This document shows positions 1 to 34,271 of a stretch of 34,271 bases of DNA, one piece after another. This stretch comes from a virus, in the IMG/VR virus record IMGVR_UViG_3300032093_000456, positions 1 to 34,271 of that record; one strand, written 5' to 3'. The first letter of the stretch is position 1. Each line of letters opens with the position of its first letter. The translations under genes and the position numbers were made by a program. The notes beneath the pieces are model-generated. The model made no database searches. It saw only the letters and a program-made list of their open reading frames with translations, and was not told where the DNA came from.

Positions 1-110
1 TGATTTAGATAATCTTTTCCAGTTACAAATGTTTTAATGTCTACTGGATTTTCTTCAAATGGACTTTCATCCAGTGCTTCTATAAAGTCACTAAAATCAA
101 TCGTTGTCAA
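1..110 (-). CDS. Probable terminase large subunit, N-terminal fragment (partial)
   Basis: The frame is open from a TTG codon at 110 to the window edge and encodes 36 residues, including FSDFIEALDESPFEENPVD and later TFVTGKDYLN. A GAGGTGG ribosome site lies about 7 bases upstream, and two in-frame stop codons (TAG TAA) directly precede the TTG, so this start is nearly forced. The start overlaps the end of the terminase small subunit candidate by 14 bases, which suggests translational coupling. The large terminase is the ATPase and nuclease that packages DNA into the procapsid. The identification rests on position after the small subunit candidate and on an acidic N-terminal leader of the kind that precedes the ATPase domain. 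The Walker motifs lie outside the window, so the call is an inference. Confidence 0.6.
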   Translation of the reverse strand, partial: MTTIDFSDFIEALDESPFEENPVDIKTFVTGKDYLN

Positions 111-618
111 TTACTACCACCTCAGTTTGGATTTCTGAAAGACGTTTCATAATTTCCTCTCTGATTTCTGGATGACCTGTTGCAATATCTTTTAATATCT
201 TGATAAGAATATCGTGCTTTCTTTCCATTTCAATAATTTGTTCTGCTATTTCTTTATTGTCTAATAGTCCAGCCTTTTGTAGCATTTCAAGTCTTTTTGT
301 TTCAATATCTGCAATAAGTTTAATAGATGTAGTTTTTGCTGTAAGATTTGCAGTAGAGTCTGCAGCGTCAATAACTTCATATGCTTTTTTAATTAATGAT
401 GAAAAGTGTTGATCTGCACCAGCAAGTGCTTCTTTTGCTCTTGCGTGAATTGCTTGATTATTGGAAGCCATTACACGCCAATCACTTAGTAGTGACATTA
501 CTCTTGGTCTAGGAATATCTAGCGATCTAGAAATTTCTGCAGCATCGTGACCTTTTAGATACTCAGAGGCAACCTTGTTAACCAAGTCTAAATGTTTTAC
601 TAAATCATCTGTGCTCAT
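97..618 (-). CDS. Putative terminase small subunit (HTH DNA-binding protein)
   Basis: This 173-residue protein has an N-terminal helix-turn-helix at about residues 18-48 (YLKGHDAAEISRSLDIPRPR is the core), followed by long charged helices. That layout, a DNA-binding head plus helical oligomerisation region, matches phage small terminases, which recognise viral DNA and present it to the large subunit. The gene directly downstream looks like the large terminase start. The ATG at 618 overlaps the previous gene by 14 bases and has an AAGGA ribosome site 7 bases away. A general HTH regulator is the main alternative; the context favours packaging. Confidence 0.6.
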   Translation of the reverse strand: MSTDDLVKHLDLVNKVASEYLKGHDAAEISRSLDIPRPRVMSLLSDWRVMASNNQAIHARAKEALAGADQHFSSLIKKAYEVIDAADSTANLTAKTTSIKLIADIETKRLEMLQKAGLLDNKEIAEQIIEMERKHDILIKILKDIATGHPEIREEIMKRLSEIQTEVVVIDND

Positions 619-940
619 CTAATGTCCTTAATAATACAAGGTAGCCAATAAGATCAAGTATTGTATCCTCTGATGCATATTCGCTGCCCTTCTTTATTCT
701 ATTAAGTTTATCATCAATTCTAATATTAAGTTGTTCTTTTGGCTCTGCCTTACTAAATATATTAATAGGGTGGCTATAGGAACTGCCGTATGACTGATTC
801 TTCTTGATAAGTAACTCTGCTATATCAAGGCATTCATCTAGTATCTTTCGACCAGCAGGTGCTTGTGTAGAGATATCCCTAATAAACTTCATTCTATCTT
901 CTAGTTGTTTATCTATATCTATTCTAGGATATTCGGCCAT
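605..940 (-). CDS. Phage protein resembling the DUF1599 / nucleotide-modification-associated family
   Basis: This is a small helical protein of 111 residues. Its middle holds KKNQSYGSSYSHPINIFSKA, followed by RIDDKLNRIKKG and a C-terminal helix EDTILDLIGYLVLLRTL. This K-N-x-x-Y-G ... R-x-x-D-K-x-x-R ... D-x-x-G-Y pattern is shared by a widespread phage family related to DUF1599, which shows MazG-like helical features and has been linked to nucleotide metabolism. The biochemical role is not established. Its start overlaps the stop of the upstream HTH gene (TAATG), with AGAGGAAA as ribosome site. Assignment is from remembered family patterns, so moderate. Confidence 0.5.
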   Translation of the reverse strand: MAEYPRIDIDKQLEDRMKFIRDISTQAPAGRKILDECLDIAELLIKKNQSYGSSYSHPINIFSKAEPKEQLNIRIDDKLNRIKKGSEYASEDTILDLIGYLVLLRTLDEHR

Positions 941-1092
941 TATTTCCTCTTTGTCTTTTTAATTTTAAATTTTGCCATGTATACATAGATAGTCTCTGTA
1001 CTGCATCCGCATTCTTTTGCAACCTCTTCAGGAGTCTTCTTATCATTTATAATCCTTTTTGTTAACCACAATTGATTAGTATAGAGTTTCAT
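940..1092 (-). CDS. Small helix-turn-helix protein
   Basis: The chosen ATG at 1092 gives 50 residues beginning MKLYTNQLWLTK. A compact helix-turn-helix follows (TPEEVAKECGCSTETIYVY), then a basic tail ending KKTKRK. A longer reading from a TTG at 1140 or an ATG at 1122 exists but would overlap the RuvC-like gene by 23-41 bases without a ribosome site. The 1092 start sits 7 bases after that gene's stop, with CAGGG upstream. The fold resembles the sigma-region-4-like or homeodomain-like HTHs of small phage regulators. The target is unknown. Confidence 0.65.
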   Translation of the reverse strand: MKLYTNQLWLTKRIINDKKTPEEVAKECGCSTETIYVYMAKFKIKKTKRK

Positions 1093-1099
1093 TTTATCA

Positions 1100-1711
1100 C
1101 TAACCCTGTACCTTGTCAACATTTGTAGGTTCGTTTGCAAGTTTATGCCAGTTATTACTTGAGTACCATCCGATTGCTATAGAGTCAGCAACATCGTCAT
1201 CTTCAACACTTAAATCAAACTCTATATTTATTTTCTTTATAGTTCTTGCTTTTCTAAATTCTCTTTCTTTTTGTTTATACCAAGAGAATGATTTGTCATG
1301 ACCGTATAAATCTCTAATAGCCAACTTTTCTTCTTTTTTAAGTTTGCCATTTCCTATCCAATTTTGCCAAGCAACTGGAGAGCAAGATGCTACAACCCTG
1401 TTTCCAGAGGTTTGTGCTGATCCTACAATTGCTCCTTGAACTAAAGCCAAGTTCATAGCAGTTTTTTGTGAGTTTGTATATATAGCAGACTCTATAACTA
1501 TTGCATCTATTTCAAAGTCTTTTAAAAATGGTATTAATTTTCTGCATGCATCCCCAGCCTTTTCGTATACATGCTTTCCATGAAAATTAATTTTACCAAA
1601 CTTGTATAAAACTCCTTCTTTAAATATAGAAAATGCCATAGAGTTAGTTGAAGCATCTATAGCCATAATAGTTTTAGGGTGTCCAATATATAATAGTTTA
1701 TTCTTTTTCAT
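1100..1711 (-). CDS. ruvC-like: RuvC-like Holliday junction resolvase
   Basis: This protein has the four acidic positions of the RuvC/RNase H-like nuclease fold, numbered from the ATG at 1711: D19 in IMAIDAST at the end of the first strand, E74 in DAIVIESAIY, and a C-terminal D-x-x-D (D173 and D176) in VEDDDVADSIAIG. Members cut four-way DNA junctions made by recombination or stalled replication, and phages use them to debranch DNA before packaging. A TTG two codons upstream (1717) would also be open; ATG at 1711 was preferred, with AAAGGA about 10 bases upstream. It overlaps the preceding zinc protein by 14 bases. The length of 203 residues is close to that of classical RuvC. Confidence 0.8.
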   Translation of the reverse strand: MKKNKLLYIGHPKTIMAIDASTNSMAFSIFKEGVLYKFGKINFHGKHVYEKAGDACRKLIPFLKDFEIDAIVIESAIYTNSQKTAMNLALVQGAIVGSAQTSGNRVVASCSPVAWQNWIGNGKLKKEEKLAIRDLYGHDKSFSWYKQKEREFRKARTIKKINIEFDLSVEDDDVADSIAIGWYSSNNWHKLANEPTNVDKVQG

Positions 1712-1991
1712 AATCAAAATATCCTTTAATTTCTTTCATTAGTTTATCTACCTGTTTATTATTTACAAGGCAACTATCACAAAATTTAGAATCATTATAT
1801 ACGCTTAGCAATGTATTACATCCCCCAGCACATCTTCTTTCTTTTTTAAGCCTAGTTCTAAATTTAGACTGATGATACCTTTGTGATATCTTTTGTTTTG
1901 TTGAATTGGTTCTACAGTCGGATGAACAATAGATTTGGTTTCTAATATGAGAATCAAATTCTTTTTCACACCACTGACATACCTTTATCAT
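1698..1991 (-). CDS. Small protein with two predicted zinc-binding sites
   Basis: The 97-residue protein has eight cysteines in two sets. C5, C8, C22 and C26 resemble a treble-clef or FCS-type finger (CQWCEKEF ... YCSSDC). C54, C58, C71 and C74 form a second knuckle pair (CAGGCNT ... CDSC). A basic stretch between them (FRTRLKKERR) could contact nucleic acid. The start overlaps the stop of the Cas4-like nuclease by ATGA, so the two are probably translated together. The family recurs in phages, but I know of no assigned function. Confidence 0.75.
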   Translation of the reverse strand: MIKVCQWCEKEFDSHIRNQIYCSSDCRTNSTKQKISQRYHQSKFRTRLKKERRCAGGCNTLLSVYNDSKFCDSCLVNNKQVDKLMKEIKGYFDYEKE

Positions 1992-2767
1992 TCAAGATCT
2001 TTCCTAGACTCAATCTTGATATCGCCCACTGGCTTTGTTTGACATACCTTGAGGAACATGCAGCCTTTACAATCTCTAGAGTTATATTTAACTCTGTATG
2101 GATTCTCTGGTAGTTTTCCTTCCTTAAACGCAGCCTCTACACTTTTCATCCAGTCAAAGAAGTAGTTTACAAAGTCTTTATACTTTTGATTTAGTCTGAT
2201 AGGGAACATTAACATTTCATGATTGTTTTTATTCTCATATATTAATATTCCAAATGCTTGCTTCATAATTTTCATATAGATTAGTAGTTGTTCTATATGG
2301 TAATTAGCAGGCTTCTTAGTTCTTTGAAATCCCTCATCTGTTTTAGTTTTAATTTCAGTAAGAATATTTTGATCATTCCATTTGATAACAGCATCTGTTT
2401 TACCAGATATGGTTGGGTTTTCATATTTTAACTGTGCTTCTTTTGTTACTAATATGCCAGCATTTTCCATTGCTGTTTCAATTCTTGTGTGTCTGTCTGA
2501 TCCAGAGTCCATATTAGCAACTTCATACCAAGTATTAGTATTTTCTGCTTCATTACCCTCAAACCATAGATACCACATTCTAGGGCATTTGCCAGCCCCA
2601 TACGTTAATCCAGAGGGTGTAAACCCTGTTCTCTTAGCAAAGTATGGACCTTTTTTATGCTCATACCCGTCATGAATCTTATCTATAATTTCATTTAAAT
2701 TTATACTGCTTTCATCACTATGTTTCTCATCTTTAGACAAAATCTTATTAACTAATTTTTTTGACAT
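1988..2767 (-). CDS. Cas4-like PD-(D/E)XK exonuclease with predicted Fe-S cluster
   Basis: The nuclease core is visible: H93 in SDRHTRIE, D125 in GKTDAVIKW, E138 and K140 in LTEIKTK, and Q160 in HIEQLLIY. One cysteine near the N-terminus (C61 in GAGKCPRMW) and three near the C-terminus (C233, C236 and C242 in DCKGCMFLKVC) reproduce the split cysteine pattern that binds a 4Fe-4S cluster in Cas4 and AddB-type nucleases. Phage homologues usually lie in replication or recombination modules, as here beside RecA and two resolvase candidates. It probably processes DNA ends. There is no CRISPR array nearby, so a role in spacer acquisition is not supported. The start is TAATG-coupled to the upstream gene. 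Confidence 0.8.
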   Translation of the reverse strand: MSKKLVNKILSKDEKHSDESSINLNEIIDKIHDGYEHKKGPYFAKRTGFTPSGLTYGAGKCPRMWYLWFEGNEAENTNTWYEVANMDSGSDRHTRIETAMENAGILVTKEAQLKYENPTISGKTDAVIKWNDQNILTEIKTKTDEGFQRTKKPANYHIEQLLIYMKIMKQAFGILIYENKNNHEMLMFPIRLNQKYKDFVNYFFDWMKSVEAAFKEGKLPENPYRVKYNSRDCKGCMFLKVCQTKPVGDIKIESRKDLE

Positions 2768-3078
2768 TAGAATGACCTTACACTATATTTAAGGGCATCA
2801 ACTAGTTTATCTATTGCTTCTCTTGCAGAGTAGTATAGATTCTTTTTTACCCTTTCATCTTTTTTAACATGCGAATACCAAGAGGCAAGCATGCCAAACT
2901 TAGCAGAATATGCTTGCAGTTGGGTAATTAGTAGCGTAGCCTTTTGTGGCGGAATATCTGGATTAGAGATTAACTTAGCAACAACTACAAGTGCATTGGT
3001 TAATTCTTCATCTTTCATGTATTCTGATATATCGTTTAATCCTGTAACCTTGTTTAATATCTCAACTGTTGTTTCCAT
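2767..3078 (-). CDS. Hypothetical helical protein in recombination module
   Basis: The protein has 103 residues, is mostly alpha-helical by composition and has no cysteines or obvious catalytic motif. It has an acidic N-terminal half (NDISEYMKDEELTNAL) and a basic helical region (WYSHVKKDERVKKNLYYSAR). It lies between the PD-(D/E)XK resolvase-like gene (overlap 17 bases) and the Cas4-like gene (TAATG overlap), so it is co-translated with them and may be a partner or adaptor. I do not recognise a family. Confidence 0.65.
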   Translation of the reverse strand: METTVEILNKVTGLNDISEYMKDEELTNALVVVAKLISNPDIPPQKATLLITQLQAYSAKFGMLASWYSHVKKDERVKKNLYYSAREAIDKLVDALKYSVRSF

Positions 3079-3364
3079 TGCTCTCTCTCAATTGCTCAAA
3101 AACTTGCCATTCTATTATAGCAAGTCTAACCTTTTTGTTTCCTTCTCCTAAAACTACCATTAATGCTGGATTCTTTTTTCTATCTACCTTCATTGTGTCA
3201 GACACAATCTTTGCCCAAGAATCTTGGCTCACAGAATATGATTTAGAATATTCTTTGACGTCTACAACAAAATCATCTAGTGATCCGTCAGCCTTAACTG
3301 GTCCTCTTCCTGAATTAATGTGTTGCTTGGCACCAATACGCTTTAGTTCTCCACGCTCACTCAT
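3062..3364 (-). CDS. PD-(D/E)XK nuclease, Holliday junction resolvase-like
   Basis: This 100-residue protein carries a short PD-(D/E)XK signature: E5 in RGELKRIG, D31 in SLDDF, then D35 and K37 in VVDVKEYSKS, followed by a helix SQDSWAKIVSDT and the strand NPALMVVLGE. This matches compact phage proteins usually annotated as Holliday junction resolvases. A RuvC-like gene is also present, so one of the two may act on other branched or recombination substrates. The start has a clear AAGGGG ribosome site, and its A is shared with the stop of the upstream zinc-ribbon gene. Confidence 0.6.
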   Translation of the reverse strand: MSERGELKRIGAKQHINSGRGPVKADGSLDDFVVDVKEYSKSYSVSQDSWAKIVSDTMKVDRKKNPALMVVLGEGNKKVRLAIIEWQVFEQLRESNGNNS

Positions 3365-3534
3365 TAATATCCCCTTACGTTAAAATTAACTTTAGATAAA
3401 TGTTTTTCTTGACACATCCAAGTTAACTCCTGTTTTTCTTTGTACATTCTTGCTGTTGCAACTATTGCTTTACATGTATGGCAAATAAACTTACCATTGT
3501 ATAAAGAATATCTATACGTTGATGGCTGATTCAA
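3364..3534 (-). CDS. Short zinc-ribbon-like protein with TTG start
   Basis: The stretch between RecA and the resolvase-like gene is fully open in one frame. It encodes 56 residues from TTG at 3534 to a TAA that overlaps the next ATG. The protein begins MNQPSTYRYSLYNGKF and contains C19-x2-C22 (ICHTCKA) plus C41-x3-H45 (WMCQEKH), a credible zinc site. An in-frame TAA lies just upstream of the TTG, which fixes the longest possible start. Overlap with the recA end is 23 bases. No strong ribosome site is visible, so translation may depend on coupling from recA. Function is unknown; the basic and aromatic composition allows nucleic-acid binding. Confidence 0.65.
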   Translation of the reverse strand: MNQPSTYRYSLYNGKFICHTCKAIVATARMYKEKQELTWMCQEKHLSKVNFNVRGY

Positions 3535-4522
3535 GTTCTTTTAGTTTCTCTGGATTTTCTTTTAGGTATTCAATTACTTTTGCTCTGCCCTGTAGTCTTT
3601 CACCCAAAACTGTATACCAAGCACCACCCTTTTCGATGATACCTAGAAGTTCTGCAGTATCTACAAGATCTGCTGTCTTATCAACACCTGTCATGCTTCC
3701 ACCAAAATAAAAGTCATATGATCCACTTAAAAATGCTGGACCAGTTTTATTAAAGTCAACGTGCCAGTTTACAACACGTCCAACCTTTTCTTCAATAAGT
3801 TTATCTCCAACCTGTATCTTTCCTTTAATTGCTTGGTTTTCTGATTCGCTAGACCACAACTTAATAACTGTGCTAGAAAAGAACTTAACTGCTTGACCAC
3901 CTGTTGGAACATGCGATGCATACATGGCACCGATATTGTTTCTTTGTTGTGAAATTAAAACTAATAATGTTTGATTTTCTTGATTGTTAGCATAGTTAAG
4001 CATCTTGACTGCATTGGTCATATCTCTTGCTTCAGCACCAATCTGCTTAGTATTTTCTAACTGCTTTAATTCAGTAGAATCTTTTTCAAAGTAAATTGCT
4101 GGAAGCAGTGCAGAGATAGAGTCTACAATTAATACATCTACTTTTGCTTTCATTAATTGTGTAGCAACATCGACCATATCATTAATAGTTCTTGCTTCTG
4201 AATAGATTAATTTATCTGTATCTACCCCTAGTTTTGTAGCCCACTCTGGATCAAATGATTGCTCAGCGTCAATCCAAGCACACACCTTACCTTCTTTTTG
4301 TGCTTCACCAATCATCTGTAAACAGAATGATGATTTACCTGCTGATTTATTTCCCCAAATTAATATCTGTCTACCATAACCAACTCCACCCTTTAGTGCA
4401 TTATTAAGACTGATGCTGGGTGTTTTTTGTTTTTTAACTTCTACTTCTGTAGCATTGCTTACTCTTTTTCTTAATTCAGGATCTAACTGAGATAAGAAGT
4501 CTTCTATTTCTATTGTTTTCAT
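3512..4522 (-). CDS. recA: RecA-like recombinase
   Basis: This protein catalyses ATP-dependent homologous pairing and strand exchange. Visible motifs are the Walker A loop at residues 57-64 (GNKSAGKS), the glutamate in DAEQSFDPEWA, Walker B ending at D134 (VDVLIVDS) and the L2-region signature SQQRNNIGA at 191-199, followed by PTGGQAVKF. Length (336) is close to bacterial RecA, and the layout follows bacterial RecA rather than T4 UvsX. It lies 12 bases after the polymerase gene and upstream of two resolvase candidates and a Cas4-like nuclease, so it is probably the core of the phage recombination module. The ATG at 4522 has only a weak AGG upstream, and coupling to the polymerase gene is likely. 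Confidence 0.95.
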   Translation of the reverse strand: MKTIEIEDFLSQLDPELRKRVSNATEVEVKKQKTPSISLNNALKGGVGYGRQILIWGNKSAGKSSFCLQMIGEAQKEGKVCAWIDAEQSFDPEWATKLGVDTDKLIYSEARTINDMVDVATQLMKAKVDVLIVDSISALLPAIYFEKDSTELKQLENTKQIGAEARDMTNAVKMLNYANNQENQTLLVLISQQRNNIGAMYASHVPTGGQAVKFFSSTVIKLWSSESENQAIKGKIQVGDKLIEEKVGRVVNWHVDFNKTGPAFLSGSYDFYFGGSMTGVDKTADLVDTAELLGIIEKGGAWYTVLGERLQGRAKVIEYLKENPEKLKELESAINV

Positions 4523-4534
4523 ATACCTATCTTT

Positions 4535-7500
4535 CTAGTTTGCCATTACTTCTCGTAATATTTCTGTTCCATCTTTTGATGTTTCAAAGGTCATTTTCTT
4601 AGCCTTGCCTGGCTCACACTTCATAAAGCCTTCTGAATATTTTGTAGGAAATATAACAATAGATTTCATGTCTCTACTTGTATCTGCAACGATCATATTG
4701 GCCATCTTTTTTCCTGCTTTTGTTGTTCTTGACTTAAATGATACCACATAGTACTCTTCTCCGCTATATGGTAAAGTTTTATAGTTTAAGAATTTAATTA
4801 ATGGATTAGATAGCGAATCTTTTATATCATCTATTGTTACTGCTTCCATAATTCTATTATTAGCAACAGCAATAATATAAGTTTTTCCCGCTTCAATCTT
4901 TGTTTCTTCGTCATCAAATACTCCAAGAAGACCAGTTGAATCCATAATTTCTACACGAGACCAGCCCTTACCTCTTTTAATATTTTTAATAACACCCATC
5001 AATATATACACACCAGTTTCTTCAAAGTCTTCTATCTCGTCTATATAAGCATAGTAGTGTTGTGGTACTGTTGTTTTAAATTCGGGAAGGTTTAAATACT
5101 CGTATAAACTTTCTCTTATCTTTTTTTCATCTCTAGGATTATCCGTAAAGGTTAATGCACCTACAGCATCAAGTGCTGCTAGTGATCTTGAATTAACCCC
5201 ACTTCCTTTTGTAAATACAAAATCATAAAATTCTTGATATGAATTAAATGGTCTTCTTGCCATAATCTTAGAAGATATATTGTCTGATATCCATTTGATA
5301 GCAGATAATCCTATTCTTATTCCATTACCCTCGATCTTAAAATCACTATCTGACTCATTAATGTGGGGTAGTTTTAAGGCTATGCCCATTCTTTTTGCTT
5401 CAATCAAGTATTCTGTTCTAGCATCTTTATCTTGTTCATTCTTTAATAATGAATACATAAACTCGATGCCATAATAATATTTTAACCATGCTGTCCAATA
5501 TGAAAGCATTGAGTATGCAACAGCATGAGACTTATTAAATGAGTACCCTGCGTGAGCCTCAAAATCATGCCATAGTCCCTCTGCTTTGAATGGAGTAATA
5601 TGTTTTGATGCACCAGTCACAAACTTGTCTTTAAATTCGTCAAATTCTTTTGCATCCTTTTTCTTACCAATAATTTTACGAACCTTGTCTGCTTCGGCCA
5701 TACTCATTCCACCCAAGCCAACACATGCCTGCATAACTTGTTCTTGGTATAAAACACATCCATAAGTATCTTTAGTAAACTTTTGCATAATAGGATGTAT
5801 ATGCTCAGTTATTTCTCTACCATGTTTTCTAGCAAGATATGACTTACCAATTGTATTCATAGCACCTGGTCTTACAAGAGCATTGGAGGCTGCAAGTTCA
5901 TCTAAGTTACTTACACCCATCTTTACCAACAAGTTTGTGTATGGTGTTGCTTCACACTGAAACACTCCTTTAGTTCTTCCATCTGAAAGCATCTCATACA
6001 CTTTTGGATCATCTAAAGGTATTTCTTTTAACTTAATATTAATCTTATGTCTTTTCTTAATTATTTTTAAGGTATCATCAATAACAGTTAAGGTTTTTAA
6101 TCCAAGAACATCTAGTTTGATCAATCCAATATCTGCTGCCTCTTCCATATCAACTGCTACTACTGGAATTCTTTCCTTGCTTCCTGGGGCTGATCTTGTT
6201 TCTAATGGTGCATACTTAAAGATTGGTTCTTTTGCTGTTACAACACCAGCAGCGTGAATACCAGTACCACGAATACGACCACGAAGTTGTTCACCGTATC
6301 TGACTACGTCTGGATATTTTAATCTAAACCACTGTGCATTTTTGCTTGTAATAAAATCGTCCCAGTCGTCTACTGTTTTTAAAACTTTATTTACTTCTGA
6401 TAGTGGTATATTAAATGCTCTAGAAACATCTCTTACAATACCCTTACCTTTAAACATTAAGAATGTTGCAATGGACGCTACGTTTTTATACTGTGATTCA
6501 AGATAAGACTTAACTTCATCTCTTCTACTATCTGCGATGTCCGAATCAATATCTGGAAAGTCATTACGTTCTGGATTGATAAATCTAAAAAATAGCAATC
6601 CATACTCTAATGGGTCAACATCTGTGATTCCAAGTACGTAACAAATTAATGATCCCGCTGCAGAACCTCGACCAGGTCCAACCAAGATTCCTTGTTCCTT
6701 AGCCCAGTTAAGCATATTAGATACAATTAAAAAGTATGAAGAAAAGTTTTTATCTCTAATAATATCTAACTCTTCTTGCATTCTTTCTCTATATTCTGGC
6801 TTATTATATAATCCTTTTTGTTCCATACCTTTTAATACTAGGTCAACTAAACCTTGATGTGGATCATCAATTTTTGCAGGTAGTAAGTCTAAGCCGCTAA
6901 CAATCTCATATTCTTCTACTTTGTTTGCAATTTCAATAGTGTTAGTATAAATGTCTTCTCTTTTTATACCTTGCATACTCATTGCTTGCTTCATTTCTTC
7001 ATATGAAAGTAAGTGAATATCAAATGATCTAAATGACATAAATCTATCTTCACCGTATAGGTAATCAAGACGCTTCATAACATCATCTATCTTTTGAGAC
7101 TTTTCAAACTTAGCATCTTTAGTTAATTTTGCATGTGTATTTAAAAGAAGCATAATTTCTTGAATAACCTTTTGATCTGTGCTGGCGTGGTGGCAATCAG
7201 GTGTTACTACTGATTTAATATCCATACTATCAGCCAAAGCAAGTAATTCATTGTTAAGTTCTTTTGAGTTATGTGGCATCACTTCAACATAAAAATCATC
7301 TTTAAATGTATCCTTAAACCATTTCAAAAGTCTTTTTGCTTCTGCATACTCATTGAACTCTAAAGCCTTAGCAATGAGGCCAGACATACATGCTGATAAA
7401 ACTATTAATCCATCTTTATATTTTTCTAATAATTCAAAATCTATTCTAGGCTTGCTGTAGTATCCCTCTGTCCAAGCCAGTTCATTCAATCTATTTAAAT

Positions 7501-7816
7501 TTTCTAAGCCCTGTTGATTCTTTGCAAGTATAACTATATGATTATAAATTAAATCTAGGGGATTTCCAAGTCTTTCTTTCTTATCTCTTTTATCAAATCT
7601 ATCATGAGTAATATAACCTTCTATACCAAGAATTGGTTTTATACCCTCCGCCTTTGCTGCACGATACATTGGTCTGTGACCAGATAATGCACCATGATCA
7701 GTAATGGCTATGGCTTGCATGCCTATATTTTTTGCACGCTTGCAGTACTCTTCTGGAGTTGCAACACCATCCATTAATGAATAGTGTGTATGCACGTGTA
7801 AAGGAACGTAGTTCAA
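4535..7816 (-). CDS. dnaE: DNA polymerase III alpha subunit (DnaE-type replicative polymerase)
   Basis: This 1093-residue family C polymerase synthesises the phage genome. An N-terminal PHP domain (about 1-215) keeps its metal-binding positions: H7/H9/H11 in LHVHTHYS, TDHG at 39-42, SACMSG and TPDCHH at 205-210. The palm shows GPGRGSAAGS at 380-389, the catalytic aspartates of PDIDSD (D422, D424) and the third aspartate D569 in IKLDVLGLKT. Helix-hairpin-helix and OB-fold regions follow, the latter at about 955-1020. I see no epsilon-type exonuclease gene, so the PHP domain may do the proofreading. The start is TTG with AAAGG 7 bases upstream; the nearby ATG is out of frame and ends after two codons. 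No clear QxxLF clamp-binding peptide was found. Confidence 0.95.
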   Translation of the reverse strand: MNYVPLHVHTHYSLMDGVATPEEYCKRAKNIGMQAIAITDHGALSGHRPMYRAAKAEGIKPILGIEGYITHDRFDKRDKKERLGNPLDLIYNHIVILAKNQQGLENLNRLNELAWTEGYYSKPRIDFELLEKYKDGLIVLSACMSGLIAKALEFNEYAEAKRLLKWFKDTFKDDFYVEVMPHNSKELNNELLALADSMDIKSVVTPDCHHASTDQKVIQEIMLLLNTHAKLTKDAKFEKSQKIDDVMKRLDYLYGEDRFMSFRSFDIHLLSYEEMKQAMSMQGIKREDIYTNTIEIANKVEEYEIVSGLDLLPAKIDDPHQGLVDLVLKGMEQKGLYNKPEYRERMQEELDIIRDKNFSSYFLIVSNMLNWAKEQGILVGPGRGSAAGSLICYVLGITDVDPLEYGLLFFRFINPERNDFPDIDSDIADSRRDEVKSYLESQYKNVASIATFLMFKGKGIVRDVSRAFNIPLSEVNKVLKTVDDWDDFITSKNAQWFRLKYPDVVRYGEQLRGRIRGTGIHAAGVVTAKEPIFKYAPLETRSAPGSKERIPVVAVDMEEAADIGLIKLDVLGLKTLTVIDDTLKIIKKRHKINIKLKEIPLDDPKVYEMLSDGRTKGVFQCEATPYTNLLVKMGVSNLDELAASNALVRPGAMNTIGKSYLARKHGREITEHIHPIMQKFTKDTYGCVLYQEQVMQACVGLGGMSMAEADKVRKIIGKKKDAKEFDEFKDKFVTGASKHITPFKAEGLWHDFEAHAGYSFNKSHAVAYSMLSYWTAWLKYYYGIEFMYSLLKNEQDKDARTEYLIEAKRMGIALKLPHINESDSDFKIEGNGIRIGLSAIKWISDNISSKIMARRPFNSYQEFYDFVFTKGSGVNSRSLAALDAVGALTFTDNPRDEKKIRESLYEYLNLPEFKTTVPQHYYAYIDEIEDFEETGVYILMGVIKNIKRGKGWSRVEIMDSTGLLGVFDDEETKIEAGKTYIIAVANNRIMEAVTIDDIKDSLSNPLIKFLNYKTLPYSGEEYYVVSFKSRTTKAGKKMANMIVADTSRDMKSIVIFPTKYSEGFMKCEPGKAKKMTFETSKDGTEILREVMAN

Positions 7817-7834
7817 ACCATAGCCTTTCTGATA

Positions 7835-8485
7835 TTACCAGTCGACCGATGTTGATGTTGCTTGATTGCTGAATCCAATATAAAAATTTTCTTGTTCAGC
7901 ATAAGGAACTTCTCTAACAACTCTTTCAAGGTTAGGAAATTCAAATGATCCCCAGTTAAATGGTTCAGCATCTTGTTTCATTGGAAGTAGAACATAATTT
8001 GTTTCTGTTCCCTTTCCATTTCTTTTTAGTTTCCAAACCATATTTGAAATACTTGTTGAGTCTGCAGCATATTCTCTAATTGTATTGAATGTTGCAGTTT
8101 TGCTTACACCCATACTCCAAACTGCTACATGTGGTGCATCGATTCCATTGTCAACTAAAACGTTGCAATAAAATCTTAAACGTGCTCTCCAACCACTCTT
8201 TGGTTCTTTGCGAAACATTTCACAACCAAAACAACGACCTTGAGTATCTGCAGTACAAACTGCTTTTCTTTTATAGTCATCTGGATTTGAATGTTCACTT
8301 ACAACAATAGCAAGACCACGCTTTTCATCATAGTGAGGTGAGTCTGCATCTAATTCGCTAACGAATCTTATTTGAGCACTTTGCCCATCATCTAACTTAA
8401 GCCACGTTACCTTTTCGCCTGAAATGTTTAATTTAGGCTTATCAATAACGGCCTCAATGTTTTTTAGACCTTTTATAATTGACAT
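7835..8485 (-). CDS. Putative single-stranded DNA-binding protein, gp32-like zinc motif
   Basis: The 216-residue protein contains H65, C77, C85 and C88, spaced H-x11-C-x7-C-x2-C. This is close to the H-x12-C-x9-C-x2-C zinc site of T4 gp32. It is followed by an aromatic and basic strand (WRARLRFYCNVLV) of the type that contacts ssDNA. The position between primase and polymerase genes fits a replisome ssDNA-binding protein. The C-terminus ends SVDW and lacks the acidic tail of SSB or gp32, which is unusual. The start has AAGGAGAA upstream and a probable promoter at 8518-8526. No other SSB candidate is present in the window. Confidence 0.7.
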   Translation of the reverse strand: MSIIKGLKNIEAVIDKPKLNISGEKVTWLKLDDGQSAQIRFVSELDADSPHYDEKRGLAIVVSEHSNPDDYKRKAVCTADTQGRCFGCEMFRKEPKSGWRARLRFYCNVLVDNGIDAPHVAVWSMGVSKTATFNTIREYAADSTSISNMVWKLKRNGKGTETNYVLLPMKQDAEPFNWGSFEFPNLERVVREVPYAEQENFYIGFSNQATSTSVDW

Positions 8486-8517
8486 ATTTCTCCTTAGTAT
8501 TTACTCTGTATATGAGC

Positions 8518-8526
8518 GTTATATCA
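8518..8526 (-). promoter_or_regulatory. Extended -10 promoter before ssDNA-binding protein gene
   Basis: TGA-TATAAC; the TGA is also the primase stop codon. The mRNA leader would be about 26 bases and include AAGGAGAA. A -35 match is not visible at proper spacing. Confidence 0.5.
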
Positions 8527-9477
8527 TTGTAGCATAGAAGACACTATGTCGTCAAATTTATCTACAAACTTTTTTAAGTCATTGTCTGATAAATCGGACA
8601 CATCTTTTATGCCTTCTGGTAAAGATGGTGCTATGCATCCACTTCCAAAATAACTTATCATTTTTTTAGACATGTTTTTGCCAGCCTCATCATTATCACC
8701 CAAGACAACAACTTGATTAAAGTATTGCTTAAGTAATTTTCTTTGTTCTTTTGATATAGTTGCACCAAGAGTTGCTACTGCATGAACACCTACTTGTTCA
8801 AGTCTAATGGCATCAAATGATGACTCTACAACAAAAACTTTATCGTATCTTTTTGCTCTTTGCAAATTAAACAAGGTTTTGCTTTTAGGTAATCCAGGAG
8901 TATTTTTAAACACCTTACCCTCTATGGATCTACCAACAAATCCTAAACATAAACCTTCTGGAGAATATACTGGAATAGTTACCATGTCTTGCTTTTCGGA
9001 GTATCCAAGTTTATATTTGATAACACTATCTTTATATATGTTTCTATTTTTATAGTAAGACATAGCCTTTGAACTTTCAAATACATTTTTATGCAATCTT
9101 TCTATAACTTCTAAATCATATTCTTGAAAATCTATTTTTTTATCTAATGTTTCTTGTAGTGCTTCAACTAAGTTTTTATTATCAGACTTAGAATCTATAA
9201 GCCTTGCTGCTTCAAAGTATGATCTTCCAGAAGCCTGCATAACTACTTCTGTTAACTCTTTCGTTTCTTGACAAGCAAAACAATAAAACATACCATTTGT
9301 TTTGTGAACTTCTGCAGCGGGTGTTCTTGAGTTATTATGAAATGGGCAAAATATAATAAAGTCTATATCTACTTCTGATACTATATCTATGCCAGAGGCT
9401 AGGAGACTTCTTCTGATTTGATTTTCTGTATAATAGTTGATCGTATTGTCGTATTCTTGTCTATTCCTAGTATGCAT
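8524..9477 (-). CDS. dnaG-like: DnaG-type primase
   Basis: This primase makes RNA primers for lagging-strand synthesis. A CHC2-type zinc finger is formed by C44, H47, C66 and C69 (CPFHNN ... FYCFAC). The Toprim catalytic core shows E218 in VFVVESSFDA and D261/D263 in VLGDNDEAG. At 317 residues it is shorter than bacterial DnaG (around 600) and ends soon after Toprim, so the helicase-binding C-terminal domain is missing. The ATG at 9477 overlaps the upstream gene by 79 bases. No downstream ATG, GTG or TTG occurs before the zinc finger region, so the overlap appears real. The TGA stop is also part of the extended -10 box of the next gene's promoter. Confidence 0.9.
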   Translation of the reverse strand: MHTRNRQEYDNTINYYTENQIRRSLLASGIDIVSEVDIDFIIFCPFHNNSRTPAAEVHKTNGMFYCFACQETKELTEVVMQASGRSYFEAARLIDSKSDNKNLVEALQETLDKKIDFQEYDLEVIERLHKNVFESSKAMSYYKNRNIYKDSVIKYKLGYSEKQDMVTIPVYSPEGLCLGFVGRSIEGKVFKNTPGLPKSKTLFNLQRAKRYDKVFVVESSFDAIRLEQVGVHAVATLGATISKEQRKLLKQYFNQVVVLGDNDEAGKNMSKKMISYFGSGCIAPSLPEGIKDVSDLSDNDLKKFVDKFDDIVSSMLQ

Positions 9478-9713
9478 TTTGCATTCTCTTTTCCAACATA
9501 TACTCCGTAAACTGATAACTTAAAATCAAATGTCTTTCCATTATAACTTACTGTAAAGTCTGTGTCAATATCGTATCTAGGAACATAGCCTTTATTCCTC
9601 ATTCCACTTATGACCATGAATATGTATTGGTCTTTTAATCTTGATATAAAAGACTCATCAAAGATTTCACCCTCTAGGCAAAATCGATGAATCTTTTTAT
9701 GGCTATATGACAT
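9399..9713 (-). CDS. Hypothetical protein, probably leaderless mRNA
   Basis: The protein has 104 residues and a mixed alpha/beta composition. A distinctive core is RNKGYVPRYDIDTDF followed by KTFDFKLSVYGVYVG. I recognise this only as a conserved phage hypothetical next to primase and helicase genes. No ribosome binding site precedes the ATG at 9713. Instead TGATATAAT ends 6 bases before the ATG, which would place transcription start on the A of ATG. It lies between helicase and primase genes, suggesting a replication-related role. Confidence 0.7.
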   Translation of the reverse strand: MSYSHKKIHRFCLEGEIFDESFISRLKDQYIFMVISGMRNKGYVPRYDIDTDFTVSYNGKTFDFKLSVYGVYVGKENAKCILGIDKNTTIRSTIIQKIKSEEVS

Positions 9714-9719
9714 ACCATA

Positions 9720-9728
9720 ATTATATCA
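9720..9728 (-). promoter_or_regulatory. Extended -10 promoter giving a leaderless mRNA
   Basis: TGA-TATAAT (9728-9720) is a full consensus extended -10. Exactly 6 bases separate it from the ATG at 9713, so the start site should be the A of ATG. It lies in the 22-base gap after the helicase gene, and no ribosome site is present. Confidence 0.65.
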
Positions 9729-9735
9729 ACGATAT

Positions 9736-10974
9736 TTAAGAGGATGGCTCATTATCTTTATACATAAATCTTCCAGAGTCAAAGTCTATATCAATCATAA
9801 ACTCTCCACAAAAGCCATGTCTATTCTTTCTAAAAACACACTCTAATATGCTACTACCTTGTGCTCTACCTAATGCTAATACCCAATCAGCATCGTAAGC
9901 CAACTGCCTTGACCAAGCAACCTGACCTAGTGATGGGACGGTGAACATATCTGTGGCATCATCTGGGGTAGCAGAAGCAATAGCAACAATAGGAACCTGT
10001 TCACTAATTGCTAATATTTTTAATTCTCTAGATATATTTTTAATCTTTACTACTTCATTATCAGTATAATTGTTTGACTGCATTAATTGAATATAATCAA
10101 CAAAGACTATATCAGGAGAGTATTGATCTATCTTACCCCTCAAAACTGATGGAGAAACCTCTCCAAGCCCATCGTTAGAAACAATGTGAAACGATGGCTT
10201 ATTATCTAAATGTGTTTTACTCCAATTTCTAAAAGAGTCTGTATCTAAAACACCAGAACTTAATTTTCTATGAGACCACATTCCTTGTCCCATAATTGTA
10301 TAAGCACGATTACGAACTTCTGACTCTGTCATTTCTAATGAGATGAATAGCGGCTTTCTTCCGTTTTTCCATGCTTGAACAGCCATAAATAACGCGAGCC
10401 AAGACTTACCAATAGCAGGATAGGCAAGAAGAATGCCAAACTGACCAGGAGTAATACCCGCTGGAAGATAGTTATCAAAACCTGCAAGACCTGTTTGTAT
10501 ACCATGAATACCCTTTTCGTGTAATTCTTTTATTCTATCAAAATGTGCAATAGCATCTTCTACGTCTACTGCATCTATATCTCTTATCTCTGCAGTTATT
10601 CTTTTTAGATCGGAGGTTTTAGAAATAATGCTGTTTAATGCATCTACTGGCTCATTAGTTTTTAATTTATTAGCAGTATCCATTAAGATACTACTTAGAC
10701 TATTTTGTAGGTGACTTACCCTAAGTTCTTCAAGGTGATGCTTTGTGCTACCTATCTCACCTTGTGGATCAAAGTCTCTAAACTTTTCTACCACCAAATT
10801 AATTGACGGAACTACAGAGTTTTGTTCTTGATAGTTCCTAACAAATTCCCAAACATCTTTGTGTGTTTTAAACAAAGAGTCTGGATTAGATTGTAATAGT
10901 ATGTGTATCTGTTTATCTTTTAATACCGCAGAAAGTACTTTTCCTTCTAGGTCTGCTGACACTACTTTAACCAA
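9736..10974 (-). CDS. dnaB-like: DnaB-type replicative helicase
   Basis: This RecA-fold hexameric helicase unwinds DNA at the fork. Walker A is AYPAIGKS at residues 184-191, the catalytic glutamate is E214 in FISLEMTE, and Walker B is DIVFVDYIQLM with D293. A late RKNRHG is consistent with the arginine-finger region. The N-terminal helical domain (1-100) is reduced but recognisable (SADLEGKVLSAVLKDKQ). The longest start is a TTG at 10974. A GTG at 10962 forms a TAGTG overlap with the upstream gene and would give 408 residues; this stop-start style is common here and may be the true start. No separate loader is certain, although the upstream gene is a candidate. Confidence 0.93.
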   Translation of the reverse strand: MVKVVSADLEGKVLSAVLKDKQIHILLQSNPDSLFKTHKDVWEFVRNYQEQNSVVPSINLVVEKFRDFDPQGEIGSTKHHLEELRVSHLQNSLSSILMDTANKLKTNEPVDALNSIISKTSDLKRITAEIRDIDAVDVEDAIAHFDRIKELHEKGIHGIQTGLAGFDNYLPAGITPGQFGILLAYPAIGKSWLALFMAVQAWKNGRKPLFISLEMTESEVRNRAYTIMGQGMWSHRKLSSGVLDTDSFRNWSKTHLDNKPSFHIVSNDGLGEVSPSVLRGKIDQYSPDIVFVDYIQLMQSNNYTDNEVVKIKNISRELKILAISEQVPIVAIASATPDDATDMFTVPSLGQVAWSRQLAYDADWVLALGRAQGSSILECVFRKNRHGFCGEFMIDIDFDSGRFMYKDNEPSS

Positions 10975-11264
10975 TCTTTCGCTTGTTCTTTTAGTAACTG
11001 TCTTATTCTATCATCTTCTTTTCTATTTTGCAAATTTTTGTATAGTTTATCTGCATTGTTTGCAAACCACTTCCAAGAAGGTGTTTCTGATATTCTAAAA
11101 TAATAGTCTAACATTTCATAGCACATATCTAGGGTATAGGATTCAATTAATGAATCTGCAGCCCACTGTTCTACATATATGTTAATATTGCTATCTATAT
11201 TTTTTTCAATAGCAAGTTTTTTATATCTTGTAAGTAATGCATGTCTTAACTGCTTTTGTGCCAC
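10962..11264 (-). CDS. Hypothetical helical protein upstream of helicase, possible loader
   Basis: This 100-residue, mostly helical protein starts at a GTG that overlaps the previous stop (TAGTG). Recognisable patches are YVEQWAADSLIESY and YYFRISETPSWKWFANNADK, followed by a charged C-terminal helix ending EQAKDWLK. It is immediately upstream of and coupled to the DnaB-type helicase. Size, charge and position would suit a helicase loader or replication adaptor, but no catalytic motif or known loader domain is visible, so that role is an inference. Confidence 0.65.
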   Translation of the reverse strand: MAQKQLRHALLTRYKKLAIEKNIDSNINIYVEQWAADSLIESYTLDMCYEMLDYYFRISETPSWKWFANNADKLYKNLQNRKEDDRIRQLLKEQAKDWLK

Positions 11265-11464
11265 TACTCTAGTTCTTTCTTAGCATCCTCAATCTTGGTC
11301 AATAGTTTGCCTTCAATGAATGAGTATACTCTTTCCATTGCTGCATCTTCATTCTCTCCTTCACGAAGAAAATCTGTACATCCTAGATCTAATCTTAGAC
11401 TTTGAAAATTTCCTAAGTTTAGTGTATAACCCAAGGTTACTGATACTGTTGTTTTGTCTGACAT
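11264..11464 (-). CDS. Small conserved-looking phage protein
   Basis: The chosen ATG at 11464 gives 66 residues starting MSDKTTVSVTLGYTLNLG. It lies 2 bases after the upstream HTH gene's stop, with a GTGGTGA patch before it. An alternative ATG at 11488 would add eight residues but lies directly against a stable hairpin (11490-11506). The N-terminal half looks like one beta-hairpin (VSVTLGYTL ... FQSLRLDLG) and the rest is helical and acidic. A similar fold-sized protein occurs in actinophages without a known role. Confidence 0.65.
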   Translation of the reverse strand: MSDKTTVSVTLGYTLNLGNFQSLRLDLGCTDFLREGENEDAAMERVYSFIEGKLLTKIEDAKKELE

Positions 11465-11466
11465 AT

Positions 11467-12012
11467 TCACCACGTTTCTTCTGTCCATACGGGGATAAAT
11501 TCCCCGCTTTTTGTTTTGGTATATAACATTATAGCGTCTCCAAGTAAAGAACGCAAGTCCTTTTCTGTTGGTACATCAAACCTAGGAGTCACCCTTCCAT
11601 CTTTTCTTGGTCTTCCTTTATGTATTGTAGCAATAATATCTCTAATTGTAAAGATATCATCTTCTGAATAATAAGCATATTGTCTAAATATTCTTTTACC
11701 GCCTATTACAGCACCAGTTGGTGGCATAACTAATTCTTTTTTAATCCATCTTTCAAGTTGCATCCTTGATCTATTAAAGATCCTCATAGTATTTTTTACA
11801 GTATATGCTCTTTTTCTATGTTTTTTAAAATCAGAATACAGCATTGTTTGCTCTTTATCTTGGATAAAATTATATAAAACACATATATTGTTAGCCTTAT
11901 TTACATGTATTAATCTTACTATTTCTTTATTAAGAAAAAATATTGTAGAACTTGGTTTTACAGGCTGTTGCCAGTTATCTTTAACCTGGCCTTCTCTACC
12001 TTCATTATCCAT
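11467..12012 (-). CDS. HTH DNA-binding protein, MerR-like region
   Basis: The 181-residue protein has a central winged-helix-like segment at about residues 68-125: AYTVKNTMRIFNRSRMQLER (HTH), then an arginine-rich wing (GAVIGGKRIFRQYAY) and SEDDIFTIRDI, which resembles the MerR-type DNA-binding head. A basic patch GRPRKDGR follows. The N-terminal 60 residues may form a small beta domain. The ATG at 12012 has GGAG about 10 bases upstream and overlaps the zinc-ribbon gene by 55 bases. As one of the first genes after the early-side promoter at 12185-12193, it could be a regulator of phage or host transcription. Confidence 0.7.
   Translation of the reverse strand: MDNEGREGQVKDNWQQPVKPSSTIFFLNKEIVRLIHVNKANNICVLYNFIQDKEQTMLYSDFKKHRKRAYTVKNTMRIFNRSRMQLERWIKKELVMPPTGAVIGGKRIFRQYAYYSEDDIFTIRDIIATIHKGRPRKDGRVTPRFDVPTEKDLRSLLGDAIMLYTKTKSGEFIPVWTEETW
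11490..11506 (-). promoter_or_regulatory. GC-rich hairpin before small gene start
   Basis: CGGGGA and TCCCCG pair around a 5-base ATTTA loop, inside the end of the HTH gene and ending one base before an ATG at 11488. It would block that ATG and favour the one at 11464. No U-run follows, so it is not a terminator. Confidence 0.45.
11528..11556 (-). promoter_or_regulatory. Possible internal promoter in the HTH gene
   Basis: TTGCGT, a 17-base spacer and TATAAT lie near the 3-prime end of the MerR-like gene and could drive the small gene and helicase genes downstream. The -35 box is poor (TTG only), and the site is coding, so chance is possible. Confidence 0.3.
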
Positions 12013-12176
12013 CTTGCAACTTCTCCATGTTTATCTGGATGATTATACATCTCTCTTTTGCCACATACAAGGCAGTACAACTCAAGGTGATCGTATGAAA
12101 GAAATACTCTGTCAACAAGCATCCTTCCATTACATTTAGTACATCTTAATTCTTTTTCATTTACTATATGTGCCAT
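11958..12176 (-). CDS. Zinc-ribbon protein, probably leaderless mRNA
   Basis: This 72-residue protein has two CxxC knuckles, C12/C15 (RCTKCNGR) and C35/C38 (YCLVCGKR), which is a standard zinc ribbon. A basic C-terminal helix follows (WIMKVEKARLKI). There is no ribosome site before the ATG at 12176, and an extended -10 box (TGA-TATACT) ends 8 bases upstream, so the mRNA would start within about 2 bases of the ATG. It heads the early-side gene cluster, so it may be made very early. Zinc ribbons of this size often bind nucleic acid or RNA polymerase; which one applies here is unknown. Confidence 0.75.
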   Translation of the reverse strand: MAHIVNEKELRCTKCNGRMLVDRVFLSYDHLELYCLVCGKREMYNHPDKHGEVARWIMKVEKARLKITGNSL

Positions 12177-12184
12177 GGTTCAAA

Positions 12185-12193
12185 AGTATATCA
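12185..12193 (-). promoter_or_regulatory. Extended -10 promoter giving a near-leaderless mRNA
   Basis: TGA-TATACT ends 8 bases before the zinc-ribbon ATG at 12176, in the 21-base gap between fibre genes and the replication-side genes. No ribosome site is present. It is the best candidate for the start of early transcription. Confidence 0.6.
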
Positions 12194-12197
12194 TATC

Positions 12198-12620
12198 TTA
12201 GTTAGGTATACCGATTGCTATTAAGTTAACTCTTAGGTCTACTTTACCACTAGAGTTAAATCTTACTACCACGGTTGCACTGGATGTTGTAATGTTTCTA
12301 AGTGTAAAAATAACATCATCTCCAGGTGTTGAACCAGATCGGTTAAATATTGATGCTGTTACTACTGGTGTAAACTTAAATCTAGGGAATGTAAAGGTAA
12401 CGCTATCTGTAGCATTGGCCTTTGCTTCAGTGGTTGTTAAAGCCAACTCTTCTGCATAAAACTTAATATTGCTGGTAGTGTCGCTATTTGCATTGACTGT
12501 AGAAACAGATGTATTTCTAATTGCTATTCTATTTTCAATAGAATTTATCTGGCTAACCATTTCATAGATATAATTAACATCTAATGGTTGACCACGTTCA
12601 GGTAGTGATATTGCTGCCAT
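12198..12620 (-). CDS. Minor tail / fibre-associated protein with H-type-lectin-like C-terminus
   Basis: The 140-residue protein has an N-terminal helix (residues 12-33, VNYIYEMVSQINSIENRIAI) that could trimerise. Its beta-rich C-terminal domain runs SVTFTFPRFKFTPVVTASI ... ITTSSATVVVRF ... VDLRVNLIAIGIP. The spacing of strands, the F-x-F-x-P-V-V start and the I-A-I-G end resemble H-type lectin folds seen at tips of tail fibres. It follows the tailspike candidate by 20 bases with a GGAGGT ribosome site. It may be the distal receptor-binding part of the same fibre. The similarity is by eye only. Confidence 0.6.
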   Translation of the reverse strand: MAAISLPERGQPLDVNYIYEMVSQINSIENRIAIRNTSVSTVNANSDTTSNIKFYAEELALTTTEAKANATDSVTFTFPRFKFTPVVTASIFNRSGSTPGDDVIFTLRNITTSSATVVVRFNSSGKVDLRVNLIAIGIPN

Positions 12621-12629
12621 AATACCTCC

Positions 12630-12638
12630 AGTATACCA
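12630..12638 (-). promoter_or_regulatory. Possible extended -10 before the lectin-like gene
   Basis: The minus strand reads TGG-TATACT, directly followed by the GGAGGT ribosome site. Transcription from it would begin about 3 bases before the ATG and lose the ribosome site, so the box may be fortuitous. Confidence 0.3.
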
Positions 12639-12640
12639 TG

Positions 12641-14704
12641 TTAGGCGTTAGTTGTGCTTGTTACAGCACTACTGCTATCATTAAAAACATTTGTTGCTGC
12701 TGAGCCATAGTGGTTTCCAAAAGCCCTCATGCCGCTACATGTGCCAGTAATTAAAATTCCATTTAGGGCTATATTAGATCCTTCTTTAAATCCTCTATTG
12801 GCAATTATAGAACTATTGGTTACGGAATCATTAAAATATATATGATTATGTGTATTAGTTGTAACTTGACTTGGATCTTTGGTTATATTGTTTGCAACCA
12901 TAATAGCAGAGGAGTTAGTTCTAACATCTATAGAATCTTGAGATGTATCTTCTACCCTGTTATTTGCAATAACTCCGTCAACAACAGTAACAAACAATAT
13001 TCCATCTCCAAGGTTAGACCCTGTTCTTGTTACATTTTTTATTTGATTTCCAGTTACAATTGCACCGTCTGTATTCCAAAAAGCAATTGCATTAGTTCCA
13101 TTTGTGTCAAGTATAAGATTGTTAGATACTGTTATATTTTGACTTTGTTGAGGTACTGTTTGTGTTGTAGTAGTGTGATTTGCTCCACCATCCAATCCAA
13201 TAGTAATGCCACCATAACAAGACTGTATTGTATTTGAATCAATAATTAAATTTTTATAAACTACATAAGTTCTAATTGCATACTCAGTTAAAGAGTCAAA
13301 ATGATTTTTTGTTATCTTAGTATTGGTATGATAAAATCCAGCGGTATAAGAATGACTTCCTACCCCTGTTGGCCAAGCAGTTGTTCCACTAGTACCAGAT
13401 GGACCAAAATAACAATTTTCAATTACAACATCTTCACACGAAGTATTATCATAAGAACCAAAAGCACCAAATACTGCTGAACTTTTAGCAAGATCAATCT
13501 GTATTGCCTCAGAGTATCCTCTACTTCCAGTATCAACAAAACCAATAAGTCTGCAGTTTGATATTCTTACATTCTTACTTGAGTTAATTTCTATTGCGTG
13601 AAAACCTGCTGTATCTTTTACTGTTAAATCTTGAATTATAATATTTTGTCCGTGACCAATACTAATACCCATAGCAGGTGTTACTGGATAAGATGGTCCT
13701 TTATTATCCCATATTCCACCAATAATTTTAATATTACCTTGTCCATTATAGCCACTATATGATGCACCAGCCAAGCCATTAATAATTAAATTTGATGTAT
13801 GGTTTCTGCTTAATGTTGCTTTTTGAGAAGATAATAAAGTTGTACCTTCGTATATTTCAAGTCTGCTTCCTAAATTATAAGTTCCAGTTGGAATATATAC
13901 TATGCCACCACCAGCATCTCTTGCGGCATATAAAGCATTTTGAATTTTTGTTGCAGAATCTGCCTCTCCTGAAACAACTCCATAATCTCTCACAACATCA
14001 TAAAAATTAGTTTGTGCTGATGCACCACTTGGTAGATTTGCTGTAAGTAGCACCCTATTATTAGCATCATCATAAGTTGCTGTTAATCTAGTGTGAAAAG
14101 CATGATCAAACAATTGTGCTGCCGCATCTTGAATTGTTTCTGTAGGTACTGCTGCTGATGCAGTTGAGGTAAGCAATACCCTGTTATTTGCATCGTCATA
14201 AGATGCAGTTACGTTTGTATGAAAAGCGTGATTAAGAAGTGGTGCTGCAGCATCTTGTATATCTTCTGTTGTTGGATTTGCTACAGTTGTTAACAATACT
14301 CTGTTGTTAGCATCATCATATGAAGCAGTAATGTTTGTATGAAAAGCGTGATCTAATAATGGTGCAGCAGCGTCTTGGACTTGTTCTGTGCTAACCGACC
14401 CAGAGCCACCACCGCCTGTAATCAATACTCCATTTACAGTTAACGTGCTTCCAACCACCAAGTTTCCTGATATAGATCCACTGCTAGCGTTAATAGTTCC
14501 TAAATTTAAAGTTTTTCCTTGTAAAACTGTTGTTATTGGAGCATTGATATATTCACTAGATGCTGCTACGTACCTAAATATATCATCTGCTTGTGGGCTT
14601 GCAGAGGTGATGCCACCAACCGCATCAATTGTAAAATTGTTATCAAGTAAATTTGTCCACTCACTTGTTTCCGTATTAAATACTTTAGGATATGAACCTG
14701 TCAT
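12641..14704 (-). CDS. Tailspike / tail fibre with pectate-lyase-like beta-helix
   Basis: The 687-residue protein has a virion-anchoring N-terminus, then three tandem modules at about 106-140, 146-180 and 189-222 (QDAAAPLL ... TASYDDANNRVLLT). After these comes the hallmark entry to a right-handed beta-helix at 234-275 (YDVVRDYGV ... GGGIVYIPTGTYNL). From about 290 to 660 there are regular turns rich in N and I/V (IIIQDLTV, VRISNCRLIGF, ITKNHF, LIIDSNTI, ITVSNNLI, VIANNRVED), typical of pectate lyase superfamily tailspikes. Such proteins bind or depolymerise surface polysaccharide and usually form trimers. The catalytic residues cannot be assigned by eye. The start is ATGA-coupled to the upstream tail gene. 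Confidence 0.85.
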   Translation of the reverse strand: MTGSYPKVFNTETSEWTNLLDNNFTIDAVGGITSASPQADDIFRYVAASSEYINAPITTVLQGKTLNLGTINASSGSISGNLVVGSTLTVNGVLITGGGGSGSVSTEQVQDAAAPLLDHAFHTNITASYDDANNRVLLTTVANPTTEDIQDAAAPLLNHAFHTNVTASYDDANNRVLLTSTASAAVPTETIQDAAAQLFDHAFHTRLTATYDDANNRVLLTANLPSGASAQTNFYDVVRDYGVVSGEADSATKIQNALYAARDAGGGIVYIPTGTYNLGSRLEIYEGTTLLSSQKATLSRNHTSNLIINGLAGASYSGYNGQGNIKIIGGIWDNKGPSYPVTPAMGISIGHGQNIIIQDLTVKDTAGFHAIEINSSKNVRISNCRLIGFVDTGSRGYSEAIQIDLAKSSAVFGAFGSYDNTSCEDVVIENCYFGPSGTSGTTAWPTGVGSHSYTAGFYHTNTKITKNHFDSLTEYAIRTYVVYKNLIIDSNTIQSCYGGITIGLDGGANHTTTTQTVPQQSQNITVSNNLILDTNGTNAIAFWNTDGAIVTGNQIKNVTRTGSNLGDGILFVTVVDGVIANNRVEDTSQDSIDVRTNSSAIMVANNITKDPSQVTTNTHNHIYFNDSVTNSSIIANRGFKEGSNIALNGILITGTCSGMRAFGNHYGSAATNVFNDSSSAVTSTTNA
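14039..14389 (-). repeat. Three tandem 40-residue repeats in tailspike gene
   Basis: Units at residues 106-140, 146-180 and 189-222 share QDAAAPLL, HAFHT and ASYDDANNRVLLT-like cores with period 40-41 residues. Similarity is visible in DNA as well. They may form a trimeric stalk between the virion anchor and the beta-helix. Confidence 0.9.
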
Positions 14705-15171
14705 AAATCTATCAGTCCTGTATCAAAGACCCCAAAAAGTTGTTTTAAAGCAATTGAAGTTATTGGTGGACTTGGATGTGTTGGAAGTTGTCCATAAACT
14801 CTAATTTTTGTAGTTGTATTACTATATACAGTAACAGAGTTAGTGTTAACTCTAGAATAAAATTTTAAACCTTGCCCATCATTTTCATCTACAAATATAT
14901 CATAAACATTTAGATTTGCTGACCCAGATACGGCAGCAATAGTTTCAATATATGGTGTCCACTTTACTTCATATGGCCCACCTTGTGTTAAAACAGTTAA
15001 ATCGGCAGCAACCAATCCGTTACTTTTTTGCCCAGTGCTTTCTACCCTAAAAAGTTTAGACCACTCCGAGATACTACCTTTGTCCTCTGTTGCTATTCTA
15101 AATCTAACAACATGGGTTCCATCTCTATTTGGAGGAGGTAGTTGTGATAATGGAATTATTACTTTAGCCAC
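14701..15171 (-). CDS. Minor tail protein, beta-rich
   Basis: The protein has 156 residues. The first 120 form a beta-rich pattern with SEWSKLFRVES and GGPYEVKWTPYI, which is fibronectin-III-like. The C-terminus ends FGVFDTGLIDL. The gene is coupled at both ends (TAGTG start with GTG codon and GGAGTGA ribosome site; ATGA into the tailspike gene). It probably connects the tail tip to the spike. Function is taken from position and fold type only. Confidence 0.65.
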   Translation of the reverse strand: MAKVIIPLSQLPPPNRDGTHVVRFRIATEDKGSISEWSKLFRVESTGQKSNGLVAADLTVLTQGGPYEVKWTPYIETIAAVSGSANLNVYDIFVDENDGQGLKFYSRVNTNSVTVYSNTTTKIRVYGQLPTHPSPPITSIALKQLFGVFDTGLIDL

Positions 15172-16325
15172 TAAGATGTCACTCCTATGCCAAATCTATA
15201 TTCAATATAGTTGTTAGTATTTTCTTCTTTTAAGATTGGTTGTGCATCATCTGTTTTAATAACATCATATCCTACTAATGCATATAAAGGATTAATAGTA
15301 GAGACATTGTCTATTCTTAATCCATCATAAACGACTAGATAGTTATCTGTTGGTACACCCCCAACTAAAACAGATGTGTACATTCTAATTCCATTAATAT
15401 TTGAAAATGTAAAGTTAGAATCTCTTTCGAAGTCTGATAAAGACTTTGTTACAATAATATATCTATTTGGATTAGAACTTATTTGAAAATCTGCTGCAGA
15501 TAGTATTATGCTTAATGTTGCTTTTGGAGATGTTCCTGGAGTTGTTGTTCCGTTTGTAAACTCTAAAAGAATTCTAACTGAGTCTGGTGCTGTATTTACT
15601 GATGCAGTTCTACTCAATAAACCTAATGCAAGTTTTAGTTGATCTGTTGTAATGTTTTGACTAAAATCAAAATTAATTTCATTATTTTCAACATATGCAG
15701 CACTACTTGTTGCTACAAGTTTGCTAGAGTCTAAAGGGTTTAAAGTTAAATATGAACTACTTCCACTAACCATAAGAGCACGATTTAATAATCTTGGCTG
15801 CTCATATCTTGCTGATCTCAATGATGTATCAAATATGCTTGAGTCAGAGTTAATAAACTGTGCTTTTGTAGTTGTGGTAATATCGTTAGTTACAACACTG
15901 CCACTTGCAAAGTTTACAACTCCATCTGGTTCAAAAAGCACTGCAGATGCTGATCCATTATTTACATATGACCATGTTTCTGCTGGCGTATAGGTAATCA
16001 AAAGTCTACTATCATACTTTCCCGCTGTAACGTTTGTTGCCGCTGGATATACCCCAACTTCTGAAATTAAATATCTTTGAGTTGTAGGCATTTGTGCTTT
16101 AAATACTATTTTTTCTGTTCCATCATCTTCTCTTACAAAACCTTTTGCAATGATTGGCTCTCTAAAAACTTCAAAATCTAATACTTGTGCAGATGGTGAG
16201 ACAGTGGCCTCTACCCCAGTTAATTCTGGCTTTCTACCAGTTCCAGCAGCAATATATGTAGCAAATGCTGGTGCCTGATCTAAAAGATACTTTGCAATAA
16301 TTTCTTTTCCATTTGTTGTAATCAA
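15171..16325 (-). CDS. Minor tail protein with tail-fibre-like N-terminus
   Basis: The protein has 384 residues. The N-terminal segment TTNGKEIIAKYLLDQAPAFA followed by YIAAGTGRKP and later TTQRYLISEVGVYPA resembles the N-terminal domain of phage tail collar and fibre proteins that attach to the baseplate. From about 200 on it is beta-rich with serine and threonine (FDFSQNITTDQLKLALGLL, FSNINGIRMYTSV, YLVVYDGLRIDNV), suggesting a carbohydrate-binding or jelly-roll domain. The start is TTG with GAGGTGA 7 bases upstream, inside the end of the preceding gene. It is one of four consecutive tip or fibre genes. Confidence 0.75.
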   Translation of the reverse strand: MITTNGKEIIAKYLLDQAPAFATYIAAGTGRKPELTGVEATVSPSAQVLDFEVFREPIIAKGFVREDDGTEKIVFKAQMPTTQRYLISEVGVYPAATNVTAGKYDSRLLITYTPAETWSYVNNGSASAVLFEPDGVVNFASGSVVTNDITTTTKAQFINSDSSIFDTSLRSARYEQPRLLNRALMVSGSSSYLTLNPLDSSKLVATSSAAYVENNEINFDFSQNITTDQLKLALGLLSRTASVNTAPDSVRILLEFTNGTTTPGTSPKATLSIILSAADFQISSNPNRYIIVTKSLSDFERDSNFTFSNINGIRMYTSVLVGGVPTDNYLVVYDGLRIDNVSTINPLYALVGYDVIKTDDAQPILKEENTNNYIEYRFGIGVTS

Positions 16326-16326
16326 A

Positions 16327-17055
16327 TTAGTTCACCTCGTATATTGTACCATTAGAATCGATTTGGACCTCTACTACTTCTTTATCCCTCATATTAACTA
16401 CCTCAATGATTAGATTTCCACTTTCATCTATATATACATAGTCTGTTAGTCCAAGGGCTTCTAAATATTCATCACTAGGTATTTTATTATTTAAATTAAT
16501 AGAGTTACTTATAAAAGTAGAATCAGATGTTTGTACAGATATTAATTCATCAGGGTTAAACTTTCTTCTTATATCAGATAGATTGGATATAATATTATAT
16601 GATGGATTATTTCCCTCTACCGTGTCGTGTCTGACAAACTTTACTAACTCATTAGCACCTATGTTTTCAAACAATAAGTTTTCTATGGTCTTAGCATCTA
16701 ATTCTTCTGTTGCTAGATTAACCACGTCTCTTTCTGGAACCATTACTGGTGGTGGCGTAAATGAAAAATCTCCTGTATCTGGTGGTGGTAACGCTGGACC
16801 TGGATCTGGTGGCAATACCGTATCGCCTCCCCCTTGCTTCCCCCTTTTCTTTCTTTTTTTATCTACTCCAATTGGAGCCCTAAATGGCTTTGTGTATGAA
16901 TAAGCAAATAAATTATTTGTAGATGTTCCAGGCTTTCTAGTTCCCTGTATTCCAGTATTGGCTTTTTTAACAGCCTCTGCTAACTTCTGTACTTTTGGAC
17001 TACTGGATGGAGAGGCTTTTCCTCCTCCACCTTTACCTGCTGCTGGTTTTGCCAT
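16327..17055 (-). CDS. Structural protein with Gly/Lys- and Pro-rich N-terminal half
   Basis: The 242-residue protein has two unlike halves. Residues 1-110 are low-complexity and basic, rich in G, K, P and S (AKPAAGKGGGGKASPSSS; KKRKKRGKQGGG; DPGPALPPPDTG). Residues 110-242 look folded, acidic and beta-rich (LLFENIGANELVKFVRHDTV ... YVYIDESGNLIIEVVNM). It is translated from a TAATG junction after the large tip protein and lies among tail genes, so it is probably a virion linker or tip component. I recognise no family. The flexible half could tether a fibre or bind nucleic acid or polyanions. Confidence 0.65.
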   Translation of the reverse strand: MAKPAAGKGGGGKASPSSSPKVQKLAEAVKKANTGIQGTRKPGTSTNNLFAYSYTKPFRAPIGVDKKRKKRGKQGGGDTVLPPDPGPALPPPDTGDFSFTPPPVMVPERDVVNLATEELDAKTIENLLFENIGANELVKFVRHDTVEGNNPSYNIISNLSDIRRKFNPDELISVQTSDSTFISNSINLNNKIPSDEYLEALGLTDYVYIDESGNLIIEVVNMRDKEVVEVQIDSNGTIYEVN

Positions 17056-20000
17056 TATGCTTCCACCATCCTTAATCTATTTCTAATTCCACTTGCTGAT
17101 CTAGAATAAAATATTTCTGTTACAACAAACTTTTTATCTATATCTACAAAAATAGTTCCTTCTTGATTATTTTGTTCTGGGAATCTATAGTTTACTGTCA
17201 ATAAATCTCCAAGTTGTATATGAGGTGTCCCAAATGTTTCAATATACATATTTTTTCTAGGTCTTATAGTTTTTTTAACCATCCACTCCATTATATCGCG
17301 TGCTTGATCATAACTTTGAATATATGGAGACTCTAATGTAAATGACCTATCTCCGTATTTAGATCTGCTTGACTTAACGTTTTGATATGTTTTTTCTGAT
17401 ACTTGTGGAGAAACTATAACATTGTTAACTACCACTGGATCGCTAAAGTTTGACAAGTCTTTAAAGTAGTCGTCTACGTTTAATACACCAGATGTATTTT
17501 GAGTAAAGGTTACTCCTATAATTCTTAAATAACTTCCAGATGTTTCATCTAGAACAATAGCCTTATCTGTATTATTGAACACCAAAAATTCAGCACCGTA
17601 TGATCCAGCCCTAAATCCAGAAGCGGTATATGTTCTTTCGCTATTAAATGTAGGTGCTAAGAATGCTAAAAATGCTGGGTATGCTTTGTCATATTTAACA
17701 TTAAAGTATGCACATTCTCTAAATATAGTTCCAAACTCATCAAAATATATAGAATACTTTGGACCACTATTAGGGTTAATTCCAGATAGATATGTTGACT
17801 GAACTATTCCAGACATAGCATATGTTCTAAGAGCGTCAGATGATAGTATTTCCTTGCTAGAAAATGGTTTACTTGTACTATTGACTACAGATACACTACT
17901 TTCTTTACTTTGCAAATTTTTAAGTGCATAAACATTATCAAACATACACTTTGAAGGACCTCTAGTAAATAATGCTATGTTGTTATATAAAGGCAAAGGA
18001 GAAGTGTCATCTACAGTAGATATTAATATATTGTTTATATATAGATAGAATCTTCTAGTATCTCCAATGTTTTCATATTCTACAGATAGATCATATACAG
18101 TTGGATTTGTTTGATTTGCTACCCTGTCGTTTCCAACAAACCTACCTTCATCTACTAATATCTTTGTTAGCCCACCCCATAATTTATACGGAACTGCTAC
18201 TGTTGTGTTGTTTACTGTACCAGGCTGTACTTTATAAAATATAACATTATGAACTACGCTTGTAGTTGCACCAGTTGTAGCGTCTGCTGTTGTATATCTT
18301 TCTAAGTTATCTCCAGTTAGAGATACAATTTCAAAATAGTATCCACATCCAGTTGATGAGTTTAGTAATACAGCAATTCCTCCAGAGCCACCTTCAATCT
18401 TAGGAGTATCGTTTGCTGTCAAAGGCTCTACGGTATAATAGTCTACAGCATTTTGTGGTGTTAAAATTTTATCTCCATAGATAGACTTTCCAATAATTCT
18501 CATTCTAGTTCCAAAATGTTTAAAGTCATTATTCATTTCTTTATATACATATGTAACAAAATCTCTTTTTTCAATATTTGTTGGTAAAGGTGTTGGCCCA
18601 GTAAATACTAAGGCTGAAGACTGAATAGTTCCAGCAGTTGTAGTTTTATAATCTTTTAATACATCATCAGATGGTATTGATTGACGCATAAAATTAGCAA
18701 TAATACTAGTTCTTGTTGAAGATAGTGCGGTTGTATTATCCATACCAACGCCTGCTAAGTTTAAACTTTGTTTTGGTGGAAAAGATATAGAGTTTGTAGG
18801 GGTTGTTGTAAATATATAATTTGATGACATTTTAATGCCACGAACATTTGCGTTGTCAGTCCAGTAAGAAGATAATCCAGCAGTATGCTCTGTTATAGTT
18901 GTACCAAATTGTGCTCTTCCGTGTGACTTTACTTCTCCATTTTTATATGTTACTCCTGGATCTAGTCCAACAACACTTGCTGATGCTAAGTTAACATAGT
19001 ATGGTTCTGAGTAAATTCTAACATTTCCAGTAGGATACATTTTTCCATTGAATGGCAACTCTGCAAAATATTTTTGATATTCTTGATTACTTGTTATCCA
19101 AAATGTTCCTTGTCCTGGTATTGTGTATTCAACTGCATCATATCTAATAATTTCACCGTTAGCATATAGATAGCCTTGAAATCTAGGTAGCCAATATACA
19201 TTTTCTCCTAGGTCTATAATATTATTCACAACAAGATTGCTTTCTACGCTTGGGGGCTGGTCGTTAAGAGTTGTATTTAAAGCAACGGCTCCTAAAGAAA
19301 ATCCAGTACTTTTTGATTGTTCGTTAATAGTTTTGGTTGCAATGTCATTTCCAACTTCCCAAAGCAAAACTGGCTTGTATATATATGTTCTATCCTCATC
19401 TATTTTAGTTGCTTGAGAAAGTGATGCTGGTGATCTTTGTATGTATCTAGTAACATAATTAATTTTTCCATTATTTAAAATTTTTGTATCTACACCCTCT
19501 ATTTGAATTATGTTTGGCAAAACTGATCCAGAAGAGGCTGCAGTTCTTTGTCCATAAAGTGTGTAGTCTACTGCTCTGTCTGCAGTGTCTGGAAGTAGGT
19601 AGTCTTTTGTCATAATCACAAAATCATTGTTTTCGTCAAAGAACATTGCTGTTTGTGTTGATATAGATAATCTTTCTAATACCTCTGCAACGGATGCATC
19701 TGTTTCTACAAAAAAGAAAGGTATTACTGGATCATTCTTTGTTGTAATGTTTCTAAATATATAATTGCTAAAGCCAATGCTGTCTAAAAGAACTGCTACT
19801 GCCTTTGTTAGTGTAGTATTATTTAATAGTATTGATGGTGCTGTCGCTGTTTCAAATCTAAAATAACTATCTCTAAGTGGAACATTAACATCAAAGAGTC
19901 CTCCAACAACTACGGGAAATTCTTCTGAATATAATGTTTTTATAGGTATAAATTTATCAAACCCATTAACATCTAATATTGCTTCATAGAAGTCAAACTT

Positions 20001-21425
20001 TACATTTGGTTTTAGTAATCCTTTAATTAAACTGCTGTCATTGTTTTCACTAAATGCTTCATCGTAATTCATTAAGGTAATTTGTCCGTTTGATGCTAAT
20101 AGTCCACCAACTGGTAATCCAGTATTTGATTTTGCTAAAGATCTATTTGTTTCAAATGTTGATACATAGTTTGATATATCTGCTTTTAGTCTTGGAGATA
20201 ATTCTATTAAGTCAAAGGTAGTTTCTGGTCCATACATAGTTTCTACTACGACTCTTAAACCTTTAATATATTTTACTTCTCTGTATGTTCTTATACCGTC
20301 TATCTCAAAGTACTCTGGGTCAACAAGTGTTCTAACCATTCCTATACGTTTTGTATCATCGTCTTCTAATAAAGAAAATCCATATTCTGGAACAGATATG
20401 TCCCACGCTGCTCCATCCCAAATATAAAGTTCACCTGGGTCTGTTGTACTTGATCCAACTAGGTATGCCTCTCCAGCAAGTAGGCCATTTACCAAAAGAG
20501 CACTAGAACTTAAATTGTCAACTAAGTTAAAATTAGTTTTATAATCATCTGGTGCTATTAATCCATAATATAATTCAACATATCCATCATATTTAACTAT
20601 ATTAGTACCGTCTCTTCTTGTGCTATCTTCATCAAAGTCTATAGCAGTATTCCAGTTATTTGCCTCGTCTAGGTACTGAATAGACCACCTTTTTGGAATA
20701 CTTGATTTGTTAATGTCTCCTAGTGGATCTTCTACGCTAACATCATCTAGTCTATTTCTTATAGTGCCTTTAGATGTTTCGGCAAGATTTGTTTGCATCT
20801 TTAAAACTATTCTATTAATTGCAAAATTATTTTCATATATAACAAATGGAACGGCATCTTCTATTTCATATCCTATAGCATTTGCTTGAGTCTTATTTGA
20901 TATACCTCTTTCTTTACTAATAAAATTAGCACTAGCATTTGCTTTATATAATTCTCTTCTATATGAATTCCAGTATTTAAATTTATCATATCTAGATGCT
21001 AAATAATATCTTGGTCTTCTAGCAGATGTAATATTATCTATGTATTTATTATCAAAGAATAATGCTTTATTTATACCCGATCTAGGTCTAAATGGTTGAA
21101 AGCATTCTTTTAATGAAAAGTATAAACTTCTATCTACTTCTGTATTTGTAAACAATAATGATGCATCGTTGTCATCTACTGCATACTCTGATATCACTTT
21201 TGACTCTAATGCGTCTAAGTAAAAATTACCTTCATCATTTACATCATATGAAGATACTAAGGCATTATATATTGGTGAAGCAGAATCATTTGGTCTATAT
21301 CTATAGTTTCCATAATTTTCTATAGACTGTAAATCATTTAGATTCCATTCTGCTGTTACTAAAGACTCAACCTTTAAGGTATTTACAGTTTGAAGATGGT
21401 CTAATAACTCTTCATCGTTAAACAT
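17055..21425 (-). CDS. Large minor tail / tail-tip protein with LamG-like domain
   Basis: At 1456 residues this is the second largest protein in the window and follows the Dit-position gene, where tail-tip hub or host-contact proteins lie. The N-terminal part (1-700) is beta-rich. A concanavalin A/LamG-like segment appears at about 900-1165 (YYFEIVSLTGD ... RRFYLYINNILISTV ... MFDNVYALKN). The C-terminal part has a tail-hub-like pattern (QARDIMEWMVKKTIRPRK ... QLGDLLTVNYRF). It probably combines baseplate structure and saccharide contact. No peptidoglycan hydrolase motif was seen. The start has a GAGGAAG ribosome site and is coupled by TAATG. Confidence 0.75.
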   Translation of the reverse strand: MFNDEELLDHLQTVNTLKVESLVTAEWNLNDLQSIENYGNYRYRPNDSASPIYNALVSSYDVNDEGNFYLDALESKVISEYAVDDNDASLLFTNTEVDRSLYFSLKECFQPFRPRSGINKALFFDNKYIDNITSARRPRYYLASRYDKFKYWNSYRRELYKANASANFISKERGISNKTQANAIGYEIEDAVPFVIYENNFAINRIVLKMQTNLAETSKGTIRNRLDDVSVEDPLGDINKSSIPKRWSIQYLDEANNWNTAIDFDEDSTRRDGTNIVKYDGYVELYYGLIAPDDYKTNFNLVDNLSSSALLVNGLLAGEAYLVGSSTTDPGELYIWDGAAWDISVPEYGFSLLEDDDTKRIGMVRTLVDPEYFEIDGIRTYREVKYIKGLRVVVETMYGPETTFDLIELSPRLKADISNYVSTFETNRSLAKSNTGLPVGGLLASNGQITLMNYDEAFSENNDSSLIKGLLKPNVKFDFYEAILDVNGFDKFIPIKTLYSEEFPVVVGGLFDVNVPLRDSYFRFETATAPSILLNNTTLTKAVAVLLDSIGFSNYIFRNITTKNDPVIPFFFVETDASVAEVLERLSISTQTAMFFDENNDFVIMTKDYLLPDTADRAVDYTLYGQRTAASSGSVLPNIIQIEGVDTKILNNGKINYVTRYIQRSPASLSQATKIDEDRTYIYKPVLLWEVGNDIATKTINEQSKSTGFSLGAVALNTTLNDQPPSVESNLVVNNIIDLGENVYWLPRFQGYLYANGEIIRYDAVEYTIPGQGTFWITSNQEYQKYFAELPFNGKMYPTGNVRIYSEPYYVNLASASVVGLDPGVTYKNGEVKSHGRAQFGTTITEHTAGLSSYWTDNANVRGIKMSSNYIFTTTPTNSISFPPKQSLNLAGVGMDNTTALSSTRTSIIANFMRQSIPSDDVLKDYKTTTAGTIQSSALVFTGPTPLPTNIEKRDFVTYVYKEMNNDFKHFGTRMRIIGKSIYGDKILTPQNAVDYYTVEPLTANDTPKIEGGSGGIAVLLNSSTGCGYYFEIVSLTGDNLERYTTADATTGATTSVVHNVIFYKVQPGTVNNTTVAVPYKLWGGLTKILVDEGRFVGNDRVANQTNPTVYDLSVEYENIGDTRRFYLYINNILISTVDDTSPLPLYNNIALFTRGPSKCMFDNVYALKNLQSKESSVSVVNSTSKPFSSKEILSSDALRTYAMSGIVQSTYLSGINPNSGPKYSIYFDEFGTIFRECAYFNVKYDKAYPAFLAFLAPTFNSERTYTASGFRAGSYGAEFLVFNNTDKAIVLDETSGSYLRIIGVTFTQNTSGVLNVDDYFKDLSNFSDPVVVNNVIVSPQVSEKTYQNVKSSRSKYGDRSFTLESPYIQSYDQARDIMEWMVKKTIRPRKNMYIETFGTPHIQLGDLLTVNYRFPEQNNQEGTIFVDIDKKFVVTEIFYSRSASGIRNRLRMVEA

Positions 21426-22009
21426 TATACTTCCTCAACTGATACCGATATGTTCCAAAAATCATGTGTAGTAAATCCTCTTTTAACTACTGAGTAATCA
21501 AAGTCAGAGAAATATACTTCTAGAACTTCATTATATTGTTGTAAGTGTGCATATGGTGCTGTATCAAATTTATCATATCTATCATAAGCCAAAAGCATAA
21601 AGAAAGATCCTTGATGTGCCTCGTACCACTTTACTAGATCAACTCCACCTGCACCGCCATCTGCTGTATATTCTTCTGCAGAATATGTTTGTATTCCACT
21701 AGAGTCAAACCCTGGATCTCCACTAAATGCTCTAGAAGGAAGCATTTCCCAAGACCAAGAAACATTTGTTTTGTCTGCAATATGATAAGAACGCATTGTT
21801 CCAGATATCATTCTTTGTTTATTTTCTATTCTTTGTTTAGTAAAATTAATCTCACTTCTATTATGGTCTGATAGTATTAAAAAGTCTTCACCTTCGGTAT
21901 TGCCATCTGGTATAAATAATCCTCCACTAAGGGTATATGAGTCTGCCCATGCAATTGCTTGTGGTCTGGTATATGCAAATCTATTTTGAATATATGTTGA
22001 ATTAACCAT
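21425..22009 (-). CDS. Minor tail protein in the distal-tail (Dit) position
   Basis: The 194-residue protein is coded immediately after the tape measure gene (TAATG), where siphoviruses encode the distal tail or first minor tail protein. It is beta-rich with aromatic motifs (WADSYTLSGGLFIPD, NVSWSWEMLPSRAF, GFTTHDFWNISVSVEEV). The closing strand, typical of tail-tube-fold proteins, suggests it caps the tube and binds the tip protein. No enzymatic motif is visible. The Dit assignment is positional. Confidence 0.7.
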   Translation of the reverse strand: MVNSTYIQNRFAYTRPQAIAWADSYTLSGGLFIPDGNTEGEDFLILSDHNRSEINFTKQRIENKQRMISGTMRSYHIADKTNVSWSWEMLPSRAFSGDPGFDSSGIQTYSAEEYTADGGAGGVDLVKWYEAHQGSFFMLLAYDRYDKFDTAPYAHLQQYNEVLEVYFSDFDYSVVKRGFTTHDFWNISVSVEEV

Positions 22010-25000
22010 TAAAGTCTATTGCTCCTTAAGTTTGTATCTGTCATTCTTCTAAGTTTTCCAACTACAACATTTGCTATTTCTTCTGGTGAGGCATCTGTGT
22101 TTGGAACATTAACGTTTACATTATAAGTATACACTGGAGTGTTATTTATTGTTGATGTTGTTGGTGCTACTGATCCTAACTCTACTGATGAGCCAGTTCC
22201 CTTTATTGATGGAAATACGTCTCCATTAAGTGCTTTAAGCATATCCATGTTTTCTGCAGCAACTGATTTTCTAACTACAAATTCTCCTGGTGTAAGAAGT
22301 GCTGGAACTCTATCTGTATTTCCTAAGCCTGGAACTATGTTACCAACAGCATACTTCTTCATCTTTCCACCCATGGCCATGCCTGGTGCTGGTTCATTAG
22401 ATGTATACTTTAGGAAACCTCCAAATGCTTTTTTAATAACTCCACCAGCGTTGGCTGCTGTTGGGTCATATTTTCTATTCGCTGCTTGATTTATATATTT
22501 AGCAATATCTTTATAGTAGCCCACTAATCTTCCAACTCTTGCTTCTTCCTCTATTTGTCGGGCTCTAATTCTTAGTTGAGTTGCTTCTATCTGTCTTGCA
22601 ATAACTTCTCTTTGTGACTCTAAGTTTTTAATTTGATCTTGTAGTGGCCATGTTTGAAGATCTCTTTCATACATTCTTTGGTTTATTGAATCAATTTGTG
22701 ACTCTATCTGTTGTCTTGTTAAGAGTTGTCCATTTACTGATGTTGTTAATGCATCAATTTCTCTTTGTCTTTGTAGTTCTAGTTCTGCTTGAGTATTGTC
22801 TATTTGACCTTGAGCAAAGTCTTCTGTCATTGTCAAAGCAGCCTGTGCTGCAGCAGCGATATCTCCACTAGTTAAGGCACTGGCTAAATCAAGTCTATTT
22901 TTTTCTTGTTGTGCTACTTGAGCATTTGCTTCTTTTACTCTATTCAAAGCATCAATTCTTGCATTATAAGATTTATTTACATTTTCTTCTTTCTTAGACA
23001 GATCTTCTAATGCTTTGTTTCTAACAGTAAGTTGTCTTTGATCAGCATCATTTAATTTATTGATAGCATCTATTTGATCTTGTACCGCTTCTATGTTAGC
23101 GTCAATAGCATCTGTTTGTGCTTCTAAAATATCTACTTGTCTTTCGTCTTCACCTTTAACTATATTTTGTAAAACTCTTTGAGCGGCTGCTTGTTGATTT
23201 ACTGCTTTTACCAAGTCTAGTCTTTTCTTTTTAACTAATTCAATTGCAGTGGCAGCATCTAGATTTGCGGCTGCTTCTGGTGACAATCCTCTTTTTACTA
23301 ACACGCTAAGTGCTGCTGAATACTCTTTTGTTTGCTTAATTGATTCTTCTAATATTTGAATCTTAGACTTTTCTCCACCTGATCCTGGTGGATCTTCTTC
23401 TTGAAAGGTTACTGGTGGCTTTACTCCATCAGGTGCACGAGATGTAACTTGAGGTGTAATATAATTTCTAAATGCATTTGCTGCTTCTATCAATCCTTTG
23501 TCAGTAAGTGCTTTAACTATTTTATCAACTAGATCTTTATCTATATTTCCAGTTGTTAGTTGATTGAAATATTCTGTTGCCTTTAAGACATCTCCATCTG
23601 CTAGTCCAGTAAATACAGCATCAACAATGCTTGACTCAAATCCTTGACCAACTCCAACTAGTGACTGTTCTGCTGCTTTTCTTTGATCATCAAAAAACTT
23701 TACAACAGCCTTTGATTCTTGAGTTCTTAAGTTACCAAACTTATTTCTATCATAAAGATTTTTTAACTCAGCATCTGTTTTACCTAAATACTGTGCAAAA
23801 GAGTCTATTGCTTTAGTGGTATTTTTATTTATTAAATCTGTTTGTTGTTTAATTCCTTCTTGATACTTAGTAAAACTTATTTCTCCATCTTCATACTGGG
23901 TTGTCAGTACATCCATAGAGGCTGCTATATTTTCATTTGCACCCTTTAGTATTTCATTGATGTTGTTTGCCACATTTTCTCTTACTTGGTTTTCTTCAAT
24001 ACCAAATAGTTTAGATATAAAGTTGCCTTCTTCTACTTGTTGCTGTGCTAAAGTAATTATGTCAGACAGATTAAACTTAGGAGATATTTCAGCAGCAATC
24101 TGTAAAATGTTATTTTCTAATAATTCTCCATTAGGTCCAAATAGTTTTGATATTTTTCCAACTGCATCTATCGCTAAACTCTGATCATTTAATGCTAAAC
24201 CAATATCTTTTGCAATAGCCTCTGCTTCATCTGGCGTAATTGCTCCAGCAACAACTGCTTTCGAAACTTGATTTCTGATTGCTAGAGCAGCGTCTCCACC
24301 TGCTGCTCTTACCTTTTCAATGTCTGCCAATAGTTTCTTTCCTGCATCACTTTGTATATATTGTGTTGAGAATTGTTGTGCTTCAGCACTAATTCCTCCA
24401 CCTGCTCTACTTGCTCTTGTTTCTGCTAATCTTTGTCTAGTTGTAGTTCTTCCAAAAGATTCAGCCATTGCTTCAATATTTTCTGTAGATCCATACATTG
24501 CTCTTGTCATAGCAGCACCAGCATCTGCTACCTTCTTTAATTCTTTATTTACAACAATGCTTAACAATCCAGAAGTTGCCATAAATGCTGTAATTACTAA
24601 ACCTACTGGATTTGTAAGGAATGGTAATCTTGTTGCTAATACTCTTAATACTGGTCCTAAAACTTGGAATGCACTAGCGGCAATAGAGGCACCTGTTACA
24701 ACTTTTCCAATTGCACTAACTGCTTGGTTAGAACTTGACTGTAATGCTGGACCAGCCAAAAAGCCTGTAAAAGCAGCACCACCGATTCCTCCACCAACAC
24801 GAGATCCAATTGCCGCCATCCTTGCTTGGCCAACTGTTCTTCCAGTAATATTTTGATATCTTTGGTTTCTTTCTTTTCTTGTTCCTTGTTGAAAATTCTT
24901 TACTTTACCAGCATTTAATGCGTCTAAGAATGGTCTATTTCTTGCTGCTGCATCTTTGTTGACAACAAATTCTCCTGGAGTTAATAGTGCTGCTTGAGTC

Positions 25001-28000
25001 CCACTACTATTTATATCTCCACCTTTATTTTTTGTTACCAATATGTTTCTTAGTCCTGATAATGCTGCAGGTATGTTTGCTCCACCAGTGTAACTTGCTC
25101 CAACAATACTTCCATCTCTTCCTATAAAGTTTACTTTTCCTGATTTATTTCTATAAACACCAATACTTCCTTTTGGTAGGTTTTTGATAAATTGAGACTT
25201 TTGATCTTTTGTTATATCTCCTGCTAATTTTTTACCTTTATTTAAAACAACAAGACCTTTTGCTCTAAGGTTTGTTATTGTTCTAGGGCTTTCAATGTCA
25301 GTTGGTTTTGATATTCCTATCTTATTATAAATTTCTTTTGTATCTGCTCTCCACTGCATTGGTCTCTTTAATAAAGAATATGTTTCAGGATATAATTTTT
25401 TAATTGCCCTTTGATAGATTGGGCCTACATGCTTATCAAATAGTAATTCATCGCCTCGACCAGTCTTTACCATTAATTCTAGTTTTCTTACCATTGCTGC
25501 TTGAACTCTATCAGAACCCGTTCCTCTACCAGTTTTACCTAGCACTTGATCTAGTGGACCAAAGGTTTGACCTGCTGGAGTATTTCTTAAATATGACAAC
25601 AGATCAGATGCTTTTACTCCACTTCCAACACTGTTTCTTAATGCTTGATTAATTGATCTAGGTAAAAATGCTGTAAATCCTTCTTGTTGTGTTGCAAATT
25701 TGCCAACCTTATTAAATATTTTTTCTTGGCCTCCAGTGAGTCCAGATGGTTTAACAAAATCTCCTCCAGATCCTAAGTGTGTAAGTTCAAGTGGTGGTCC
25801 AAACATTCTTGCTTGAGATGGCGATAACTTTCCTGGTCTAACTCCAATACCACTTCTTTCTACGGCTTCTTGTGCTAATATATCTAGATTTCTTTTATTT
25901 TCTATTACATCTCCGCCACCAAAGTATCCAGCAACTCCACCCATATTTAATCTTTCTAAGAACTTTGTACCAATGCTTCTAGTTGCATCTTTTGTTACAA
26001 CAAATTCTCCTGGTGTCAACATTGCTGGAACTGTATCTTGATTACCAGTTCCTGGAACTTGACCACCTGTAGCAAATCTTCTTGGGAAAGCACCTTTAAT
26101 ATTTCTTGATCTTGCTTGTGCTGTTTGTAATGCAGTTCCTGGTGCAGCAAATGTAAATTTAGATAAGGATGCTGCTTCGGCCATTCTGTTTATTAAATAT
26201 GAATATGTATCGCCTAAGTTTCTAACTGCTGCCCTTGCACCCTCTGCGGCAGAAACTTGAGCACGGAAAGCATCGTTTGCAGACATGGTTGCTGAACCCA
26301 ACTGTTTTGCTGCAATTGCGGCGTCTATCTCTTCAAGAGACATATACTTCATGGATTGAGTTACTGCTTGAATTCCGCCTACAACCCCACCCTTCATTAA
26401 TCCTTTAGAAAATATTCCAAGAGATTGTAATAATTTAGCAAGAGTTCCACTTAGGTTCATTAATAAACCAAAAAACATTGTTCCAGCAGGTATAACTAAG
26501 CCAGTAATAATAGTTGCTAGTGCTATAAATTTCTTTGAAAAGTCAGGAAGATTATTAAATCCTTCTACTATCTTAGTTAAGAAATTAACAACAGGAATAG
26601 CAAGTTGAACAAATAATTGACCTATAGGAGCAATTGCTAATTTAAATTTTTCAATAGCCGCGGTTAATTGCACACCAAATGATTGCTCAATAACAGACAA
26701 CTCTCTCTCAGCAGTTTGTCTTAACTGTTCAGAGGAGAATGCCATAGTGTCTATAACTTGACTTGCCTGTGATCCATCTCTAACTATATTCTCAAATAGT
26801 GCACCTAGACGAGCGTATTGGAACTTACCAAATACTTGCTCTAATGCTTGTTGTCTAGAGAATTCATCTAAAGTTTGAAGTGCTGTTGCGAAATCCATTA
26901 CAGTGCCCATTAAATCTCCACGATTTCTTTGGACAATTGCATCTAGATTAATGTTAAATCCAGCAAGCATTTCTTTTGCTTGTTTTGTTGGGTTAATTAA
27001 AGATCCAAGACCTGACTTTAGTGCGTTTGCACCCTGCTCTGCGGATACTCCACCTTCCTGCATTGCTGCAAGAAATACAGCCATATCTTTTACGTCTCCA
27101 CCTAAACCTTTAATAACTGGTGCCACACGTGGAATTGCTGCTGCTAAATCTTGTAAACTTACTACAGTTTGGTTTTCAACCATGTTTAAGAAGTTAACTG
27201 TATCTGCTAACTCTTGTCCACTAAGTCTAAATGCTGACTGCAAAGCAATTGTTGTATCAAGTGCTTGATTTTGATCCATTTGACCAAGTGTTGATAACCT
27301 AGTTGCTTGAGTTACTGCGTCTGTTAAATCTTTATTTCTACGACCTGCTGCTGCAGCCTGAGCAGCCAAGCCAACTGTATCTTTAACTGCAATTCCATAT
27401 TTTGTATATTCTTTACCCAAAGCCATAACAGCATCCATATTGCCTTGTAATTCTGCAGGTGTGGTAAAGATGTCTCCATAAACTTTTTTAAATGCTACTG
27501 CTTGTCTTTCTAGTTCCATGAATGTTTTGCCAGCAGTTGATCCAAATACTGTCAACGGTAGTGTAAAACCAACCATCAACTGACGACCAGCCCACTGAAC
27601 ATTCTTACCAAAGTTAATTAATTGTGTTGTTCCTTGCTTAAACATCGAAGTAAGAATTTGAGATCTTTGTGTAGCAATAGCCATCTCGGAACTAAATGCT
27701 GCTAGAGGTCTGATAGCAAGAGCCTCTTGCATGCCTCTTGATGCACCAGTTGTGGCTATAAATTGAGTTTGTAATGTTCTTGAACGCTCTGCGGCAAGAC
27801 CCATTGTTTCAGCAAATAAAGCACTGTTTCTATTAAATTTAGCATTAAAAAATTGACCTAGAGTTGCTTGACCTTTTCTTAGGGTAGCATCTAATGCACC
27901 AGCAGATGTTTTCATCTTTACGGTTTCAGCAGTAAAGAATCTGCTTGCATTAACTAAGTCTTGTAATTCAGTAGTATATTTAGCAGTGGCACTACTTTGA

Positions 28001-28125
28001 AATTTATTATTTTTATTTACCGCAATTGTAAATGCGTTTATTTGTTGTTGTAAAGCCTTTAATTGGGCAGCGGCATTACCCGTATTGATCTCAATATCAA
28101 TAATACCCTTGGCTACATCAGCCAC
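22009..28125 (-). CDS. Tape measure protein
   Basis: This 2038-residue protein sets tail length. By the usual rule of about 0.15 nm per residue it predicts a tail near 300 nm. The region about 190-500 matches the TP901-type core (KDTVGLAAQAAAAGRR, LNMVENQTVVSLQDLAAAIP, GGVSAEQGANALKSGL). Hydrophobic segments lie near 525-570 and 1150-1185. Long coiled coils occupy about 1640-1870. Three copies of a module ending LTPGEFVV sit near 705, 1050 and 1945. The start is GTG with a GAGGTGA ribosome site, and its G is shared with the stop of the chaperone frameshift product. No lytic enzyme domain was recognised. Confidence 0.95.
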   Translation of the reverse strand: MADVAKGIIDIEINTGNAAAQLKALQQQINAFTIAVNKNNKFQSSATAKYTTELQDLVNASRFFTAETVKMKTSAGALDATLRKGQATLGQFFNAKFNRNSALFAETMGLAAERSRTLQTQFIATTGASRGMQEALAIRPLAAFSSEMAIATQRSQILTSMFKQGTTQLINFGKNVQWAGRQLMVGFTLPLTVFGSTAGKTFMELERQAVAFKKVYGDIFTTPAELQGNMDAVMALGKEYTKYGIAVKDTVGLAAQAAAAGRRNKDLTDAVTQATRLSTLGQMDQNQALDTTIALQSAFRLSGQELADTVNFLNMVENQTVVSLQDLAAAIPRVAPVIKGLGGDVKDMAVFLAAMQEGGVSAEQGANALKSGLGSLINPTKQAKEMLAGFNINLDAIVQRNRGDLMGTVMDFATALQTLDEFSRQQALEQVFGKFQYARLGALFENIVRDGSQASQVIDTMAFSSEQLRQTAERELSVIEQSFGVQLTAAIEKFKLAIAPIGQLFVQLAIPVVNFLTKIVEGFNNLPDFSKKFIALATIITGLVIPAGTMFFGLLMNLSGTLAKLLQSLGIFSKGLMKGGVVGGIQAVTQSMKYMSLEEIDAAIAAKQLGSATMSANDAFRAQVSAAEGARAAVRNLGDTYSYLINRMAEAASLSKFTFAAPGTALQTAQARSRNIKGAFPRRFATGGQVPGTGNQDTVPAMLTPGEFVVTKDATRSIGTKFLERLNMGGVAGYFGGGDVIENKRNLDILAQEAVERSGIGVRPGKLSPSQARMFGPPLELTHLGSGGDFVKPSGLTGGQEKIFNKVGKFATQQEGFTAFLPRSINQALRNSVGSGVKASDLLSYLRNTPAGQTFGPLDQVLGKTGRGTGSDRVQAAMVRKLELMVKTGRGDELLFDKHVGPIYQRAIKKLYPETYSLLKRPMQWRADTKEIYNKIGISKPTDIESPRTITNLRAKGLVVLNKGKKLAGDITKDQKSQFIKNLPKGSIGVYRNKSGKVNFIGRDGSIVGASYTGGANIPAALSGLRNILVTKNKGGDINSSGTQAALLTPGEFVVNKDAAARNRPFLDALNAGKVKNFQQGTRKERNQRYQNITGRTVGQARMAAIGSRVGGGIGGAAFTGFLAGPALQSSSNQAVSAIGKVVTGASIAASAFQVLGPVLRVLATRLPFLTNPVGLVITAFMATSGLLSIVVNKELKKVADAGAAMTRAMYGSTENIEAMAESFGRTTTRQRLAETRASRAGGGISAEAQQFSTQYIQSDAGKKLLADIEKVRAAGGDAALAIRNQVSKAVVAGAITPDEAEAIAKDIGLALNDQSLAIDAVGKISKLFGPNGELLENNILQIAAEISPKFNLSDIITLAQQQVEEGNFISKLFGIEENQVRENVANNINEILKGANENIAASMDVLTTQYEDGEISFTKYQEGIKQQTDLINKNTTKAIDSFAQYLGKTDAELKNLYDRNKFGNLRTQESKAVVKFFDDQRKAAEQSLVGVGQGFESSIVDAVFTGLADGDVLKATEYFNQLTTGNIDKDLVDKIVKALTDKGLIEAANAFRNYITPQVTSRAPDGVKPPVTFQEEDPPGSGGEKSKIQILEESIKQTKEYSAALSVLVKRGLSPEAAANLDAATAIELVKKKRLDLVKAVNQQAAAQRVLQNIVKGEDERQVDILEAQTDAIDANIEAVQDQIDAINKLNDADQRQLTVRNKALEDLSKKEENVNKSYNARIDALNRVKEANAQVAQQEKNRLDLASALTSGDIAAAAQAALTMTEDFAQGQIDNTQAELELQRQREIDALTTSVNGQLLTRQQIESQIDSINQRMYERDLQTWPLQDQIKNLESQREVIARQIEATQLRIRARQIEEEARVGRLVGYYKDIAKYINQAANRKYDPTAANAGGVIKKAFGGFLKYTSNEPAPGMAMGGKMKKYAVGNIVPGLGNTDRVPALLTPGEFVVRKSVAAENMDMLKALNGDVFPSIKGTGSSVELGSVAPTTSTINNTPVYTYNVNVNVPNTDASPEEIANVVVGKLRRMTDTNLRSNRL
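22271..26025 (-). repeat. Three LTPGEFVV modules in tape measure protein
   Basis: Copies are coded at about 25996-26025, 24961-24990 and 22271-22305, each preceded within 25 residues by a GG-containing segment, and two by VPG-x-G-N-x-D-x-VPA. After the motif comes a lysine- or arginine-rich start of a helix (VTKDATRS, VNKDAAAR, VRKSVAAE). Spacing is about 345 and 895 residues, so these are dispersed modules and not a tandem array. Confidence 0.9.
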
Positions 28126-28795
28126 TAACTAATCACCTCGTAATCTAACCCATGACCAATCCCAAAGCCTTTTTGCTTTGCAGCAACACCTTGCAGTGCC
28201 ACTATGTCATTAGGGTTAGAGGTTTTTCCATTGCTGAAAACCCTTGCCTTTAGTGCTTCCCAAGCATCGTGAGACGACTTAGAATTTTTATCTAAATCTA
28301 TTCCTTTTAGTGAAGCAAGGAACTTTTTGTTTTCATATTCTTCTTCTCTTTTAGTAGTTAGTATTTCTACTAATTCAGGTAGAGATAAAGAATTCTCCAG
28401 TTCCTCGTAATTCTTCCAAAGTCCTAGAAGAAATACTTTAGATTCTATCTCGGCGAGATCTAGTTCTGACCAACTAGAGCCGCCGCTAGTGCGTTTGGGT
28501 CGTTCAACTTAATTCCTGCAGCCACTTCAATTACTTTATAAACTGTTGGTAAATCAATAAGTTCTTCTAATTTTGCTTTATCTGCTATTTCAGGCTTGTA
28601 TTGCTTCATAGCAATTGCAGCACAACTTAAAAGCAAATCCATTGATTTAATATTGTCTTCAGCAATTGACGTGTCTGATATTTTTTGAAACTCTTTCATA
28701 AAATCTCTCAATAGAGAAATTTTTAAAGGTTTCATTGTTACTTTCGTACCGTCTTGTAATTCAACTTCTACAATTTCATAGACACTTGTTGCCAT
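28125..28795 (-). CDS. Tail assembly chaperone, long -1 frameshift product (G-T)
   Basis: The ribosome reads 101 codons of the short chaperone, slips back one base on CCCAAAC at 28499-28493, and continues for 122 codons to TAG at 28127-28125, giving 223 residues. The -1 frame is open throughout and reads RTSGGSSWSELDLAEIESKV, then FLLGLWKNYEELENSLSLP and KREEEYENKKFLASLKG. This is the typical T-domain pattern (LDLA-x-x-E ... FLLG-x-W-K-N ... R-x-x-x-Y-x-x-K-K-F-L). The long form binds the tape measure protein while the G part recruits tail tube subunits. The downstream part has no start codon of its own, which supports frameshifting. Its stop overlaps the tape measure start. Confidence 0.92.
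28451..28485 (-). promoter_or_regulatory. Predicted frameshift-stimulating stem-loop
   Basis: Seven bases after the heptamer, a two-part stem can form: outer CGGCG (28485-28481) with CGCCG (28455-28451), inner TCTAGTT (28478-28472) with AACTAGA (28465-28459), loop GGTCAG. The spacer length is in the usual range for -1 frameshifting. The zero-frame stop codon lies inside the structure. Confidence 0.65.
28460..28795 (-). CDS. Tail assembly chaperone, short product (G)
   Basis: The 111-residue acidic helical protein lies between the major tail protein and tape measure genes, the standard place for the lambda gpG-like chaperone. It begins MATSVYEIVEVELQDGTKVT and ends LAAALVGQN at a TAG. An AAGGAGGA ribosome site lies just upstream, and a promoter and terminator pair precedes it. 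The short form should be in excess over the frameshifted form, since frameshifting is usually a minority event. Its last ten codons after the slip site are replaced in the long form. Confidence 0.88.
   Translation of the reverse strand: MATSVYEIVEVELQDGTKVTMKPLKISLLRDFMKEFQKISDTSIAEDNIKSMDLLLSCAAIAMKQYKPEIADKAKLEELIDLPTVYKVIEVAAGIKLNDPNALAAALVGQN
28493..28499 (-). promoter_or_regulatory. -1 ribosomal frameshift slippery heptamer
   Basis: The minus strand reads C CCA AAC in the phase of the short chaperone, an exact X-XXY-YYZ heptamer. After slipping, the -1 frame is open for 122 codons to 28125. It lies ten codons before the zero-frame stop. Confidence 0.92.
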
Positions 28796-28820
28796 TTATC
28801 CTCCTTAAGGACATAGTAAA

Positions 28821-28849
28821 ATTATAGCACAAAACCCACCTCTCGACAA
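28821..28849 (-). promoter_or_regulatory. Promoter overlapping the tail protein terminator
   Basis: The -35 box TTGTCG (28849-28844) lies in the terminator loop and first stem base. A 17-base spacer follows, then TATAAT (28826-28821) preceded by TGC, an extended -10. It would restart transcription for the tail chaperone gene with its AAGGAGGA ribosome site. Confidence 0.6.
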
Positions 28850-28859
28850 GAGAGATGGG
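28835..28859 (-). terminator. Terminator after the major tail protein gene
   Basis: A 10-bp stem (arms 28859-28850 and 28844-28835, one G-T wobble on the minus strand) with a 5-base loop is followed by TTTT. It lies 22 bases past the stop of the tail tube gene. The U-tract is short, so termination may be partial and let some transcripts into the chaperone and tape measure genes. Confidence 0.8.
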
Positions 28860-28881
28860 CTAAGTGTCTATTTAATTGTTT

Positions 28882-29565
28882 TTAACCACGTACGCGATCT
28901 ACGATTTTACCGTATGATCCATTTGATGCTGGAAGTAGACGGAATGATACTTCGAACATTGATGGTTCGTCACGTTTTGCAGATACTGTTACACTTTCAA
29001 TTGAGAGTGCACGGTGTGCTACATATACGCGTTCTACTGCTGATGCACCAGTTGCGTCTGGGTCTCCAGATCCTGGTCCGATTGCAACGATTGCTCGTTC
29101 AACTGGAACAGATCCTAGTTCTCCAGAGTTTAAGACTAGTGTATCTTCAGTTGCACCATCGTATTTATCTGTACTTGGAGCAGCGATTGCTAACAATAAG
29201 TTTTCAAGTGTTGCTTCAGCAAATGCTGTTGCCATGTTAACTTGCATACCTTGTTTGTAAAGTTTTGCAACGTCTAGCAATTGATCAACTTGGACTTCAC
29301 CGAAGTCTGGTTGGAATTGTAATTCCAAACCGTTCATGGTGTAACCTACGTTGTTATAATCAGATGATGCTTCCATTGTGTCTGCGAACGGTGTTCCAGA
29401 TACGAATGAAGGAATTCCTGATACGCTACCTGAACCAGTAAAGTTATAAACTGCTGCTGATCCAGAACCTTGTGAGTACTTCAAGGCACCTTTGCCACCT
29501 GTTCCTTTTGATACGAACAGACGAGCGGCACCTACGATAATTTGGTTGCTGTTACCTAATGCCAT
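28882..29565 (-). CDS. Major tail (tube) protein
   Basis: The 227-residue, beta-rich protein has the Gly/Ser- and Ala-rich style of actinophage tail tube proteins (GNSNQIIVGAARLFVSKG, LELQFQPDFGEVQVDQLLD, and a C-terminal VSFRLLPASNGSYGKIVDRV). Its position before the frameshifted chaperone and tape measure genes is diagnostic. It has an isolated transcription context: a TATAAT box about 55 bases upstream, a strong GGAAGGTGA ribosome site, and a hairpin terminator just after the stop. These fit high expression of an abundant virion protein. Confidence 0.88.
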   Translation of the reverse strand: MALGNSNQIIVGAARLFVSKGTGGKGALKYSQGSGSAAVYNFTGSGSVSGIPSFVSGTPFADTMEASSDYNNVGYTMNGLELQFQPDFGEVQVDQLLDVAKLYKQGMQVNMATAFAEATLENLLLAIAAPSTDKYDGATEDTLVLNSGELGSVPVERAIVAIGPGSGDPDATGASAVERVYVAHRALSIESVTVSAKRDEPSMFEVSFRLLPASNGSYGKIVDRVRG

Positions 29566-29620
29566 ATTTTATTTCACCTTCCTTGTTTTTAGGAAAAGTG
29601 GGGCGATTTCCTCAATACTA

Positions 29621-29626
29621 ATTATA
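29621..29626 (-). promoter_or_regulatory. -10 box before the major tail protein gene
   Basis: A perfect TATAAT lies in the gap before the major tail protein gene and would give a leader of about 50 bases that keeps the ribosome site. The -35 region is unclear, so confidence is limited. Confidence 0.4.
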
Positions 29627-29636
29627 TACCTATTTA

Positions 29637-30221
29637 TTACTCATTATATTGCTTAGAATGATAGTCATATTTGATAATAAGATCTCTAGATGGTCTATAT
29701 TCCATTAAATCAGATACATCTTGTTGACTTTCTGCATACCCTGACTGAAACACATTGATACAGTGAAAACTATACTTAAATAAGTCTGGATAGGTAGATT
29801 CATCATAGTCTCTTAATGTTCCAGCAAATTGATTTATATCTTGTGCTGCGGTATCTTCTCTATCTAAAATTGCTGTGATAAGACTTGTTAGGTTGATTGT
29901 TACTCCATATCTATCTGCACCGTTAGGAGCATCTCCATATAAAGACCCACCATAAATTGTATATCTCATTTGCTCACTTTTTATAGGATAAAAATACTTA
30001 TATGATCCTGTTCTTACTTTTGTAAACTTATCAAATATAATATATGGTAAATCATTCTCTAATATATCAGGAGGAATATTTCCTGCACCCGCTGGGAAAA
30101 ATGGTATAAAGTCTGGACCACCTACGGTCTTAGGGTATAGGTTATAAAAGGCTGGTGCCTGAGTTTTAAACTGTTCCCAAACATATTCATTAATAATGTT
30201 TTCTGGTCTATAAATCTTCAT
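29637..30221 (-). CDS. Putative tail terminator / tail completion protein
   Basis: The 194-residue protein is encoded directly before the major tail protein and after the neck proteins, the usual place for the tail terminator that caps the tube at its head-proximal end. It has an N-terminal helix (YVWEQFKTQAPAFYNL), a beta segment DLPYIIFDKFTKVRTG followed by MRYTIYGGSL, and a helix VTINLTSLITAILDRED, an alpha/beta pattern consistent with that family. The ATG is ATGA-coupled with AGGTGG upstream. Function is positional plus general fold. Confidence 0.65.
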   Translation of the reverse strand: MKIYRPENIINEYVWEQFKTQAPAFYNLYPKTVGGPDFIPFFPAGAGNIPPDILENDLPYIIFDKFTKVRTGSYKYFYPIKSEQMRYTIYGGSLYGDAPNGADRYGVTINLTSLITAILDREDTAAQDINQFAGTLRDYDESTYPDLFKYSFHCINVFQSGYAESQQDVSDLMEYRPSRDLIIKYDYHSKQYNE

Positions 30222-30904
30222 CGTCTACCACCTGGTCCTTTTACGATCCAAGATAATGCTGCTTGTTTTCCTATTGATCTTGCATTTCTATTTTTAGCAG
30301 CACTTCTAAATTTATTACTATATTCTTTAGGGTTAGAAAAGTGTTTATAAAATCCTATTGAGTCCAAGTATACATTAGTAAAATATATCCCATAAAACTC
30401 ATTGAATGCTCTAACAAAAGATCCTCTTGTTGCAGCACCTCCTGGGTTTGCTATTACGATAGGACCACTTCTAAAAAACTCTTCTCCATCCACTTCAAAA
30501 AACAATGCTTTGGCATTAACTTCATTTATAACTACCTCTATTCCTTCTTCCATTACTCTTGCTTTATCAAAAAATTCTTGATCACTATTTGGCGGGGTTG
30601 TATCGGAATACAAAAACTCTGCAGATACTAATGCATTATTACCTTTTAAAGCAGATGTTAGTTCAAATAGTCTTCCACCAGGGTTTCCAACTTGACCCCA
30701 TTCATATACGTGGTGTAGCATTCCAGGATGTGATCTAGCAAGGCCGTCTAGATAATCGTAGAAAACATCTATTGATTCATCTGCTATATTCTTAGTTATT
30801 TTCTTTTGGTTTCTTTTTAACTCTGTTGTAAAGCCATCTGTATATTGAACAACATTCTTTAAAACTTGTGAGACATTATTAACATTTATTTTTGCTGTAA
30901 TCAT
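30218..30904 (-). CDS. Putative neck protein, HK97 gp10-like
   Basis: From the ATG at 30904 (an ATGA overlap with the stopper gene) the protein has 228 residues; a GTG three codons upstream is also open. An N-terminal helical region (NVSQVLKNVVQY ... ADESIDVFYDYLDGLARSH) is followed by an inserted loop-rich domain and a basic C-terminus (KFRSAAKNRNARSIGK ... GPGGRR). This size, basic tail and order are those of HK97 gp10-like proteins that help join head and tail. The middle insertion (about 70-180) makes it longer than the typical member of about 130-150 residues. Confidence 0.6.
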   Translation of the reverse strand: MITAKINVNNVSQVLKNVVQYTDGFTTELKRNQKKITKNIADESIDVFYDYLDGLARSHPGMLHHVYEWGQVGNPGGRLFELTSALKGNNALVSAEFLYSDTTPPNSDQEFFDKARVMEEGIEVVINEVNAKALFFEVDGEEFFRSGPIVIANPGGAATRGSFVRAFNEFYGIYFTNVYLDSIGFYKHFSNPKEYSNKFRSAAKNRNARSIGKQAALSWIVKGPGGRR

Positions 30905-31374
30905 GATTCCCACTTTTGCACTTGAGACTTACTTATGTACAGTCTAAAATGTCTTAGATTATGGTTATAGTCAAATGTAGGTACTATAGTTTTAACTTCA
31001 TATTTAGTATTTACTACCCCTGCTGAATTAACTAAGTTTTGACCATTGATCCATACATAGGCTCCAGATGGATCTTTTATGTTTGTTACTGATATAGACG
31101 TAATAGGATGATAAATTCCACTACTATCTTGTCTTAGATCTTGTTTAGTTCTTAAAAATGCATTTGAGTCATAGATAAAGTCTGTACCTTTTGTTCTAAG
31201 TTCTCCATTAAAGCCTCTTGTAGACAATTCACTAATAATTGAACAATCTATTGTTCTATCGTATACCCATGTTTTAGATATATTGCCGTAGTCTTGTTGT
31301 CTAGTTGTAGCATAGTATACATCTGCTGTCATTGGAAATAATAAGTCGTCAAGACTAGATGTCTCTAAAATCAT
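30901..31374 (-). CDS. Putative head-tail stopper (head closure protein)
   Basis: The 157-residue beta-rich protein sits between the adaptor and gp10-like genes. The strand pattern (ADVYYATTRQQDYGNISKTW, DCSIISELSTRG, ITSISVTNIKDPSGAYVWIN and TKYEVKTIVPTFD) fits the small beta-barrel stoppers that close the capsid exit after packaging. The ATG is inside a TAATG junction with GGGGTG upstream. Assignment is from gene order and beta-barrel character. Confidence 0.6.
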   Translation of the reverse strand: MILETSSLDDLLFPMTADVYYATTRQQDYGNISKTWVYDRTIDCSIISELSTRGFNGELRTKGTDFIYDSNAFLRTKQDLRQDSSGIYHPITSISVTNIKDPSGAYVWINGQNLVNSAGVVNTKYEVKTIVPTFDYNHNLRHFRLYISKSQVQKWES

Positions 31375-32261
31375 TACAACACCCCGATACGAAGCCTGTT
31401 TCTGTACTTCTCCAAAATTTTATCTACAAACATATTGCCAGTTCCAGTACTTGGATTTTTAGCAAACTTAATCTTAAAGTCTTCATTATCAAATGATTCA
31501 ATATATCTGTTTATATATTTTAGATTATCGTTTTTAATATCTTGTATTAATAATTCACATGCTTCTTGTATGTCTTGAGGAACAACTTTATATCCAAAGT
31601 CTCCGTCAATTGTATATTCGGCATTTTCAGCAAATTGAACATCTAGATATCTTTCCATCCATACCTGTCTATAATTGACTTTATTCTCTGGTGTTTCATC
31701 GTCTACGTTAGTTATTGATGTGCCATCTTTTGTAATTGCATAAACAACGTCATTTGCACTAGCACTTAGGCTAGAATCATATTGTAAATCTTGATTTTCA
31801 TATACTTTATAAATCTTGTATATTTTTTCATCTATTGGCAAATAGTCGGATCCATTTCCAACCACTGTTTTTTCTTTACGAAGGAATGGAAACCCTTGAG
31901 TTTGTGAGTCTATAATATATCTTGCTAGTCTTTCATATTCAATTTCTTTTCCATCAGTAATGCTCAATGCAGAGGCTACTGTGTCTAAATTGCAATATGG
32001 TCTTATGATTTCAATATTCGTTAAAATTACTGTATCACCAATAGAGTTTTTAACTGATGCTGCTAGCGATCCAGTATAGTTTAAATATTTTGAGTCAAGG
32101 CTAAATGATACTGCTCCAGATATTGTGGTTGCTGATGCTGAGAATGTTTCACCTGTATATAGGTCTTCATAGTCTAATGTATATGTTCCACTTGGAGAAA
32201 TTGTAAAAGTGGCTGTTAGGCCAGTAACTTTTTTATATTGTCTTTCATTTAATATTTCCAT
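31374..32261 (-). CDS. Head-tail adaptor (connector) with N-terminal Ig-like extension
   Basis: The first gene after the major capsid protein and its terminator has 295 residues. The C-terminal half is helical with the connector signature YKVVPQDIQEACELLIQDI, as in gp6/gp15-type adaptors that sit below the portal. The N-terminal 90 residues are beta-rich and repetitive (FTISPSGTYTLDYEDLY; SASATTISGAVSFSLDSKY), resembling an Ig-like or decoration module. That addition makes the protein about twice the usual adaptor length. An AAGGAGGA ribosome site and a TATAAT box lie upstream. Confidence 0.65.
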   Translation of the reverse strand: MEILNERQYKKVTGLTATFTISPSGTYTLDYEDLYTGETFSASATTISGAVSFSLDSKYLNYTGSLAASVKNSIGDTVILTNIEIIRPYCNLDTVASALSITDGKEIEYERLARYIIDSQTQGFPFLRKEKTVVGNGSDYLPIDEKIYKIYKVYENQDLQYDSSLSASANDVVYAITKDGTSITNVDDETPENKVNYRQVWMERYLDVQFAENAEYTIDGDFGYKVVPQDIQEACELLIQDIKNDNLKYINRYIESFDNEDFKIKFAKNPSTGTGNMFVDKILEKYRNRLRIGVL

Positions 32262-32285
32262 AATAAATAAAATTCCTCCTTACTA

Positions 32286-32294
32286 ATTATATCA
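32286..32294 (-). promoter_or_regulatory. Extended -10 promoter before the connector operon
   Basis: The minus strand reads TGA-TATAAT, a consensus extended -10 box, directly after the capsid terminator. The predicted start falls just before AAGGAGGA, leaving an 18-20 base leader for the adaptor gene. No good -35 box is visible. Confidence 0.55.
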
Positions 32295-32307
32295 TTGTAA
32301 AAAGATT

Positions 32308-32337
32308 GAAGGGAGGATATTTTACTATCCCCCCTTC
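32308..32337 (-). terminator. Terminator after the major capsid gene
   Basis: Arms at 32337-32326 and 32319-32308 pair over 12 positions with one mismatch around a 6-base loop. The transcript then reads AATCTTTTT, a short U-run. It lies 18 bases past the capsid stop and separates that gene from the connector genes. Confidence 0.75.
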
Positions 32338-32354
32338 TGTGAACTAAAAGTTAA

Positions 32355-33344
32355 TTAGTTCTTTGAGAATGCAACTGCATCTGTTTCTTCGATTTGAACA
32401 CCAAAACGTAAGAAAGTTGTATATTCTACAGTGTCTTTCTTAGGTTGGAATTCGCGATGTACAGTAATGTCTCTTTGGAATCCCCAAATACGGTTTTCTG
32501 GGAATGTCAATGAGATATAGTCTGCTGGCATCAAAGGAACTTCAACTAGAGGAATTCCTAGTACACGGTATGTAACAGGTGCACCTAATGTTTGTGGTGC
32601 TACTCCGTCAATAACGCGTTCTACGATTCTTTCTGATGGCAAGTTACCGCTTGAGCCGAGACCATTGATGATATCTGCTACTGTTTCGCTAGAAGCGTAG
32701 AATTTCATTGCACCGCGTGATGCACGATACTTACGTGGCATTGCAAGAACTAATGCTTGCAAATCTTCCACGGTTGTACCAAATGTACCACCAGCATCGT
32801 TACCAGTTTGTTCTTTTACATAGAAACCTTCCAAAATGTTAAGGAATGAGTTTGTACCAGAACCTGTACCGTTGATAGCAAGATCTTCAAGATCGTTTGC
32901 AAATGCACGAGTCATTGTGCGAACTAAGTGATCTTCTAATCCTGCACCTTCGATGTTGTCTTCAAGTGCTTCTGTTGATACTTCCCAGTCAAGACGGATT
33001 TTCTTTGTAGAAAGTTCCACCTTTGTGAAAGTAACACCAGCGTTGGTGTATGTTGCGTCTGCTTGTGCAGCAGCACGGATAACACGTTCTCCAACGTTTA
33101 ACTTCTCTAGTTCTGCTGAGTTGGCACGCATTGTTACACGGCGACCATCACGAGCAAGAACTTGTTGTTCGAAAATATATTCGATAAATTGAGCAGATTG
33201 TTCTGGATTTAAGATACCGCCACCATCGGCTGGTGATGCTGTACCTGCAGGTCCTAGGTTTGCTGAAGGAGTTGATACTCCACCAATTCCACCTGAAACG
33301 ATTGATCCAGTTGCTGCTGATTTTTCTAAAATTTCTTCTGACAT
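32355..33344 (-). CDS. Major capsid protein, HK97 fold
   Basis: The 329-residue protein has a flexible glycine- and serine-rich N-terminus (1-45), then the long spine-helix region and E-loop (QQVLARDGRRVTMRANSAEL ... KVELSTKKIRLDWEVSTEAL). P- and A-domain patterns follow (LVRTMTRAFANDLEDLAING, LQALVLAMPRKYR, LGIPLVEVPLMPADY, FQRDITVHREFQPKKDT), as in many actinophage capsid proteins. It follows a scaffold-like coding region, has a strong GGGAGGTGA ribosome site and is followed by a hairpin terminator, as expected for the most abundant virion protein. Whether the N-terminus is cleaved cannot be told. Confidence 0.9.
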   Translation of the reverse strand: MSEEILEKSAATGSIVSGGIGGVSTPSANLGPAGTASPADGGGILNPEQSAQFIEYIFEQQVLARDGRRVTMRANSAELEKLNVGERVIRAAAQADATYTNAGVTFTKVELSTKKIRLDWEVSTEALEDNIEGAGLEDHLVRTMTRAFANDLEDLAINGTGSGTNSFLNILEGFYVKEQTGNDAGGTFGTTVEDLQALVLAMPRKYRASRGAMKFYASSETVADIINGLGSSGNLPSERIVERVIDGVAPQTLGAPVTYRVLGIPLVEVPLMPADYISLTFPENRIWGFQRDITVHREFQPKKDTVEYTTFLRFGVQIEETDAVAFSKN

Positions 33345-33368
33345 AATTTTTTCACCTCCCAGTGAATG

Positions 33369-33986
33369 TTAACGATAGAGGTCAGCGGAATTGAGGAAAC
33401 GCCCGCCCCACATCGACCTTTTTTGTATTTTGTTTTCCTGCACGACCCCGCCGAGGTCGCCAGACTTGCGGATAGCGGTATCATCTTCTAGTGAGTCAAC
33501 ACGCTTTCCAAACTCTTCTGCGTTGTTTTTCATTGTTGTAACTTCCTCGTTTACTTTTGCAACGCTTTTTTGCAATTCGGCAATTTGATCATTAATTGAT
33601 TTTACAGTTGCCACTAAATCTCCAACTGCTGCAGTAACGGACTTGCTAACTTCTTCAACAGAAGTTTTGACTGTTTCAACAGCCTTTGCCAAGTCAGCAT
33701 CTTTGCTCTCTTCAGCAGGAGTGGTGGCATCTTCAACTACAGTATCAGATTTTTCAACTGCTTCTGCTGCTGCTTCTGCTGGTGCTTCTGCTGCTGCTTC
33801 TGCTGGTGCTTCTGCTGCTGCTTCTGCTGGTGCTTCTGCTGCTGCTTCTGCTGGTGCTTCTGCTGCTGCTTCTGCTGGTGCTTCTGCTGCTACTTCTGCT
33901 TCTGCTGTTTCAGACTCAACGATTTCATCTACAACGACTACTTCGTCTTCAACTGCCTTAGTTACTTCTTTTTCTGTATTTGCCAT
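33369..33986 (-). CDS. Nested in-frame scaffold protein (alternative start)
   Basis: An ATG at 33986, in frame inside the larger gene, has AGGAGG (part of AAAGGAGGGG) exactly 8 bases upstream, one of the best ribosome sites in the window. It would yield 205 residues beginning MANTEKEVTKAVEDEVV: an acidic region, the alanine/proline/glutamate repeats, a coiled coil (VGDLVATVKSINDQIAELQK) and a basic tail. This is the arrangement of lambda C and Nu3, where the scaffold is the C-terminal part of the protease gene made from an internal start. It lies 24 bases before the capsid gene. Function is inferred from layout and position. Confidence 0.65.
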   Translation of the reverse strand: MANTEKEVTKAVEDEVVVVDEIVESETAEAEVAAEAPAEAAAEAPAEAAAEAPAEAAAEAPAEAAAEAPAEAAAEAVEKSDTVVEDATTPAEESKDADLAKAVETVKTSVEEVSKSVTAAVGDLVATVKSINDQIAELQKSVAKVNEEVTTMKNNAEEFGKRVDSLEDDTAIRKSGDLGGVVQENKIQKRSMWGGRFLNSADLYR

Positions 33987-34271
33987 ATTATTCCCCTCCT
34001 TTACGGAATTATCAATTGACATCCCATCAAGTGATTTTGATGAATTCATTCTTAATGTTTTCATCTTGTGTCCGACAATTGTATCCGTAGGTTTTCCATC
34101 TCTGTAAACCCTAATAGCAACTGCTGGATCTTCTGGCGTTCCTGTAATAGTAAAAGAACTATTTGGAACCTTTATTTTTCCATTGCGAACGACTCTAGTA
34201 ACTTTTCCTCTTGCAGTACCACCGCTTGAGTTCCAAGATACCATGTCGCCAACTCTAACATTACTTGCTTT
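33369..34271 (-). CDS. Head maturation protein with TUDOR domain and scaffold-like C-terminus (partial)
   Basis: The frame is open to the right edge: nine codons (KASNVRVGD) precede the first visible ATG at 34244 and continue the same domain, so the gene begins outside the window. Residues around VGDMVSWNSSGGTARGKVT and TPEDPAVAIRVYRDGK match the hypervirulence-associated TUDOR domain (DUF2945), often fused to XkdF-like or prohead-protease proteins in phages. Then come five 8-residue AEAPAEAA-type repeats, a coiled coil (about 33500-33680) and a basic C-terminus (SMWGGRFLNSADLYR) suited to binding the capsid protein. The protease domain, if present, is outside. An internal start is annotated separately. 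Confidence 0.75.
   Translation of the reverse strand, partial: KASNVRVGDMVSWNSSGGTARGKVTRVVRNGKIKVPNSSFTITGTPEDPAVAIRVYRDGKPTDTIVGHKMKTLRMNSSKSLDGMSIDNSVKEGNNMANTEKEVTKAVEDEVVVVDEIVESETAEAEVAAEAPAEAAAEAPAEAAAEAPAEAAAEAPAEAAAEAPAEAAAEAVEKSDTVVEDATTPAEESKDADLAKAVETVKTSVEEVSKSVTAAVGDLVATVKSINDQIAELQKSVAKVNEEVTTMKNNAEEFGKRVDSLEDDTAIRKSGDLGGVVQENKIQKRSMWGGRFLNSADLYR
33760..33903 (-). repeat. 24-bp tandem repeat coding AEAPAEAA
   Basis: Five exact copies of a 24-base unit (33760-33783, 33784-33807, 33808-33831, 33832-33855, 33856-33879) and a sixth degenerate copy to 33903. The unit is itself built from GCT and TCT steps on the plus strand. It encodes alternating Ala/Pro/Glu octapeptides, a flexible acidic linker in the scaffold-like protein. 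Exact identity between copies suggests recent expansion. Confidence 0.95.
33993..34000 (-). promoter_or_regulatory. Strong internal ribosome binding site
   Basis: On the minus strand this reads AGGAGGGG. Its AGGAGG core is 8 bases from the in-frame ATG at 33986, although the upstream gene continues through it. Such a perfect site inside an open frame argues for deliberate internal initiation. Confidence 0.75.

Follow-up and report, generated by a model that had tools for sequence, protein, structure and literature searches.

A predicted −1 ribosomal frameshift in a phage tail assembly chaperone gene, and related loci that carry two genes instead

The chaperone gene of the window and its overlapping frame

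How a coding segment without a useful start codon of its own comes to be translated is the question raised by a short locus that lies between the genes for a major tail protein and a tape measure protein. The window, by which we mean the whole stretch of DNA analyzed, comprises a single virus record (34,271 bases, 34.8% G+C), and the features described here lie on its minus strand. The zero-frame tail assembly chaperone, G, is encoded at 28460..28795 (ATG at 28795, TAG at 28462-28460) and has 111 AA. Upstream of it, the gene at 28882..29565 matches phrog_2175 at E 1e-30, a family labeled as protein with Ig domain, and the equivalent position is annotated as major tail protein in Kenrey, Wakanda, Starbow, and Sham. 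The downstream neighbor at 22009..28125, with a GTG start, matches tape measure families. G and T thus lie between the major tail protein and tape measure genes, an order that is repeated in the annotated relatives. Elsewhere on the same strand, positions 1988-10974 hold a replication module with a DNA polymerase, a primase, a DnaB-like helicase, a single-strand binding protein, a UvsX-like recombinase and a Cas4-type exonuclease; no tRNA genes were found in the window.

A sequence-only reading of this DNA had claimed an exact, in-phase C-CCA-AAC heptamer in the chaperone gene without stating the strand. We confirmed it at 28493..28499, where CCA begins a codon and the heptamer has the X-XXY-YYZ phase; CCCAAAC occurs on the minus strand only here (28499-28493). 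The −1 frame is open from 28508 and, from the slip codon CGC at 28493, the T segment continues for 122 codons (28125..28493, stop at 28127-28125), which gives a GT fusion of 223 AA, as had been read. Its sole ATG, GTG or TTG codons are the GTGs at 28202 and 28136, neither of which is a useful start, and the segment is absent from the list of window ORFs of at least 80 AA; the earlier claims that T has no start of its own and that a simple ORF scan would miss it were both borne out. The N-terminal T motif is conserved (alignment A4). In-phase X-XXY-YYZ heptamers were counted at 65 of the 10,908 codons of the whole window and at 26 of 9,970 codons in the remainder of the G genes, and the chance of finding one in a 15-codon overlap is about 4–9%. 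A single site is not proof, and it is conservation in the relatives that carries the case.

A spacer of 7 nt (28486..28492) separates the heptamer from a two-part stem at 28451..28485. Its outer part has 5 bp (28485-28481 with 28455-28451) and its inner part 7 bp (28478-28472 with 28465-28459) around a loop of 6 nt, and the zero-frame TAG lies inside the 3′ inner arm. The stem had been described beforehand in just this way, 7 bases on and enclosing the stop. Folding of the site had been proposed as a check; the fold of the single sequence (−18.5 kcal/mol, z −1.72, with 16 of 200 shuffles equally good) is weak on its own.

Taken together, heptamer, frame, missing start, spacer, stem, gene position and the two-piece CDS annotated in relatives support the earlier reading, and it is very probable that this one gene yields two tail assembly chaperones by programmed −1 ribosomal frameshifting. 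We infer from these elements the slippage, its efficiency, the help given by the stem and the roles of the two products. Most ribosomes would stop at 28460 and release G. A minority, held by the stem, would slip back one base, the Pro and Asn tRNAs would re-pair on CCC and AAA, and GT would be made. By analogy with phage lambda, the coat around the tape measure protein would consist of many copies of G and few of GT, whose T part would recruit the major tail protein.

The T stop and the tape measure GTG start overlap by one base (28125-28127), and frameshifted ribosomes may be coupled to tape measure translation through this overlap. Before G lies a Shine-Dalgarno sequence, AAGGAGG (28800..28806), with identical letters in the related locus L007 (duplex −10.8 kcal/mol). 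A promoter-like site at 28821..28849 has TATAAT at 28826-28821 with a TG ahead, 25 nt from the G start; it is a consensus match only (the scan of the stretch found 2 against 1.0 expected), and the TATAAT box is present in L007 as well. The terminator scan found no terminator-like hairpin in the window.

G matches phrog_10504 (E 6e-28) and T matches phrog_10474 (E 6e-16). Both families are listed as of unknown function, and from these matches they look like two halves of one chaperone. Pfam gave no family for G or T at the cut-off; one match of T below threshold (12.5 bits vs. a cut-off of 25) was taken as chance. The structure model of G has a pLDDT of 68, that of T is poor (58). In the BFVD search with the G model the first match was unnamed and the second was named tail assembly chaperone (E 9e-7, TM 0.73/0.78). 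The HK97 chaperone 2ob9 aligned with the G model over 86 residues (Z 4.6, rmsd 5.6) and ranked second of the 28 chains with Z ≥ 2, a likeness that is only suggestive. Foldseek returned nothing from the PDB at E ≤ 0.001, and the sequence search of solved structures gave no match for G; a weak match of T to RTF1 (E 0.037) in that search is probably due to chance.

In phage lambda, gpG and gpGT are reportedly made by a −1 frameshift (Levin et al. 1993; Xu et al. 2004, 2013). The window shares with lambda the place of the G ORF ahead of the tape measure gene, a T that is read in the −1 frame and a slip site near the end of G; it differs in its heptamer, CCCAAAC where lambda has GGGAAAG, and in the downstream stem of its clade. 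No similarity to lambda genes showed in tblastn with G. The lambda-type G/GT system is described in Atkins et al. 2016 (PMC5009743), and the window's site is an ordinary one that adds a well-supported case to the known list. The interest lies mostly in the relatives.

Conservation of the slip site and of the downstream stem

In all, 336 relative loci were examined besides the window, repeats included. Each viral scan took in the best 80 of up to about 590 relatives, contigs recur between scans, and the query rankings are biased, one set towards uninterrupted ORFs and another towards window-like G, so the totals below are not frequencies in nature. Among the loci with the closest G (best 80 of up to ~590, identity 77–100%), all 80 have CCCAAAC in phase. 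They represent 38 distinct site segments; in every case the distance from heptamer to stop is 30 nt and there is a single G, and T follows in the −1 frame in 79 of 80, the contig of the remaining one (L148) ending before T. An alignment-based scan (best 80 loci, some of them repeats) gave 53 two-frame loci, 24 loci with a fused GT gene and a separate G gene (GT-G), and 3 cut by contig ends; the heptamer is in phase in 53/53 of the two-frame loci.

Two-frame loci make up 152 of the 336 among the matches listed, 106 of them distinct. The slip site of these 106 is CCCAAAC in 75, GGGAAAC in 12, CCCAAAT in 11 and CCCGGAA in 8; 98 of them have an in-phase X-XXY-YYZ in the short G/T overlap. In 103 of the 106 the site starts no more than 12 nt from the last −1-frame stop, so that little else could serve. 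At least 16 loci (L296-L299, L301, L302, L304-L308, L313, L314, L316, L320, and L323) have GGGAAAC at nearly the same place, with the amino acids changed and the pattern kept, and they are not a single clade in the tree of major tail proteins. That the letters change while X-XXY-YYZ stays is strong evidence that the pattern itself is selected.

CCCGGAA stands at the expected place in L166:1501-2162, L167, L168, L170, L172, L173, and L255-L257, which are Streptomyces phages of subfamily Boydwoodruffvirinae, IMG/VR copies of these, and L257. It does not itself fit X-XXY-YYZ, and no canonical heptamer was found in the overlap of these loci; it may be a non-canonical slip site. Despite its CCCGGAA, Yaboi has a chaperone CDS annotated in two pieces.

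Constraint at the site was also seen in sequences picked by G similarity alone. In 58 such distinct sequences (L124 and L148, being cut, were dropped), codons 98-100 (GAC CCA AAC) are invariant, the mean third-position diversity in codons 0-92 is 0.41, and no other run of three codons before the site has unvaried third positions. In 63 distinct CCCAAAC sequences, diversity lies mainly at the third positions of G before the site and mainly at those of T after the G stop, and between the two it is low in both frames: the overlap is double coding. The invariance of the heptamer in this second set was dropped as evidence, the sequences having been chosen for CCCAAAC.

More distant relatives came from a protein search of 50,697 phage records, in which 127 had homologous G and T, all of them Streptomyces phages; tblastn with G matched Streptomyces phage records only, and a pattern scan of genome contigs gave 58 pattern matches and no relative. 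Thirteen of the 127 were inspected, 11 with Stanwilliamsviridae taxonomy and 2 unverified records without a family. A two-piece chaperone CDS is annotated in Kenrey, Yaboi, and Sham (the join position is not given there), two separate genes are annotated in BillNye, Comrade, Paradiddles, Wakanda, Starbow, and Samisti12, and four records are without annotation. The Stanwilliamsviridae chaperones of Kenrey, Yaboi, and Sham have homologous G and T in the gene order of the window, but members of the family differ from it by an identity under 60% and by CCCAAAT or CCCGGAA at the equivalent place. A long branch separates the Streptomyces rows from the others in the tree of major tail proteins.

For L003, L004, L167, L169, L170, and L172 the public records give T a start codon and a gene entry of its own under the label 'hypothetical protein', by which the fusion is missed. 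The six Streptomyces records annotated with two genes are what speaks for T being a separate gene read from an internal start, with no frameshift. We consider this very improbable: the −1 frame of the window has no ATG, GTG or TTG before 28202 while the N-terminal T motif is conserved, 98 of the 106 distinct two-frame relatives listed keep a canonical slip site, and GT is one ORF in other relatives. RNA polymerase slippage, as distinct from ribosome slippage, would also need a slippery run, a requirement common to both kinds. Yet CCCAAAC and GGGAAAC contain no homopolymer longer than three, and the property conserved is the X-XXY-YYZ phase relative to codons, so an origin of GT in transcription is just as improbable. 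Least credible, with next to no probability, is a single GT ORF split by gene decay or by the sequencing error that the sequence-only reading had raised against itself: relatives do have a continuous GT ORF, but the 80 closest-G loci share heptamer, phase and stop across their 38 distinct segments, T is in the −1 frame in all 79 that reach it, and no second G is present in the 147 two-frame loci that continue for 450 nt or more beyond T, unlike the continuous-GT loci.

As a part of the predicted frameshift signal, the stem was compared with homologous stretches of fused GT genes that do not shift, the same T region being placed by one shared anchor, a tryptophan (20 fused loci, 1 CCCGGAA and 1 GGGAAAC locus without the anchor motif were excluded). 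Of the 36 distinct CCCAAAC sequences, 29 fold with z < −1.5 (median −2.1) vs. 2 of 74 fused genes (median 0.04). By the same anchored test the proportions are 0/7 for the Streptomyces CCCAAAT type (median +0.81), which thus has no stem by z-score, unlike the window's clade, and 5/7 for CCCGGAA, 4/9 for GGGAAAC and 1/3 for other CCCAAAT sequences. The minor types are sensitive to the choice of stretch: with a slightly different one the proportions were 0/8 for CCCGGAA and 3/10 for GGGAAAC. For two Streptomyces CCCAAAT members, L002 and L003, folding predicts longer pairings.

Over 32 distinct sequences of the window's clade, the proportion of cells that pair is 92.4%. An outer pair is G-C in some and A-U in 12 of the 32 and is broken in none, and in 15 the outer pair beside the junction does not form. 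Of the inner pairs, five are invariant and the other two are broken in 2 and 8 sequences; L152 and L161 have lost two inner pairs. The stem exceeds all 500 shuffles by paired cells and by covariation score, and 1 of the 12 pairs covaries, a number that 406 of the 500 shuffles reach. From these comparisons the stem looks like a stimulator in the window's clade, one that the system does not always include.

Relatives with a fused gene and a separate G gene

Among the matches listed, an uninterrupted GT gene is accompanied by a separate G gene in 175 of the 336 loci, 109 of them distinct, as at L010:2001-3056 and the 174 others. The continuous GT has 225–241 AA, and the separate G lies 38–69 nt downstream in 169 of the 175. 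Wider gaps with extra DNA occur in L176, L177, and L179 (781 nt) and in L252 and L253 (172 nt). At L216:1600-1640 the frame of the fused GT is broken at what looks like a short local repeat, which may be an artefact of assembly. Where GT stands alone (L051, L073) or one G stands alone (six loci), the contig ends. No locus among the matches listed has a frameshift together with a second G, and 147 of the 152 two-frame loci (102 of 106 distinct) extend at least 450 nt past T, where a second G would sit. The window itself has one G and a split T, and not the short-plus-fused pair. Homologues that do not have the heptamer, foreseen as a finding against the earlier reading, do exist, but they encode uninterrupted GT and a separate G and so leave the frameshift reading standing.

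In the loci of one scan, similarity to the window's G is about 51–62% for the stand-alone G vs. about 36–51% for the G half of the fusion. The tail of the stand-alone G is still similar to the one that the frameshifting G has in its zero frame (KLNDANALLNTV in L018 vs. KLNDPNALAAAL), and a D-x-N-like motif remains in 50 of 88 distinct stand-alone G proteins.

The starts of the two genes differ. In 32 of 36 representatives a −10 hexamer ends 5–9 nt before the ATG of the fused GT, most often at 6 nt (200 dinucleotide shuffles: mean 1.2, largest 5). From a hexamer so placed, transcription would begin at the ATG or close to it, and a Shine-Dalgarno sequence of −7 kcal/mol or better was found at 0 of those 32 starts. 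The stand-alone G has a −10 at 18–36 nt in 34 of 36 and at 5–9 nt in none, with a Shine-Dalgarno sequence of −7 kcal/mol or better in 29 of 36. Between the two genes, G has the stronger Shine-Dalgarno sequence in 45 of 47 representatives from one set and in 35 of 36 from another. The frameshifting G has its −10 at 18–36 nt in 24 of 24 uncultured and 7 of 8 Streptomyces-type sequences and at 5–9 nt in 0/24 and 0/8, and its Shine-Dalgarno sequence reaches −7 kcal/mol in 13/24 and 4/8. At major tail protein starts, 0/36 and 0/32 have a −10 at 5–9 nt. We infer from the spacing that the GT mRNA of GT-G phages is leaderless. A general −35/−10 scan of L013 gave 5 promoter-like sites where shuffles lead one to expect 4.0. 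Neither the GT start nor the G start was among them, which counts against the promoter reading; a terminator-like hairpin lies before GT in the same locus. A further idea, that the weak Shine-Dalgarno sequence before GT means low translation, was dropped, as most of these starts look leaderless and need not be weak.

A short chaperone gene together with a fused long one is reported for T4-like phages (Vladimirov, Gautam and Davidson 2022, cited in PMC10885494). As far as that citation goes, the pair works like that of the GT-G relatives, with two genes instead of a frameshift. The window is without such a pair; here both solutions occur among related phages. In the open-licence papers covered, no description was found of a switch between frameshift and duplication in this group or of a leaderless GT, and as the search was limited to such papers, this is weak evidence of novelty.

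Direction of a probable switch and what the two solutions may mean

In the free major tail protein tree the window's clade falls inside the GT-G phages, and in the free G tree its G is joined with the stand-alone G (95*). Both placements would suggest a regained frameshift, but AU tests do not reject the opposite order. GT-G as one clade has p 0.567 and 0.456, and all frameshift rows on one side p 0.581 (L059 and L017, on long branches, were omitted from these runs). For fused and stand-alone G as one clade p is 0.721 and for fused G with the G of the window's clade 0.764 (nine fused-G rows omitted from both), and for fused T as one clade 0.796. The major tail protein is absent from the stretch in 21 of 250 loci. 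The simplest order is frameshift first, then one switch; the trees do not prove this order and are also compatible with a later return to frameshifting in the window's clade.

We consider it likely that recoding and gene duplication are interchangeable and mutually exclusive in this group, and that in the lineage without the frameshift a leaderless GT has its own promoter, G has a separate promoter and a Shine-Dalgarno sequence, and the ratio of the two, formerly a matter of slippage, is set by initiation. Relatives with and without recoding form a natural experiment on why phages keep the frameshift, and they bear as well on the ratio of G to GT that tails need and on other ways to set it. 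That some relatives seem to use two genes makes the need for both versions testable, and a leaderless GT, if true, would offer a concrete explanation of how phages that do not frameshift keep the short and the long chaperone in balance.
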